From Lachnospiraceae bacterium (GTDB lineage Bacteria > Bacillota > Clostridia > Lachnospirales > Lachnospiraceae): 64,000 nucleotides of DNA. Shown piece by piece: positions 1 through 64,000 of this stretch. The position numbers were made by a program, and so were the translations under genes. The notes under the pieces were generated by a model that was given only the letters and a program-made list of their open reading frames with translations, had not been told where the DNA came from and did not search any database. Position 1 is the stretch's first letter. Every line of letters starts with the position of its first letter. The stretch spans positions 1 through 64,000 of the forward strand of contig SVEN01000004.1 of NCBI GenBank assembly GCA_015057365.1, written 5' to 3'.

Positions 1-62
1 TTACTCTCAACAGCCAGGTCAAACAACGCTTCTCCGTATACCTCAGCCGCTAATTTTGCCAT
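1..62 (-). CDS. atpH: ATP synthase F1 delta subunit, N-terminus only (partial at window edge)
   Basis: Minus strand ATG at 62 reads MAKLAAEVYGEALFDLAVES..., overlapping the atpF stop at 50-52; typical atpB-E-F-H order. Confidence 0.85.
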   Translation of the reverse strand, partial: MAKLAAEVYGEALFDLAVES

Positions 63-631
63 GTATCATCACCCATTTCATTCAATGCTTCGTCAATTAA
101 CTGCGCCTGCTTTTCACTGTCAAGAGAGGATGCTACAAACTTTCCTGCCATAGCGGTTGCCACCGCTACCATTTCCTGCTTTACCTCATCCTTCATCTTG
201 CTCTTTTCAAGTTCAATCTCACGGCTGGCACGATCCATAATACGGGATGCCTCCGCCTTTGCTTCGTTTACAATTTCATCCTCACGCTTTAATGCCTTCT
301 TACGGCCCTCGCTGAGAATCGCCTCAACTTCCTTGTCGGCAGCCTTTAACTTAGCGTCATACTCTGCCTTAAAGTTTTCTGCATCCGCCTTTTCCTTCGC
401 TGCATCCTCCATCTCGTTTGCAATCTTCTCGCGGCGCTTGTTCAACAGGTCACGTGCCGGATTGAATAAGAGATAAGACAGCAGGAAAAACATAAAGCCG
501 ACTGCCAAAACCAAAATCAGGGAGTCTAAAATAAGCTGTGGGCTGAGTCCGAAAATGTAACCTTCCATCTTAGGTTCCGCCTCTGCTTCCAGGAAAACAA
601 GGTTGGAACATATGGTTAAAAGTCCGTTCAC
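50..631 (-). CDS. atpF: ATP synthase F0 subunit b
   Basis: N-terminal TM, then long charged coiled coil (LLFNPARDLLNKRREKIANEMEDAAKEKADAE); operon context. Confidence 0.95.
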   Translation of the reverse strand: MNGLLTICSNLVFLEAEAEPKMEGYIFGLSPQLILDSLILVLAVGFMFFLLSYLLFNPARDLLNKRREKIANEMEDAAKEKADAENFKAEYDAKLKAADKEVEAILSEGRKKALKREDEIVNEAKAEASRIMDRASREIELEKSKMKDEVKQEMVAVATAMAGKFVASSLDSEKQAQLIDEALNEMGDDTWQN

Positions 632-666
632 GTTCCGGCCTCCTTTATGATTTATTCGTTAGCTTC

Positions 667-951
<285 letters not shown>

Positions 952-977
952 TCAAAAAATTTACACTGTGATGTTAC

Positions 978-1730
978 TTATCCCTGTGCTTCATCCTCAG
1001 GGAAATTCTGTGCAATAAATACCATGGTTAACATACAGAATACGTACGCCTGTATCGCACCGGAAAATACGTCGAAGTACACATGCAGTACACCGAACAC
1101 CGGCCACAAGAACGCCTGAATCAGCTTCGGTATCAAACCGTATAACAAGCCCATCATTACTGTACCGGATAAAATATTACCGAACAGACGAAGGGACATA
1201 GACAGCGGTGTCGCCACTTCACCGATAATATTAATCGGGGTAAGCAGTACCGGCTGGAACAGTTTGGTAACATGTCCCGCCTTCTCGTATTTGAAACCGT
1301 TGTAATGAATGAGTACAAAGGTAATCAAAGCCAGCGGCAATGTCACTCCGTAGTCCGCCGTCGGCGGTCTCAATCCAAACAGACCGCTGATATTGCAAAC
1401 AAGAACTACCGCAAACAACGTTCCGATATAGTTTGAAAATCGAACACCCCGTTTTCCCATATTGGACTTGGTCAATCCGTCGACCAGTTCCACCAACAGC
1501 TCGACCACGTTTAAAAACGGACCGGGTACATCCTCGGGATTCGCCTTTTTAATGGCACGGTTCGCAAATAACGCAAACACCGTCAGGGCAATCATGACAA
1601 TCAAAAGACTGACATGGGTCGTCGTAATCCAAAGCGTCTGTCCTCCGATCTCAAAATGAAAATATCCGGTAATACCGATATCAACATCCTGGGACAGAAA
1701 AACGCTTTGAGATAACATTCCAGTTCCCAC
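978..1730 (-). CDS. atpB: ATP synthase F0 subunit a
   Basis: ATPLSMSLRLFGNILSGTVMMGLL motif and C-terminal QAYVFCMLTMVFIA. Confidence 0.96.
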   Translation of the reverse strand: MGTGMLSQSVFLSQDVDIGITGYFHFEIGGQTLWITTTHVSLLIVMIALTVFALFANRAIKKANPEDVPGPFLNVVELLVELVDGLTKSNMGKRGVRFSNYIGTLFAVVLVCNISGLFGLRPPTADYGVTLPLALITFVLIHYNGFKYEKAGHVTKLFQPVLLTPINIIGEVATPLSMSLRLFGNILSGTVMMGLLYGLIPKLIQAFLWPVFGVLHVYFDVFSGAIQAYVFCMLTMVFIAQNFPEDEAQG

Positions 1731-1775
1731 GTTATCACACTCCTTTCCTTTATTCTACGCTCTTACGAACGTGAT

Positions 1776-2282
1776 TTATTTCACCCTCGTAAAAGGGTTG
1801 TATTTATGAATGACGGGCCAAAGCAGCGCAGAAAGCTTTAAGGAAAGTGTTCCCAAAACCGTTCCGAACAAACCGTGCTTTCCGAGAAAAAATACGGACG
1901 CACCGATGACCGCTATCATAATTACCATACGAATGACAGACGAGCGCTTCATATAACCCGCCGCCTGCTTTTCCGGGTATTCCGTGGCAACCAATACCGA
2001 GTGATACATATAACCGGCAAGACATGCCGCCGTAATCGCTCCCGCCAAAGTCCCCAGTGTAAAATACAAACTTCCTCTTAAAATCAAATTACCGATAACA
2101 AGCAACAGCACCACACCCACAGCAATCCCTGCATATAAATCAAGTAAGGTCTGTTTTACCTGCGCCTCTTGCTCGGCTCTTGTCAGGACAGGTGCCTGCT
2201 CCACAAACTCGTTATTCTCCCCGTATTCCTCATCAAAATCATAACTCCAGCCTGTAGTATGCTCCTGCTTTTCTTCTTCCAT
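1776..2282 (-). CDS. Small membrane protein, ATP synthase I-like
   Basis: Four predicted hydrophobic segments, immediately upstream of atpB; SD gagaggtg precedes ATG at 2282 (longer ORF to 2333). Confidence 0.6.
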   Translation of the reverse strand: MEEEKQEHTTGWSYDFDEEYGENNEFVEQAPVLTRAEQEAQVKQTLLDLYAGIAVGVVLLLVIGNLILRGSLYFTLGTLAGAITAACLAGYMYHSVLVATEYPEKQAAGYMKRSSVIRMVIMIAVIGASVFFLGKHGLFGTVLGTLSLKLSALLWPVIHKYNPFTRVK

Positions 2283-2322
2283 CAAAGGTAACACCTCTCT
2301 GTTACATTCTCTTCCGCCGCTG

Positions 2323-2631
2323 TTACTTTTCATTCTCTCCGGCTTGTTTCCGTTCCGCAGCTTGTCTGCCTTCGGCTTTCAGACGTTCGATGTAAGCAAG
2401 CTCCGCATCCTCCTTTGCCTTGTCCTTAGCATAAAAAGGCTTCAACAAATAATATACGTTGCGGAAAGCCGCTGCTATCCCTAAGAATAAAAGTACCGGC
2501 ATGACCCAGCCGGTCCCCGCCTTCTTGTCAATCCATCCGCCCGCAAGCACGCACAAAAATATGGGAACCATCATACTGATGCCAAGTTGTGTCACCAGCA
2601 TCAAAGCTTTGATGACCTTACTGTTTCTCAT
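2323..2631 (-). CDS. AtpZ/AtpI family protein
   Basis: Two-TM protein with GGWIDKKAGTGWVMPVLLFLGIAAAFRNVYYL at the head of the ATP synthase operon. Confidence 0.8.
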   Translation of the reverse strand: MRNSKVIKALMLVTQLGISMMVPIFLCVLAGGWIDKKAGTGWVMPVLLFLGIAAAFRNVYYLLKPFYAKDKAKEDAELAYIERLKAEGRQAAERKQAGENEK

Positions 2632-2908
2632 TTTCTACTCCTTGTTCGTTTTTCAAAAACAAGTCCAAAAAACACCAAATATAGTTTACCACAAAAAACG
2701 AATTATGTATAGTTTTTTCTGCACTTTTTTCCTGATTTTTGCACATTTTTCTTGCATTGTATTGACAAATTTTTCACACTTAATTCCCCGAATTTCTCTT
2801 TCCTTTTTATACAAAATATGGTATACTGTATTCAATAAAAAAGTGTTCGACAGGCCTTATACCGAGCCTCTTAAAATGCCTTGTTTCTCTTACAAAGGAG
2901 GGCTTTTT

Positions 2909-3412
2909 ATGAATACAAACGTTCAGTTATTTCGAAAACGTCATATCCCGGAGGAATGTGTCCTGTTAAAAAACGATAAAATTCTCCACTTGGATAAAAC
3001 AAGTCTGGTCACTTCCTGGAATGTACTGAAGCCACGGTCGGACTTTGCCTCCGGCATCTCCTTCTTTGATTTTGAAAAGCACTGGAAGATCACCCGGGTA
3101 GCCAAAGCCGACGGCAGTCTCTACCATTGGTACTGCGACATTATGAAGATGCATATCTCGGAGGATAACGAAAAAAGCACCTCCACCTATCTGATGGAGG
3201 ATTTATTGATTGACATTGTCATCGAGGCAGACGGTTCCGTTCATGTATTAGACCTGGACGAAGCGGCGGAAGCCTTTGAAAAAGGGCTAATCTCCGCTAC
3301 CGATTTAACACTGGCGTTAAACGCCGCGGACGCACTTTTGCGGATTATCCGAAACGGGAAATTTGCAGACTATCAAAAGATCGTGGAGTTCTATTTAAAC
3401 ACGCCGCGCTGA
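2909..3412 (+). CDS. DUF402-like protein
   Basis: 167 aa from ATG 2909 with SD aaaggaggg; HWYCDIMKMHISED...LMEDLLIDIVIEADGSVHVLDLDEAAEAFEKGLIS is typical of DUF402. Confidence 0.8.
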   Translation: MNTNVQLFRKRHIPEECVLLKNDKILHLDKTSLVTSWNVLKPRSDFASGISFFDFEKHWKITRVAKADGSLYHWYCDIMKMHISEDNEKSTSTYLMEDLLIDIVIEADGSVHVLDLDEAAEAFEKGLISATDLTLALNAADALLRIIRNGKFADYQKIVEFYLNTPR

Positions 3413-3425
3413 TTTAAACACTTAC

Positions 3426-3458
3426 AAAGCCCCGGAGTTGTTACAACTCCGAGGCTTT
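3426..3458. terminator. Bidirectional hairpin terminator between convergent genes
   Basis: aaagccccggagttgt/acaactccgaggcttt near-perfect stem. Confidence 0.75.
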
Positions 3459-3498
3459 CTTAAACATTTCTGTCTCGCTTTTCTTAAGCAACACCCTG

Positions 3499-4671
3499 TC
3501 ACTCCGTCTTTTTCATAAATACACGGTTTGCTCTCCACAAAGTAATCAACATCAATCCGAAGAATACCGCCACATACACCGGAAACACTCCCATACCCAA
3601 CGCCTGGCCTAAAAATCCGCACAGCATCGGAGTCACCATACAGGAAACGCCGGCAACCGCCATCTGGGTTCCCATAATGGAAGGTGACAATTCCTCACCG
3701 AAATTTCCCGGCGTCAGATAGTTAAAATTCGGAAACATCGGTCCGTTTCCGAGACCGACAAGAAACAAGGCCGCTCCGGCCGCTTCCGCACCTAACGGCA
3801 ACAACAGCAATACCACTGCAACTCCCAATACTCCGTGACCGATTTTCACAATCGTCCAGCTATGAAATTTCGCCGCCACCACACCGGACAAAAAGCGGCC
3901 CAATGTCATGCCCAAATAGTAAAAAGTAAGCATCCCTGCTGCTTTATCCGCTGCCATACCCTTGTTCTCTACCAAAAAGGTACTGCCCCATGCACCGCAG
4001 GAGCACTCGATGGCACAGGAACAAATAAACAGACTCCACATTACCTTCACGCCCGGAATCCGCACCATTTCCTTCAGGGAAAGCACCTGCACCTTTTCCT
4101 CTTCTTCCTGTGTTTCGGCCCCATGTACTTTTTTCCAGACCGGCAATGTACAAAACAACAGCAATGCTATCCCGGCTTGGATTACCACCGCAATCCGGTA
4201 GCCGCCGCGCCAACCGTTCTCTCCGCTCATTACAAGAGATAAGATATAAGGACTGACCATAACTCCCACTCCGTAAAAGCAATGTAAAAAGCTCATCTGT
4301 CTGGCGGAATAATGCACCGATACGTAATTATTTAATGCCGTATCCACCGCACCGGCACCCAGACCTAGCGGAATTGCACACAAACACATCGGTAAAAAGC
4401 TCCCGGTTAAGGACATCAAAAGCAGTGCAACCGCCGTCAGAGCGGTACTGAACGCCGTCACTTTATTTGTCCCGAACCGGTTGATTACCCGTGCACTGCA
4501 CATACTGGAAACCGTAGTTCCCAGAAAAGATATTACCGACATAGCACTGCCAAAAGAAAACGGCAGTCCGTACTCCGTATAAATCGCCGGCCATGCCGCA
4601 CCGAACAAAGAATCCGGCAATCCCAGACCGATAAACGCCATATAGATTACAAACAATAAAAACGTTGCCAT
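3499..4671 (-). CDS. MFS transporter
   Basis: About 12 TM segments; ATG at 4671 preceded by SD ggag. Confidence 0.85.
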   Translation of the reverse strand: MATFLLFVIYMAFIGLGLPDSLFGAAWPAIYTEYGLPFSFGSAMSVISFLGTTVSSMCSARVINRFGTNKVTAFSTALTAVALLLMSLTGSFLPMCLCAIPLGLGAGAVDTALNNYVSVHYSARQMSFLHCFYGVGVMVSPYILSLVMSGENGWRGGYRIAVVIQAGIALLLFCTLPVWKKVHGAETQEEEEKVQVLSLKEMVRIPGVKVMWSLFICSCAIECSCGAWGSTFLVENKGMAADKAAGMLTFYYLGMTLGRFLSGVVAAKFHSWTIVKIGHGVLGVAVVLLLLPLGAEAAGAALFLVGLGNGPMFPNFNYLTPGNFGEELSPSIMGTQMAVAGVSCMVTPMLCGFLGQALGMGVFPVYVAVFFGLMLITLWRANRVFMKKTE

Positions 4672-4686
4672 ACAACCATCTCCTGT

Positions 4687-4722
4687 AAAAAAGGCTGCGC
4701 AATTCATGCCGCAGCCCTTTTT
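4687..4722 (-). terminator. Rho-independent terminator downstream of rubrerythrin gene
   Basis: Minus strand gggctgcggcatgaattgcgcagccttttttt. Confidence 0.75.
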
Positions 4723-4730
4723 TAACACAA

Positions 4731-5273
4731 TTAATAGTTTTCTTTTCTCACTTCAAAATACGCCTGCGGATGCTTACATACCGGACAAACCTCCGGAGCC
4801 TCAAGGCCCACAACCACATGACCGCAGTTACGGCATTCCCACATGGTCACGCCGCTCTTTTTGAACACTTCCATAGCCTCTACATTATGTAACAACGCAC
4901 GATATCTCTCCTCGTGCATCTTCTCGATGGCAGCCACACCGCGGAACTGCGCAGCAAGATCCGTAAAACCTTCTTCTTCCGCATCCTTTGCCATGCGCTC
5001 GTACATATCGGTCCACTCCGCATTCTCGCCTTCTGCCGCATGAAGCAAATTCTCTGCAGTATCCCCGAGCTCACCCAGTGCCTTAAACCAGAGCTTTGCG
5101 TGTTCCTTCTCATTCTCCGCCGTCTGTAAAAACAGTGCCGCAATCTGCTCATACCCTGCCTTCTTCGCTACAGATGCAAAGTAGGTATACTTATTTCTTG
5201 CCTGCGATTCACCGGCAAATGCTTCCCAAAGGTTCTTTTCTGTTTTTGTGCCTGCATACTTGTTAGTACCCAT
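4731..5273 (-). CDS. Rubrerythrin
   Basis: Ferritin-like ExxxAxxKY...EKEHAKLW...E(K)MHEERY plus C-terminal rubredoxin-like [10 protein letters not shown]...[11 protein letters not shown]. Confidence 0.95.
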
Positions 5274-5331
5274 ACCGTAGTCTCCTTTTCTGTTTGTAAT
5301 ATTTGAAAACACTGAAATGATCCGTGCTTCA

Positions 5332-5760
5332 TTAATCTTCCATCATACCGATACGTCTTGCGTGACGCTCCTCATTAGAAAACGGGGTGTCCAAAAACTT
5401 ATCTACAATCATCAGTGCCAGTCCCGGCCCCACAATTCTGCCGCCCATGGCAAGGATGTTTGCGTCATTATGAAGTCTTGTTGCCTCCGCACTGAATACA
5501 TCATGACAAAGAGCCGCACGAATGCCCTTAATTTTATTTGCGGTAATGGAAATGCCGATACCGGTTCCGCAAATAAGAATTCCCTTTTCACACTCACCAT
5601 CCGCAACCGCGTGAGCCACAAGCTTACCGTAAATCGGATAATCTACGGAAGCGGAAGAGTAGGTACCGAAATCCTTATATTCCAGTCCTCTTGCCTCTAA
5701 GTGCTTCTTTACCTCCTGCATTAATTCATAACCGCCCTGATCGCAACCTAACGCTATCAT
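5332..5760 (-). CDS. rpiB: Ribose-5-phosphate isomerase B (RpiB/LacAB family)
   Basis: [14 protein letters not shown]...[24 protein letters not shown]...[15 protein letters not shown] gaggaaggaac before ATG 5760. Confidence 0.93.
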
Positions 5761-5783
5761 GTTCCTTTCCTCCTTGGAATTCA

Positions 5784-6863
5784 TTAATTTAAAATATCTT
5801 CATCCTGCTCAAGCCGGATGATATGGTATCCCGCCGCTTTTAAGAGGCGATTCATAATCGCCGTTCCTAACGGGTTATCCGCAAAACTTTCCGAATATAT
5901 CACACTGACACCGGTCTCGTCAAAGCTGCGCAGCGTGTTAAACAATCCCGCCGCAATCGATGCGGCATTGGCACGTTCACCTACGCAGAACACCATGCCA
6001 CCGGTATAATTTTTCTTTGTTTCTTCCGTGGCCAGAATGCCCGTAATCCGCCCTTCTGCCGCATTTTTCACCGCTTCCGCATTGATATAGCGGATTACCT
6101 CATCGCTCTTTCCCTCCACGATATAAAGCGGTGCCTTTGGGGCATAGTGACGGTACTTCATACCCGGAGCCTTGGCAACAATATTCTCCGAAGCACTTCT
6201 CTTTAAAACCGCCTCATCAAACCGCACCTCGCCTAACACTTCGGCCAACTGCTCCGCATTGATATAACCCGGACGAAGGATGAGAGGTACTTCTCCCGTC
6301 AAATCCACAATCGTGGACTCCAAACCGATTTCCGACGCACCTCCGTCGATAATCATATCGATTTTCCCGTCCAAATCCTCAATGACATGTTCTGCCTTTG
6401 TGGTACTCGGTCGTCCCGACGCATTGGCGCTGGGCGCCGCCACATACACACCGGATAACCGAATCAGTGCATTTGCAATCTCATCCGCCGGCATACGAAT
6501 CGCCACCGTATCAAGTCCTCCGGTAGTCGCCTTCGGCACTTTGTCACTCTTTTTTAAAATCATGGTAAGGGGGCCCGGCCAGAACGCCTCCGCAAGGCGG
6601 TACGCCGCATCCGGCACCTCCGCCGCCAGCTCCGTAAGCGCATCCGTATCCGCAATATGCACAATCAGAGGGTTGTCGGACGGGCGCCCTTTCGCCGCGT
6701 AAATCCGTGCGGCAGCCGTCTCGTCAAAAGCATTGCCTCCCAGACCGTACACCGTCTCCGTCGGAAATGCCACCAAACCTCCTACGCGCAATCGTTCCGC
6801 AGCGGAAAACAACTCCCGATCCTCAAACTGTGCTCTGTTTATTTTAACAATCTCTGTCTTCAT
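5784..6863 (-). CDS. L-threonylcarbamoyladenylate synthase (Sua5/YwlC)
   Basis: FPTETVYGLGGNAFDETAAARIYAAKGRPSDNPLIVHI; SxxxSTIVDLTGEVPLILRPG; C-terminal Sua5 domain. Confidence 0.95.
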   Translation of the reverse strand: MKTEIVKINRAQFEDRELFSAAERLRVGGLVAFPTETVYGLGGNAFDETAAARIYAAKGRPSDNPLIVHIADTDALTELAAEVPDAAYRLAEAFWPGPLTMILKKSDKVPKATTGGLDTVAIRMPADEIANALIRLSGVYVAAPSANASGRPSTTKAEHVIEDLDGKIDMIIDGGASEIGLESTIVDLTGEVPLILRPGYINAEQLAEVLGEVRFDEAVLKRSASENIVAKAPGMKYRHYAPKAPLYIVEGKSDEVIRYINAEAVKNAAEGRITGILATEETKKNYTGGMVFCVGERANAASIAAGLFNTLRSFDETGVSVIYSESFADNPLGTAIMNRLLKAAGYHIIRLEQDEDILN

Positions 6864-6914
6864 CCGGTTTATAAACCTTCCTTCCGTTCCGAGCCTCATC
6901 CTTTTTCCCGCCCG

Positions 6915-7652
6915 CTAAGGGGTCTTTCGCTCGGCTAGATATTGTTTGATGCCCTGATACAAAACATCCGCTACTTTTTCCTGATACTCCGGTGCGGAAA
7001 GTAACCGTTCCTCCTCCGGACTGGATAAAAAGCCGCACTCCGCAATCACAATCGGGCAAGCAGTCTTCTTTAAAAGATAATAGTCCCCGTTTGCCTTAGC
7101 CTGACGTGTATTTCCGTCCTGCAGCACTTCCGGGAACTTCTTTTGTAAAAGCTCCGCAAGCTGCTTACTCTCCTCCGAATCTTTATAATAAAACACTTGC
7201 GCTCCTTTGCAGGAAGCATCCGGAAAACTGTTCTGGTGTATACTCACCACCAGTTCCGGCTCAGCCTCCGAAATCAAACGCACCCGGGCTGCCATATCCT
7301 CTCTTTTTTTGTTGGTCGCGGTCTCACTGTACAGTCCCGCATCCCCCGTTCTTGTCATAACAACCGTAACTCCGTCCGCCATCAGGCGTGCCTGTAGCTT
7401 CCGGGCCACTTCCAGATTCACGTCTTTTTCCAAAACACCGGTGGTCCCCACCTTGCCGGGATCCGCTCCCCCGTGTCCGGCATCGATTACTACCACGGGA
7501 TTCCCGGTGTCTGTCTGCCCGGAAAATACCGAAGACAAACGCTCTCCCGCCTTACTCTTTGCAAGCAGTAACACCGCACACATCCCAAGCAACAACCAAA
7601 TGTGTTTATAGGTTTTGAGTCTGTCAAACAGACTTCGCCCCATTTCTTTCAT
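6915..7652 (-). CDS. N-acetylmuramoyl-L-alanine amidase (Amidase_3, CwlD-like)
   Basis: VVIDAGHGGADPGKVG, VVSIHQNSF, VIAECGFLSSPEEERLL. Confidence 0.92.
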   Translation of the reverse strand: MKEMGRSLFDRLKTYKHIWLLLGMCAVLLLAKSKAGERLSSVFSGQTDTGNPVVVIDAGHGGADPGKVGTTGVLEKDVNLEVARKLQARLMADGVTVVMTRTGDAGLYSETATNKKREDMAARVRLISEAEPELVVSIHQNSFPDASCKGAQVFYYKDSEESKQLAELLQKKFPEVLQDGNTRQAKANGDYYLLKKTACPIVIAECGFLSSPEEERLLSAPEYQEKVADVLYQGIKQYLAERKTP

Positions 7653-7691
7653 ACCGCACCAACCTGTTTTTACACAAGTATATGCTTACGT

Positions 7692-9437
7692 CTATTCCGC
7701 AAGAACTCCAACCTCAAACAACGGCCATACCTCGTCCGGCTCAAAGCCCAGACGCCAAGCGGCTACGCCGGCCAAATCATTCTTTCTGATATATGCAATC
7801 TTTTCCTGTAAGGACTGCACGTCCTCCAGCCACATCTTACAGGTAGCTCCTCCCTTTGTATATTCCGCATAGTACTGTCTGGTGGTATCATCCCATACCG
7901 GAGTTACCTTATTTCGGGTAAGCTCCGACGCCGCTGTCACCATGGCAAGTGCTTCGGACGTCAGCTTTGTTGTACCGTTCTCTTCGGTCTCGGTCCAAAG
8001 TCTCGTATAAAACGGCACTGCCATGATTACCTGCTCCTTCGGCACCATGGTAAGAATATTGTCCACCGCAGTGGTCAGGTAACTGTAGGAAGCCACGGAA
8101 CCGGCCGTCTCGGAGCCGGCATAATGTTCGTCATATGCCATAATCACCACGTAGTCTACCACTTCACCCTGGGCCTCCCAGTCATAATACGCCGCATGGG
8201 CGGACGGTACATAGTTATCCACGGAAAGCACCAGGCCGTTTGCACGACATTTTACCGATAACTCTCTCAAAAAGCGGATAAAATGCGGTCCGGTCTGTAA
8301 AGAAAGCAACTCAAAATCGATATTCAGTCCGTCCAAATCATAACGGATTGCTTCCGCCACCAGCGCATTCACCAACTCCTCCCTCTCCTTGGTAGAGGAA
8401 AGCACCGCAAAAGAATTGGCCGTGGCATCAAAGCCTTCGATACCGGCAATCGTGAAGTTATCTACCAGTCCCCACACTTCCAGACCATGCGCTTTTGCTG
8501 TTTCCACATAGGCCATATCCGCCAGAGAAATCAGAGGATTCTCCGCTTCCGGCGTATTTACCCGGAACCAGGTCGGGGAGACCACCGTCAGCTGGTCCTT
8601 GTTTTTAATCAAATTTTCCAGACCGGCATTGGCATTTTTATTCGTCACCTGATGCCAACCCAGTACAACATCTTCATCGGATAAAATGTGGGAGTACACT
8701 GCCGGAACATAATCCGACGTATAAGACTCCAGATAAGTCTCCGTCAAATCCTTCTTCCTGACAAAGCCGTAAATACCGTCCTCCGTCATAACCTTTACAA
8801 ACTTCGTATCGGCATCCGTACCGGCATCCACATACCAAACAACACTATCTTTTGCCAAATCACATAAAATACGGCTCTTAATATCCGCACTTTCTCTTAC
8901 CTCCGTATCCTTCTCCACCTTAAGGGACAGCATGTCCTTTGCTCCGGTACGCAGAAGTACTCTGGACGGATTCTCATAAACGGTATAGGTCAAATCGGAA
9001 AACAATGCCGCAAACTCCAAAGACACATACGGCACTCCGGCTTTTGTTAAAATAGGTGCACAGGAAAGCTCCTGCTTGGTCTTGTTGCTGTAATATACCG
9101 GCTCCATCGGATAGGCCCGGATAATCTCTGTCGGTGTTGCATAGGAGAGCACCAATTCCTGCTCGTCGTAATAAAACTCTTCATTGATATGCGCAAGCAC
9201 CGTATCCAAATCCAGATAGATTCCTCCGTTTAGCAACAGTGCGTTTTTCTCATACTTTTCCTGCCAGAACGTAACGTATGCCTCTCCCTCCGGAACAACC
9301 GTCACTTCTCCCGGCGATACACGTTCCTCACTCGGAGTATACTTCCGAACCAAGGCAACACAAAGAACCGCTGCTATCAAAAGCAACGTTACAAACACTC
9401 CGATTATCGTAACTCCGGTTTTTTTCTTCACTGACAT
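7692..9437 (-). CDS. GH18-family glycosyl hydrolase with SH3-like region (cell-wall or spore hydrolase type)
   Basis: YDLDGLNIDFELL and VVIMAYDEHYAGS...AVPFYTRLW motifs; N-terminal TM; SD aagaggaa before ATG 9437. Confidence 0.88.
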   Translation of the reverse strand: MSVKKKTGVTIIGVFVTLLLIAAVLCVALVRKYTPSEERVSPGEVTVVPEGEAYVTFWQEKYEKNALLLNGGIYLDLDTVLAHINEEFYYDEQELVLSYATPTEIIRAYPMEPVYYSNKTKQELSCAPILTKAGVPYVSLEFAALFSDLTYTVYENPSRVLLRTGAKDMLSLKVEKDTEVRESADIKSRILCDLAKDSVVWYVDAGTDADTKFVKVMTEDGIYGFVRKKDLTETYLESYTSDYVPAVYSHILSDEDVVLGWHQVTNKNANAGLENLIKNKDQLTVVSPTWFRVNTPEAENPLISLADMAYVETAKAHGLEVWGLVDNFTIAGIEGFDATANSFAVLSSTKEREELVNALVAEAIRYDLDGLNIDFELLSLQTGPHFIRFLRELSVKCRANGLVLSVDNYVPSAHAAYYDWEAQGEVVDYVVIMAYDEHYAGSETAGSVASYSYLTTAVDNILTMVPKEQVIMAVPFYTRLWTETEENGTTKLTSEALAMVTAASELTRNKVTPVWDDTTRQYYAEYTKGGATCKMWLEDVQSLQEKIAYIRKNDLAGVAAWRLGFEPDEVWPLFEVGVLAE

Positions 9438-9658
9438 TTCCTCTTTTCTGTATATCTTACTGTATTTTAGTATATACAAGTTATAAAAAATAATCAACCC
9501 CATTTTGCCGTCATACCGCACTTTAAACAGTCGTTTTTGAGAGAACGCCCATCCTCATCCGTATCGGTACGACGACAAACGGAGTTTCCCGTCGGAGGTA
9601 GAACCTGTGTGATATGCAAAACAACCTCCGGCCGGTTGCACTACCGGGCAAAACATAC

Positions 9659-10954
9659 TCAAAAGATTGTACGAAACAGCTTCTCCGTCTTTTTTCCGGA
9701 AAGCAATACATCCTCGACAAACGACAGCTCGATGACCTTTCCGAACCGTATCGGAAGCATTTCTTTTTCTCCGCCGGTCAACACCGCCGTAATTTCGTGC
9801 TGTATCCTTCTGTCGCTTATCTGTCGGGAAAGTGCCTTCCAGTCCTGCAACCGCCACGGGTACACCGCCCCGAGGACAAACCGGTTGTTACACCGCAAAA
9901 ACTCACTGACATGTGTCTCCGCAAGCATTCCGAAATGCAGAATAATTGTAGTATAGCCCATTGCTGCATAGGTGCCGATCACAGAGGAATTTCCTTCCGT
10001 AACATAACAAATCTTTTGGAGCAAAAAACACTCCGGTACCGTTTTGTTTTCTCCGAACAGACTCTCATAAAGCCGCTCGAATATATGCCGGCCCGACATA
10101 TCGATACATGCAATCCGTCCTTTTCCCTTGTCCTTCCAATATGCCGCCAGCAAGGTGCACAACACACCGCTTTCCGCGCCTTCGTGTACACCGATGACAC
10201 CGATGTAGCCCGGAGCCTTCGCTCCTTCTCGATGCCTTCTCTTCGGTACATTCCGTACCGCCTTTTGCAGTTCTTCCTTTAACACAGATACACTGGGATA
10301 CCGCTTTGCCGGATTCTCCCGCACACACTTCTCATAAATTCTTTGTAACTCTTTTCTCCCTTTACCACCCGCTCCCAGCATAACACCGATGACACGGCCG
10401 ATCCCGTAAATGTCGGAGCTCTCCTCCGCTCTACCCTTATACTGTTCGGGTGCTGCATACCCCTGCGTACCGAACACCACTTCCGGATAATCTGTTTTCC
10501 GTATTGCTCCGCCGAAATCAACAAGGGCCAGTAAATCCCCCCGGATCATGATATTTTCCGGCTTTACATCCAGATATAAAATTCCGTTTCGGTGCAAATA
10601 TTCAATGATTTCACATAGTTGAATGGAATAATGCGATATAAAAGATGTCGGAAGGCATTTCTGCCTGAAAAGAAAATCGAATAAAGTTTCCCCGCCCATA
10701 TCTTCTTCAATGATATAACATGCAGTCTCATCTTCCTCGATATCATAGATGCGAGGAATCGCCGCATGATGCAGCAATTGTAACGTGCGTGCCTCTCGTC
10801 TGCGTTCCTCGTAAAAGGGCCTGTTTTTTAACAAACGCTTCACGATACGCTGCTCCCCGAGTATCTTATGTTCTGCCAGAAATACCTCGCCACCGCTACC
10901 GTTTGCAAGTAACTTAAGCACCCGGTATTTCCCAAATAATAACTCCTCTTCCAT
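9659..10954 (-). CDS. Serine/threonine protein kinase with C-terminal P-loop/MinD-like degenerate domain
   Basis: YRVLKLLANGSGGEVFLAEH, ILYLDVKPENIMI, LVDFGGA, GTQGYAAPEQY; C-terminal YIGVIGVHEGAESGVLCTLLAAYW. Confidence 0.88.
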   Translation of the reverse strand: MEEELLFGKYRVLKLLANGSGGEVFLAEHKILGEQRIVKRLLKNRPFYEERRREARTLQLLHHAAIPRIYDIEEDETACYIIEEDMGGETLFDFLFRQKCLPTSFISHYSIQLCEIIEYLHRNGILYLDVKPENIMIRGDLLALVDFGGAIRKTDYPEVVFGTQGYAAPEQYKGRAEESSDIYGIGRVIGVMLGAGGKGRKELQRIYEKCVRENPAKRYPSVSVLKEELQKAVRNVPKRRHREGAKAPGYIGVIGVHEGAESGVLCTLLAAYWKDKGKGRIACIDMSGRHIFERLYESLFGENKTVPECFLLQKICYVTEGNSSVIGTYAAMGYTTIILHFGMLAETHVSEFLRCNNRFVLGAVYPWRLQDWKALSRQISDRRIQHEITAVLTGGEKEMLPIRFGKVIELSFVEDVLLSGKKTEKLFRTIF

Positions 10955-11177
10955 CTTCTCCTTTCTGTCCGCGCTACGCAGACGGATTTGTCCTCTTCCT
11001 GTCGGATTGCCGGTGATTTCTCACCTGCTTTTATTATAGCCCCCCAAATCTTTCCGATGCAAGCTTTTTTTAGCTCGCATTTTTCACAAACTTTTTGCGA
11101 ATTTTTGTATACTATTCACAAGCCGAAACCCCTGATTTTTCCTTACCTTCTTTATACAAACTTCACAATTTATGTTA

Positions 11178-11206
11178 TTGACTTTCGTGTAAATTTACTA
11201 TATACT
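11178..11206 (+). promoter_or_regulatory. Sigma-A-type promoter for mecA
   Basis: TTGACT-17 nt-TATACT just upstream of the MecA ORF. Confidence 0.75.
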
Positions 11207-11237
11207 TTGTATAACACGAAGAAGGGGGTGCATACTC

Positions 11238-11972
11238 ATGACAATCGAGCGATTAAGCGATACACAGATTCGTTGTACGTTAAACAAGCAAGATTTACAG
11301 GAACGTCAATTGCAGTTAAGTGAATTGTTCTATGGCAGTGAAAAAGCAAAGGCCCTATTCCGTGATTTGGTACAAATGGCATCTTACGAGTGCGGTTTCG
11401 AAACCGAAGATATGCCTCTTATGATCGAGGCCATTCCGGTAGATGCGGATTGCCTCGTTCTGGTAGTCACCAAAATGGAGGATTCCGAAGAGCTGGATTC
11501 CAGATTTTCCAACTTCACTCCGTTTGAAGAAAAAGAACGCCAGCCGGAAAAGATGCCGATTCCAGCACTTGCGGACGAGATATTGAATTATTTTTCCCAG
11601 TTTAAAGATATGCTGAGCCAAAAGGCAGAAGAGCTTTCCAAGACATCCGAAGCTCCAGCCGAAAAAAAGCCGGAGTCTCTTACTAAGGTATATGTATTTG
11701 ATTCCCTACAGACAATCAGCCGTTTTGCGGCAGTCGCAGCTTTCCGTTACCACGGTATGGCGGAATTGTTCCGTAACCCATCGGATGAAACCTACTATTT
11801 GTTTCTTAACATAGCAGGCCACACCGCAGAAGACTTCAACAAACTCTGTAATATCGCATCCGAATACGGCCGCTCCGCAGCGGCAGGCAATGCCACACTG
11901 CTCTATTACAAAGAACACTTCACTCCGGTAGGAGACGGAGATATTCTGGATACACTTGCAAAATTAAATTAA
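11238..11972 (+). CDS. mecA: Adaptor protein MecA
   Basis: MTIERLSDTQIRCTLNKQDLQERQLQLSELFYGSEKAKALFRDL...; C-terminal VYVFDSLQTISRFA...LYYKEHFTPVGDGDILDTL. Confidence 0.9.
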   Translation: MTIERLSDTQIRCTLNKQDLQERQLQLSELFYGSEKAKALFRDLVQMASYECGFETEDMPLMIEAIPVDADCLVLVVTKMEDSEELDSRFSNFTPFEEKERQPEKMPIPALADEILNYFSQFKDMLSQKAEELSKTSEAPAEKKPESLTKVYVFDSLQTISRFAAVAAFRYHGMAELFRNPSDETYYLFLNIAGHTAEDFNKLCNIASEYGRSAAAGNATLLYYKEHFTPVGDGDILDTLAKLN

Positions 11973-12000
11973 GATTTAATTTTAAATTCAGCAATTTTAA

Positions 12001-12025
12001 GGGGTCTGCACATTTCGCAGACCCC
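12001..12025 (+). terminator. Rho-independent-like terminator after mecA
   Basis: ggggtctgc-acatttc-gcagacccc. Confidence 0.75.
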
Positions 12026-12087
12026 TGTTTCATCTTTCAATACCATCTTTTTCTTCGACATCTTCGATGCTCTTTATTTTTCAGCTT

Positions 12088-14241
12088 CTACAAAACCTCT
12101 GTCTTCTTACAGGTCACACCGAGGCACTCCGGCTTCTTCCCGGTCAGCGCAATACTCCTGCTGTCCGGCTGGGACATTCCCACGAACACCTCATAAGCAC
12201 CCTCATGTAATACCAAACGTGCATCTTCATCATATAACGCAAACGCCTCGTCCTTTAAAAGAAGTGTAACGGTTACCTCCGTACCTTTTGCCACGCGCAC
12301 TTTCTTTAAGCCTTTTAACTGGAACCACGGTGCGTCCTTGACATCCTTTGCCTTTACATATACCTGCACCGTCTCCGCGCCGTCGTACGCCCCTTCGTTT
12401 GCTACCGTAGCCGTCACGGTAAGGCTTCCGCCCTTTGCGATCTCATCTCCGGATACAGACACATTCTTTAACACAAAATCGGTATAGCTGAGACCGTAGC
12501 CGAACGGATACAGTGCCTCCTTCTCCATGTAGCGATAGGTTCTGCCCTTCATGGCATAATCGGTAAATGCCGGAAGCTCCTCGGAGGTACGATAGAACGT
12601 TACCGGGAGCTTGCCCTCCGGTGCATACTCACCGAACAACAGCTGTGCCACCGCACGTCCGCCCTGGGCGCCCGGATACCAGGCCTGCACAATAGCCGGT
12701 ATATGTTCCTCTGCCCAAGGAAATGCCAACGCACTACCGGATAACAGCACCAATACCACCGGCTTGCCACTCTCATAAATAGTCTGAAGCACCGTATTCT
12801 GAAGTCCAGGAAGCTCCAGATTCGGCTTGTCACCGCTGGCAAACTCGTTGCCCTGGTCGCCCTCTTCTCCTTCCAGACCGGAATCCAGACCCATTACCGC
12901 AATCACAACATCGGACTCGTCACAAACCGCACGCACCTCCGCAATACGGTCATTTTCCTGACCCAGACCCGATACTTTATTTTTAAACAAATGACAACCG
13001 TCGGAATAACGTACTCTCACATCATCTCCAAGGTACTCCTGAATACCTTCTAACACCGTAATATATTCAGAAGCCGTACCCTCGTAATTACCGATTAACG
13101 CTTTACGGTTATTAGCATTCGGTCCGATGACGCCTACGGTCTTTAACTGCTTTTTATCAAGCGGGAGAGTGCTGTTTTCATTCTTTAACAGACAAAGTGT
13201 CTTCTTTGCCACCTCCAAATTGAATGCCTTCTGCTCTTTACTGTCCACCACGGAATAATCAATGGTATTGTACGGTACATGTTCCGGTGCATCAAAAATA
13301 CCGAGACGCATCTTTGAAACATACAAACGCTCTACCGCGCGGGTCAAAGTTTCTTCACTCACCAAGCCCTGCTTTACCGCCTCTAACAGATTCACATAAA
13401 TATGTCCGCAGTTTAAATCACATCCGTTATTCATGGCAAGTGCCACAGACTCCACCGGAGAGGTGGTCAGTCCATGTCCTTCATGGAAATCTTTAATTGC
13501 CCAACAGTCACTGGTTACATGACCGTCAAAGCCCCATTCATCACGTAAAATATCCTGTAACAGCGTCTTACTTCCGCAACAAGCCTCACCGTTTGTACGG
13601 TTGTAAGCCCCCATAACAGTCTCTACCTTTGCCTCCGTAACACACGCTTTAAATGCCGGCAAATAGGTTTCATATAAATCTTTCTTCGATACCTCTGCAT
13701 TAAAGCTGTGGCGCACATCTTCCGGACCGGAATGTACCGCAAAATGCTTTGCGCAGGCAGCCACCTTCAGGTACTTTTCATCTTTGCCCTGCATACCCTC
13801 GATAAAACGAACACCCAGACGGGAGGTCAGATACGGGTCCTCACCGTAGGTCTCGTGGCCTCTTCCCCAACGCGGATCACGGAAAATATTCACGTTCGGA
13901 GCCCAGAAAGTCAGGCCCTTATAAATGTCCGTATCTCCGTACTTCTGCTGCATATTAAACTTCGCACGTCCTTCGGTGGATACATGGTCACCCACTTCCT
14001 CCATCATATCCTCATCAAAAGCTGCCGCCAAACCGATTGCCTGCGGAAATACCGTAGCCACACCTGCTCTTGCCACACCGTGTAACGCTTCGTTCCACCA
14101 ATTATATGCCTTAATATCCAGTCGCTCGATAGCCGCAGACCAATGCAAGGTCTGAAACACCTTCTCCTCCAGTGTCATCTCTGCCACCAATGCCTTTGCT
14201 CTCTCCTTAAAGGAAAGACTCTCATCCTGATACCTCTTCAT
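12088..14241 (-). CDS. GH3 beta-glycosidase (probable beta-xylosidase)
   Basis: FWAPNVNIFRDPRWGRGHETYGEDPYLTSRLG, HVTSDCWAI nucleophile region, C-terminal FnIII-like domain; adjacent to GH10. Confidence 0.9.
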   Translation of the reverse strand: MKRYQDESLSFKERAKALVAEMTLEEKVFQTLHWSAAIERLDIKAYNWWNEALHGVARAGVATVFPQAIGLAAAFDEDMMEEVGDHVSTEGRAKFNMQQKYGDTDIYKGLTFWAPNVNIFRDPRWGRGHETYGEDPYLTSRLGVRFIEGMQGKDEKYLKVAACAKHFAVHSGPEDVRHSFNAEVSKKDLYETYLPAFKACVTEAKVETVMGAYNRTNGEACCGSKTLLQDILRDEWGFDGHVTSDCWAIKDFHEGHGLTTSPVESVALAMNNGCDLNCGHIYVNLLEAVKQGLVSEETLTRAVERLYVSKMRLGIFDAPEHVPYNTIDYSVVDSKEQKAFNLEVAKKTLCLLKNENSTLPLDKKQLKTVGVIGPNANNRKALIGNYEGTASEYITVLEGIQEYLGDDVRVRYSDGCHLFKNKVSGLGQENDRIAEVRAVCDESDVVIAVMGLDSGLEGEEGDQGNEFASGDKPNLELPGLQNTVLQTIYESGKPVVLVLLSGSALAFPWAEEHIPAIVQAWYPGAQGGRAVAQLLFGEYAPEGKLPVTFYRTSEELPAFTDYAMKGRTYRYMEKEALYPFGYGLSYTDFVLKNVSVSGDEIAKGGSLTVTATVANEGAYDGAETVQVYVKAKDVKDAPWFQLKGLKKVRVAKGTEVTVTLLLKDEAFALYDEDARLVLHEGAYEVFVGMSQPDSRSIALTGKKPECLGVTCKKTEVL

Positions 14242-14262
14242 GTTAAGCTCCTTTTAATATCT

Positions 14263-15651
14263 TTAATATCCCTTAATAGACTTATCGCCCAATGCCGCGA
14301 AGAATGTATCCTTTACTTTCATCTCTGCATCAAAAAAGTACGGATAGCTTTCTAACTTAACGCCGAACATTCTCTCTCCGGAAACTTCATCAAAATACTC
14401 CTTCGGCTCATTCAGATAGCTGGTATCATCCGTAAGCCCTTCGAAGGTAATGCTTACAATATCATACCCCTTCTTCTGCTCATAATTTACCAAATTGGTC
14501 ATCAATGCCTTATAACGCTTTACACCTCTGGCAAGTAACTCCTCCGGTGTCAAATCAAAATCTCCCATATCATTCGTATTGGTATCTACGTAGAACTCGG
14601 TTACATGCAGCTCCACTCCGGTTGCCGCAAGGTTCTTAAACATATCGTCCATATCAAAGACATTCGGAACATTCGGATTATAATGTCCCTGGATCGCAAC
14701 ACCATCAATTAACTTCTGATCCTTTAACGAATTAATCATCGTTATTGCAGGCTTCTGGGTGGCCGCCAAATGCAAGTCGATCTGAGATAAAAACAGCTTC
14801 TGATCTGCTGTTGCATACTTTCTTGCATACTGACATGCGGTTACGTAATAATCCTCACCCATCCCCTGATACCAGTAATTCGAACGTACTTTATTGTCGT
14901 TTGTCTCGGCAGAATTAATCGGATCGTCCAAAATATCCCAAGAAACAACCAATCCCGGATAATTGGTATTACAATAGGTGATAACATCCTTTATGTAATT
15001 TTCCATACGGGCTTTAATCACCTCAGGAGACGCATACTCAATCGTCTTTGTCGTCGTACCGTCTTCATTGACAGTCTCCGTCACTTGTGCCCGGTCTAAA
15101 TCCTTGGTAAAGGCCCACTCCGGCACTTCATGGGTAATTAATTTCGGACCACGCACCGGAATTTGATTCTCCTGTGCAAATTTTAAAATCACATCAGCAC
15201 CGGAAAAATTCAAAGCAATCCGTGTCTTATCCGCTGCTACCTTCGATGTTTCATAATCCATAATATTGTTAGGAGACAAATCTCCCTTTACACTGACAGA
15301 GTTAAACTGTTCCTTAATGACAGCCTTTCTCTCTTCCTCCGTAACATCTATTACTAATGCATCAATGCCGACCGTGAATAAGTCCTTATAGGCCTCATCC
15401 AACTCCGGCAACTTATTTTCTTTTTCGTAGTATTCTTTAAATTGTTTTGTATCATACACACCGGCTTCTTCTACCTCACCGTTCTCTCCCGGCTGTTCCG
15501 CCACAGCCCCCGGTGTCGGAGTCGGTGCCGGTGTCACTGTCGGTCTCGGCGTAATGGTAGGAACCGGTCCGACTTCCACAGAACCGGAGCAACCCGCAAA
15601 AAGAAGTATCGCCGCACATGCTGCGAAACCTGCCAATTTCCCTTTTCTCAT
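14263..15651 (-). CDS. GH10 endo-1,4-beta-xylanase, lipoprotein
   Basis: Lipobox FAGC; VVSWDILDDPIN (acid/base region), GVAIQGHYNP, LHVTEFYVDT (nucleophile strand). Confidence 0.85.
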   Translation of the reverse strand: MRKGKLAGFAACAAILLFAGCSGSVEVGPVPTITPRPTVTPAPTPTPGAVAEQPGENGEVEEAGVYDTKQFKEYYEKENKLPELDEAYKDLFTVGIDALVIDVTEEERKAVIKEQFNSVSVKGDLSPNNIMDYETSKVAADKTRIALNFSGADVILKFAQENQIPVRGPKLITHEVPEWAFTKDLDRAQVTETVNEDGTTTKTIEYASPEVIKARMENYIKDVITYCNTNYPGLVVSWDILDDPINSAETNDNKVRSNYWYQGMGEDYYVTACQYARKYATADQKLFLSQIDLHLAATQKPAITMINSLKDQKLIDGVAIQGHYNPNVPNVFDMDDMFKNLAATGVELHVTEFYVDTNTNDMGDFDLTPEELLARGVKRYKALMTNLVNYEQKKGYDIVSITFEGLTDDTSYLNEPKEYFDEVSGERMFGVKLESYPYFFDAEMKVKDTFFAALGDKSIKGY

Positions 15652-15750
15652 ACGAAACACTCCTTTCCAATCACGTTCCCACCTATTTTTGGATAACACA
15701 TAAGGGGCAGTCAAAGCCACCCCTTATGTTGATATTCCTATGTTATTAAA

Positions 15751-17184
15751 TTACTGGTTAACCTCAGCAAGGATAGCATCCCAAGAATCCTTAATAGCTG
15801 CAACCTGGTCTGCCGGAGTTACGTTAGCAAACGGATACTGCCATAAGAGGTCCGGACCCAAATCGTTCGGAACGAGGGTCTGGTTAAGGAAGTGAGCGCT
15901 TACGCCGTCATTGAACATAACGATGGTCTCATCAACTGCTCTCTCATCCTCGAAGTGGTTGTAGTAGGTTTCCTTCCAAGCGTCCGGATCATCATAACCC
16001 GGGGTAGCCATGGTGTATACATTGTATGCGAATGCAATGTTACCAGCCATCTCTGCATCGTAGCAGGACGGGATGATGGTGATGTTATCACATACATAGC
16101 TCTTATAACTAGCTGCTCCGTCCGGCTTCGGCGGCATTACGAAACCAACTGCATCTTCCATGTCATCACCATAGATGTTGGTCGGCTGACAAACATACTC
16201 CTCAGCAAACTGCATTGCAGCCTTACCTTCCTGGAAAGCCGGAATGAAGTAGTCCCACTGAGAGTCTGCCGGCTGCGGCATCTCGTAACCCTTGTTGAAA
16301 AGCTCTACAGAGAAGTTGATTGCATCAAGAACTTCCTTGGAACCCATGTTGTTAACAAGGTTGCCGTTAGCGTCCTTTACAAAGTAGTCGGAACCGGTGG
16401 AAGCTACCAAACAGGTCATGGTCTGTGCACCCTGAGATACGGTAGCGTAGATATCGGTTACACCGTCAGCGTTGGTATCGCGGGTCAACTGAGCACAAAG
16501 CTCTTCGAACTTGGACCAGGTCCACTCACCGCTTGCCTGTAAATCGTACGGAAGATCCGGATTAAGACCAGCTTCCTCGAAAAGTCTCTTATTCCAAACA
16601 ACGCCACCTCTCGGCTCGGACTTCTGCGGTCTCATACCGTAGATGCTGTCGCCCTTGGTCATAAGGTTCTTAACTGCAACGCTCCACTTATCCTCAGAGA
16701 AGTCAAGCTCATCAAGAGTAGCTAAGTCATAGAAAAGACCGTTAGCCATCGGCTTTGCTACGAATCTGTAGTCAAGCTCGAATAACTGAGCTGCCGGCTC
16801 ACCAGCAGTGATGGAGTTTACACAGGTATCGGTCATTTCGCCCCAACCAGCAACAGTCTTAGACTGCATTCTGAACTTGTACTTTGCGAAAATCTCTTCA
16901 CGATACTTTGCGGTAGCCTCTTCCTGAGCGTTGGTCGGCTCAGCCGGCTCTTCCGGAGACCAGTGGTCACCGATGATGATTTCCATACCACCAAGATCTC
17001 TATCCGGGATCGGGGTTGCCTTCGGAGCTTCAGTTGCCTTCGGGCCTTCGGTCGGCTGCGGAGCCTCGGTTGCCGGGGCCTTCGTTGCCTCTCCGCCAGT
17101 TTCAGTGTCGCCGCCACATGCAGCAAGACTACCAAGAACGGTCGTTGCAGCAAGGAAAGCTGCAGCATACTTCTTAATTCTCAT
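15751..17184 (-). CDS. Carbohydrate ABC transporter extracellular solute-binding protein
   Basis: Lipobox LAACGG; SBP_bac_1-like features (GEWTWSKFEELCAQLTRDTNADGVTDIY). Confidence 0.9.
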   Translation of the reverse strand: MRIKKYAAAFLAATTVLGSLAACGGDTETGGEATKAPATEAPQPTEGPKATEAPKATPIPDRDLGGMEIIIGDHWSPEEPAEPTNAQEEATAKYREEIFAKYKFRMQSKTVAGWGEMTDTCVNSITAGEPAAQLFELDYRFVAKPMANGLFYDLATLDELDFSEDKWSVAVKNLMTKGDSIYGMRPQKSEPRGGVVWNKRLFEEAGLNPDLPYDLQASGEWTWSKFEELCAQLTRDTNADGVTDIYATVSQGAQTMTCLVASTGSDYFVKDANGNLVNNMGSKEVLDAINFSVELFNKGYEMPQPADSQWDYFIPAFQEGKAAMQFAEEYVCQPTNIYGDDMEDAVGFVMPPKPDGAASYKSYVCDNITIIPSCYDAEMAGNIAFAYNVYTMATPGYDDPDAWKETYYNHFEDERAVDETIVMFNDGVSAHFLNQTLVPNDLGPDLLWQYPFANVTPADQVAAIKDSWDAILAEVNQ

Positions 17185-17358
17185 ACCAAAATTCCTCCTT
17201 TTAATTTTTGGGTTTGGCGTCCCATTTTCGACGATAAATCGTCAACTCCTCTTTGTATAGCTAACGCTTCTGCGCCACTATCAAAATACTTCCAAACACA
17301 TTATAACGCATTTTGTTACAAAATGCTAGCTTTTTTTAAAAATAATTTGGTTTTTTTG

Positions 17359-18360
17359 TTACATTTTAATACCGGTCTGGCTCAAGCTCTCTACAAAGCC
17401 CTTCTGAGCGAACAGATAAAGGATTAAAAGAGGGATAATTGCCATCAAAGTACCGGTAGAAATCATCTGGTTTAACAAACCGGTACTTGCCTGGGTACCG
17501 AGACCCGAGGACTTTACGTAGGCATCGATACGTCCTGCAATGGAGTTTAAGCCCTTCGGCAACAGTTCTACCTTTCCAAGGAACATCTTGGAGTAGAAAG
17601 AATCGGTCCACTGCCATACATATGCAAACAGGAAGCAGGAAACAATCATGGACTTTGCATCCGGAAGCATAATACGGATGAAGGTCTGAAGATTGCCGCA
17701 ACCGTCTACGTAAGCTGCCTCTTCCAGTTCCTTCGGAACACCACGGAAGTACTGACGAAGCATGAAGATGTACAAACCACACTTAAGACCCATACAGGTC
17801 GCACACATCATCAGGTACGGTGCCATGGACTTCTGAAGATTTAAGCTGTCTCCGGTAATCGCCTTAAAGATACCGAAAATATCAAAGTAACGGAAGTTTA
17901 AGTACAACGGGCTCATGATGGTCTGCGGCGGTACAATAATTAATAACAGTACGCAACCGAACCAGAAATTCTTGAGCGGGAACTTAAATCTTGCAAAACC
18001 GTAACCTACGAGCGTAGCTGCAATAACCTGAAGCACCGCACAAAGAAGAGATACCCATGCGGAGTTAAACAAACACTTCCAGTAGTCGATTAACTCGTCT
18101 ACTATCTTAAAGTTACTTAAGGTCCAGTTACGCGGTACATTAATAACCGTTGCATCATACAGGTCCGCCTCTCTCATAAGGCTGACGGAAAGCTTGTTAA
18201 TTAACGGCTGGAGAATCAGGAAACACAGGCCGAACAGTAGCACTGCGCGAATAACGCGATATCCGACTTCTCCGATTTTTTTCTTAAGAAGATAACCGTT
18301 GGTCTTACGGTTTCTCTCCCAGAAATCCGTTCTCTTCTGAATTTTAACCTTTTTACTCAT
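17359..18360 (-). CDS. Carbohydrate ABC transporter permease (MalG/YtcP-like)
   Basis: EAA-loop ELEEAAYVDGCGNLQTFIRIMLPDAKS; about 6 TM; ATG 18360. Confidence 0.9.
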   Translation of the reverse strand: MSKKVKIQKRTDFWERNRKTNGYLLKKKIGEVGYRVIRAVLLFGLCFLILQPLINKLSVSLMREADLYDATVINVPRNWTLSNFKIVDELIDYWKCLFNSAWVSLLCAVLQVIAATLVGYGFARFKFPLKNFWFGCVLLLIIVPPQTIMSPLYLNFRYFDIFGIFKAITGDSLNLQKSMAPYLMMCATCMGLKCGLYIFMLRQYFRGVPKELEEAAYVDGCGNLQTFIRIMLPDAKSMIVSCFLFAYVWQWTDSFYSKMFLGKVELLPKGLNSIAGRIDAYVKSSGLGTQASTGLLNQMISTGTLMAIIPLLILYLFAQKGFVESLSQTGIKM

Positions 18361-19285
18361 AATAGTACACCTTCTTTGAAATGATGGCGGCCAAGATACC
18401 AAGAACTGCCGCAACGATTCCGAAATAGCTCCATGCCATTGCAGCACTTAAGCCGTATTCCATTTGCGGATTTACCTTCAAGGTGATCAGGTCCATGACT
18501 TGATTATCTGTTCTCATAAGGAAGTCAACCGTAGTGTAAACTAAGTTTACGAGTATCATTGAACTAACAAGCGGGAAAGTAATCTTCCAGAAGCTCTCCC
18601 ATGCGGTACAGCCCTCAATCTTTGCAGCCTCGTACATGCTGGTGGATACGGTCTGTAAACCGGAAATAAAGATAACAATCTGTATACCTGAAGCAAGTGC
18701 TACATCATACACACCCTCAATAATTTTAAATACCGGATCGAGAATCTTACCACCGATACCCGTGGTACGTAAAATTGTCTCTAATGAAGCGGTAATGCTG
18801 AAGCCCTCACCGGACTCTGCGATAATATCCTTCATACCGGACATCAAGGTGTTGTTGTACTCAAGACCTACAATAACACCGGAGGAGAGGATTACCGGCA
18901 GGAAGAAGATTGCTCTTACAAAGCCTCTGCCTTTAAACTCCTGATTCAGAAGCAACGCGATAAAGAAACTGAACACGATAATCGCCGGCACCTGAATCGC
19001 CATATTCTTAAGGGAATCTACCAAACGGTTTTTATAATCCGGATCGTAGAAGAATGCTCTGTAGTAGTTGGACTCTTTCCAAGTGGTAATACGCTCCATA
19101 ATGAAACCGTTGCCGCCTTCCTTCTGGGAAGCAGCGATAATAACCTTACTGAGACTCATTCGGAAGGACTCAATCATCGGCTTTACGAGGAATACCAGGA
19201 ATCCGATGATAAACGGAGAAATAAACATATATCCCGCAATTGCGTTTCGTCTGCGCAAATTTCTTGGTTTTCTTTTCTTAGCCAC
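18353..19285 (-). CDS. Sugar ABC transporter permease (MalF/LplB-like)
   Basis: STSMYEAAKIEGCTAWESFWKITFPLVSSM EAA loop; overlaps the next permease. Confidence 0.9.
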   Translation of the reverse strand: MAKKRKPRNLRRRNAIAGYMFISPFIIGFLVFLVKPMIESFRMSLSKVIIAASQKEGGNGFIMERITTWKESNYYRAFFYDPDYKNRLVDSLKNMAIQVPAIIVFSFFIALLLNQEFKGRGFVRAIFFLPVILSSGVIVGLEYNNTLMSGMKDIIAESGEGFSITASLETILRTTGIGGKILDPVFKIIEGVYDVALASGIQIVIFISGLQTVSTSMYEAAKIEGCTAWESFWKITFPLVSSMILVNLVYTTVDFLMRTDNQVMDLITLKVNPQMEYGLSAAMAWSYFGIVAAVLGILAAIISKKVYYYE

Positions 19286-21829
19286 TTACTTCTCACTCCT
19301 TTCTACCTTATAGTCTCTTGCCGGAATCGTAACTGCCTCATCCTTATACTCGGACGCTGTTGTATTTACATATACAACGGTATTGTCTTCGTATACGGTA
19401 GCGGTAACGCCGTTAGCCAGAATACGATGTTCGGTAATATACTTGTCGTTAAGACCTGCCATTTCCTTTTCATAACGCTGTGCATACTGTGCTGCCATGT
19501 CTTTCCAACCGTCATAGTTTGCACCGAAGAAATCCATGTACTCGGTACCCTGTAACAAACTGGAAGACTCTGCATAGAACGTAAAGTTGAGGCCGGCACC
19601 CGTCTCCGCACACTTTAATACGGTATCCAGTGCATCGCCGCTTAAGTTCACAGCATTTCCGGTATAATCTACCAAACCGTGGATTGCGATTTCATAGAAC
19701 GGAACCTGTGCATCGAAAAGCACATACTCCTTACCGGTAAGGTTCATATTGGTAATCAAATCTGCGTACGGAAGTGCATATTCGTTACCTGCAGACATCA
19801 TAATCGGAGTACCTGCTGCCTTAATCTCGGCAAGCTTTGCGGTCTGCATATCCATAACAGCTTCTCTGGTAGTCAGTCTCTTCTGATTGTAGTCACCGCT
19901 TAACAGGTAACCCACATCCTCAAAGCCTACACCCGTACCGTACTCGGCTGCGTAATCCCCAAGACTCTGCATTAAGGTTACACAAACCGTCGGTCTGAGT
20001 AAGAAATGGGACTCCATTCTGGACTCGTTCAAATCCGCAAACCAAATCTTGGAGAACTCCGGAATCTCTACTACTTCACGGCTGAGATACTTCGCCACAT
20101 CACGGGACTTAAAGAAACCGTCCGTCAAACCGCTGTCGTATACGTTCTGTACACGACCGGTCAGGTAAAGCTCTACACCGAGGCTGTCTGCCTTGGATAC
20201 GAGAGCGCTTAACGCTTTCTTGCCACCCATACCGTTGGTTATGTCAATATCCTTCGGAAGGGAGTGATCGATACCGCCGTTCATCCATCCGATATAGCGG
20301 AGGGAAAGATTGGAATATCCGTCATCTGCCAAATCAGACAAAATTGTCTGGGCATCATCAAAGCTGGTTAATACTTCCGGAAGCGTTACCGGCATACCGA
20401 GAACCTGCTTTACTCTGTCAACCGCACCGATTAACTCTACGGAAATCGGGAGATTTGCATTGGTATTCTTTGTAAGCTCGGTATACTTTTCAAGTAAATC
20501 TTCTCTGTAAGCATTTGCCATATCGGAGTAAGTGTTACCCTCTAAGAAACGATAGGTCTGCTTAATTCCGCCTTCCGGCAGCTCCTTCTCGTAAGCCATA
20601 AGCGTGGTATCGTTCTTAGCGGAAATATCCATCTTACTTCCGTGAACTACTTCATAACTTGCGTATGCGTAGTTATAGCTGTGCTTCTTATTTGCAACGT
20701 CTGCCTGAATGGTTGCAATGGTACTGTAATCATCAATGATACTGATCATGGAACCATCGGCATGGGAAATACCGAATACCGGGAATGCCGCTCTCGTCTC
20801 ATCTACGACTACGTCACGCTTCATGCCGTAATCCCAACCGTAAAGCTGTGCATAATAATTGGTAAGATTGGTCTTTCCGTTGTTAAAGTTAATGATAGCG
20901 CCGGAGCCTTCCGGAACAAACATAAAGCCGGTCTGGTCCGTGAACGCCGCACCGAAGTACGGGAGAACCGTAAGCTCGGTAATCGGACGCTCCATATCGA
21001 AATCCATGTCCGCAAACGGAACCTCTACAATGAGCTCGTCGCCGTCCAGATGATATACGATGGACAGATTATACACCTTAGCGGCATCCTCATTGGAAGC
21101 CTCATAATACTGAAGGTCCTTCTCGTACTCTTCCTCGGTATATCCGATTTCAGCAAATGCATCTTCCAAGGTCTGCTTTACATGGTCCTTGGTGGCGGAA
21201 CGAATCTCGAATACACAAGTGGTCTCTAAGTCCGGATACTTTGCAAGAAGCTCATCCTTATTATCGGTTGCAAGCAAATCGTTAATATCAATCTTACGAT
21301 ATGCATTGTCGATACGTCTCTGAATGCTTCTGTCAAGCTTCTCATACCACTCCATCATACGTGCTTCCGGCACGGACGGCGGAATGATAAACTTCTTGGA
21401 AACCTTACCGATGGAATAGTTTACCTTAACCGTGTTCGCATCCGGCATCTCTAAGGTATAGAGGCCGTTGGTGATACTATGCTCAAAGGTATTAAAAATC
21501 GTGGATAATTCGTTTGCCGTAGAATACTTCATAATGATTGTGGACTGCAACTGACGCTTACTTGCGGAGTCCGCAATCGGATCATTTGCGGCATCGGTCG
21601 GATTGGAATACCAAACCTTGCCGGTAGACTTCTGGGTTACGGTAAACTGTGTGGTAGCCTTATCCAGCTCAAAGATAAGGTCCTCACTCTCTAGTCTGAA
21701 ATCCATTCCTGCATATGCTTCTTCATCATACTCACGGAGCTCAATCTCCTTCTCTACCGTTTCCTCGGTACAGCCGGCAAGAGCACCTGCCAAAAGAAGG
21801 AATCCCAGTAATTTAATAAACTTTTTCAC
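19286..21829 (-). CDS. DUF5696-like lipoprotein, putative TIM-barrel glycosidase of unknown specificity
   Basis: Lipobox LAGC; N-terminal beta-rich region (TTQFTVTQKSTGKVWYSNP), central region with barrel-like strands (NLSLRYIGWMNGGIDHSLP, IWFADLNESR, GTGVGFEDVGYLLSGDY); operon with ABC permeases. Confidence 0.65.
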   Translation of the reverse strand: MKKFIKLLGFLLLAGALAGCTEETVEKEIELREYDEEAYAGMDFRLESEDLIFELDKATTQFTVTQKSTGKVWYSNPTDAANDPIADSASKRQLQSTIIMKYSTANELSTIFNTFEHSITNGLYTLEMPDANTVKVNYSIGKVSKKFIIPPSVPEARMMEWYEKLDRSIQRRIDNAYRKIDINDLLATDNKDELLAKYPDLETTCVFEIRSATKDHVKQTLEDAFAEIGYTEEEYEKDLQYYEASNEDAAKVYNLSIVYHLDGDELIVEVPFADMDFDMERPITELTVLPYFGAAFTDQTGFMFVPEGSGAIINFNNGKTNLTNYYAQLYGWDYGMKRDVVVDETRAAFPVFGISHADGSMISIIDDYSTIATIQADVANKKHSYNYAYASYEVVHGSKMDISAKNDTTLMAYEKELPEGGIKQTYRFLEGNTYSDMANAYREDLLEKYTELTKNTNANLPISVELIGAVDRVKQVLGMPVTLPEVLTSFDDAQTILSDLADDGYSNLSLRYIGWMNGGIDHSLPKDIDITNGMGGKKALSALVSKADSLGVELYLTGRVQNVYDSGLTDGFFKSRDVAKYLSREVVEIPEFSKIWFADLNESRMESHFLLRPTVCVTLMQSLGDYAAEYGTGVGFEDVGYLLSGDYNQKRLTTREAVMDMQTAKLAEIKAAGTPIMMSAGNEYALPYADLITNMNLTGKEYVLFDAQVPFYEIAIHGLVDYTGNAVNLSGDALDTVLKCAETGAGLNFTFYAESSSLLQGTEYMDFFGANYDGWKDMAAQYAQRYEKEMAGLNDKYITEHRILANGVTATVYEDNTVVYVNTTASEYKDEAVTIPARDYKVERSEK

Positions 21830-21848
21830 CTAATTTTCCTCCTTTCGT

Positions 21849-22517
21849 TTAGTTGAAGCGGAATATAAGTTCCTTGCCCACGGATACGAAGAATGCAATC
21901 GCATCGCTTACTAAGCTGAAGAACAACATGATTAAGAATACGATAATCATCATACCCACAACAGAGAATGCAATTGCAAGAATTGCCTTCATCAGAGAGT
22001 AGTCATGAATCTGCATTACGGAAATCAAAATCCATGCCCCCGCCCATACAAGAGCAATAACTTCAAAGTATGCAAGGAATGCACCCTCTTCTTTTGTTAA
22101 TACGTTACTGAGAATGGTAACCGGGTTCATAATGAGGATATACGGTGTCAGAGAATAACACATTCCCATATAAACATCCTTCATACGTCCCTTACCGTCA
22201 AACAACGTAGTCAGACACCAGTTTGCTACTACATAAAGCAGAAGCGGTGCCAAAATACCTGCAATCTGGGACCAGATGTTGATACGCTCCCAACGGGTAT
22301 CGTTAAACAGGAAGCTTTCAAAACGCAAATTCCAAAGATTCGTCATAAAGGTGAGAATCAACAGCGTATTTGCCGCTGCAAGGGAGCCTCTCTTTTCATG
22401 GGTCAAATCCCAGAATCCATCAAACGGATGCGTTAATACATACAGTGAATACCGAAGCGATTCCCAGTATCGGTTCCAAGCCTGCTTATTTATTTTTGTT
22501 TTCAGATTCAAACTCAT
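21849..22517 (-). CDS. YIP1-family membrane protein
   Basis: Polytopic ~222 aa protein; YVLTHPFDGFWDLTHEKRGS start and Yip1-like MGMCYSLTPYIL; overlaps upstream NHL gene by 32 nt. Confidence 0.7.
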   Translation of the reverse strand: MSLNLKTKINKQAWNRYWESLRYSLYVLTHPFDGFWDLTHEKRGSLAAANTLLILTFMTNLWNLRFESFLFNDTRWERINIWSQIAGILAPLLLYVVANWCLTTLFDGKGRMKDVYMGMCYSLTPYILIMNPVTILSNVLTKEEGAFLAYFEVIALVWAGAWILISVMQIHDYSLMKAILAIAFSVVGMMIIVFLIMLFFSLVSDAIAFFVSVGKELIFRFN

Positions 22518-24003
22518 ACTGCATTCTCGCCTCCCATCTGATCTTTTTAATCTTTCTGATGATAGCCGGGATAATCCCCAGTACTACCAATACTATAATT
22601 ACATAACCGAGATTATTCTCGATCCAGTCCTTACGATAATACTTCCATGCACGGGAGTAGTTCTCATCGTCACGCATTACTTCAAAGTACTCCATTGCCT
22701 CCTCGTAATTCTGCTGACGAAGAAGCGCACGACCGATACCGATGTAAGCCAGCTCGTAGTTACCGTTCATGGCAAGTACCTTCTCCCAATGTGCTGCGGA
22801 TTCCTCGTAGTGGCCTTCGGAATACTCATCCAATGCACTGTGAATCAGGTTACCGAACTCGGTTCTGGTAAATCTGGTAATACCACCGGTGGTCGTATCC
22901 AGAATATAAAGGTCGGTTCCCATATGCTCGATGGAAATCGGATACATGAAGTAACCCAGCTTGTTACCCGGACCACCGAAAGCGTACAACAGATGACCCT
23001 GCTCGTCGTATGCAAAGATACGTCCACGGATACGATCCGCTACGTAGTAGGTCTCATCCTCCATTGCGGTAATGTCCACAATTCGGGACGGACCGTTCAT
23101 GCCTGCCGCATCATCCCACTGCCAGTCGCCGCACGGAACCCATCCGCCGTTACGAATAAGAATATCGCCGCCGAGAGAGTTTAACTTACGAATCGGCTTT
23201 GCGGTACCCGCATCCAAATCCTCCTCAGCAAATACATCCGTGGTACAGTAAATAAAGGACTTCTGGTCAATGTAAAGGTTGTTGTACTCCGTCGGTACAA
23301 AGTCAACCATCTGGTCTCTCTGTGCCTTGGTGGAAAACTTTTTCTTAATAAGATCCATTACACTGACAGTAACTTCACTTGCACCGATAAAGCCGACAAA
23401 CTCGCCGTCCGGCTCAAACTGCATAACACCCTGGTTCTCGTTCTTTGCAAGAACGAACATACGGCCTGCACGGTCTACAACAATCTTCTTCGGCTCAAAC
23501 GGATTCTCCGCATCCAGAAGCGTACTGTCCGGCTTGCCCATTTCCTTCACCAACTGCAAATCCTTGGTCAAATGAAGAATTCTGAAGTTACCCTGGTCGG
23601 TAATGTACAAATCACCGTTGGTGTCCACATATACATCCTGCGGAGTCAAAAGTGTCAGCACCTCGGATTCACCGGTAAACTCGGTAATCTCTCTGACCAC
23701 CGTCATAGTCTCACCGTCTACCGCAATCTCTACGATACGGTTGTTTCCGGTATCAACCACATAAATGCTGTTGTCGCGGATAAACATACCCTGTGCCTGC
23801 TTAAACGGGGTAATCCCCAACATCTTACCGTCGGTATAAGACACCGGCTGGTAAGCATCCGGAGACTCATACTCCAGTCCCCAGTAGTCATAGTTATACG
23901 TATACGTATTTACTTCGGTTGCACTGGCAACTCCGGTCGGACAGGCAGTAATGACTGCCATTACCACAAGGAGAGCTGCTGCAATTTTTCTTTTAAGCTT
24001 CAT
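22486..24003 (-). CDS. Secreted/membrane-anchored NHL-repeat (beta-propeller) protein with TPR segment and C-terminal TM
   Basis: Signal peptide; repeated NHL-like blades (QDVYVDTNGDLYITDQGNFRILHLT, IYVVDTGNNRIVEI); TPR-like HYEESAAHWEKVLAMNGNYELAYIGIGRALLRQQNYEEAMEYFEV; C-terminal TM. Confidence 0.8.
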   Translation of the reverse strand: MKLKRKIAAALLVVMAVITACPTGVASATEVNTYTYNYDYWGLEYESPDAYQPVSYTDGKMLGITPFKQAQGMFIRDNSIYVVDTGNNRIVEIAVDGETMTVVREITEFTGESEVLTLLTPQDVYVDTNGDLYITDQGNFRILHLTKDLQLVKEMGKPDSTLLDAENPFEPKKIVVDRAGRMFVLAKNENQGVMQFEPDGEFVGFIGASEVTVSVMDLIKKKFSTKAQRDQMVDFVPTEYNNLYIDQKSFIYCTTDVFAEEDLDAGTAKPIRKLNSLGGDILIRNGGWVPCGDWQWDDAAGMNGPSRIVDITAMEDETYYVADRIRGRIFAYDEQGHLLYAFGGPGNKLGYFMYPISIEHMGTDLYILDTTTGGITRFTRTEFGNLIHSALDEYSEGHYEESAAHWEKVLAMNGNYELAYIGIGRALLRQQNYEEAMEYFEVMRDDENYSRAWKYYRKDWIENNLGYVIIVLVVLGIIPAIIRKIKKIRWEARMQYEFESENKNK

Positions 24004-24015
24004 AATTCTCTCCTC

Positions 24016-24879
24016 CTATTCCTTAATACCCGAGCTAGCCATCGTCTCTAAGATGTTACTCTCGGAGAAGATGAAGATACCTACCGGAACAATTAACATA
24101 ACCAGACCAACCGCCGCGCCGGCACCCATACGGGCAACACCACCCTGGGTAACCTGACCAAGCGCATACGGAAGAGTCTTTAACTCCTCGGAATAAATGT
24201 AGGTGGACTGCGGATTATTCCACAACTCCTGTACTGCGAAGATAATCAAGGTCAACCATGCCGGCTTTACGTTCGGCATTACGATCTTTGTAAAGATACC
24301 CCACTCCTTCGCACCGTCAATCTTCGCTGCCTCAAGCAAAGAATTCGGAAGACCGTCCATGAACTGCTTCATAAGGAAGAGACCCATCGGAGCGGCAAGT
24401 GCCGGAACAATCGGAGCCAGGAAGGTATCAATCCAACCGAACTTCGCAAATACAAGGTACAGCGGAATCTGGGTAACATAGCCGTTAAACATAATCGCTG
24501 TCGTAATCATGGCAAACAACTTTCTTCCGCCTGGGAAATCATACTTTGCAAGTACATATGCACCCATGGATGCAATTAAGAGACGGCCTGCGGTACCTAC
24601 TGCCGTAATAAATACGGTGTTGAATATGTATCTGGAGAACGGTACCCAGGACTGACCCATAATTACGAACAAATCCTTAAAGTTGCTGGTCGTAGGGTTT
24701 CGAACCAAAATGGTCTGCGGGAACTTGAAAAGTTCGTCCAACGGCTTAAATGCCTGACACACCTGCATGACAAGCGGAATGGCAAACATTACGCCGAACA
24801 ATGTTAAAATGATATATACGCCAAGGTCGCCGCCACGGGAACGGCCCGGCTTTCTGCGCTTTAATCTAATCTTTTTCAT
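24016..24879 (-). CDS. Carbohydrate ABC transporter permease (MalG-like)
   Basis: EAA loop NSLLEAAKIDGAKEWGIFTKIVMPNVKPA. Confidence 0.9.
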   Translation of the reverse strand: MKKIRLKRRKPGRSRGGDLGVYIILTLFGVMFAIPLVMQVCQAFKPLDELFKFPQTILVRNPTTSNFKDLFVIMGQSWVPFSRYIFNTVFITAVGTAGRLLIASMGAYVLAKYDFPGGRKLFAMITTAIMFNGYVTQIPLYLVFAKFGWIDTFLAPIVPALAAPMGLFLMKQFMDGLPNSLLEAAKIDGAKEWGIFTKIVMPNVKPAWLTLIIFAVQELWNNPQSTYIYSEELKTLPYALGQVTQGGVARMGAGAAVGLVMLIVPVGIFIFSESNILETMASSGIKE

Positions 24880-24938
24880 CGCTTCTCTCCTTTTCCTGTA
24901 TTAAAAATCTATGCTTCATTCTTATCATCAAGTGCGGA

Positions 24939-25883
24939 TTAGTTTCCGACTCTCATTAACAACTTCTGAACTGCCTTATTGCAAAGAAGCATTGCAAGGA
25001 AAAGAACGGTAGCGATTGCAGACGCATAACCCATCTCAAAACGGACACTACCATAGTCCTTTAAGTGTGTAACAACGGTATGCACCGCATAGTCCGTACT
25101 CGGATTACCACACAACTGCTCCGGAATATCGGATACGTTGAACGCGGTGGTAATGGAGTTGATTGCACCGAACATAAGCATCGGCTTCATGCTCGGAAGA
25201 GTGATGTACCAGAGCTCCTGCATACGGTTCTTCAAACCGTCTACGTAAGCCGCCTCGTACTGGGAACGGTCAAGTCCCTGGAAACCTGCTACGAAACCAA
25301 GGAAACCGGCACCCAAACTGGACCATACGGAAACAACGATTACTACAATTAACATGTACTGCGGATTGGATAACCACAAAATCGGCTCTACACCGAACAC
25401 CTGCAACAGCGAGTTAATCCAGCCGTACGGGTCATTGTTGAAAATAATCTTCCAAATTGCCATAGTGGAAGCTACCGCAAGAGACGGTGCGTAGAATACA
25501 ACTACGGCAATCGCTCTTAAGTAACGCGGCAATTCGTTAATCATCCATGCGAACAGGAAGGATGCAAGATAACCTACCGGTCCGATGATGCCTGCCAATA
25601 CGAATGTATTCTTAACGGATGTCAGGAATACGTCATCGGCAAGAATTAAGTTGATATAGTTCTGCATGCCACGGAATTCCGGCGGCTCCAACACGTTAAA
25701 GTAGGTGAAGCTTAAGAACAGGGACATTGCAATCGGAACGATGTAACACAGTGTGAATAACAACAGGTAAGGCAGAATGAACAGGTAACAGGTCTTATTG
25801 GCCTTCGCCTTTTTCCACATAATCTGACGTTCCAGCTTTTTCTTACGCATATAAAGCGCAAGCGTACTATTTTTATTACTCAT
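24939..25883 (-). CDS. Sugar ABC transporter permease (MalF-like)
   Basis: QYEAAYVDGLKNRMQELWYITLPSMKPM EAA loop; ATG 25883. Confidence 0.9.
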   Translation of the reverse strand: MSNKNSTLALYMRKKKLERQIMWKKAKANKTCYLFILPYLLLFTLCYIVPIAMSLFLSFTYFNVLEPPEFRGMQNYINLILADDVFLTSVKNTFVLAGIIGPVGYLASFLFAWMINELPRYLRAIAVVVFYAPSLAVASTMAIWKIIFNNDPYGWINSLLQVFGVEPILWLSNPQYMLIVVIVVSVWSSLGAGFLGFVAGFQGLDRSQYEAAYVDGLKNRMQELWYITLPSMKPMLMFGAINSITTAFNVSDIPEQLCGNPSTDYAVHTVVTHLKDYGSVRFEMGYASAIATVLFLAMLLCNKAVQKLLMRVGN

Positions 25884-25896
25884 GTCATCCTCCTTT

Positions 25897-28821
25897 CTAT
25901 TCGATTTCAATCTCTAAACCGAACTCTTCACGTTTCTTCGTGATCTCGTCGTTAATAGTATCTACATAGTCAAGCAAGGTCTCACGCGGATCCAGTTTCT
26001 CGTTATAAACCTTACGAGCCGCATTGGTAATGTGACGGGTTACAAAGTAACCGCCCGGGATTTCCGGAACCTGCTCGGTCCAGGACCACTGCTCTCTTAA
26101 GACTGCCATTTCGTCCGCACTCCACGGAAGCTCCTCGAAGGAAATCTTATTTGCGGTCTGGAATCTTGCAGCGGAGCCCATAACTGCCTCCAGCTCACGA
26201 CCGTATCTGGTCTGGGTCTCGGAATCGGTCCACCACTTCATGAACTCCCAGCACTTCTGAGTCATTTCATCGGAACGCTCATCATTCTTAAGAATCATAT
26301 TAGAGGTTCCCCAGGAGGATGCAGAACGATCAATGGTGCCGTCCTTCAGCTCCGTACCAGGAATCAGGGAGAACTCCCAAAGTCCTCTGATTTCCGGCGC
26401 CGATACTGCCAAGGTATTGTAGGTATCGTAGTCCTGCATACCCAGCGGCATCTCTCCGGAACGGAAACGGTTCGCAAAGTCATACGCCAGTGGGAGTCCG
26501 TAATGGCTGTAGAATCTGGTATACATCTCAAATGCCTTAATACCGGCTTCGCTGGCAAGAGTACTCTTGGTCAGCTTATCGTTATACATGGTGCCGCCGT
26601 TCTGATATACCAAAGCGATGTAGGTAGAAAAGTCCGGATTCGCCGTACCGGAAATCAAACGCTCGGTGGACGGAATCGCAACCTCCAAATTGTTCTGCTG
26701 TAAGGTCGGCAACATGTCGATTAAGTCGTCCCATGTATCCGGAGCCGCTACGCCGAGTTCCTCCATAATATCGGTACGATAGAACATTACATTATATACG
26801 TGGGTCAACGGAATACCGTACAAATCACCTTCGAAATAGTACGGAGCCATTGCACTGGCCGGATACTGGGCAACTACCTCTTCCCAGCCCTCGAACTTGT
26901 TCAGCGGCTCTGCCGCATCACGAAGTGCATAGTTGACCGGGTCACCCTGTGCCATCTGAATCGCAACATCCGGACCGGTACCTGCCAGGGTTGCGTTCAA
27001 TACCATGTTGGACATCTGGATTACTTTTACGTTAACCGGAATACCGGTCTCCGGGGTGAATACATCATCCACAAGAGTCTTTAATACGTTACTCTGGTCA
27101 CGACCGCTTACAATCCAAACCGTAACTGCCTCTTCATCCTCGTATACATCACCGAGAGCATCATAGTCCACGGTAAAGGAAGCGATAAAGGAACGAACGG
27201 TATGACCGATACTCTTAAAGATACTGGTCTTTACTTCCTCCGGCTCCTTGTTTGCACCGGTAATGGTAATCAAATCCACATCCAGCGGAGCCTCTGCCAG
27301 AGTCATAATAGAAGTACCCACGGAACTGATGTTACTCTTAAAGGTTGCAAACTGCTTGGAAATCTTCTCCGGCTTCTTAATAAAGGTCTCCATCTGCTTT
27401 GCAAGCTTCTGAACGTTTGCAACATCACCGGAAATCTCACCGGTATATGCCTTATACTCGTCAACCGTCTTATACAGACGCTTATACTCAAGCTCCATCG
27501 CTTCCATAACTTCCGGGAATACCTTATCTAAGTCATAGTCACGATTACGATCCGGAGTCGCACCGGTTAATACGAGAATGGTACGATACATATCATTCAT
27601 GCGAATAACAGAATCCTGCAACTCGTTTAAGATACTACCCATCTCACCCATGGTTACTTCCATGCGGATGGTATGGGTACCTGCGGTCAGGTAGATATCA
27701 TACGGTGTGCCTTCCTCATCAGCCAGAGTCACGTTCTGCCAGTCTGTGGAATACGGGAATGCCACCGTGGACAACTCCTCGAACGGAATCACACCATCAA
27801 TATAGATTGCACGGTTGGATACACGACCACGGTTATAGGACTGACGTGCCTTTACGGTAATGTTATAGAAGCCGTCTGCCGGAACCGTCATATCCCACTC
27901 GATCCACTGACCTGCCACACGCCACTGCTCACCGCCGCCGTAGTTTAACTTGGTCTGAGTTACACTGTACGGTTCCGTATTTGCAGACGCATGGTCGGAA
28001 CGGGAGTACAAGGACTGTGCGGAACGCACTGTGGAGTCCTCACCCTGAATTTTGTCAAAGTGATCTGCTCCTCCGGATACCTGCGGACAAGCCGCAAGAT
28101 ACTCTGCATAAGTCAGAGCCTTTTCTACCGGCACGATGGAAATCTTGCGGATTGCCATCGGCTCGTTGACACAGTCAAGCGCAATGGTATTGGCACCTGC
28201 TTCGAAATAAAACTCATACGGTTCTGTGTAATATCCCATGTAGTCCGTAAAGTAAGCGGAACACCAATCCGGCTTCTCCTTCTGGGCCGGACGACGATCG
28301 TTACCCTGGTTATCGGTAACAATTGCGGTTGCATCTGCCCAACGTCTCGTAAAGGTGATAGCATCGGAACCGGTAAACGGCAGCTCCCCATTAATTAAGA
28401 AGCCTCGTTCCATACTTACTCCTCGGGACTCCACCGGATAATACTCAATATATGCACGATACAATCCCGCCTCCGGAACCGTTACCTGCCATTCGGTATA
28501 TCCGCCGTCTCCCTGATAAAGAACGGTATCTTCACCCTGATAGTCGGTGAGAATCTGGGTATTCTCTGCTGTAGAAGCATTATACTTCGTGAGATCTACC
28601 ACGATTTCGTCAACCTGCGGTCTGGAAGCATTCTCATGTGTCTTAAGATATGCGGCATAGGTATCGGTACGTTCGAATTCGCCGTCGGTCTCAAGATTTG
28701 CTCCCGCGTACTTTTCACTGAAGTCTTTATCGCCGCCGAGTAGCTTGCTACATAACACAATCACTGCCACTACTGCCACGATTCCGACTACAGTAAGGAA
28801 TATTCTCTTTCCTTTTGACAT
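25897..28821 (-). CDS. Extracellular solute-binding protein with two N-terminal CBM-like beta-sandwich domains
   Basis: N-terminal TM/signal; two carbohydrate-binding-like repeats (EWQVTVPEAGLYRAYIEYYPV; EWDMTVPADGFYNITVKARQSYNRGRVSNRAIYIDG); C-terminal SBP_bac_1-like region (VWIVSGRDQSNVLKTLVDDVFTPETGIPVNVKVI). Confidence 0.82.
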   Translation of the reverse strand: MSKGKRIFLTVVGIVAVVAVIVLCSKLLGGDKDFSEKYAGANLETDGEFERTDTYAAYLKTHENASRPQVDEIVVDLTKYNASTAENTQILTDYQGEDTVLYQGDGGYTEWQVTVPEAGLYRAYIEYYPVESRGVSMERGFLINGELPFTGSDAITFTRRWADATAIVTDNQGNDRRPAQKEKPDWCSAYFTDYMGYYTEPYEFYFEAGANTIALDCVNEPMAIRKISIVPVEKALTYAEYLAACPQVSGGADHFDKIQGEDSTVRSAQSLYSRSDHASANTEPYSVTQTKLNYGGGEQWRVAGQWIEWDMTVPADGFYNITVKARQSYNRGRVSNRAIYIDGVIPFEELSTVAFPYSTDWQNVTLADEEGTPYDIYLTAGTHTIRMEVTMGEMGSILNELQDSVIRMNDMYRTILVLTGATPDRNRDYDLDKVFPEVMEAMELEYKRLYKTVDEYKAYTGEISGDVANVQKLAKQMETFIKKPEKISKQFATFKSNISSVGTSIMTLAEAPLDVDLITITGANKEPEEVKTSIFKSIGHTVRSFIASFTVDYDALGDVYEDEEAVTVWIVSGRDQSNVLKTLVDDVFTPETGIPVNVKVIQMSNMVLNATLAGTGPDVAIQMAQGDPVNYALRDAAEPLNKFEGWEEVVAQYPASAMAPYYFEGDLYGIPLTHVYNVMFYRTDIMEELGVAAPDTWDDLIDMLPTLQQNNLEVAIPSTERLISGTANPDFSTYIALVYQNGGTMYNDKLTKSTLASEAGIKAFEMYTRFYSHYGLPLAYDFANRFRSGEMPLGMQDYDTYNTLAVSAPEIRGLWEFSLIPGTELKDGTIDRSASSWGTSNMILKNDERSDEMTQKCWEFMKWWTDSETQTRYGRELEAVMGSAARFQTANKISFEELPWSADEMAVLREQWSWTEQVPEIPGGYFVTRHITNAARKVYNEKLDPRETLLDYVDTINDEITKKREEFGLEIEIE

Positions 28822-29049
28822 AGTTTTCTCCTTTCTTTGTGCATATTCCCTTTGCACAACGATTTGTCTTTACGACAAACCAAAGCCGATGCACACCGCA
28901 ATAAGGCCGTTTGCACAGCCTTTTCGCAAAATGTGAGTCGGCTTTCTTCCCTCTGGAAATAATTACCAAAGGGGAGCTTTTTCGGATTTTGTACATTATT
29001 ACCAAAAACCGCACGTTCCAAAAAAGCATTTTTTGTAGCGTATAGTACC

Positions 29050-29080
29050 ATTATAGTCCCTTTTTCCCAAAAGCGCTTAT
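29050..29080 (-). promoter_or_regulatory. Putative promoter -10 with overlapping cre-like AAGCGCTT palindrome upstream of CBM-SBP operon
   Basis: Minus strand TATAAT at 29055-29050; palindrome aagcgctt at 29071-29078. Confidence 0.45.
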
Positions 29081-29370
29081 CAAATATTGCTTTCGGAACC
29101 TTCATCTATTGCTCCGTTTTGTCGCATTCTGTAGGAATCGGGCTAATTTTAAATGGCCTCTTTACAACCTACTACAATTATATTATGATATTTGTATAAT
29201 TTCAAGTATAAAATGCGCTTTTCAAGAAGTTTTTTTATGCATTTTATCCCCCGTTTTTTCAGCCGCAGCAATAGCAATTTTTGATAAAATGGATGTATTT
29301 ACTTTTTATTGTTGTATCTGCGTGCGGTTTTCGTCAAATTTGCCAACAATTGTACGGAGGTATCACATTT

Positions 29371-30348
29371 ATGCAGAATAATAACAAACTCTCTTATGAC
29401 ACCGCCTACTGGATGGAGTTGCGCAAAAAAACCTTGGAGCGTAACGCCTCCTTCCGAAAAAGAGTTATTACGGGAACTCACGAGCAGACACACTATTCCG
29501 AAGACAACTCCTCCGTATTCCTTTGGATTAATACGGAACCGGGGAGTTTTCCCCTCCACTGGCATTCCACCGTGGAAATCGTTATGCCCCTTCAAAACAC
29601 TTATACCGTCACAATGAACAAAAGCACCTATGAACTGCAAGAACAGGAAATCTTCATCATTCCGCCGGGAGAATTACACGAGCTGACGCCGCCATCTTCC
29701 GGATTCCGGTTAATTTTATTGTTTGACCTGAATGCACTGAATAAGTTCAAAGGCTTCACCCGGCTTTTTTCCCTGTTTTCTCTTTCCAGCCACATTACAC
29801 CCGAGACCATGCCGGAAATCTACGAAAAGGAGCGGGAGCTTTTGTTACAGGTTGCGGAAGAATATGCCGACGGCGGTGATTTGGCGGAGCCATCCATTCT
29901 CGCTCTTCTGATTCAGTTTTTTGTGCTCCTGGCCCGCAATACGGAAGAAGCCGTGCCTGCTTCTCTTCCGGCCATGCAGCCCAACAAGCAAAGAGAATAT
30001 ATCGAAAAATTCAATACCGTCTTCGATTACATTGAACACCATTACATGGAAGACATCACCTTAGACGGAGTTGCGGCTCAAATCGGTTTTTCCAAGTTCC
30101 ATTTTTCCCGGCTGTTCCGGCAATTTACCGACACCTCCTTCTACGATTACCTCTGTGCAAGAAGAATCAAAGCAGCCGAAACGCTTTTGCTGGATCCGAA
30201 TCTTCCGATTACCGAAGTAGCATTACAATCCGGCTTTGCCAGCATTTCCACTTTCAACCGGGTATTTAAGAAATTCAAAGAATGTACTCCGACCGAATTC
30301 AAGGATTTTAACAAAGAAAACAGTCGTGTTAAATCCAGACGTCATTGA
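29371..30348 (+). CDS. AraC-family transcriptional regulator with N-terminal cupin
   Basis: LHWHSTVEIVMPLQNTYTVTMNKSTYELQEQEIFIIPPGELHEL; C-terminal HTH VAAQIGFSKFHFSRLFRQFTDTSFYDYLCARRIKAAETLLLDPNLPITEVALQSGFASISTFNRVFKKF; SD acggagg before ATG 29371. Confidence 0.93.
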   Translation: MQNNNKLSYDTAYWMELRKKTLERNASFRKRVITGTHEQTHYSEDNSSVFLWINTEPGSFPLHWHSTVEIVMPLQNTYTVTMNKSTYELQEQEIFIIPPGELHELTPPSSGFRLILLFDLNALNKFKGFTRLFSLFSLSSHITPETMPEIYEKERELLLQVAEEYADGGDLAEPSILALLIQFFVLLARNTEEAVPASLPAMQPNKQREYIEKFNTVFDYIEHHYMEDITLDGVAAQIGFSKFHFSRLFRQFTDTSFYDYLCARRIKAAETLLLDPNLPITEVALQSGFASISTFNRVFKKFKECTPTEFKDFNKENSRVKSRRH

Positions 30349-30362
30349 TATCAAATTAAAGA

Positions 30363-30390
30363 TTGACTTTTATCGTTCAAATGCTATAAT
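30363..30390 (+). promoter_or_regulatory. Sigma-A-type promoter for PT-rich lipoprotein
   Basis: TTGACT-16 nt-TATAAT, followed by a gggcatgc/gcatgtcc hairpin and SD aaaggagg. Confidence 0.7.
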
Positions 30391-30452
30391 AATATTCACG
30401 CGGGCATGCAAACTCTGCATGTCCGTTGTTTTATAACAAAGGAGGACTAAAA

Positions 30453-31766
30453 ATGAAAAAGTGGAAAAAATTATTTGCCGTTACAGCTGTAACCGCTCTG
30501 GTATTTGCCATGGCTGCCTGCGGTAATAAGGAAACATCCGCAGATCCGACGGAAGCTCCGAACCCGACCAAAGCTCCGGCCGAACCGACACAGGCCCCGG
30601 CTGAGCCGACAGAAGTTCCGGCCGAGCCGACAGATACTCCAGCCGAACCTACGGAAGCTCCGACTGAGCCAACGGAAGTTCCGGCCGAACCGACCGAGAC
30701 TCCGGCTGAACCGACCAAAGCGCCGGTTGAACCAACGGAGCCGACCGCTGAACCGACCGAACCGACCGCTGAACCGACCAAAGCGCCGGTTGAACCAACC
30801 AAAGCTCCGGCCGCGCCGACACAGGCTCCCGCGGGCAATGACACCGTTATCAACTTCGTTGACCTCACCGCAGGCGGTTACGGCTACGAAGCGGTTACCG
30901 AGGCTGACGGCGTAAACGTCACCATCGCAAGTCAGTACCAGGAAATCCAGTATGTTCTTCCGGAAGTTGTGGATTTAGCACAGTACAGCCTGCTTATTGT
31001 TGACGTAACCTCCAACAACCAGCTGGATATTAAACTGGTAAATCCGGATGCTGCCTTAAACGAGTACAATCAGGCAACTCCGTTCAAGGACAACTACACC
31101 GCAGAAGGCACTGCAATCACCGAGCCGGTGTACATCGACCTTGCCGGGTTTTCCGATTACGACCTTTCACAGATTAACTTCATGGCAATGGCAAACGACA
31201 CCGCATTCAGATTAAACAGCATGACCTTCGTAAAGGCCGAGGGCGGCTCGTCGGCGGAGACTCCTGCTCCGACTCCTACCCCGGAACCGACTCAGGCTCC
31301 GGAATCAACAGAAGATCCGTCGGAACCGGCCGACACTCCGAACCCGACCGAAGCTCCGGTTAGCGACAACAACACAATCAACTTTGCAGACCTTATGGAG
31401 GGGGGCTACGGCTATGAAGCAACCGTTGCCGACGGCGTTGTGAAGGTAACAATTTCCGCTCAGTATCAGGAGCTCCAGTACATCCTTCCGGAAGCCATTG
31501 ATTTAGCGCAGTACAAGACTCTTATTGTTGATGTTGTCTCCAACAGCCAATTGGATATTAAGCTTGTAAATCCGGAAGCAGAATTAAACCAGTACGGTCA
31601 GGCAGCTCCGTTTGCCGACTGCTACACCGCAGAAGGTGATGCAATCACCGAGCCGGTGTACATCGATCTTGCAAACTATGCCGATTATGATCTTTCCCAG
31701 ATCAACTTCATGGCAATGACCAACGATTGCGAATTCACACTGAACAATATGACCTTCGTGAAGTAA
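30453..31766 (+). CDS. Lipoprotein with long Pro/Thr/Glu-rich linker and two tandem homologous beta-rich domains
   Basis: Lipobox MAACGN; PTEAPxxP repeats; duplicated domain (INFVDLTAGGYGYEA... / INFADLMEGGYGYEA...; NFMAMANDTAFRLNSMTFVK / NFMAMTNDCEFTLNNMTFVK). Confidence 0.85.
   Translation: MKKWKKLFAVTAVTALVFAMAACGNKETSADPTEAPNPTKAPAEPTQAPAEPTEVPAEPTDTPAEPTEAPTEPTEVPAEPTETPAEPTKAPVEPTEPTAEPTEPTAEPTKAPVEPTKAPAAPTQAPAGNDTVINFVDLTAGGYGYEAVTEADGVNVTIASQYQEIQYVLPEVVDLAQYSLLIVDVTSNNQLDIKLVNPDAALNEYNQATPFKDNYTAEGTAITEPVYIDLAGFSDYDLSQINFMAMANDTAFRLNSMTFVKAEGGSSAETPAPTPTPEPTQAPESTEDPSEPADTPNPTEAPVSDNNTINFADLMEGGYGYEATVADGVVKVTISAQYQELQYILPEAIDLAQYKTLIVDVVSNSQLDIKLVNPEAELNQYGQAAPFADCYTAEGDAITEPVYIDLANYADYDLSQINFMAMTNDCEFTLNNMTFVK
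30540..30830 (+). repeat. Degenerate GC-rich coding repeats (PT linker)
   Basis: Repeated gccgaaccgac / gctccggcc units encoding (P-T-x-A-P-x-E)n. Confidence 0.85.
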
Positions 31767-31798
31767 TTGATAGCTTACATAAAACAGAACAAGATAAC

Positions 31799-31838
31799 AA
31801 AAAGACGGTTCTCCACACAACGGAGAGCCGTCTTTCCT
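31799..31838 (+). terminator. Rho-independent terminator after lipoprotein gene
   Basis: aaagacggttctcc-acacaac-ggagagccgtcttt followed by T-rich tract. Confidence 0.8.
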
Positions 31839-31874
31839 TTTATCCTTTTCCCACCGCACACTTTTCTCCCATCT

Positions 31875-32240
31875 GCGCGGCGGCTCGGGCGTGGCGTAGT
31901 TCTTATGCTTCCTTTTTTCCCGTGTTACACAAAATATGCGACATTTCTTGTTCCGAATACCTCTTTGAACTTTACGCAGGATAGTAGACTTTCTTATTAC
32001 TTCGTTCATCTGTCAGCAATCCTCGGACAGGATGTCCGAGGAAGCCCGCCATAAGGCATGGATGCCGCATCAGGGCGGTTGCGTCACTTATCTGTCTACT
32101 CGGCGAAGTAATTAGAAAGACTTCTATCCGGAGTACGAGAAAAGAGGATTTGGAACAAGAACTGTCGCACTCTTGCACCACGTAAAAAGAAAGCATAAGA
32201 ACAGGGAAGCCGCGCATAAGAAAACCGCCGCACAATGTGC
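31875..32240. repeat. Long imperfect inverted repeat (~150 nt arms) with nested hairpins
   Basis: Left arm ...gttcttatgcttcc...tgcgacatttcttgttcc..ggatagtagactttcttattacttcg aligns to the reverse complement of the right arm gttcttatgctttc...tgcgacagttcttgttcc..ggatagaagtctttctaattacttcg; centre has cctcggacaggatgtccgagg. Confidence 0.75.
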
Positions 32241-32247
32241 GGCGGCC
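32224..32247 (-). terminator. Hairpin terminator of the downstream minus-strand phosphotransferase gene
   Basis: gccgccgcacattgtgcggcggttttc on minus strand. Confidence 0.7.
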
Positions 32248-32256
32248 CAAAAGAAC

Positions 32257-33009
32257 TTATTCGTAGTCTACCACATTTGCCCAGGACAGCAGTAACTGTC
32301 TCTCCTCCGGCTTACCCTTTACGGACTGGGAAGCCGCTACAATCGGAAGCCAGCGCTCAATGTACTGTCTTGCGGTATCGCTCATCTTACAGAACAACTC
32401 CATGTACTTCTTTGCACCTTCGGTGTCGCCCGCCAGCCAGAACAGTAAATAGGTTCTCGCCACATCCGCGGAAGCATTACCCTGGGTTGCATGGGCCCAG
32501 TCAATGATATACGCCTTGCCGTCCGTATCGGAAATAATAATATTGGACGGATTAAAGTCTCCGTGGCACACCTTCGTATGCTTCGGCATGCCTTCCAAGC
32601 GGGTGTGAAGCTCATAACGAGTGGTGGCATCCAGCTCTGCCTCGGAAATCTTACGATTCATCTTATCCTTCAGCTTATTTAAGCCCGGTGCACGCTTCTC
32701 ATGTACTTCCATCTGAAGCTCCACCAGCATCTTTAAGTACTCATCCTTCTTCTCCGGATTTTCCTGCATCAACTGTGCCAAGGTCTTGCCCTTAATATAC
32801 TCCGATACAATCGCCCACTTACCGTCAATCTTCGTCACTTCGTGAAGCTGCGGAATGGAAAGACCTGTTTCTTCTACTCTGGCATGGTTCAGCGCTTCGT
32901 TTAATACATCTGCCTTGGAATAATCCTCGTTAAACACCTTAATGACACGGTCGCCGTCCTGATATACGGTCTTTGCCGCTCTTACTGCAATGGTCTTATC
33001 CAGTTTCAT
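32257..33009 (-). CDS. Aminoglycoside-phosphotransferase/choline-kinase-fold kinase
   Basis: VCHGDFNPSNIIISDTDGKAYIIDWAHATQG Brenner-like motif. Confidence 0.82.
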   Translation of the reverse strand: MKLDKTIAVRAAKTVYQDGDRVIKVFNEDYSKADVLNEALNHARVEETGLSIPQLHEVTKIDGKWAIVSEYIKGKTLAQLMQENPEKKDEYLKMLVELQMEVHEKRAPGLNKLKDKMNRKISEAELDATTRYELHTRLEGMPKHTKVCHGDFNPSNIIISDTDGKAYIIDWAHATQGNASADVARTYLLFWLAGDTEGAKKYMELFCKMSDTARQYIERWLPIVAASQSVKGKPEERQLLLSWANVVDYE

Positions 33010-33024
33010 AGTCTTTGCCCTCCT

Positions 33025-35637
33025 TTACACGGTCTCGTGCTTGCCATAGTATGCATTTAGATACATCTGCTTAATCTCGCTCATGAGCGGATATCTCGGG
33101 TTTGCTCCGGTACACTGATCGTCAAATGCCTGCTCGGTCATCTCATCCAGTCTCGCCAGGAAATCCTTCTCATCCGGAACATACTCCTTAATGGTCTTCT
33201 TGATGCCTACCTTCTCCTTTAAGTCATCAATTGCCTTTATTAAATTCTTTAACTTCTCACTGTCATTCTTGCCCTTGATACCGAGATAATCAGCCACCTC
33301 CGCATAACGAGCCAGGGTGTGCGGATGGTCATACTGAGAGAACGTACCCATCTTCACCGGAGTCTCGCTGGCATTGAACAACAGCACCTCATTAATCATC
33401 AGCGCGTTTGCAACACCGTGTGCCAGATGATGGAATGCACCCAGCTTGTGCGCCATGGAGTGGCACACACCGAGGAATGCGTTTGCAAACGCCATGCCTG
33501 CAATGGTTGCCGCATTTGCCATCTTCTCTCTTGCCTCTACATCGTTACCGTTCTCGTATGCCTTCGGCAAATACTCAAAAATCACCTTCAGCGCCTTTAA
33601 TGCAAGACCGTCGGTATAATCCGTAGCCATCACGGAAGCGTATGCCTCCAATGCATGAGTTACCGCGTCAATACCGGAAGCAGCGGTTAAGCCCTTCGGT
33701 GCGGTCATGTGGAAATCGGTATCGATAATCGCCATATTCGGAAGCAGCTCGTAATCCGCCAGCGGATACTTTACGCCGGTCTGCTCATCGGTAATAACCG
33801 CGAACGGCGTCACCTCGGAGCCGGTACCTGCGGAGGTCGGAATCGCTACAAAATATGCCTTTTCGCCCATCTTCGGGAAGGTGTAAATTCTCTTACGGAT
33901 ATCCACAAAACGCATTGCCATATCCATAAAATCAGCTTCCGGATGCTCATAAAGAACCCACATAATCTTAGCTGCGTCCATAGCGGAACCGCCGCCCAGG
34001 GCAATAATGACATCCGGCTTAAATGCTGCCATCTGTGCAGCACCGGCCTTCGCGCAAGCTAACGTCGGATCCGGCTCTACCTGCCAGAATTCCGCATGAG
34101 AGATGCCCATCTCGTCAAGCTTATCGGTAATTGCCTTCGTATAACCGTTCTCATAAAGGAAGCTGTCGGTTACCACAAAGGCCTTCTTCTTGCCCATTAC
34201 GGTGCCTAGCTCGTCAAGAGCCACCGGAAGACAGCCCTTCTTCATGTAAATCTTTTCAGGTGCACGGAACCAAAGCATATTTTCCCTTCTTTCTGCAACG
34301 GTTTTAATATTAAGTAAATGCTTTACGCCTACGTTATCGGATACGGAATTTCCGCCCCAAGAGCCGCACCCCAAGGTAAGGGACGGAGCCAGCTTAAAGT
34401 TATATAAATCACCGATACCCCCCTGGGAAGACGGGGTATTCACAAGGATACGGCAGGTCTTCATACGCTCCGCAAACTCATGAAGCTTCTCGGTCTCGGT
34501 CTGTGCATTCAGGTAAATAGAGGAAGTATGACCGTAACCGCCGTCTGCGATTAAGTGCTCTGCCTTCTCAAAAGCATCCTGAATATTCTTTGCCTTATAC
34601 ATAGCCAGTACCGGAGAAAGCTTCTCGTGTGCGAATTCCTCGGAAAGCTCTACGCTTTCTACCTCACCGATTAAAATCTTCGTGCCGGCCGGAACCGTAA
34701 CACCCGCAAGCTCTGCGATGGTGGTTGCCTTCTGGCCTACAATCTTTGCGTTTAACGCACCGTTGATGATGATGGTCTTACGAACCTTCTCAATCTCGTC
34801 ATCCTTTAAGAAATAGCAGCCGCGTCTCGCGAACTCTTCCTTTACTGCCTTATATACCTTATCCAGAACAATCACAGACTGCTCGGATGCACAAATCATA
34901 CCGTTATCGAAGGTCTTGGAATGAATAATGGAATTCACCGCCAAAAGCACATCCGCCGTATCATCAATGATTGCCGGAGTATTACCCGCACCCACACCGA
35001 GGGCCGGCTTACCGCTGGAATATGCGGACTTTACCATACCCGGACCACCGGTAGCAAGAATGATGTCACTTTCCTTCATAACTGTATTGGTCATCTCTAA
35101 GGACGGCACGTCAATCCATGCGATAATATCCTCCGGAGCACCTGCCGCAACCGCTGCCTCAAGCACAATCTTCGCTGCCTCGATGGTGGAATTCTTCGCA
35201 CGCGGGTGTGGGCTGATAATGATACCGTTTCTGGTCTTCAAACAAATGAGTGTCTTAAAAATTGCGGTAGAGGTCGGGTTCGTAGTCGGAATAACCGCCG
35301 CCACCAAACCGATGGACTCTGCCACCTTCTTAATACCGTAGGCCTTGTCTTCTTCAATGATACCACAGGTCTTGGTATCTCTGTACTTGTTGTAAATGTA
35401 CTCTGCCGCATAGTGGTTCTTAATTACCTTATCCTCCACCACGCCCATGCCGGTCTCTTCCACCGCCATCTTCGCAAGAGGGATTCTTGCCTTATCCGCA
35501 GCCGTTGCCGCAGCAAGGAAAATCTTATCTACCTGCTCCTGCGTATACTCCGCAAACTTCTTCTGCGCTGCCTTTACTCTGGCAATCGCCGCTTCCAGCG
35601 CCTTTACGCTGTCTACCACTTCATAGTTTTTCGTCAT
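33025..35637 (-). CDS. adhE: Bifunctional acetaldehyde-CoA/alcohol dehydrogenase
   Basis: ALDH half (NPTSTAIFKTLICLKTRNGIIISPHPRAK, FDNGMICASEQSVIV) fused to Fe-ADH half (GGGSAMDAAK, FAVITDEQTGVKYPLADYELLP, HSMAHKLGAFHHLAHG); SD aggaggt before ATG 35637. Confidence 0.96.
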   Translation of the reverse strand: MTKNYEVVDSVKALEAAIARVKAAQKKFAEYTQEQVDKIFLAAATAADKARIPLAKMAVEETGMGVVEDKVIKNHYAAEYIYNKYRDTKTCGIIEEDKAYGIKKVAESIGLVAAVIPTTNPTSTAIFKTLICLKTRNGIIISPHPRAKNSTIEAAKIVLEAAVAAGAPEDIIAWIDVPSLEMTNTVMKESDIILATGGPGMVKSAYSSGKPALGVGAGNTPAIIDDTADVLLAVNSIIHSKTFDNGMICASEQSVIVLDKVYKAVKEEFARRGCYFLKDDEIEKVRKTIIINGALNAKIVGQKATTIAELAGVTVPAGTKILIGEVESVELSEEFAHEKLSPVLAMYKAKNIQDAFEKAEHLIADGGYGHTSSIYLNAQTETEKLHEFAERMKTCRILVNTPSSQGGIGDLYNFKLAPSLTLGCGSWGGNSVSDNVGVKHLLNIKTVAERRENMLWFRAPEKIYMKKGCLPVALDELGTVMGKKKAFVVTDSFLYENGYTKAITDKLDEMGISHAEFWQVEPDPTLACAKAGAAQMAAFKPDVIIALGGGSAMDAAKIMWVLYEHPEADFMDMAMRFVDIRKRIYTFPKMGEKAYFVAIPTSAGTGSEVTPFAVITDEQTGVKYPLADYELLPNMAIIDTDFHMTAPKGLTAASGIDAVTHALEAYASVMATDYTDGLALKALKVIFEYLPKAYENGNDVEAREKMANAATIAGMAFANAFLGVCHSMAHKLGAFHHLAHGVANALMINEVLLFNASETPVKMGTFSQYDHPHTLARYAEVADYLGIKGKNDSEKLKNLIKAIDDLKEKVGIKKTIKEYVPDEKDFLARLDEMTEQAFDDQCTGANPRYPLMSEIKQMYLNAYYGKHETV

Positions 35638-35719
35638 CCTACACGACCTCCTATTCGGCACACCTCTTTTTACAGAAACATCATATTTTACTCTTTTATA
35701 TTACGTTATTCGCTTCTGT

Positions 35720-35756
35720 CTGTTAAAAATTTAACACACTTTTTTTCGAATGTCAA
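35720..35756 (-). promoter_or_regulatory. adhE promoter overlapping a Rex-type operator
   Basis: Minus strand TTGACA (35756-35751), 17 nt, TAAATT (35733-35728), with TGTTAA-N4-TTAACA at 35721-35736 covering the -10. Confidence 0.7.
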
Positions 35757-35846
35757 TACTTTACTTCTACTTTTTTCCCAATTTTTGTTTTTTCTCTATA
35801 TTTCACAATCCCACACCCCTCTGTTTCTCTTCCCTTGTATAAATTT

Positions 35847-35882
35847 ACGGCGGACACAAAAACTTCCGTTCGCATCCGCCGC
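35847..35882 (-). terminator. Hairpin downstream of GH43
   Basis: cggcgga...tccgccg on minus strand. Confidence 0.5.
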
Positions 35883-35900
35883 ACTGTATTCCTATCTCTT

Positions 35901-37430
35901 TTATTCCGCTGTATAGTCTATGCCGCTAAAGAACGCCGTGTTACTGCTTTCCTTGCCGTTTGCGGTTGTAAACATACCGATGGTACAACCTACAAATCCC
36001 CCTGCGGACTCGGTACTTAAAAATTTCGTGGAAAGGCCGCTTGCCAATACCTTTTCTCCTGCTCCCGCATCATAAGAAAGGGTCGCTGTCTGTCCCTTTT
36101 GGGAAATGGTAAAGCTCACCTTATCTGCCGTCAGCTCCTCTGCCGCAACAAGTTCAATGCCGCCCTTTACGCTGTTCTTTGCCACGCGCACCTGATTCTT
36201 TCCGTCAAACTTACCGTAAACCACTGCCAGAAACGCCTGCTCACTCTGGAACAGTGCAAGACCTGCCGCCTCTCCGTCCGCTTTCGGAGTAAAGTCTACC
36301 GTAGTCTTTGCGGTAAAGTAATAGGAGGTCTGACGAAGTCCCAAGAAAGCCGCCGGTTCCTTTTCCGCCAACGTATACGGTAACAGTTTTAAGCGATAGC
36401 CGTCGCCCTCGCCCTTTGCCATACCATCCACCGGATTCCGAAGCTTTACCATAGTAAACGGAATACCGTCTGCATCCTTACCACTGGTAATGAGCTCACC
36501 CTCGGTTTCCTTGAGCGGAACGGTTACCGTATCCTCTAAGATGCCGATGCCTGCATTAAATACCGGCCAACCGTCTTCCCAGGTTACCTTAGCAAGGAAG
36601 GTCTCACGTCCCATGTTGGTGTGCCATTCACACGGTCTGGAAGCAAGCATTACCGCATACCAGTTGCCTTCCGTATCCTCAATCAGATCCGCATGGCCCA
36701 CGTAACGAATCGGATAATCCTTTCCGAGATGGCGATGGGTAAATACCGGATTCATGAGATTATTCTCGTACGGGCCCCAAAGCTCCTTACTTCTTGCCAC
36801 ACAAACCGCATGTGCCGGACCGGTACCACCCTCCGCGTGGAGAATATAGTAATAACCGTCCTTCTTATAAAGATGCGGTCCCTCCGGCCACTCTGCCTTA
36901 CGCATGGCGCCGTTCCAAACCATCTTATAGTCGCCCACCAGACACCAGTTCGTGAGATCCACTTCCTGAATGTAGATGTACCAATCACCGTTATGGCCTA
37001 CGCCCTCTGGGTTCGGTCTGGTACCGATGTAATAGCACTTTCCGTCATCATCAAAGAACAAGCTCGGGTCGATACCGTCAGCACCTGCCAGGTAATGCGG
37101 CTCGGACCACGGACCTGCCGGGTCGGTCGCGGTTACCACAAAGTTGCCGCCGTAGCTTACATTGGTGGTAATCATATAAAAGGTCCCCTCATGATAACGG
37201 ATGGTCGGTGCAAAAATACCGCGGGACATCCCTTCATGACCTAACGGAAGCTGAGATGCTCTGTCCAGTACATTACCAATCTGATGCCAATGCTTTAAAT
37301 CCGTGCTCTCAAAAATCGGAACCCCCGGGAAATAACAAAAGCTGGAATTTACAAGATAAAACTTCCCGTTTACCGCACAAGCGGACGGGTCCGGATAAAA
37401 GCCCGGTAAAATCGGATTCTTAATTTCCAT
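35901..37430 (-). CDS. GH43 beta-xylosidase/arabinofuranosidase
   Basis: NPILPGFYPDPSACAVNGKFYLVNSSFCYFPGVPIFESTDLKHWHQIGNVL; GADGIDPSLFFDDDGKCYYIGT; EGPHLYKKDGYYYIL; C-terminal beta-sandwich. Confidence 0.95.
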   Translation of the reverse strand: MEIKNPILPGFYPDPSACAVNGKFYLVNSSFCYFPGVPIFESTDLKHWHQIGNVLDRASQLPLGHEGMSRGIFAPTIRYHEGTFYMITTNVSYGGNFVVTATDPAGPWSEPHYLAGADGIDPSLFFDDDGKCYYIGTRPNPEGVGHNGDWYIYIQEVDLTNWCLVGDYKMVWNGAMRKAEWPEGPHLYKKDGYYYILHAEGGTGPAHAVCVARSKELWGPYENNLMNPVFTHRHLGKDYPIRYVGHADLIEDTEGNWYAVMLASRPCEWHTNMGRETFLAKVTWEDGWPVFNAGIGILEDTVTVPLKETEGELITSGKDADGIPFTMVKLRNPVDGMAKGEGDGYRLKLLPYTLAEKEPAAFLGLRQTSYYFTAKTTVDFTPKADGEAAGLALFQSEQAFLAVVYGKFDGKNQVRVAKNSVKGGIELVAAEELTADKVSFTISQKGQTATLSYDAGAGEKVLASGLSTKFLSTESAGGFVGCTIGMFTTANGKESSNTAFFSGIDYTAE

Positions 37431-37547
37431 AATATTCTTCTCCTTGTATTATTTTTTTAACATCAATTTTTCATAGTTTCTTCGCACTTTCCAGTGTACC
37501 ATATCCGGTAAGGTGTGGCAATATAATTTTGTTCACACCAAAATAAA

Positions 37548-37587
37548 AGAGAATCAAAATGTAATATATCTCACATTTTGATTCTCT
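37548..37587. terminator. Hairpin with 15-bp perfect arms
   Basis: agagaatcaaaatgt-aatatatctc-acattttgattctct. Confidence 0.75.
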
Positions 37588-37642
37588 TTCTGCAGTTACC
37601 TTCAATAAAACCATTCACAATGCCACACCTAAACATTACTTC

Positions 37643-38185
37643 TTAATTTCCTTTTTCATACAAGTAATATCCTTCTATCTTCGGAAACTTAACAGCAACC
37701 GTATCGTTACTGTTTTTTCCTACAACCTCAAAAACCTTCACCTCCGTTTCATGCAGTATCTCTATGTCAATGTAAAACAATATCCCAACACGTTTATATT
37801 CCTTCCCCTTTGCACAAAACATCCCCAATAATTCCCCAACATCTTCTTCTACACACACGTTTCCGCTCGAAACGAAATAACCATTCTGCCCAACCACTCT
37901 CGCATACCGTTCATTTATCAACAGTTTGTCCCAATCCTGTATCCTATTTTGATAATCATCTATCGGTTGAAATATCCACCCCCGACTTACAACCCTATAT
38001 TCCGATTGAAATTGCTGATATATAAATTTATTACAAACCAGCATCAGCACCAATACCGCAGCCAGTCCAAGTATAGATTTATATACTCCCTTTCTTCTCT
38101 TTGTCTTTTCTGTATATGTGAGTGTCTCCTTTACAAAGGAATCCTCCACAGTATTCAACGCGCAAAACAAATCCATTCCGCTCAT
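37643..38185 (-). CDS. Small single-TM protein translationally coupled to ECF sigma factor (candidate anti-sigma factor)
   Basis: ATGA overlap with sigma stop; MSGMDLFCALNTVEDSFVKETLTYTEKTKRRKGVYKSILGLAAVLVLMLVCNKF. Confidence 0.55.
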   Translation of the reverse strand: MSGMDLFCALNTVEDSFVKETLTYTEKTKRRKGVYKSILGLAAVLVLMLVCNKFIYQQFQSEYRVVSRGWIFQPIDDYQNRIQDWDKLLINERYARVVGQNGYFVSSGNVCVEEDVGELLGMFCAKGKEYKRVGILFYIDIEILHETEVKVFEVVGKNSNDTVAVKFPKIEGYYLYEKGN

Positions 38186-38772
38186 TCCACAATTACCTTC
38201 CCTTCCAAATGTAGCTTTAACTTTTTTCGCATCAAATAAAGATGATTCGTGATATATTTCTCTTTCTTCCCTGTTTGCCTCGCAATTTCTTGTACCGAAT
38301 ATGCCATCCAATACCTTTGCATAAATAAAATTCTCTGTTCTTGAGGCAACGTCGACAAAAAGGAATTGATATAGTCTCTCAAGCAATCTGCGTCCGGCTG
38401 TTCTCCTCTTCTCTCATCCGGAATACATTCCTCCAGTTCTTCATACGGTAGCAAAACAACGTTTCCCCCTCTTTTTTGAGCTTTCTTTTTCCGCAATCTG
38501 CTAATAGAAATATTTCTGGTTATTTTTGCAAGATAAGTCTTCAAGCATACCGGGCGCGATGGCGGTATACTTTTCCAAGCATGCAAATAAGTATCACTCT
38601 CACACTCTTCCGCATCCCGAGAATCTTGTAACACATTTTTTGCCAGCATATACAGAAATCTTCCGTATTTTTTCTTTGTCTCATCAATCGCTGCTTCTGA
38701 CCGTTCCCAAAATAATGCAATAATATTTTCATCATTCATACCGCTTTGACCATCCCCTTCTCCAAGGCTCAT
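38182..38772 (-). CDS. Sigma-70 family RNA polymerase sigma factor (ECF-like)
   Basis: DAEECESDTYLHAWKSIPPSRPVCLKTYLAKITRNISISRLRKKKAQKR; region 4 LPQEQRILFMQRYWMAYSVQEIARQTGKKEKYITNHLYLMRKKLKLHL. Confidence 0.9.
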   Translation of the reverse strand: MSLGEGDGQSGMNDENIIALFWERSEAAIDETKKKYGRFLYMLAKNVLQDSRDAEECESDTYLHAWKSIPPSRPVCLKTYLAKITRNISISRLRKKKAQKRGGNVVLLPYEELEECIPDERRGEQPDADCLRDYINSFLSTLPQEQRILFMQRYWMAYSVQEIARQTGKKEKYITNHLYLMRKKLKLHLEGKVIVE

Positions 38773-38925
38773 CCTCTCCCCTCCTAGTATATCCCTCTAT
38801 TAACTTAGACGCAAATCAAAAACCAATATCTAACTTTTCCACATATTTTATCATTTTCTACATGCATACAGCCATACAAAACGGGTGCCGTGCATATCGC
38901 CGCACCGGCACCCGTCTCTCATCTC

Positions 38926-40518
38926 CTAACGAAATATTAACTTTTCCTCAAACTCCGGATCCGCATTCTGCGGCAACGCATACAGACTGGTGGTCAAATC
39001 GGAAAGGTCCGACTTCGGCTCCTTGCCGTATAAATGATAATCCGCAAAATCCAGCAGATACACCAAATCAGAATCCGTCACCATATGTCCGGACGGATGT
39101 AAGCATACCGCCAAGTGGTCTCCGATTCCCATGTAGTCAAACAAATCCTTGGAAGCCAGATAATTCATCCACATAGCCGGAGCGTTTACCCAGTCCTCGT
39201 CGCAGTAGGAGCCGGAAATAAACAGGTAACGGTCGCCTCTTCCGCAAAGGGCGGATAGCATATACTGCTCAAGCGGAAGCACCGTCTCATCTTTGAACAC
39301 CTGGAAATTGTCGTTGAACCAGTGCCCTTCGCTGGAACTGCGAAGACTTCCGATGGGCTCGTTCTGTCCGAATTTATAAGCACTGCCGCGATCAATGGCG
39401 GTGTAATCATACTCCGTTCCTTCGGATACATAACGATACAATGCAATACCGCCGGCTCCCGAGCAGGACGGCGCCGTAATCTTAATACGCGGTTCCAGTG
39501 CTCCCGCCACCGCGGTAGCCTTACCGAACCGGGATACGCCGGTCATCAAAAAGTCCGTGGTGGTCAGACCAAGCTCTTCCGCGGCACCGTTCTCCAGCGC
39601 ATCAATGGCCTTGGAAACACTCCAGCCCCAAGCCGCCAGCACGCCGGTCTGCTCTTCCCAGGTATCTCCGTACGGATACAAGTCGTAAAATACACCGGTC
39701 CGGGACGAATTATCCGCCGCAATCTCCATCGGATTAATGGAGAGCACCGCATAGCCCCGCTCGTTGGCGTAGTCCGTCTTCATCAGACCGAAAATCGAAA
39801 ACAGCACCGGTGCTTTTTCGTAAACCTTGTTCGTCGGCAATGCCAGAGTCACCTTATAGGAAGCAGACTTCTCACCGTTATTTACCGTCACCGTCATCTC
39901 ATTGTCTTGTACTGCGTAGGTCACCGTTTCCTTTGTCGCATCCGGCATCGGGCCGTACATATAGTACTCATACATGTGCTTCATCTCTTCCAGACGCTCA
40001 TCAAACTCCTCCGGGCTTGTTACCGGACGTCCGTCCAAAAAGGTATACGGATCCGGCATCTCAATTGCCTCCGTAAACTTAGACGGGTCCGGAAGACCGT
40101 ACTTATTCACCAAATTGGCAATAGTCTCTCTCAATTCCTTTAACATATCGTTGTATTCCTGCTGGGAAACAAGTTCCGTCTCCCCCTTTGCCACCAACGC
40201 ATCCGCCTTATCAAAGGCCGCCTGCAACGTGTCACCGTTTTGATACTGACCAAGGTCCGTATACTGCTCCTTCATCAGCTTCATCTGCCCCAGTAACAAT
40301 TGCGGATTACCCGCTCCTGCCGGACGTTTTGTCGGCTTTGCAGTCATCTCCTCCTGTTCTTTATTCTCAGGCTCCGGCGTGGTCGCATCCTCTGCCGGTG
40401 TCTGTGTTACTTCTTCCTGAAGAGATGCCGTCGGTGTCACATCCGTAGCCTGTCCCGCACTACAGCCGGCCAGGCACAATACAACCGCCATCATCCCCAA
40501 TACCAGTTTCCTTCTCAT
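38926..40518 (-). CDS. CE15-like (glucuronoyl esterase-type) lipoprotein esterase
   Basis: Lipobox CLAGCS; LAAWGWSVSKAIDAL, TGVSRFGKATAVAGALEPRIKITAPSCSGAGGIALYR, EGHWFNDNF; neighbours GH67. Confidence 0.75.
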   Translation of the reverse strand: MRRKLVLGMMAVVLCLAGCSAGQATDVTPTASLQEEVTQTPAEDATTPEPENKEQEEMTAKPTKRPAGAGNPQLLLGQMKLMKEQYTDLGQYQNGDTLQAAFDKADALVAKGETELVSQQEYNDMLKELRETIANLVNKYGLPDPSKFTEAIEMPDPYTFLDGRPVTSPEEFDERLEEMKHMYEYYMYGPMPDATKETVTYAVQDNEMTVTVNNGEKSASYKVTLALPTNKVYEKAPVLFSIFGLMKTDYANERGYAVLSINPMEIAADNSSRTGVFYDLYPYGDTWEEQTGVLAAWGWSVSKAIDALENGAAEELGLTTTDFLMTGVSRFGKATAVAGALEPRIKITAPSCSGAGGIALYRYVSEGTEYDYTAIDRGSAYKFGQNEPIGSLRSSSEGHWFNDNFQVFKDETVLPLEQYMLSALCGRGDRYLFISGSYCDEDWVNAPAMWMNYLASKDLFDYMGIGDHLAVCLHPSGHMVTDSDLVYLLDFADYHLYGKEPKSDLSDLTTSLYALPQNADPEFEEKLIFR

Positions 40519-40588
40519 TCTGTGTTCCTTCTCATTTTCACTTTGTTACTTTTGCTTTTTCCGTCATGCATTTACTGCCCGGTATAGT

Positions 40589-41662
40589 TTACTTCGCAGA
40601 CTTTTTGATAGCCTCCCAAAGTCCTTCGATATACACTGCACCAAGCGCTCTGTCATACAAGCCGTAGCCCGGTCTTGCCTGCTCGCCCCAAATCATTCTT
40701 CCGTGGTCCGGACGGATAACACCGTTAAAGCCCATCTCCTGCAGAGCCTTTACGATTTCGTACATATCAAAGCTTCCCTCGGAGGACAGATGTGCACTTT
40801 CATGGAATTCCTCATCGGTCTCAAACTTTACATTACGCACATGGGCAAAATGAATACGCTCCGCGATCTTCGGGTTACGAATAATCTTCGGCAGGTCGTT
40901 CTTACGGCTGCTACCGAGAGAACCGGTACAAAATGTAAAACCGTGAAGCTTGCTCGGATGAAGCGCCGCAACCTTTAAGAGGGACTCCTCACTGGTTACA
41001 ATACGCGGCAGTCCGAAAATATCCCATGCCGGATCATCCGGATGCACCGCCATCTTGATGCCGTACTTTTCACAGGTCGGCATAATCTTCTCGATAAAGT
41101 AACCGTAATTTGCAAGAAGCTGCTCATGCGTCATGCCCTTATACTTCTCGAATAACGCCTTAATCTCATCCTTGCGGTTCGGCTCCCAGCCCGGCATTAC
41201 AAAGCCGCCGCTTTCCTTCTCAATCTTTTCAAACATGGCATCCGGGTCCATGCCTTCAATCATCTTGCCGTCGTAAGCGAGCACGGTAGAGCCGTCCGCC
41301 AGCGGCATCGCAAGATCCGTTCTGGTCCAGTCGAATACCGGCATGAAGTTATAACATACCAGCTTCACACCCGCCTTACCGACACTTTCCAGAGAAGTAA
41401 TATAATTCTCGATTAACTTGTCTCTGGTCGGTGCACCAAGCTTAATATCTTCGTGAATGTTGATACTCTCCACACCTGCAAGAGTCAGCCCTGCTGCCTC
41501 CACCTCGTTTTTTAGCTTCATAACTTCTTCATACGGCCACGGCTCGCCTGCCGGAATATCATGAAGCGCCGAAATCACACCGGTCACACCCGGAATCTGG
41601 CGAATCTGCTGCAGGGTTACACTGTCATTTTTACTGCCGTACCAACGTAAGGTCATTTCCAT
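40589..41662 (-). CDS. uxuA: Mannonate dehydratase
   Basis: MEMTLRWYGSKNDSVTLQQIRQIPGVTGVISALHDIPAGEPWP; KMAVHPDDPAWDIFGLPRI; VIRPDHGRMIWGE. Confidence 0.96.
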   Translation of the reverse strand: MEMTLRWYGSKNDSVTLQQIRQIPGVTGVISALHDIPAGEPWPYEEVMKLKNEVEAAGLTLAGVESINIHEDIKLGAPTRDKLIENYITSLESVGKAGVKLVCYNFMPVFDWTRTDLAMPLADGSTVLAYDGKMIEGMDPDAMFEKIEKESGGFVMPGWEPNRKDEIKALFEKYKGMTHEQLLANYGYFIEKIMPTCEKYGIKMAVHPDDPAWDIFGLPRIVTSEESLLKVAALHPSKLHGFTFCTGSLGSSRKNDLPKIIRNPKIAERIHFAHVRNVKFETDEEFHESAHLSSEGSFDMYEIVKALQEMGFNGVIRPDHGRMIWGEQARPGYGLYDRALGAVYIEGLWEAIKKSAK

Positions 41663-41677
41663 AGTCTTTTCCTCCTT

Positions 41678-43735
41678 TTAGAAAAATTCGCGTCCCTTTT
41701 CATCCTCGATACCGGACTTCCGGTAAAAGTACGAATTCACAATATCTCTCCAATCCTTTGCATGGGCCGCCTGATGTTCAAACCGCGGCAGGATACGCTT
41801 ATAAATATCCTCCGGAATCACATCCTTCAGACTCTTTATCGTCTCAAGGAAGCCCTCTGCCTGCTCCGCACCTTCAAAGTGGGTATCGTAAATATGCTGA
41901 ATCAACGTCTTTCCGCTCTTTAACACATAGTCGTAACGGATGTAGTGGAAGAACAGAAGCAACTCCTCCGGGCAGGTGGCCGGATCTTCGTACATCTTAA
42001 AGTTTTCCTCGCGATACTGGGTGGTATACCCGGTACCCTTCGTCGTACGGTCCACACCAATACCGTGCAGGTCTGCGCGATGGTAGGTTCCCCAACGGTC
42101 GTACTCGTAACCGTCCACATTCGGACCGTAGTGATGATTCGGATTTACCATCCAACCGATGCCCAAAGGAGAGGTGTACTTTTCATATACTTCTCTGGAA
42201 CAAAGGGCCATATCCGTCAAGACTTCTACCGCTTTTTCATCCTTTGTAATCGTAAGCTTAATCCACTCCTCCGCAATTTCCTTCGCAGAAAGAGAGGTGG
42301 TAAATGCCAGTCGCCCGAAACCGTACCAGTTCAGTGCCGCAAAATCATGACCCGTCCAGTTCTCATCGTTACCGGTGTTGGTTACCGCCGCCATACCGCA
42401 TGCGGTCTGATGATAGGTACGTCCTGCCACAATATCCGCTACCGTATCGTTCTTCGATGCACAATAGGTCTTAAAATCCAGAACCTCCTTCCACATCGGA
42501 ATCAGGTAACAGAAATGTCTCTGCTGACCGGTATACTCCTGTGCCGCCTGCACCTCAAGAATCTGATTTGTCTTCTCCAAACCGCCAAGGAGCGGGGAAA
42601 TCGGCTCACGAATCTGGAAATCCATCGGACCGTTCTTAATCTGTAACACCACATTATCCGCAAACTGTCCGTCTAACGGCTTAAAGTGGTCATATCCCGC
42701 ACGGGCACGATCGGTCTTCCGGTCACGCCAGTCCTGGGTACAATTATATACAAAACAACGCCAAATAATTGTTCCGCCGTACGGAGCCACTGCCTCAGCC
42801 AACATATTGGCGCCCTCTGCCTGGGTTCTGCCGTAAGTGTGCGGTCCCGGACGTCCCTCGGAATCTGCCTTTACAAGGAAGCCGCCCAGCTTCGGAATTG
42901 CAGTAAACACATGCTCCATCACTCGTTTCCACCAGGCCCTGACATCCTCGTTTAACGGATCGGACACCGTCATTCCCGAGATTTCCATCGGTGCCGCAAA
43001 ATTCAACGATAAATACAAATCAATACCATACTCCGCAAAAATTTCGGACATCTCTCTTAACTCGTTTTCATAGCGCGGAGTAATCAGAAACGTAGCCGCA
43101 TTTTTTACATTTACATTATTTATCACGGATGCGTTAATTCCCACAGAGGCACAAAGTCTTGCGTACTCTCTCGTACGGTCGTTTACCACCACCGTATCAT
43201 CTTTAAAGAAAAAGGATTCTCCGGAATATCCGCGCTCAATACTGTTATCCATGTTATCCCAGTGATTCATCATACGAAGCGGATTATCCGGAATTACTTT
43301 CTTTTCTCCCGCTTCCAATGTATCTTCCATCTGCTCCGTACGAATCAAATCAAAGGCACCGTATAAAATACCGCGCCCGGTTCCCGCAATCACATAAGCC
43401 GCCGTATCGGTAATTACAATCCGATAACCGTCCTTATATTCCGCTTCCAGGTTCGGAGATAAAACCAACACAAAACCGTATCCGTACCCTGTCAGATTCT
43501 TCAATTCTACCGCAGAAGGCTCCGCACCGAAAAAAGACGCGTGCTTCCTCTCGATTTCCATATCTCTGCCGAACAATTCTTTTCCTGCCCGGACAATCTC
43601 CTTCACTGCCGTTTCCATCGTCTGCGGTACCTGGTTCATTTTCTCATCTGTCACAACCGCAACTCTACTCCAGAGAACGTAATTTGTAAGCGCTTTCATT
43701 TTGTACGAAAGCCACGCCTTGGTATACTCTGCCAT
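41678..43735 (-). CDS. GH67 alpha-glucuronidase
   Basis: RMMNHWDNMDNSIERGYSGESFFF; GGFLVKADSEGRPGPHTYGRTQAEGANMLA; DNVVLQIKNGPMDFQIREPISPL. Confidence 0.96.
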   Translation of the reverse strand: MAEYTKAWLSYKMKALTNYVLWSRVAVVTDEKMNQVPQTMETAVKEIVRAGKELFGRDMEIERKHASFFGAEPSAVELKNLTGYGYGFVLVLSPNLEAEYKDGYRIVITDTAAYVIAGTGRGILYGAFDLIRTEQMEDTLEAGEKKVIPDNPLRMMNHWDNMDNSIERGYSGESFFFKDDTVVVNDRTREYARLCASVGINASVINNVNVKNAATFLITPRYENELREMSEIFAEYGIDLYLSLNFAAPMEISGMTVSDPLNEDVRAWWKRVMEHVFTAIPKLGGFLVKADSEGRPGPHTYGRTQAEGANMLAEAVAPYGGTIIWRCFVYNCTQDWRDRKTDRARAGYDHFKPLDGQFADNVVLQIKNGPMDFQIREPISPLLGGLEKTNQILEVQAAQEYTGQQRHFCYLIPMWKEVLDFKTYCASKNDTVADIVAGRTYHQTACGMAAVTNTGNDENWTGHDFAALNWYGFGRLAFTTSLSAKEIAEEWIKLTITKDEKAVEVLTDMALCSREVYEKYTSPLGIGWMVNPNHHYGPNVDGYEYDRWGTYHRADLHGIGVDRTTKGTGYTTQYREENFKMYEDPATCPEELLLFFHYIRYDYVLKSGKTLIQHIYDTHFEGAEQAEGFLETIKSLKDVIPEDIYKRILPRFEHQAAHAKDWRDIVNSYFYRKSGIEDEKGREFF

Positions 43736-43833
43736 AGGGCACCTCCTCAACACTGTTACCTTTAGTATACCTTATCTTATCCGTTTTTGCAATGCTTTTC
43801 TTACATCCTTTTGGGGAATTTGACATTGATTTA

Positions 43834-43847
43834 TGAAAATGCTTTCA
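43834..43847. promoter_or_regulatory. Palindromic operator (cre-like) between divergent GH67 and GH51 genes
   Basis: TGAAAATGCTTTCA. Confidence 0.5.
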
Positions 43848-43898
43848 TGAATTTTAACATCACATTCATATTTTTACATCCTTGCTCAGATGCTGTCG

Positions 43899-43927
43899 TT
43901 GACAGATTCCCTCGTCTTTGTTACGAT
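43899..43927 (+). promoter_or_regulatory. Promoter for GH51 gene
   Basis: TTGACA-17 nt-TACGAT. Confidence 0.55.
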
Positions 43928-43968
43928 ATTAGTATAAATTAGAACGCTAATCTATGGAGGAGGTTATT

Positions 43969-45570
43969 ATGGCACAAAAAGCAAAAATCACGGTTCATCC
44001 GTCCTTTACCATCGGTGAGATTTCCCCTCGGCTGTTCAGTACATTCTTAGAGCCGATCGGCACCATGGTAAACGGCACCATGTTCAATCCGAAGCACCCG
44101 ACTGCAAATGAGCTGGGCTTCCGTCAGGATTTCATCGATGCTTTGAAAAAGACAGACATGCCGGCTTGTCGTCTTCCGGGCGGTAACTTTGTATCCGGTT
44201 GGGAATGGAAGGATTCCATCGGCCCGAAAGACCAGAGAAAGAAGCACTTAGACCTTGCCTGGTATCAGTATATTACCAATGAAGTGGGTCACGACGAATA
44301 TCTTCAGTGGGCAGAGCAGGTAGGCACCGAAGCAATGTACACCATCAATCTCGGTACCGGCGACATCAAGGACGCCCAGCACATTGTAGAATACACTAAC
44401 CATCCGGGAGGCACCTACTGGTCCGACCTGCGTCGCCAGTACGGCCACGAGAATCCGTATGACGTTAAGACCTGGTATCTCGGTAACGAGATGGACGGCC
44501 CGTGGCAGATCGGTTCCTGGGGTCAGAACCCGAAAGGCTACGGCATCTTATGTAACGAAGTTTCCAAAGTAATGAAATGGACCGATGCCCGCATCGAAAC
44601 CGCAGTTTGCGCATCCTCTTCTCTTTGGATGAACACTTATCCGCAGTGGGAAGAAGACGTATTGCAAGAGTGCTACGATACTGTTGACTACATTTCCATG
44701 CACCACTACCACAGTGCACCGCCTGGAGATTATAAAGCGCTCCTCGGCGGTTCCCACTACTACGAAGATTTTATCAACACCGAGATTGCACTTTGCGACC
44801 TTATTCAGGCAAAGAAGCATTCTCCGAAGAAGATGATGCTTTCCTTTGATGAGTACGGCGGAATGATTCGCCCGAATCAGGAGTTACATCCGGGATACGG
44901 CCCGTACAACATGGCCATGTCCCACTACCGCTTCAATCCGGACAGAAAGTACATTCTCCATGACCCGGACAATATGCCGGAGCGCATGTTCCCTGGCAGC
45001 GAAATGCTGCAGGCTCTTTCCATGGCATCTATCCAGCTGGCATTCCTGCGTCACGCAGACCGTGTAAAAATCGGCTGTATGACCGGTGGCCTGGGCGCAC
45101 TTTGTGCCTCCAACCATGACCATGTATGGAAGTCCGCTTCCCACTACATTTTCATGCAGATGATGCAGTACGCAAAGGGTACTTCTCTGCAGGTAGATAC
45201 CGCTTGTGAGACCTACGACATCCCGGGCTATGCCGTAAACGACACCTCCCAGTACATGGAGAAGGAAGGCGTTCCGTACGTGGATACCGCTGCCGCTTAC
45301 GATGCAGATACCGACAGCTTAACCATTTTTGCCATCAATCGTAATGCCGAAACCTCCTACCCGGTAGAACTGGATATCCGCGGATTCGAGGGCTTCACCT
45401 TTGATGAGCAGATCGTAATGTTCTGTGAGGATTTAGACGCAAAGAATACCTTTGACAATCCGAACATGATTCTTCCGAAAACCGTTTCCGGTCAGACCTT
45501 TGAGAGAGGAAAGCTTACCGCAGAGGTACAGCCGCTTTCCTGGAATGTGTTCCGGTTTAAAAAGATGTAA
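43969..45570 (+). CDS. GH51 alpha-L-arabinofuranosidase
   Basis: LPGGNFVSGWEWKDSIGP, TWYLGNEMDGPWQIG, SFDEYGGM; SD ggaggagg before ATG 43969. Confidence 0.95.
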   Translation: MAQKAKITVHPSFTIGEISPRLFSTFLEPIGTMVNGTMFNPKHPTANELGFRQDFIDALKKTDMPACRLPGGNFVSGWEWKDSIGPKDQRKKHLDLAWYQYITNEVGHDEYLQWAEQVGTEAMYTINLGTGDIKDAQHIVEYTNHPGGTYWSDLRRQYGHENPYDVKTWYLGNEMDGPWQIGSWGQNPKGYGILCNEVSKVMKWTDARIETAVCASSSLWMNTYPQWEEDVLQECYDTVDYISMHHYHSAPPGDYKALLGGSHYYEDFINTEIALCDLIQAKKHSPKKMMLSFDEYGGMIRPNQELHPGYGPYNMAMSHYRFNPDRKYILHDPDNMPERMFPGSEMLQALSMASIQLAFLRHADRVKIGCMTGGLGALCASNHDHVWKSASHYIFMQMMQYAKGTSLQVDTACETYDIPGYAVNDTSQYMEKEGVPYVDTAAAYDADTDSLTIFAINRNAETSYPVELDIRGFEGFTFDEQIVMFCEDLDAKNTFDNPNMILPKTVSGQTFERGKLTAEVQPLSWNVFRFKKM

Positions 45571-45572
45571 TT

Positions 45573-45700
45573 GCCCCGTTTACTATCTGGGGTAGCTTAA
45601 CTAACATCGGCCCGTCCGAAACTATATTTTTGCATATCGCAAAAAATATAGTTTCGGACGGGCCGATATATTCCCTCTCCAACAGATAGTAAAACGGGGC
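45573..45700. repeat. Nested inverted repeat / strong bidirectional terminator
   Basis: Outer arms gccccgttttactatctg-like; inner atcggcccgtccgaaactatatttttgc / gcaaaaaatatagtttcggacgggccgat. Confidence 0.8.
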
Positions 45701-45772
45701 TTCGCCATCTGCGAACCCCCGATACTTCTCATGGACTTTCTCATTCTATCTCCTCCGATTCACTGTAACAAC

Positions 45773-46261
45773 TTAATACCCAAAACTCCCCGCAAGAGAC
45801 TCGTCATTCTCAATCCAATCCTGTACATCAATCACACGATACTCATTCTCCGTATCCCGGATGACCACCTGCTTAATCCCGGCATTGATGACCATCCGTT
45901 TACACATGGAACAACTGCTGGATTTTTCGATATACGCACCTGTACCGACTTCTTTTCCCACCAGATAGAGCGTACTGTCAATCATCTTTTCCCGCTCCGC
46001 ACTGATAATGGCATTGGCTTCCGCATGAACACTGCGGCACAGCTCATACCGTTCTCCTCGCGGAATGTTGAGTTGTTGCCGGATACAATAGCCCAAATCA
46101 CTGCAGTTTTTTCTTCCGCGCGGCGCTCCCACATAGCCCGTAGAAATCACCTCGTCGTTTTTCACAATGACCGCTCCGTAATGTCTGCGTAAACACGTAC
46201 AACGCTTCGAAACCACTTCCGCCAAATCCAGATAATAATTGACTTTGTCCCGTCTCTCCAT
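45773..46261 (-). CDS. dCMP/cytidine deaminase family protein
   Basis: HAEANAI zinc motif and SSSCSMCKRMVINAGI (PCxxC-like variant). Confidence 0.88.
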   Translation of the reverse strand: MERRDKVNYYLDLAEVVSKRCTCLRRHYGAVIVKNDEVISTGYVGAPRGRKNCSDLGYCIRQQLNIPRGERYELCRSVHAEANAIISAEREKMIDSTLYLVGKEVGTGAYIEKSSSCSMCKRMVINAGIKQVVIRDTENEYRVIDVQDWIENDESLAGSFGY

Positions 46262-46303
46262 GTGAAATCCTCCCTTTTCTTTTGTCTGCCGACTTTTCTT
46301 ACA

Positions 46304-46726
46304 TTACTGTTCCCCCGCACTTTCCGCATGCTCCATCAGTGCCGCATAACACTCCGGGAACTCCTTCTTTACGGAAATAATCTTGCCGCTTCCGTCTAAA
46401 AATCCGTGCTCCGAATGCCCCTCACAGGCAAGGGTTCCGTCTTCCTTGTACATGGCATATTTCAGCTTCAACTTTACACCGCGGAATTCTTCAATCCCTA
46501 CTTCGATTCGGATTCTCTCCGGAAATTTTGTGCTTACCTTATACTTACAATCTACAGCCGTTACCGGAGATACCATGCCCAGTGCCTCCAACTTGTCCAT
46601 TCCCCAACCGATTTGCTCCAGAAAATCCACGCGGGCTTCTTCCATCCAACGGATATAGTTGGAATGGTGCACAATCCCCATCTTATCGGTTTCGTAATAC
46701 TGTACTTTATGTTCATATGCTTTCAT
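46304..46726 (-). CDS. Acyl-CoA thioesterase (YbgC/4HBT hotdog fold)
   Basis: VQYYETDKMGIVHHSNYIRWMEEARVDFL. Confidence 0.92.
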   Translation of the reverse strand: MKAYEHKVQYYETDKMGIVHHSNYIRWMEEARVDFLEQIGWGMDKLEALGMVSPVTAVDCKYKVSTKFPERIRIEVGIEEFRGVKLKLKYAMYKEDGTLACEGHSEHGFLDGSGKIISVKKEFPECYAALMEHAESAGEQ

Positions 46727-46799
46727 TTATCGTTCCTCCCAAATATCTTCTATCTTTTCAAATTTCCTCGCAAATATCTGCTTCGGCCTTACAATCTGA

Positions 46800-47294
46800 C
46801 TACTTTTGCAGCAATTCTACCAGCGTCTCAAACACAAACTCCGTCGCTGCTTCTCTTACCACATTCCGGCCCAAATCTCCAAACTGCTTCGTCACCGTGG
46901 TCACTTCGCCGTCCACATAAAATCCGAAACAAACCATGCCCACCGGCTTTGTAGCGGTCCCACCGGACGGTCCAGCAATACCGGACACACCGACTCCCAC
47001 CTGGGCATTTTGTGCCTTTGCCACGCCTTCTGCCATCTGCCCGGCTACCGATTCACTAACCACGCCGTAGCAGTCGATGGTCTCCGGCTTCACCCCGAGA
47101 TACTTTATCTTCGCTTCATTTGCATAGGTCACCACACCCGCATCAAACACCGCGGATGCACTGGCTACACTCACCAGCCGTGCGGAGCACAGACCACCGG
47201 TACAGGACTCTGCAAAGGAGATGTGAAAGCTCTTTTTTTGTAAAAGGGATACTACTTGTTCTTCTATGGTTTGTATCTGTCCACCGTTTTCCAT
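46800..47294 (-). CDS. CinA-family nicotinamide-nucleotide amidohydrolase
   Basis: FAESCTGGLCSARLVSVASASAVFDAGVVTYANEAK; GVGVSGIAGPSGGTATKPVGMVCFG. Confidence 0.94.
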   Translation of the reverse strand: MENGGQIQTIEEQVVSLLQKKSFHISFAESCTGGLCSARLVSVASASAVFDAGVVTYANEAKIKYLGVKPETIDCYGVVSESVAGQMAEGVAKAQNAQVGVGVSGIAGPSGGTATKPVGMVCFGFYVDGEVTTVTKQFGDLGRNVVREAATEFVFETLVELLQK

Positions 47295-47350
47295 ACAATG
47301 GCTACTCCTTTTCTTCTCTTAAAATTTATTCAAAAACTGTCATTTTGCGC

Positions 47351-47379
47351 TTGAACATTTGTTCGATTTGTATTATAAT
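47351..47379 (+). promoter_or_regulatory. Promoter of holin-like toxin copy 1
   Basis: TTGAAC-17 nt-TATAAT. Confidence 0.75.
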
Positions 47380-47446
47380 AAACTTATGGAACAATCGTGT
47401 TACAGGGTGTGTTGGCCTTCATTCTTACGGAATGGAGGTGGAGCTT

Positions 47447-47542
47447 ATGAAGAATCAGAACAAATTTGAATTTCGAGATTTGCTGTCCTTCGGACTCTTT
47501 CTGTTAGCTTTACTTACATTCGTTTTTACGTTCTGTAAGTAA
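47447..47542 (+). CDS. Holin-like small toxin peptide, copy 1 (type I TA-like)
   Basis: MKNQNKFEFRDLLSFGLFLLALLTFVFTFCK; SD ggaggtg; single TM; Hol_Tox-like. Confidence 0.8.
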   Translation: MKNQNKFEFRDLLSFGLFLLALLTFVFTFCK

Positions 47543-47549
47543 GTAAACA

Positions 47550-47650
47550 TAGAAAAACCGCCCTCATAACTTTGACCGAGTGATTAGGGCGGCTTTTCTA
47601 ACTCAAACCATAAGGTCAACCCACCTTGTGGGCGGTTGTTCCTTTTTCTA
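47550..47650 (-). ncRNA. Putative antisense RNA antitoxin, copy 1
   Basis: Minus-strand TTGCAA-17-TAAACT promoter (47684-47656); ends at ccgccc...gggcgg hairpin + T tract converging on toxin 3' end. Confidence 0.65.
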
Positions 47651-47703
47651 ATCTTAGTTTATCATATCTTTTCTATCTTTGCAATTACTTTTTATCCTCA
47701 GCA

Positions 47704-49428
47704 CTAACTCCTACCAAAGCAAATCCCCCGCGCCCGGTTCACGCACATCAAAATCTCCTCTTTTCGTATCTCATCAAACCACCAGCCCCGATACACCGGA
47801 TTGGAACTCTTTTGCTCGTTCTCAAGCTCCGCAAACAACCTTCCCTCATATTCCTCACCTATCGCCCTCAGCATTTCCTCACTCTCTTCCTCTTTTGAAA
47901 GAACTTTTCTTAGCACCCAGGCAAGGGAATGAAGCTGTTCATTTGTCTTTAAAGATGATATCGCCGTCATATCCACGGAATATTCCCCGCAAATGACCTT
48001 CTTACTATCCTCGGTACAAACAGTCTGCAGAAACAACGATTTTGTCCCTTCACCGGTCAGTAGCACCCTTCGCTCACTCACGGAACTTTCCGTATCATTC
48101 GGTTTCTTTTCCTCACAAACCGTTAATCCCAGTATCTTTACCTCTTCCGTTACATCCGTTGCCACATATTCATGCATCAACAGTACCGTATCCGCAATCT
48201 TTAAGTATTCTCCCGAACCTCCGATAACAAGGATGGTGGATACCCCTTTTTGTTCCGTAATGCTTCGGATTCTGTCCGTAAACGGAATGATCACTTCGTT
48301 TTTTACAATTCTCCGCATCAGTTCATCGCGAATCATAAAGTTTGTGGCACTCTTGTCTTCATCAATGGTCAGAAGGCGGCTCCCGCCTGCAATAGCCTCA
48401 ATAATATTTGCTGCCTGAGAAATGCTTCCGCTGGCATGCTTCGTGGTAAAATTGCGGATGTCCTGAAACGGAATCCCGGAGAAGAACATGGAAATATCCT
48501 CATTCGCCACATATCGTCCGTCCTCCGCATTTGTTACCGCAAGGCTTTGCTCTGCCATCACAAACTCCCTGCCGTCCCCCGGTACATGATTGTAAATCCC
48601 GGCTTCAATTGCCTCAAGGAGCGTAGTTTTTCCGGAAAATCCCGCACCGGTGATGACAGTTATTCCTTTTGGTATTCCCATGCCGGTAAGCACAGTTCCG
48701 TCTGCCATGTGAACCTCCACTCGCAAACGTTCCGGCGACACAAAAGGAACAGCACTTTCAAGCGGTTCCTCACTGTCCCCTTTTCTCGGCAGAATACTTC
48801 CGTCCGCCACAAATGCCACATAGTCATTTTCCCTGCAAAACATTCGCAACGCCATCTGCCTTTTATAAACAGCCAGTTTCTCCCGTAGTTCTTCCTTATC
48901 AAGAAATATACTACCTTCTTCCACAGTCTTTAAAATGTCCGTTATCATCCGGCTGATTCGCTCTCCGAGAATCGATACTCCCGCCCCCGTCGGAAACAGT
49001 ACGAACAGTTTCAACACAAAGGTATCCGTCTCCTTATTGTAGAGCATTCCGCTTCGTCTCAGAATCCGGCAATCCGGCTTCTGACACTGGATTTTTGACA
49101 GCAGACGCTCCAACTTATTATTGGCGGTATATTTTTCACTCAGTCCTCCAATCAGATTGCTATAATGCCGCAGAAGATAGTCTTCAAAAAATGCCCTATA
49201 TCGTTCAATCTCCGTCGCATCCAATCCTAAAATTTCCGCATCCAGATTAATATACATTGCCACATTGGCCGGATACTTCGGATTCAGCGGTACAAATTTT
49301 ACAGTAATTCCGTCCACATATTCGTAAACTTCTCTCCATCGGCTTAACAGATAAGACACCGGTTTTCCGTTTAAATACTGCTGTCCGTTTGACCGTAATG
49401 TTTTCTTTAAGTCTCTTATTTTTTCCAT
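47704..49428 (-). CDS. ABC-class ATPase (COG3044 / ABC_ATPase family), paralog 1
   Basis: GITVITGAGFSGKTTLLEAIEAGIYNHVPGDGRE (Walker A), HASGSISQAANIIEAI, LLTIDEDKSATNFMIRD (Walker B); SD aagga before ATG 49428 (ORF open to 49488). Confidence 0.85.
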   Translation of the reverse strand: MEKIRDLKKTLRSNGQQYLNGKPVSYLLSRWREVYEYVDGITVKFVPLNPKYPANVAMYINLDAEILGLDATEIERYRAFFEDYLLRHYSNLIGGLSEKYTANNKLERLLSKIQCQKPDCRILRRSGMLYNKETDTFVLKLFVLFPTGAGVSILGERISRMITDILKTVEEGSIFLDKEELREKLAVYKRQMALRMFCRENDYVAFVADGSILPRKGDSEEPLESAVPFVSPERLRVEVHMADGTVLTGMGIPKGITVITGAGFSGKTTLLEAIEAGIYNHVPGDGREFVMAEQSLAVTNAEDGRYVANEDISMFFSGIPFQDIRNFTTKHASGSISQAANIIEAIAGGSRLLTIDEDKSATNFMIRDELMRRIVKNEVIIPFTDRIRSITEQKGVSTILVIGGSGEYLKIADTVLLMHEYVATDVTEEVKILGLTVCEEKKPNDTESSVSERRVLLTGEGTKSLFLQTVCTEDSKKVICGEYSVDMTAISSLKTNEQLHSLAWVLRKVLSKEEESEEMLRAIGEEYEGRLFAELENEQKSSNPVYRGWWFDEIRKEEILMCVNRARGICFGRS

Positions 49429-49454
49429 AGATACATCCTTCATCATCATTGCAG

Positions 49455-49970
49455 CTATCTGCCCCCTTTTCTTTCGTTGCACTCGCAACGCTCTCTCATG
49501 TCCATTAGTCCCTTTTCAAACACCTGGGTTTCCTCGCCCCATATGGTGTGGAACATTTTCAGAAACACAAATCCATATTTTTCGTACAGCCCAACTTCGT
49601 TGGAGGAAAGATACACCTTCCCATCCCCCTCCTGTCTCGCCAGCTCGCAGGCATGTTGAATCAACTTCTCCGAATAGCGGTTTCCACGGTGCTCCGGATA
49701 GGTATACACAAACCCAATCCACGGTTTCATGCCCGGTTCGGTTTCTTCCTCCACGATTTCATCCCGCTCCGCCAGGGTGCAGAATGCAAGAAGATTGCCA
49801 TCCTCCACCAGCAACAAAAGCCTCGTACTTTCCCCGTACCGTTCCTTTAACTTCCCTGCCTCCAGCACTTCGTACAAATACTTTGCCGCCCTCCAGTCGC
49901 CCTGTACAATCTGCTCCCGCAAACACTTTTGTAATTCCATTGTCTGTTCAAAATACTCAATTATCTTCAT
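49455..49970 (-). CDS. GNAT-family N-acetyltransferase
   Basis: IGFVYTYPEHRGNRYSEKLIQHACELARQEGDGKVYLSSNEVGLYEKYGFVF; overlaps the upstream ATPase stop. Confidence 0.9.
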   Translation of the reverse strand: MKIIEYFEQTMELQKCLREQIVQGDWRAAKYLYEVLEAGKLKERYGESTRLLLLVEDGNLLAFCTLAERDEIVEEETEPGMKPWIGFVYTYPEHRGNRYSEKLIQHACELARQEGDGKVYLSSNEVGLYEKYGFVFLKMFHTIWGEETQVFEKGLMDMRERCECNERKGGR

Positions 49971-51745
49971 ATAAACCTCACCTTCCTCATCCGGTTCACC
50001 GCTGCCAGCACATCTTCCTTCCGCGGTAAATCCATAAATCGCTCACAATCCGTAAAATAGTTACTAAAGATACAGTCAAAGCCTTCCTCTTCCATTCTGC
50101 GGTACAGTGCTTCCAGCTTCGCCCCTACATCAATTCTTGTCTCGTTCAAGGATATCTCCAAATACCGTATCAGAAAGCCCACCGCATTCCGTTGCGCCTG
50201 CGTGATGAAGCCCGACAGCATCCGCAAATCAATAGCTTCTTCACCCACATAAATGATTCCTACATCCGTTACTGCAAGACGTTCCATGCCGTTTTCCGAC
50301 ACAAAGGAGGTAAAACCTTCTCTGCTTAGAATGCGGTTTTGCGTCCAGTCTGCCGGCTCCGGCAGTTCCGGCGCATCTATCGTATCTCCCAACTTTTTCG
50401 CCCCTTCCGTCACGTTATGTATCCGGTAGTCCTCCATCAGATACACCCGGTCTGCCACCGACAAATATTCACCGCTTCCTCCGATAACCAGCACAGTAGA
50501 CACGCCCTCTGTTTCATACAGTTCCCGTACCCGCTCCGTGAAAGGCGTAATAGGCTCCTTCTTTACCAGTTCCCGCATGCGGGCATCCCGTATCATAAAG
50601 TTTGTGGCACTCCGGTCTTCATCAATCAGAAGCAGCTTACTTCCCATGCTGACCGCCTCCATGATGTTTGCCGCCTGAGAGGTGGAACCGGAAGCCCGTT
50701 CCGTGGAAAAGTGTGCCGTATCCTGCCCCGGTATCCATTTGATAAAGGGTGCAATGTTGACATTTTTCACACTTCGTCCGTCCTCCGCCGCGATTCCCAT
50801 AGCTGTAGCATCCGTAATACAAAGCTCTCTGCCGTCGCCCCATGCATGATTATAGATTCCGGCGGAAATCGCCTCAAGTAAGGTGGATTTTCCCGAATAT
50901 CCGCCACCGGTAATTACGGTAACTCCCCGTTTGATGCCCATCCCTTTGACGCCGTATACCTCGATTTCCTCCTCGGGAATCGCCGTAAAAGGCACCGCAT
51001 TCTTCATCGGCAAATCCTTTCCACCTTCCCTTGGCAAAATGCTTCCGTTGGCGAGAAATGCACAATACGGACTCTTCTTCAGCCACTTACGAATGTCCTT
51101 CTGCAACCTTTCCAGTTCCAAGGCATCCGTATACTCATGTTGCTTAAACTCCGCAATATACCGGTCCACCGTATCCGGCAAATCCTGGGTCAGCATCCGC
51201 AGCGTCTTTCGCAGATTCCGCTCCGGCAGCTGTACCTGAAGCATGATGCAAAGGCAAAGCTCCGGCGGCCCCACTTCCTCCGGCGGTATCAAATACACCG
51301 TACCGCCGCTTCCGATGGTATAATCCTTTTTCATGCACATCTTAAAGTACACGGAATTCCTTGCCAGCACTTCCCCTCCCGGACGATAACAGTAATACTT
51401 TCCCTTCTCACTATCCGGCCGGTTCCGGTTGTACAGAGGCTCGTTTAACTCATCAATGTACGGAATAAATGCCCTCAGGCAATAGTCTGCTCCCGCCACA
51501 CTCGTCTCTGTAATTCCCAGATGCCTCACCGGTATCGATATGGTAATGGTGGGCTTATCCTGGGCCAGCTTGTGGGTACGCTCAATCCGGTATCCGATAT
51601 CCTCCCGGTAATAAGTGTTGTCCATATCTTCATAAGGTGCCATAGTTCCCTGATACGGATACACCAACATCCGTCCCTCATACATCTCCTTATACGTCTT
51701 TGTGTTTGCTTCCATACGTAAAATCATTTGTTTCAATCGTTTCAT
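49967..51745 (-). CDS. ABC-class ATPase (COG3044 / ABC_ATPase family), paralog 2
   Basis: GVTVITGGGYSGKSTLLEAISAGIYNHAWGDGRE, ERASGSTSQAANIMEAV, LLLIDEDRSATNFMIRD. Confidence 0.88.
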   Translation of the reverse strand: MKRLKQMILRMEANTKTYKEMYEGRMLVYPYQGTMAPYEDMDNTYYREDIGYRIERTHKLAQDKPTITISIPVRHLGITETSVAGADYCLRAFIPYIDELNEPLYNRNRPDSEKGKYYCYRPGGEVLARNSVYFKMCMKKDYTIGSGGTVYLIPPEEVGPPELCLCIMLQVQLPERNLRKTLRMLTQDLPDTVDRYIAEFKQHEYTDALELERLQKDIRKWLKKSPYCAFLANGSILPREGGKDLPMKNAVPFTAIPEEEIEVYGVKGMGIKRGVTVITGGGYSGKSTLLEAISAGIYNHAWGDGRELCITDATAMGIAAEDGRSVKNVNIAPFIKWIPGQDTAHFSTERASGSTSQAANIMEAVSMGSKLLLIDEDRSATNFMIRDARMRELVKKEPITPFTERVRELYETEGVSTVLVIGGSGEYLSVADRVYLMEDYRIHNVTEGAKKLGDTIDAPELPEPADWTQNRILSREGFTSFVSENGMERLAVTDVGIIYVGEEAIDLRMLSGFITQAQRNAVGFLIRYLEISLNETRIDVGAKLEALYRRMEEEGFDCIFSNYFTDCERFMDLPRKEDVLAAVNRMRKVRFI

Positions 51746-51936
51746 GGTATCCTGCCCCTTTCGTTTGTGTGCAAGGCAAAATTGTCCCGCAAAGAGCATG
51801 AATCCGTTTTGCGGAATCTCCCTCCGGGCTCGTCGAATGTGACCTCTTCCTTGCTGTTTGTTTCACTTGATTTAGTTACTGATTTTGTTGGGAATAAAAA
51901 GAGAAATTCTTATTTAGATCGGGGTTGAAAAGAATG

Positions 51937-52012
51937 GCGGGCGCGTTCGCATAATCATAGATTTTCGGAAACAAGTTTCCAAAATCTCTTCTATGCTCAC
52001 TTTGCCTGCACG
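51937..52012 (-). repeat. Hairpin element, related in inverted orientation to 52259-52346
   Basis: Minus strand gcaggcaaagtgagcatagaag...gaaaacct-type stem...gcgaacgcgc shares ends with the plus-strand element. Confidence 0.55.
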
Positions 52013-52020
52013 CAGAAAGG

Positions 52021-52044
52021 GCACGTCCGCGGACGTGCCCTAAA
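52021..52044 (-). terminator. Perfect 24-nt palindromic terminator of small-peptide unit
   Basis: agggcacgtccgcggacgtgccct (approx. 52018-52041) followed on minus strand by ttt. Confidence 0.75.
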
Positions 52045-52070
52045 AACTCACCTAAAAAATCCCTGTGCAA

Positions 52071-52130
52071 TTAGAACTTGGACAGAGCTACGGCGACCGA
52101 TACAACATCCGACTTAAATAAGATTGTCAT
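52071..52130 (-). CDS. 19-aa small peptide ORF
   Basis: ATG...TAA encodes MTILFKSDVVSVAVALSKF; SD taggagg 8 nt upstream; own consensus promoter and terminator. Confidence 0.6.
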   Translation of the reverse strand: MTILFKSDVVSVAVALSKF

Positions 52131-52179
52131 ACAAATCGCCTCCTAACCATAAAAGCAAAAAACTATCACTACGCTGACC

Positions 52180-52208
52180 ATTATAATCACACTTCCGAAA
52201 TCTGTCAA
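52180..52208 (-). promoter_or_regulatory. Perfect consensus sigma-A promoter for the 19-aa peptide unit
   Basis: TTGACA-17 nt-TATAAT on minus strand. Confidence 0.85.
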
Positions 52209-52228
52209 CATCTTTTTTAAAATCCATA

Positions 52229-52257
52229 TTGAACATTTGTTCTTGTTGCGTTATAAC
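52229..52257 (+). promoter_or_regulatory. Promoter of holin-like toxin copy 2
   Basis: TTGAAC-17 nt-TATAAC; first 14 nt ttgaacatttgttc identical to copy 1. Confidence 0.7.
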
Positions 52258-52258
52258 A

Positions 52259-52391
52259 TCCGCGAAGGCAAAGTGAGTGTGTATGATGAAGAACGATGGA
52301 TGTGAACATCCAAGAAGGATTCATCATACATACGAACGCGCACGCGATCCTTGGAAGACGAAGTATTCCAAGGATTTGCCAAGCGGGCAAA
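52259..52391 (+). repeat. Hairpin-rich insertion between promoter and ORF of toxin copy 2
   Basis: gtatgatgaa/ttcatcatac, gatgt-gaacatc, atccttgga/tccaaggat, tttgccaagcgggcaaa; absent from copy 1. Confidence 0.7.
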
Positions 52392-52451
52392 TCGAACAAT
52401 CGTGTTACAGGGTGGGTTGACCTTCATTCTTACAGAATGGAGGTGATGCTT

Positions 52452-52547
52452 ATGAAGAATCAAAACAAGTATGATTTTAAAGACTTGTTATCTTTTGGTC
52501 TCTTTATATTAGCATTACTTACATTCGTTTTTACGTTTTGTAAGTAA
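52452..52547 (+). CDS. Holin-like small toxin peptide, copy 2 (type I TA-like)
   Basis: MKNQNKYDFKDLLSFGLFILALLTFVFTFCK, 27/31 identical to copy 1. Confidence 0.8.
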   Translation: MKNQNKYDFKDLLSFGLFILALLTFVFTFCK

Positions 52548-52556
52548 TCAAACATA

Positions 52557-52656
52557 GAAAAAACCGCCCTCATAACTTTGACCGAGTGATTAGGGCGGCT
52601 TTTCTAACTTTAATCCTTAAGGTCAACCCACCTTGTGGGCGGTTGTTCCTTTTTCT
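52557..52656 (-). ncRNA. Putative antisense RNA antitoxin, copy 2
   Basis: Minus-strand TTGCGA-17-TAAACT promoter (52691-52663) and ccgccc...gggcggttttttct terminator. Confidence 0.65.
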
Positions 52657-52724
52657 GATTTTAGTTTATCACATTTTTTCTGCTTTCGCAATCCTTTTTT
52701 GATATACGTCTCAAATCTCAAAAC

Positions 52725-54749
52725 TTACAGTTCAAACTCCGCATCCTGCTTCGCATTACCCATTACCTCGAACGGTCCCGGAGTAACATTGCCTGCCGGA
52801 CGCTTCTTTCCGAAGAAATCCGTATCAAATACAATGTTGGTACCGTCCGGATTCTCGTATGCCATTTCCGCATGGTAGGATGTACCGAGGGTATCTGCGG
52901 ATAACAGCTCAGAACCTTCTCCGCCCAGCAGGTCTGCATTTTTAATACATACCTTTACGCTCTTCTTATCCTCGGAAACCGTTACCGTAATGCCCGGCTC
53001 TGCACATACCTTTGCTTCCGGTTCATGAGAGCAGCCTACAGCTCCGCCGAAATATGCATTTCCCTTAATCTGCACCGGAATTGCCCAACGACCTAGCGGG
53101 AAAATACTGCCGTACTTCTCGATACGCTCCTTACGCTCCTCTTCCGTGTACTCCCACGGCATCTTCTCATCACCGGTCGGATACTTGTCGTAGCAGGAAA
53201 GTCCCGCCGGATGCAAATAGCAGATAGAATCCGCCGGTACACCGTCCATCACCGGACCGCCGTCCTCTCGTTCCTTACGCTCCGGAAGCGGCAAATGCTC
53301 GAAGAAGGTCATCGGCTTTACGTCCTTATCGCCGTCACCTAAGAACAGGTTATTGACATAACGGTCGTCTCCGCCGGAGAAATTGTTGTATCCTGCCATC
53401 GCAGTCTCGTGCGGGAAATGATACGGTGTTGAACGGCCCAGCTCTTCCTTCGGCAAAATTCTGCCTGCAAACAGGTTATGTACAAAAGCACCGCCCTGTG
53501 CCATGTTTCTGAAGTTCATCGGGGACAGGAACAAGTTGTGGTCCACCAAATACGGTCCGTGACATACTTCCACAAAGAAGTCCTCGGAAAGGTTGTCAAA
53601 GAACACATTTCTGCTGATACGGGTACCCTGTGCCTGCCAGTCCAGCCATACCGCACGATAGCAACCGTAAATCTTGTTATTCGTAATCTGAGTGTCCAAA
53701 GATGCATGAAGCTTAATACCTGCCACTTCCGCACCATGGAACACACGCTTATGATGAATTCTGTAAATGGTGTTTCCGGTAATGGTACTGAAGGCGCCGC
53801 CCAAATGGCCTACCACACCGGCCTGCTCACAATCGTGAATCACGTTGTTGCGTACCATGTGACTGCCGATAAAGTCCTTGTGCCAGTTTCCGTGAAGAGC
53901 TCTGAAAATAACCTCCTGCTCTCTCTGGGTACCTCCCTTACCCTTGCCGTCGGACCACTCGTTGTGACCGGTGCTGATGTCCTTTCCGAGGCTGACACCC
54001 ACACACTTGGAACCGAAGATCTCATTATCTTCGATAATCCAGCCCTTACTCCAGTGCGGTCCGATAAGGCCCTCCTGAAGTGCCGTCGGCGGAGCCCACT
54101 GCGGAGCGCCCTGACAAATGGTAAAGCCCTTTACGGTAATATAGTTGAGACCTGTCTTTTCCGGCCAGAAGCAGAACGGACGCACCGTAATTTCCACATC
54201 TTCCTTGGTCGGGTCCGCATCACCGAAATTTGCCCAAATCTTTGTAGTCTTCTCACCTGCTTCCGCATACCAAACAAGCTTCGATTCCTCCGGATACTTC
54301 GCCTGCGGCCAAACCTCCGGGTTCGTCAGCTTTTCTACGGATTCTGCCTCATACATCGGCAATTTATTCAAATACACATCGCCAAGATGCGGTACAAAGG
54401 CGCCCTTAAACAGCCAGTCACCGTACAAATCTTCCTTGAACGGATTGCGGTCCGTAAATAAGCTGTTGTCTACTTCGGTACTCCATACCTGACCGCCTTC
54501 GTTCTTCCAGTCTTTCACCTCTTCCGCACCGGAAATCACTACTTCTCCGTCACCTGCAGACCGATACACGATTCTTGCATCCTCGGTTCCCCCGTTTTCC
54601 GGGCGTACCCATTCTCTGTACACACCGGCATGTACCGTAACCGTATCTCCGGCCACAGCCACCTTAGCTGCATGAGAAATGGTTAAAAACGGCTGTTCCG
54701 CGGTTCCTAACGCTGCGTCATTTCCTGTTTTCGCTACATGATACTCCAT
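52725..54749 (-). CDS. Right-handed parallel beta-helix protein (pectate-lyase-like fold)
   Basis: MEYHVAKTGNDAALGTAEQPFLTISHAAKVAVAGDTVTVHAGVYREWV; IEDNEIFGSKCVGVSLG... repeated coils. Confidence 0.85.
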   Translation of the reverse strand: MEYHVAKTGNDAALGTAEQPFLTISHAAKVAVAGDTVTVHAGVYREWVRPENGGTEDARIVYRSAGDGEVVISGAEEVKDWKNEGGQVWSTEVDNSLFTDRNPFKEDLYGDWLFKGAFVPHLGDVYLNKLPMYEAESVEKLTNPEVWPQAKYPEESKLVWYAEAGEKTTKIWANFGDADPTKEDVEITVRPFCFWPEKTGLNYITVKGFTICQGAPQWAPPTALQEGLIGPHWSKGWIIEDNEIFGSKCVGVSLGKDISTGHNEWSDGKGKGGTQREQEVIFRALHGNWHKDFIGSHMVRNNVIHDCEQAGVVGHLGGAFSTITGNTIYRIHHKRVFHGAEVAGIKLHASLDTQITNNKIYGCYRAVWLDWQAQGTRISRNVFFDNLSEDFFVEVCHGPYLVDHNLFLSPMNFRNMAQGGAFVHNLFAGRILPKEELGRSTPYHFPHETAMAGYNNFSGGDDRYVNNLFLGDGDKDVKPMTFFEHLPLPERKEREDGGPVMDGVPADSICYLHPAGLSCYDKYPTGDEKMPWEYTEEERKERIEKYGSIFPLGRWAIPVQIKGNAYFGGAVGCSHEPEAKVCAEPGITVTVSEDKKSVKVCIKNADLLGGEGSELLSADTLGTSYHAEMAYENPDGTNIVFDTDFFGKKRPAGNVTPGPFEVMGNAKQDAEFEL

Positions 54750-54779
54750 AATAAACCTCCTCGTATAATAAGTTTTATC

Positions 54780-57530
54780 TTACTTTATCTTTTCAATTAC
54801 AATCTTATGAAAATCGATTCCGTTCTGGGCAAAGGCCAGACGTACTCTGGTCGGCTGGAAGGTGAGCATATATTCGCCCGTAAAGGACATCGGCTCTCCG
54901 TTTGTTCCGTGCCAGGTAAAGGTATCGTGTGCCGTTCCCATAAAGTACAGTGTCACCGGCATCTGTGCCAGCTCGCCGGCCATAGAGCTTGCGGTAAAGG
55001 TAAAGCGGTATTTGGTAACCTCCTCTACATTTAACATAAAGGTATGATGACCGCCTTTTTTACTGTGTACTCCGGTCAAATCAATTTCCAGATAATCCCC
55101 GAGATTATAGGTATAGCTTCCGTTTACTCCGTCCTCTTCATCCTCCGCATGATAATTCACACGCTCAACCTCGTCATCCATACCGCGAAGGCGCTTGAAT
55201 GCATGGGTAGTTAGGATAAAACGACAGATATTTGCTGCATTTCTCTGTAATTCCGCCCGGGTCAAAGAACCGTCTGCCAGAGCTTCCATCACGTTGTCAT
55301 CATGGGTCAAACTGTCTCTGGTTACCATATATACATCGTTCTGAGACATGGCAAGTGCAGCAAAATCCCGCTTATCCACCGGCTGATTTCGTCTGTTAAT
55401 GGCAGCCCACCAGTCAGTCATTACCATACCGTCAAAGCCCCAGTCATCACGTAAAATCGCCGTTGCCAAGTCATAATTTCCTGCGGTCCAGACTCCGTTT
55501 AAGGAACCGTAGGTGGTCATAATCGTTTGTGCCTTACCATCCTTTACCGCAATTTCAAAGCATTTCAAATAAATCTCTCGAAGGGCTCTCTCGGAAATTA
55601 CGGAATCCGAGGTATGACGTCCGGACTCCTGATCGTTTCCGCAAAAATGCTTAACGGTACCGGTTACGCCTGCAGAATGGAAGCCTTTCAGTTCCGCAGA
55701 CGCCATAGTTCCGGTGAGATACGGATCCTCCGAGAAATACTCGAAGTTACGTCCGTTTAACGGATGGCGATGCAGATTCATGCCCGGTCCCAGCATACAA
55801 TCCACTTTATGATACGCCGCTTCCAAACCGAAACAGGTAAATAATTCATAAATCAATTCCTTGTTAAAGGTAGATGCGATTAATGTACCGTTCGGAATAC
55901 TGAAGGCCTTGGTGCCGCAGTCCATACGAATACCGGCCGGTCCGTCCGCACAACAACCGCACGGAATCCCGAACGCCAGCAACTCATCGGTTACACCACC
56001 GAAGGTAGATGCGGTACCCGGCGTAACCTTCGGGCTGCTCATCCCCTCTCCGCGGATAATGCACGCCAGATTCTCATCGGAGAACTGGGCAATAAACGCA
56101 TCCATGGAAACCTTACCGTCTGCCACGTCGGCCAGCTTAATTCCCTTATCACCGGTGTAAGCAAGCTCCTTCGGCATACGCTCTTTTCTGCGTACCTCAT
56201 CCTGCGGTTCCACCGCCGGCACTTCTTCAAAGCTTACCTTATAGCCGTCACCGTCCTTCTCCGGAACCATGCGCGGATAAGAACGCTCCGGTGCCAGCAC
56301 CTGCTCGTGCTCGGACATCACATAAGTCTCCGGTACATTGGTAGACGCTGCCTTCTTTGCACTACGCACATCCGCACCTACGTAGAAAATATATTCTCCC
56401 GCTTCCAACACAAAACAGGACTTATGTCCGGTCTTCCCGAAATCATCAAAGGAAGCAAAATCCTCTGTCTTTACAACTACCGTCAGCACCTGCGTTTCTC
56501 CCGGTGCCAGTTCCTTCGTCTTTTCAAATCCGCACAGCACTCTGGCCGGTTTGCCGAGAAGTCCCTGCGGTGCCTCACAATACACCTGCACTACTTCTTT
56601 GCCGGATGCATCGCCGGTATTGGTTACCGCCACCTCTAACGTCACGCCCTCCTTCGCTACGGAAACCGACTTCGTCTCCATGGAAAAGGTCGTATAGGAA
56701 AGACCGAAGCCGAACGGGTACATGACCTTATCCTTGGCAAAAGTCTCAAAATAGCGATAGCCCACATAAATATCTTCCGTGTAGAAATTCCGCTCCCTGC
56801 TTCCGAAATACGGGTGAGACGGGTAATCTTCTATCGCGTACGCAATCGTATCCGGCAATTTACCGGACGGGCTCACCTGACCGGTAAGAACCTGCGCCGT
56901 ACCGGTTCCGCCAAGCATACCGCCCTGCCAGCCGTACAACACTGCCTCCGGCTCATACTTTGTTACAAAGCTCATATCGATAAGCCCGCCCACATTCAGA
57001 AGCACCACCATCTTTTTAAAGTGCTTCCGCACCTTGGCAAGCATCGCATCCTCTTCGTCACTTAAGAAATACGCACCCTTTTCCGCTCGATTGTCCTGGT
57101 CCTCCCCGGCGGTACGTCCGAGAATTACAAGAGCCACCTCAGACTCAGCCGCTACCTTTTCACAAAGAGCATCGGAAAGCTCCATTTCCTTCTGGCTCCA
57201 AGGCTCTGCGCCCCAGCCGGTCCCTAAATCAAAGGGATGCTCCAGACACCAGTTTTCATATACCGAAAGCAGCTCGCGATTTACCTCTACCGCGCCGCAC
57301 TCTAAAAGACCTTCCGTAATCCCCACTACATGAGATACATTTACCATACCGCCGGAGCCGGTTCCGCTCTTATAGTAATCCAGCTGAATCCTGCCGAATA
57401 CCGCTACCTTTTCCTCTTTTTTAAACGGCAATACCTTGTTCTCGTTGCGAAGCAGAACACATCCCTCCGCCACCGAGGCAACCGCCTTTTCCGAATAATA
57501 CTTCCAATCCAATACCTTCTTCTGTCCCAT
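54780..57530 (-). CDS. Domain-inverted GH3 beta-glycosidase
   Basis: GH3 C-terminal domain and FnIII (YPFGFGLSYTTFS...) precede the catalytic barrel (LGPGMNLHRHPLNGRNFEYFSEDPYLTG; DGMVMTDWWA). Confidence 0.9.
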   Translation of the reverse strand: MGQKKVLDWKYYSEKAVASVAEGCVLLRNENKVLPFKKEEKVAVFGRIQLDYYKSGTGSGGMVNVSHVVGITEGLLECGAVEVNRELLSVYENWCLEHPFDLGTGWGAEPWSQKEMELSDALCEKVAAESEVALVILGRTAGEDQDNRAEKGAYFLSDEEDAMLAKVRKHFKKMVVLLNVGGLIDMSFVTKYEPEAVLYGWQGGMLGGTGTAQVLTGQVSPSGKLPDTIAYAIEDYPSHPYFGSRERNFYTEDIYVGYRYFETFAKDKVMYPFGFGLSYTTFSMETKSVSVAKEGVTLEVAVTNTGDASGKEVVQVYCEAPQGLLGKPARVLCGFEKTKELAPGETQVLTVVVKTEDFASFDDFGKTGHKSCFVLEAGEYIFYVGADVRSAKKAASTNVPETYVMSEHEQVLAPERSYPRMVPEKDGDGYKVSFEEVPAVEPQDEVRRKERMPKELAYTGDKGIKLADVADGKVSMDAFIAQFSDENLACIIRGEGMSSPKVTPGTASTFGGVTDELLAFGIPCGCCADGPAGIRMDCGTKAFSIPNGTLIASTFNKELIYELFTCFGLEAAYHKVDCMLGPGMNLHRHPLNGRNFEYFSEDPYLTGTMASAELKGFHSAGVTGTVKHFCGNDQESGRHTSDSVISERALREIYLKCFEIAVKDGKAQTIMTTYGSLNGVWTAGNYDLATAILRDDWGFDGMVMTDWWAAINRRNQPVDKRDFAALAMSQNDVYMVTRDSLTHDDNVMEALADGSLTRAELQRNAANICRFILTTHAFKRLRGMDDEVERVNYHAEDEEDGVNGSYTYNLGDYLEIDLTGVHSKKGGHHTFMLNVEEVTKYRFTFTASSMAGELAQMPVTLYFMGTAHDTFTWHGTNGEPMSFTGEYMLTFQPTRVRLAFAQNGIDFHKIVIEKIK

Positions 57531-57633
57531 AAAAATCCTTTCTGCCGAACCGACCGCATCTTTGTCCGCTGTACAACCTGCACTTTTACTCCGTTTCCGG
57601 CACTTCGCACCGCTTACACCATGCAGGAATTTT

Positions 57634-58386
57634 CTATACGCGCTTCTTCAAAAAAGCCTCCGCCAACACCAGATCCTCCGGTGTGGTTACTTTCATATTC
57701 GTATAACTCCCCCGAACCATCTGAATCGGAATATCGTGATATAATCCCACCACCATGGCATCGTCCGTTACATTGATTTCCGGCTCCTGCATAAGCTGTT
57801 CATATGCATTGTATGCAAGAAAAAACTCAAAGCTTTGGGGCGTCTGGGCCGTCCACAGGCTGTCCCGTTTCGGTGTCAGGGTAATGGTCCCCCGCTCATC
57901 CGTCATCTGTATGGTATCCTTTACCGGCATTCCTGCCACACAGGCGCCGTACTGTTCCGTTTCCGTAATCATCCGGTTAATCAATTCTGCCGTCACCAAA
58001 GGTCTGGCACCGTCATGAATCAGCACATAGTCCGGAGCTCCGTCCGTTACATGCACCTCTCCCGTTTTGCTTTTGATAGCGCAGTTCTCCTCAACATTTT
58101 CCTTCAAGCATTTCAATCCGTTCCACACAGAGCCATACCGCTCCGCTCCGCCGGCAACGATTCCGCACACCTTTGTAAACCCGAACCGTTCCACCAGCTC
58201 CTTTTTACAGTACTCTTCATCGCCTTCCGCAGTCACCAGCACGACACGTTCTACGTCACTGTCCTCAAAGGCTTTCAGGGCATAATACAAGAGCGGCTTT
58301 CCGAGAAGCTCCATATACTGCTTCGGAACGTCGCTTTGCATTCTGCTTCCTTTTCCTCCCGCCAATACAATCCCCGCTGCTGCCAT
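57634..58386 (-). CDS. ispD: 2-C-methyl-D-erythritol 4-phosphate cytidylyltransferase
   Basis: IVLAGGKGSRMQSDVPKQYMELLGKPLLYYAL; VLIHDGARPLV; TPQSF; TTPEDLVLAE. Confidence 0.95.
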   Translation of the reverse strand: MAAAGIVLAGGKGSRMQSDVPKQYMELLGKPLLYYALKAFEDSDVERVVLVTAEGDEEYCKKELVERFGFTKVCGIVAGGAERYGSVWNGLKCLKENVEENCAIKSKTGEVHVTDGAPDYVLIHDGARPLVTAELINRMITETEQYGACVAGMPVKDTIQMTDERGTITLTPKRDSLWTAQTPQSFEFFLAYNAYEQLMQEPEINVTDDAMVVGLYHDIPIQMVRGSYTNMKVTTPEDLVLAEAFLKKRV

Positions 58387-58394
58387 ACTCCTCC

Positions 58395-59405
58395 TTACCT
58401 TTCACCGAGCTGTAAATTCGGTACCGCATTTAAATCCAGTCCGTGCCGTACACCCTTTTGGTACTCATAAAACGCCGCCGCACCGATCATGGCCGCATTG
58501 TCCGTACAAAGAACCGGGGACGGACGATACAGGGCGATTCCCGCCTTCTTACAGGCCTCTTCCATTCCCGCGCGAATGGCGGAATTGGATGCCACGCCAC
58601 CGGCCAACGCCAGCTTTTTCATACCGGTCGCCTTCACCGCCGCCATGGTCTTTTCTACAAGCACCTCTACCACCGACTGCTGGAAGGATGCCGCCACATC
58701 CGCAGGATTGATTTCGATTCCCTGCATAGCCGACTGATTCAAATAATTCAATACCGCCGACTTCACGCCGCTGAAGCTGAAATCATACGGCGAATCTGCA
58801 ATCTGCCCCTTCGGGAAGGCAATTGCCTTCGGATTTCCTTCCTTAGACAGCTTATCAATCTTCGGACCACCCGGATAGCCGAGACCGATGGCACGTGCCA
58901 CCTTGTCAAAGGCCTCACCTGCCGCATCGTCGTGGGTCCGGCCTAAAATCTCATACTCGCCGTAGTCTGCCACCCGCACCAGATGGGTATGACCGCCGGA
59001 TACCACGAGGCATAAGAACGGCGGTTCCAACTCTATATTTTCTATGTAATTTGCGGAAATATGTCCTTCTATGTGATGCACTCCGATTAACGGCTTTCCT
59101 GCCGCATAGGCCAATGCCTTCGCATGAGCCACTCCCACCAAAAGAGCACCTACCAGGCCCGGGCCGTAAGTCACCGCCACCGCATCTACCTCCGAAAGAG
59201 TCATGCCGGCCTCGGACAGTGCCTGATCCACCACGTTATTGATGCGTTCCGTATGCTTTCTGGACGCAATTTCCGGAACCACGCCGCCGTATAATGTATG
59301 GATATCGATTTGTGACGAAATCACATTGGACAGTACTTTACGTCCGTCCACCACCACCGCTGCTGCGGTTTCGTCACAAGATGATTCAATTGCTAAAATT
59401 CGCAC
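58395..59405 (-). CDS. tsaD: tRNA N6-threonylcarbamoyladenosine biosynthesis protein TsaD
   Basis: [51 protein letters not shown]. Confidence 0.97.
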
Positions 59406-59477
59406 GATATTTGCCTCCGTTATTTTGCATTACACAGTTCTCCACCCTACGGTATCGGACCGTTCGTCGTCCGCATT

Positions 59478-60050
59478 CTACTCGTTCTCGGCTTCCGCCG
59501 TTTCCCAGCCTAAAATCTTATAATTTCCATTAGAATCTTTTCGCATAATCAGATTTCGGTAACTGCCTCCGCTGCCGGAATCGGAACGACTCATCAGCTG
59601 AAACATAATGGATGCGTACGCATCTCCGTCCTTTTTCCACTTGGATACATTGCTGGCCTTATCCAGAACATATCCGGTGAATACCAGCCCTTTCTCCTTT
59701 GCGGTTTCCAAATCAGCCTTCGTCGCCGCCAGCAAAGATTCATACGGATTTAACGCCGCAAACTCCTCGTCAAACAACTCCCGTTCCATCCGAACCAGCT
59801 CCTCTAACTGTGCTTCCGTGGTGTCCGCACTGTAGATACACTGTACAATGCCGCAATACAACTCCGCCACCGAATAAGGCGTCGGCGGGTAATTGGTCTC
59901 CAGATTCTTCGAAAGAATCTGCTCCGCCACCGTATTCACCGGTTCCTTTGCCTGCTTTCCGGAGCGGTCGATATACCAGTACAACGCCACAATGGCGCAT
60001 GCCAGCACCAAAACCACACTGACTGTAACGATTCTCTTTTTCATTTTCAT
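59478..60050 (-). CDS. Hypothetical membrane-anchored/secreted protein
   Basis: N-terminal TM MKMKKRIVTVSVVLVLACAIVALYWYI; no family recognised. Confidence 0.6.
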   Translation of the reverse strand: MKMKKRIVTVSVVLVLACAIVALYWYIDRSGKQAKEPVNTVAEQILSKNLETNYPPTPYSVAELYCGIVQCIYSADTTEAQLEELVRMERELFDEEFAALNPYESLLAATKADLETAKEKGLVFTGYVLDKASNVSKWKKDGDAYASIMFQLMSRSDSGSGGSYRNLIMRKDSNGNYKILGWETAEAENE

Positions 60051-60080
60051 AGGAATCCCTCCTTCACGCCGCAACCCGGA

Positions 60081-60995
60081 TTACTCGTTTTTATCAAACT
60101 CCAGTACTACCGTTCTGCCGTCCTTTGCCGCATAAGCCGCAGGAAAAATCTTCCTTGTCTTCGGAATGTACTCTTCCGGGCGAATCAGGGACGGACTGTA
60201 ATGCGTCAGCCACAACTCCTTCACATTCGCCTCTTTTGCAAGCTTCGCTGCCTCATAAAAGGTCATATGCTTGTGCTCCAGCGCCTTGTTCATCTTGTCA
60301 TCCTCGCCGTACATTCCCTCGCAGATAAACAAATCTGCCTCGGCGGCATGGGCCACCATACTCTTTGTCGGTCTGGTATCCGTGCTGTAGGCAAGGCGGA
60401 TGCCCTTTCGCGGCGGCCCCAGCACCATCTCCGGAGTATAACACACACCATCTTCTTCGATGATTTCACCTTTTTGCAAACGATTCCAATATTTTTGCGG
60501 CACATTATTTTCCGCCGCCCGTTCCGGGAAGAACCTGCCTCCCCGACGTACCACGATAGAATACCCGTAGCAAAGCACATTGTGATTTACTTTATAGGCT
60601 TCGATTTCATAACCATGGGTAAAAATCGTCTCCTCTGCCTCGGTTAATTCATGAAATTCCAGTGCAAAGGGCAGCTCCGGCGCAATGGTCCTGAGCGCGC
60701 CTACTACCCGTTCCAACCCCTTCGGTCCGATGAGCGTCACAGGCTCTTTTCGCTCTGCGTTTCCCATGGACAATAGTAACCCCGGCAAACCGCTGATATG
60801 ATCCCCGTGATAATGGGTAAAACAAATCACATCAATATCATGAAAGCTCCATCCTTTTTCCCGAATCGCCACCTGGGTACCCTCACCGCAATCAATGAGC
60901 AAACCGCTGCCGTTTAACCGCGTCATCAGAGCGGTCAACCAGCGATTCGGAAGCGGCATCATTCCGCCGGTCCCTAATAAACAAACTTCTAACAT
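60081..60995 (-). CDS. rnz: Ribonuclease Z
   Basis: LLGTGGMMPLPNRWLTA...LIDCGEGTQ, FTHYHGDHISGLPGLL, YSTDTRP, LTHYSP. Confidence 0.95.
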   Translation of the reverse strand: MLEVCLLGTGGMMPLPNRWLTALMTRLNGSGLLIDCGEGTQVAIREKGWSFHDIDVICFTHYHGDHISGLPGLLLSMGNAERKEPVTLIGPKGLERVVGALRTIAPELPFALEFHELTEAEETIFTHGYEIEAYKVNHNVLCYGYSIVVRRGGRFFPERAAENNVPQKYWNRLQKGEIIEEDGVCYTPEMVLGPPRKGIRLAYSTDTRPTKSMVAHAAEADLFICEGMYGEDDKMNKALEHKHMTFYEAAKLAKEANVKELWLTHYSPSLIRPEEYIPKTRKIFPAAYAAKDGRTVVLEFDKNE

Positions 60996-61216
60996 AAAAC
61001 CTCCTGCTTTTTTTCTATCTTCACAGGTAACTTAAACTGCTTTATCCATTCATCATAGCAGTCCTCACACACCACGATATGATGAATCTGTAAATCTTTA
61101 TCGGAAAAATAGCCCCATTCCTTGCGGATATATACCGCATCTTCCGTTACGGTTTTGCCGCTGTCGGAAGTAGCAAGGGCTCGTCCGCAACAATTACAGA
61201 GTACCTTCTGCTTCAT
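60989..61216 (-). CDS. Small zinc-ribbon-like protein
   Basis: Two CxxC pairs (LCNCCGRAL; VCEDCYDEW). Confidence 0.6.
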   Translation of the reverse strand: MKQKVLCNCCGRALATSDSGKTVTEDAVYIRKEWGYFSDKDLQIHHIVVCEDCYDEWIKQFKLPVKIEKKQEVLC

Positions 61217-61299
61217 CCGTTCCACTCCTTTCAATCCCTCAACATGATTATACCTCATTTTGGTGGAAATGGGTAGTGGTAATTATTTTCTTCCCAAGG

Positions 61300-61560
61300 G
61301 TCCGCCATGGGCTCGTGTAGTATTTCCTCGAGAACCCGCTCTCGCTCACGCGGAAACATAGCAGTACTAGGCTCGAGAGTACCTCCTCTTATAGAGTTTC
61401 GCTTGCGAAACTCTGGCGCCGAGCGCGGTCGCTTGCGACATCTACTACTCGCGCGAGTGCGCATCCTGCGGAGCACATTTGTGACATAAGACGTTCAAAG
61501 AACTCTTATGTCACGAATGCTGATGTTTCCTTATGGTTCTCTCCGGAAATCTCCGCATGC
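61300..61560. other. Hairpin-rich non-coding block
   Basis: agagtttcgc-tt-gcgaaactct (61393-61414), gtcgc-tt-gcgac (61428-61439), actcgcgcgagt (61447-61458), gtgacataaga...tcttatgtcac (61481-61514). Confidence 0.65.
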
Positions 61561-61594
61561 GCCCGGCGTCGGTACTTGGAAGGTAAGAAAATAT

Positions 61595-62122
61595 CTACTG
61601 AAAAATTTGAAACAGTTCAGTTTCTCTGTCATTTGCTTTTGCCACTTTAAACGCTTCCTCTAACTGTGCATCGCCTTTAGACATTTCATAAAACAATGAT
61701 ATTACAAAATACAGTGCTGCATTTCCCTCAATATAATCGTCGGGTGCAATATAGGTGTTTTGTTTTGAAAAAGCCTTAGCCATGGCCGCTTCTCCCGTGG
61801 TACAACCCAGATTCAAAATCAGTTTGCCTTGCAACATTAAATATCTTTCTATATCCGTACCTGACATATTGCCTCTAGGTTCATTCGGTTCATATACATT
61901 TTCACCAAGAAGAGGCATTAAAATCTCCCCATCATCCCCGTGACAAGAAAGAATAATTGAGTCTGGTTCAAATACCAATTCCCCTTTTAGTACAGAAACA
62001 AAATCATTCGGTCTTCCGATATATTTTATACCAACAAAATAACCAAAAGCCTCCAATGATTGTCTCAATGCCTCAGCTTCAGAACCGGTATTCCCGATTA
62101 CAACTATTAATACGTTTTTCAT
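61595..62122 (-). CDS. Small caspase/CHAT-like fold protein (putative cysteine protease)
   Basis: Strand-His and strand-Cys motifs: DSIILSCHGDDGEI and KLILNLGCTTGEAAMAKAF. Confidence 0.55.
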   Translation of the reverse strand: MKNVLIVVIGNTGSEAEALRQSLEAFGYFVGIKYIGRPNDFVSVLKGELVFEPDSIILSCHGDDGEILMPLLGENVYEPNEPRGNMSGTDIERYLMLQGKLILNLGCTTGEAAMAKAFSKQNTYIAPDDYIEGNAALYFVISLFYEMSKGDAQLEEAFKVAKANDRETELFQIFQ

Positions 62123-62184
62123 TTTACAAAACCTCCGTGGACATTAGTTTTCCCATCGTTTCAATCTTTGAAAATGTCCAAATG

Positions 62185-63036
62185 TTATCTTCTCAACGAA
62201 CTCACAAACGTTTTTATTTCTTCACATATCTCTTTACTTTTGTAATAGTGAATATAATGACCGCAATCGAAACAAATCAATTTAGCATTCATCCCGGATG
62301 CAAAATTCTTCTGATGCTCTACCCAACCGTTTGATGTCTGCTTTCCATTTGATGTAAACAGTACTGCCGGACATTCTATCTGCCCTGCCGCATCTACAAT
62401 CTCTGCATTTTTTAGTACCTCTTTTGCCTCATTCATGTAACAAATATTGAATGCATTTCGGTTCCTTAAAAGCTTTTGTTGCTTTACTTCATCTTCCGAC
62501 AAACACTGTTTATTTCCGGCACATATCATAGGCAATTTCTGAAGCTTATATTTTCTTGCCTTCTCCATAAACTTAATTCTTTTTGAAAGTTCTTTTTCTG
62601 TCCAGTTTTGATAAACAGCAGGGACTGCCATATCGAGACCAATAATCGCGCGTACATCTTCCGGGTAATCTTGTTTCCACCGGATTGCCTCCAACCCCGA
62701 CATTGAATGAGGCGCCAAAATGTACGGACCTTCTTCTCCAAGCTTATCCAATGCTTCTTTTTGCGCGGAAACAAGGGTGTCTATATCGCAAGGCGTCTCA
62801 TAAATATCCGAATAACCGTATCCGAACTTTTCTATTACAATTACCCTAAAGTCATCTGCCAATTTCTCATATAATACTTTAAAATCATACACCGGTGCCA
62901 CCGTACCGGAACCCGACATCAGAACAATCTTCGGTTTGTTTGGGTCTCCTTGCCTGTATACATGCATGTCGTGACCGTTTATACTTACAAGCTCTCCCTT
63001 ACATTTTAATTCATTCTTCATAATAATCTCACTCAC
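62185..63036 (-). CDS. Alpha/beta hydrolase
   Basis: IVLMSGSGTVAPVYDFKVLYEKLADDFRVIVIEKFGYGYSD; nucleophile elbow APHSMSGLEA; C-terminal CGHYIHYY. Confidence 0.85.
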   Translation of the reverse strand: MSEIIMKNELKCKGELVSINGHDMHVYRQGDPNKPKIVLMSGSGTVAPVYDFKVLYEKLADDFRVIVIEKFGYGYSDIYETPCDIDTLVSAQKEALDKLGEEGPYILAPHSMSGLEAIRWKQDYPEDVRAIIGLDMAVPAVYQNWTEKELSKRIKFMEKARKYKLQKLPMICAGNKQCLSEDEVKQQKLLRNRNAFNICYMNEAKEVLKNAEIVDAAGQIECPAVLFTSNGKQTSNGWVEHQKNFASGMNAKLICFDCGHYIHYYKSKEICEEIKTFVSSLRR

Positions 63037-63992
63037 AGTTTCTTTCTAAGTAATCTTTTCACTTCCTCTGCAAATAAAACCGGTTCTGCGATCTGAGGAG
63101 AATGCCCACACCTTTCCATAATCACCAGTTCTTTCTCCGGCGCATTTATTGTTTCATAATACTCGCCAAGCACATCAACATTGCAGTGCTTATCATATTC
63201 TCCCGAGATAAAGTACATTGGAATCAAAAACTCACTCCCCGCATCATATAGATTTGCTGAAAGAGTATAGTCTAAAAGCTTTTTATTTCTGGTATAATGC
63301 CCTTTCAAATTCAACATTCCAAATAACCATCTAATGTCACTGAATGCCAAATCCGGCGATGAAAATATGAGTTTCAGTTGATTTTTCTGCTTCAAGTCAG
63401 GCATATTAGCAAGAAAAAATGACATCGTCAGTCGCTGAAAGCCCGAAAGATTTTCCAAATTAAATTTTTCCTTCAAACTTTGATATGCTTTTGTCAGTTT
63501 ATCAAGCTTTGAATTATCCCTCTCCACCAAACCCATAATTTCATTATAGTTCCTCGTTTGTGTTTCTGCAATCGATACAGACTGCCCGATTCCTATATAA
63601 CTTTCAACCTTTTCAGGATATTTAGAAACATAACTCACTCCTAAAAGAGAACCATAGGAATGTCCCATTATGATTACTTTGTCCTTTTTAAAACGGTCAC
63701 ATAAGTAATTTACAAGCGCATCCACATCTTCGATTGCCTGTTCAAAATCCGCTGTTTTATTTTCCGGGTCGGTACTCTTATTTTTGTAGTAAGTCCTACC
63801 ACATCCTCTTTGATCCCAGGACACATAGGTAAAATCATCGACTATCTCTTTGGCAAACTCATATGTAAAAAACGCATCCGGATTTGCCGGTCCTCCGTGG
63901 AGATTGAGGATCATCGGATTATTAACATCGTTTCCCCTTATAAAAACATACTGTTCTTGGCCGTTTATATTCACATATGTTTTTTCATCCAC
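63033..63992 (-). CDS. Alpha/beta hydrolase, proline iminopeptidase-like (start may lie beyond window)
   Basis: LNLHGGPANPDAFF, VSWDQRGCGRTY, IMGHSYGSLLG; GTG at 63992, frame open to window end. Confidence 0.85.
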   Translation of the reverse strand: MDEKTYVNINGQEQYVFIRGNDVNNPMILNLHGGPANPDAFFTYEFAKEIVDDFTYVSWDQRGCGRTYYKNKSTDPENKTADFEQAIEDVDALVNYLCDRFKKDKVIIMGHSYGSLLGVSYVSKYPEKVESYIGIGQSVSIAETQTRNYNEIMGLVERDNSKLDKLTKAYQSLKEKFNLENLSGFQRLTMSFFLANMPDLKQKNQLKLIFSSPDLAFSDIRWLFGMLNLKGHYTRNKKLLDYTLSANLYDAGSEFLIPMYFISGEYDKHCNVDVLGEYYETINAPEKELVIMERCGHSPQIAEPVLFAEEVKRLLRKKL

Positions 63993-64000
63993 TCCATTAG

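Follow-up and report, generated by a model that had tools for sequence, protein, structure and literature searches.

Bacillota are among the main degraders of plant fiber in the gut, and their uptake of sugars is usually described as the work of a simple binding protein, permeases, and a shared ATPase. An operon of a Lachnospiraceae bacterium, carried in a 64,000-nucleotide stretch of DNA that we analyzed as a whole (here called the window), sets three further proteins among its permease genes: an NHL beta-propeller/TPR protein, a YIP1-family membrane protein, and a DUF5696 lipoprotein. Do these proteins belong with the transporters, and what could they contribute to uptake?

Layout of the gene run and conservation of its order

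The first-pass annotation of this DNA had described a single minus-strand run encoding a solute-binding protein with CBM-like domains, two permeases, an NHL-TPR protein with a transmembrane (TM) segment, an overlapping YIP1 protein, a DUF5696 lipoprotein, and a second permease pair. The description was confirmed, and every listed gene is a continuous open reading frame (ORF) on the minus strand. The genes are as listed, but the conserved unit is larger than was proposed, since it includes a second solute-binding protein, SBP2, and the second permeases are part of its core rather than a separate pair. From 28857 down to 15751 of the minus strand, the order is SBP1(CBM)–PermA–PermB–NHL/TPR/TM–YIP1–DUF5696–Perm2A–Perm2B–SBP2, and a GH10 xylanase and a GH3 glycosidase then continue this single run down to 12088.

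The first gene, here and in the 62 complete orthologous modules, is SBP1 (25897 to 28857; 986 aa), with an N-terminal membrane segment, a CBM6/CBM35-like region whose matches fall under the Pfam cut-off, and a C-terminal ABC solute-binding domain (SBP_bac_8, 84 bits); its start is a GTG at 28857, with an alternative ATG at 28821, which was the end given by the first-pass annotation. It is followed by the CUT1-type ABC permeases PermA (24939 to 25910; BPD_transp_1, 58.7 bits) and PermB (24016 to 24879; BPD_transp_1, 41.6 bits), and then by the 505-aa NHL beta-propeller/TPR protein (22486 to 24003; NHL, 43 bits in Pfam), in which hydropathy marks a signal segment and one C-terminal TM segment. 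The gene for the 222-aa YIP1 protein (21849 to 22517; Yip1, PF04893, 42.1 bits against a curated cut-off of 28.6) shares a 32-base overlap with that for the NHL protein and is the sole YIP1 gene found in the source genome. Next come the 847-aa DUF5696 lipoprotein (19286 to 21829; PF18952, 596.8 bits against a cut-off of 25.6, over profile positions 1-612; lipobox LAGC) and, following it on the same strand as in the surveyed modules, the ABC permeases of the second pair, Perm2A (18353 to 19285) and Perm2B (17359 to 18447; Pfam match). The real start of Perm2B is probably near 18360, judging from the length of its orthologues. The lipoprotein SBP2 (15751 to 17184; 477 aa; SBP_bac_1, 68.8 bits; lipobox LAAC), which had fallen outside the region first annotated, is ninth in the conserved order. 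The GH10 xylanase (14263 to 15720; Glyco_hydro_10, 144.6 bits) is a local cargo gene of the operon, and the GH3 glycosidase (12088 to 14241; Pfam match) is its probable final gene, with a strong hairpin directly beyond it (12000 to 12026, a consensus-type match only).

Intergenic gaps in the run are short or absent, with the exception of about 175 bases ahead of SBP2. Inside this Perm2B/SBP2 gap lies a hairpin, GCATTTTG-TTA-CAAAATGC (17308 to 17326), which could set the level of SBP2 separately. Upstream of SBP1, on the minus strand, is a candidate promoter, TTGAAA-17-TATAAT (29177 to 29205; 11/12 matches, a consensus match only), and a divergent AraC-family regulator with a cupin sensor domain is encoded on the plus strand (29281 to 30348; HTH_18, 80.5 bits; AraC_binding, 28.6 bits).

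Conservation of the run was surveyed in related loci, of which the best 80 were taken with their flanks, one genome per species, with profile searches performed on all ORFs. The complete order SBP1-PA-PB-NHL-YIP-DUF-P2A-P2B-SBP2 was present in 62 of these best 80 loci; nearly all of the others are broken by contig ends, and L055 and L086 have no recognizable SBP2. The best 80 loci span Lachnospiraceae, other Clostridia, and at least 10 records of Treponema or other Spirochaetaceae, and 40 further loci from distant Clostridia and other Bacillota genomes carry the same core with few rearrangements. The nine-gene order, kept by many gut bacteria, is far beyond chance. Adjacency in a single genome, and nothing more, would favor reading these genes as ordinary neighbors, assembled by chance or in a single recent transfer; against this, the order recurs across 120 surveyed loci, in distant families and two phyla and with gene fusions, which leaves that reading with hardly any probability. 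We rejected it on this recurrence.

The same association is visible at the level of whole genomes. Among 291 Clostridia genomes, the YIP1 subfamily was present in 62, each of which (62/62) also carries DUF5696, and full-type DUF5696 was present in 65, of which 62 have the YIP1 subfamily (Fisher P about 3e-60, uncorrected for phylogeny). The DUF5696 gene lies within 3.5 kb of 79 of the 81 YIP1 matches; in one of the two exceptions the DUF5696 gene is split and lies at a distance of 3.6 kb (G037), and in the other the two genes sit at the ends of two contigs (G162). These counts strongly support the earlier suggestion that DUF5696, YIP1, and NHL beside permeases form one functional unit, and the platform is found in about a fifth of the sampled Clostridia genomes. 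DUF5696 is apparently split or interrupted at G037 C1:507334-512713 and G193 C1:743491-746012 (a separated N-terminal fragment; an internal TGA).

Over 59 complete modules, mean identity is lowest for SBP2 (39%) and highest for PermA/PermB (about 70%). The divergence of YIP1 follows Perm2A/2B most closely, and that of NHL follows DUF5696 and SBP1; the correlation reaches 0.94 for YIP1 with Perm2A and for NHL with SBP1, values confounded by shared phylogeny. As a sign of coupling among components, this correlated divergence is only suggestive. Some loci encode further proteins downstream of SBP2 (such as L063:16547-17509 and L061:17058-18239, from clusters present in 20 and 10 loci) that have no Pfam match.

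The NHL–YIP1 protein

NHL-TPR and YIP1 are a single ORF in 36 of the 81 YIP1 matches, roughly 680-830 aa long (one shorter or partial), and we checked this fusion by domain coordinates in seven loci. Because they are fused so often, NHL and YIP1 physically belong together. An AF2 model of a fused homologue (pLDDT 90, pTM 0.80) places a beta-propeller first, then TPR helices, a long helix with a membrane segment, and the YIP1 helices. Foldseek matched this model to NHL-domain structures (E 1e-16), and a sequence search of YIP1 against the PDB gave no match.

We propose that NHL-TPR-YIP1 would serve as a membrane scaffold joining both permease pairs, with the propeller outside the membrane and the YIP1 helices within it, beside Perm2A/2B. 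It might instead be a regulatory or assembly factor, one that would, for example, gate or fold the permeases or place them in the membrane, and not a link between two importers. YIP1 proteins elsewhere have roles in membrane organization, and the protein stays in a short unit without SBP1-PA-PB, so a single locus does not always need a link between importers. We nonetheless judge a regulatory role unlikely, given that co-occurrence and position are fixed and that protein-docking scaffolds are the more typical setting for a fused extracellular propeller with TPR.

The first-pass annotation saw the NHL, YIP1, and DUF5696 proteins as surface parts, and they could be pictured as an outer complex capturing polymeric glycan on the cell surface. 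The DUF5696 lipobox, the CBM-like region of SBP1, and the extracellular propeller all stand and agree with such a picture. Complete modules, however, are present in Treponema, and because Treponema has an outer membrane, the site of action is placed at the cytoplasmic membrane and need not be a capture surface that faces outward. In an unsystematic look, the cluster showed no LPXTG, SLH, or outer-membrane partner, and we consider outer capture improbable, more so than a regulatory role for NHL–YIP1.

DUF5696 and the GH129 catalytic residues

A profile built from 27 DUF5696 sequences matches GH129 structures. The AF2 model of DUF5696 (pLDDT 86, pTM 0.82) gave the same answer in Foldseek, where the top eleven matches were all GH129 (ZgGH129, then NagBb; E 1e-34 to 1e-24, TM by target 0.71-0.74), followed by GH101, GH36, and GH31. 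Judged by these models, DUF5696 is a GH129-fold protein. In Pfam, the window protein matches DUF5696 only and not Glyco_hydro_129 (PF11308), a family with no match in the source genome and none in 349 genomes sampled phylum-wide; because PF11308 is absent from these, GH129-like comparison sequences were limited to four.

In a phmmer search of one GH129-like sequence against the PDB, NagBb was matched weakly (E 4e-4), and from this alignment we read D435 and E478, which we take to be the catalytic nucleophile and the acid/base, respectively; the title of entry 8rzk names D486N in ZgGH129. A joint alignment puts the nucleophile column at D638 of the window protein and the acid/base column at 679/680, where the protein has Asp638 and Ser679-Ala680. 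MAFFT aligns D638 with an Asp of all 13 stand-alone relatives examined (13/13), and the hhalign register is two residues off. As read from these alignments, loss of the acid/base residue is independent of the register at 638, which is uncertain by two residues.

Across 129 distinct module members, Asp638 is present in 96 and any Glu at 678-681 in 19; the GH129 acid/base Glu is missing in 110, including the window protein. At most 11 of the 129 keep plausible versions of both catalytic residues, and these copies may be active. Asp and Glu are both kept in 13/13 stand-alone DUF5696 relatives, which belong to a set of 16 shorter DUF5696-like genes (about 560-600 aa) that never have YIP1 nearby. 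Those at L159-L171 (e.g., L161 and L163), also of about 560-600 aa, carry the motifs HYID and SEG/SES. From their residues, the stand-alone proteins look like an unassigned group of active glycosidases.

DUF5696 of the module is probably a former sugar-cutting enzyme whose cutting residues are gone, and residue conservation does not support a plain active GH129. A more qualified version would have it work outside the cell as a glycosidase that uses an unusual proton donor, trimming oligosaccharides just before import and only positioned by NHL–YIP1. The GH129 fold agrees with this, as do D638 in 71 of the best 80 close orthologues and a minority of proteins with a KEG motif, which places a Glu at the acid/base site. 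We find an active enzyme unlikely nonetheless, to about the same degree as a regulatory NHL–YIP1, because about 85% of module members lack the acid/base and about a quarter lack the nucleophile-equivalent Asp, and because retention of the gene beside xylan, mannan, pectin, and RG-II enzymes is ill-suited to a linkage-specific hydrolase. Of the "capture/processing complex" of the first-pass annotation, the functional unity is strongly supported, with the fusion of NHL and YIP1 counting toward it; "processing" is doubtful because the acid/base residue is usually missing.

Cargo, proposed import platform, and known systems

The enzymes around the module vary. Several genomes have about ten or more DUF5696 genes against three to a few SBP1 genes (approximate counts, since some matches are pieces of a single gene), the excess arising because the shorter unit NHLYIP-DUF-P2A-P2B-SBP2 has multiplied. 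These units adjoin genes for GH106, GH31, GH42, GH43/GH10/GH3, pectate-lyase, rhamnogalacturonan-lyase-like, and apiosidase proteins, others adjoin GH26 or GH9, and flanking enzymes across the loci also include GH67 and GH115. The original focus on xylan did not hold: in other genomes the module adjoins xylan, mannan, pectin, or RG-II enzymes, and a xylan-specific role for the accessory proteins is ruled out. One locus (L136:10525-18000) has a tandem row of SBP2-like genes after the module, with four full-length paralogues, 56-83% identical to each other, and two overlapping fragments resembling one broken gene.

Farther along the window are genes for GH43, GH67 glucuronidase, UxuA, a glucuronoyl-esterase-like protein, and an arabinofuranosidase-like protein, and because of these the local cargo is read as glucurono(arabino)xylan. 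The glucuronoyl-esterase domain protein (38926 to 40518; Pfam GCE_fung, 118 bits) adjoins UxuA and GH67, which together make up a glucuronoxylan side-chain pathway. An ORF at 30426 to 31766 has no Pfam match; its product is secreted lipoprotein-like, has proline-rich repeats of the PTEAP type, and contains a beta-rich region in two similar copies.

With slightly less than even confidence, we propose that the nine genes encode a single platform that imports oligosaccharides released from complex plant glycans. Their status as a unit rests on the observed gene set, order, co-occurrence, and fusions; gene order and fusion suggest a complex, and family membership suggests transport. SBP1 and SBP2 would serve two pairs of CUT1 permeases, which a shared ATPase encoded elsewhere would drive. 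The lipoprotein-anchored DUF5696 would be mainly a glycan-binding subunit, not a hydrolase, that holds the bound chain and passes it to the binding proteins and permeases. Substrate choice would lie in the variable SBP2 and the nearby enzymes, with NHL–YIP1, DUF5696, and the permeases as the constant platform, and the cargo in the window would be glucurono(arabino)xylan. A bolder form, which we hold as possible at well below even chance, is a single membrane supercomplex in which NHL–YIP1 bridges the two ABC importers, a noncatalytic GH129 barrel on top threads or holds long branched oligosaccharides, and SBP2 is exchangeable.

In a study of xylan and pectin use by Butyrivibrio, CUT1 transporters were the most induced genes, and NHL and Yip1 go unmentioned (PMC6344614). 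The literature searched, which left most subscription journals outside its scope, had no mention of DUF5696, nothing relevant on YIP1/NHL with transporters and glycoside hydrolases, and no published description of the combination, its universality, or the role of DUF5696; the transporters themselves are of known kind. A nine-gene platform that is fixed, includes two constant undescribed proteins, and is multiplied in some genomes suggests an extra layer of machinery. DUF5696, which has no described function, would become a glycosidase fold turned transport part, and annotators would be able to use the module as a marker of glycan-import loci and of the substrates these take up.

Several known systems share features with the module. 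Like CUT1 ABC sugar importers that use a shared ATPase of the MsmX type, it has solute-binding proteins, each with two permeases (two full sets by Pfam), and no nucleotide-binding subunit among the operon ORFs; at other sites the genome carries two genes with a MalK OB domain, one of which may supply it. The module departs from these importers by combining two such sets with three constant accessory proteins in a single fixed operon. GH129 glycosidases (NagBb, ZgGH129) share their fold with most of DUF5696, but the module protein mostly lacks the acid/base Glu, has a large N-terminal extension, and always occurs with transporter genes. As in Gram-positive polysaccharide utilization loci, an ABC transporter, an AraC regulator (at 29281), and glycoside hydrolases are found together, with GH10 and GH3 in line and GH43/GH67 and others nearby; to our knowledge, described loci of this kind have no NHL–YIP1 or DUF5696 platform. 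SusC/SusD of Bacteroidota is likewise a constant import platform, multiplied per genome and paired with different enzymes. The module differs in working at the cytoplasmic membrane with ABC permeases and shares no homology with it, and Pfam gave no TonB-dependent transporter or SusD domain among the module proteins. If it exists, the supercomplex would serve Bacillota and Spirochaetota as a general machine for glycan import, with a role comparable to that of SusCD.
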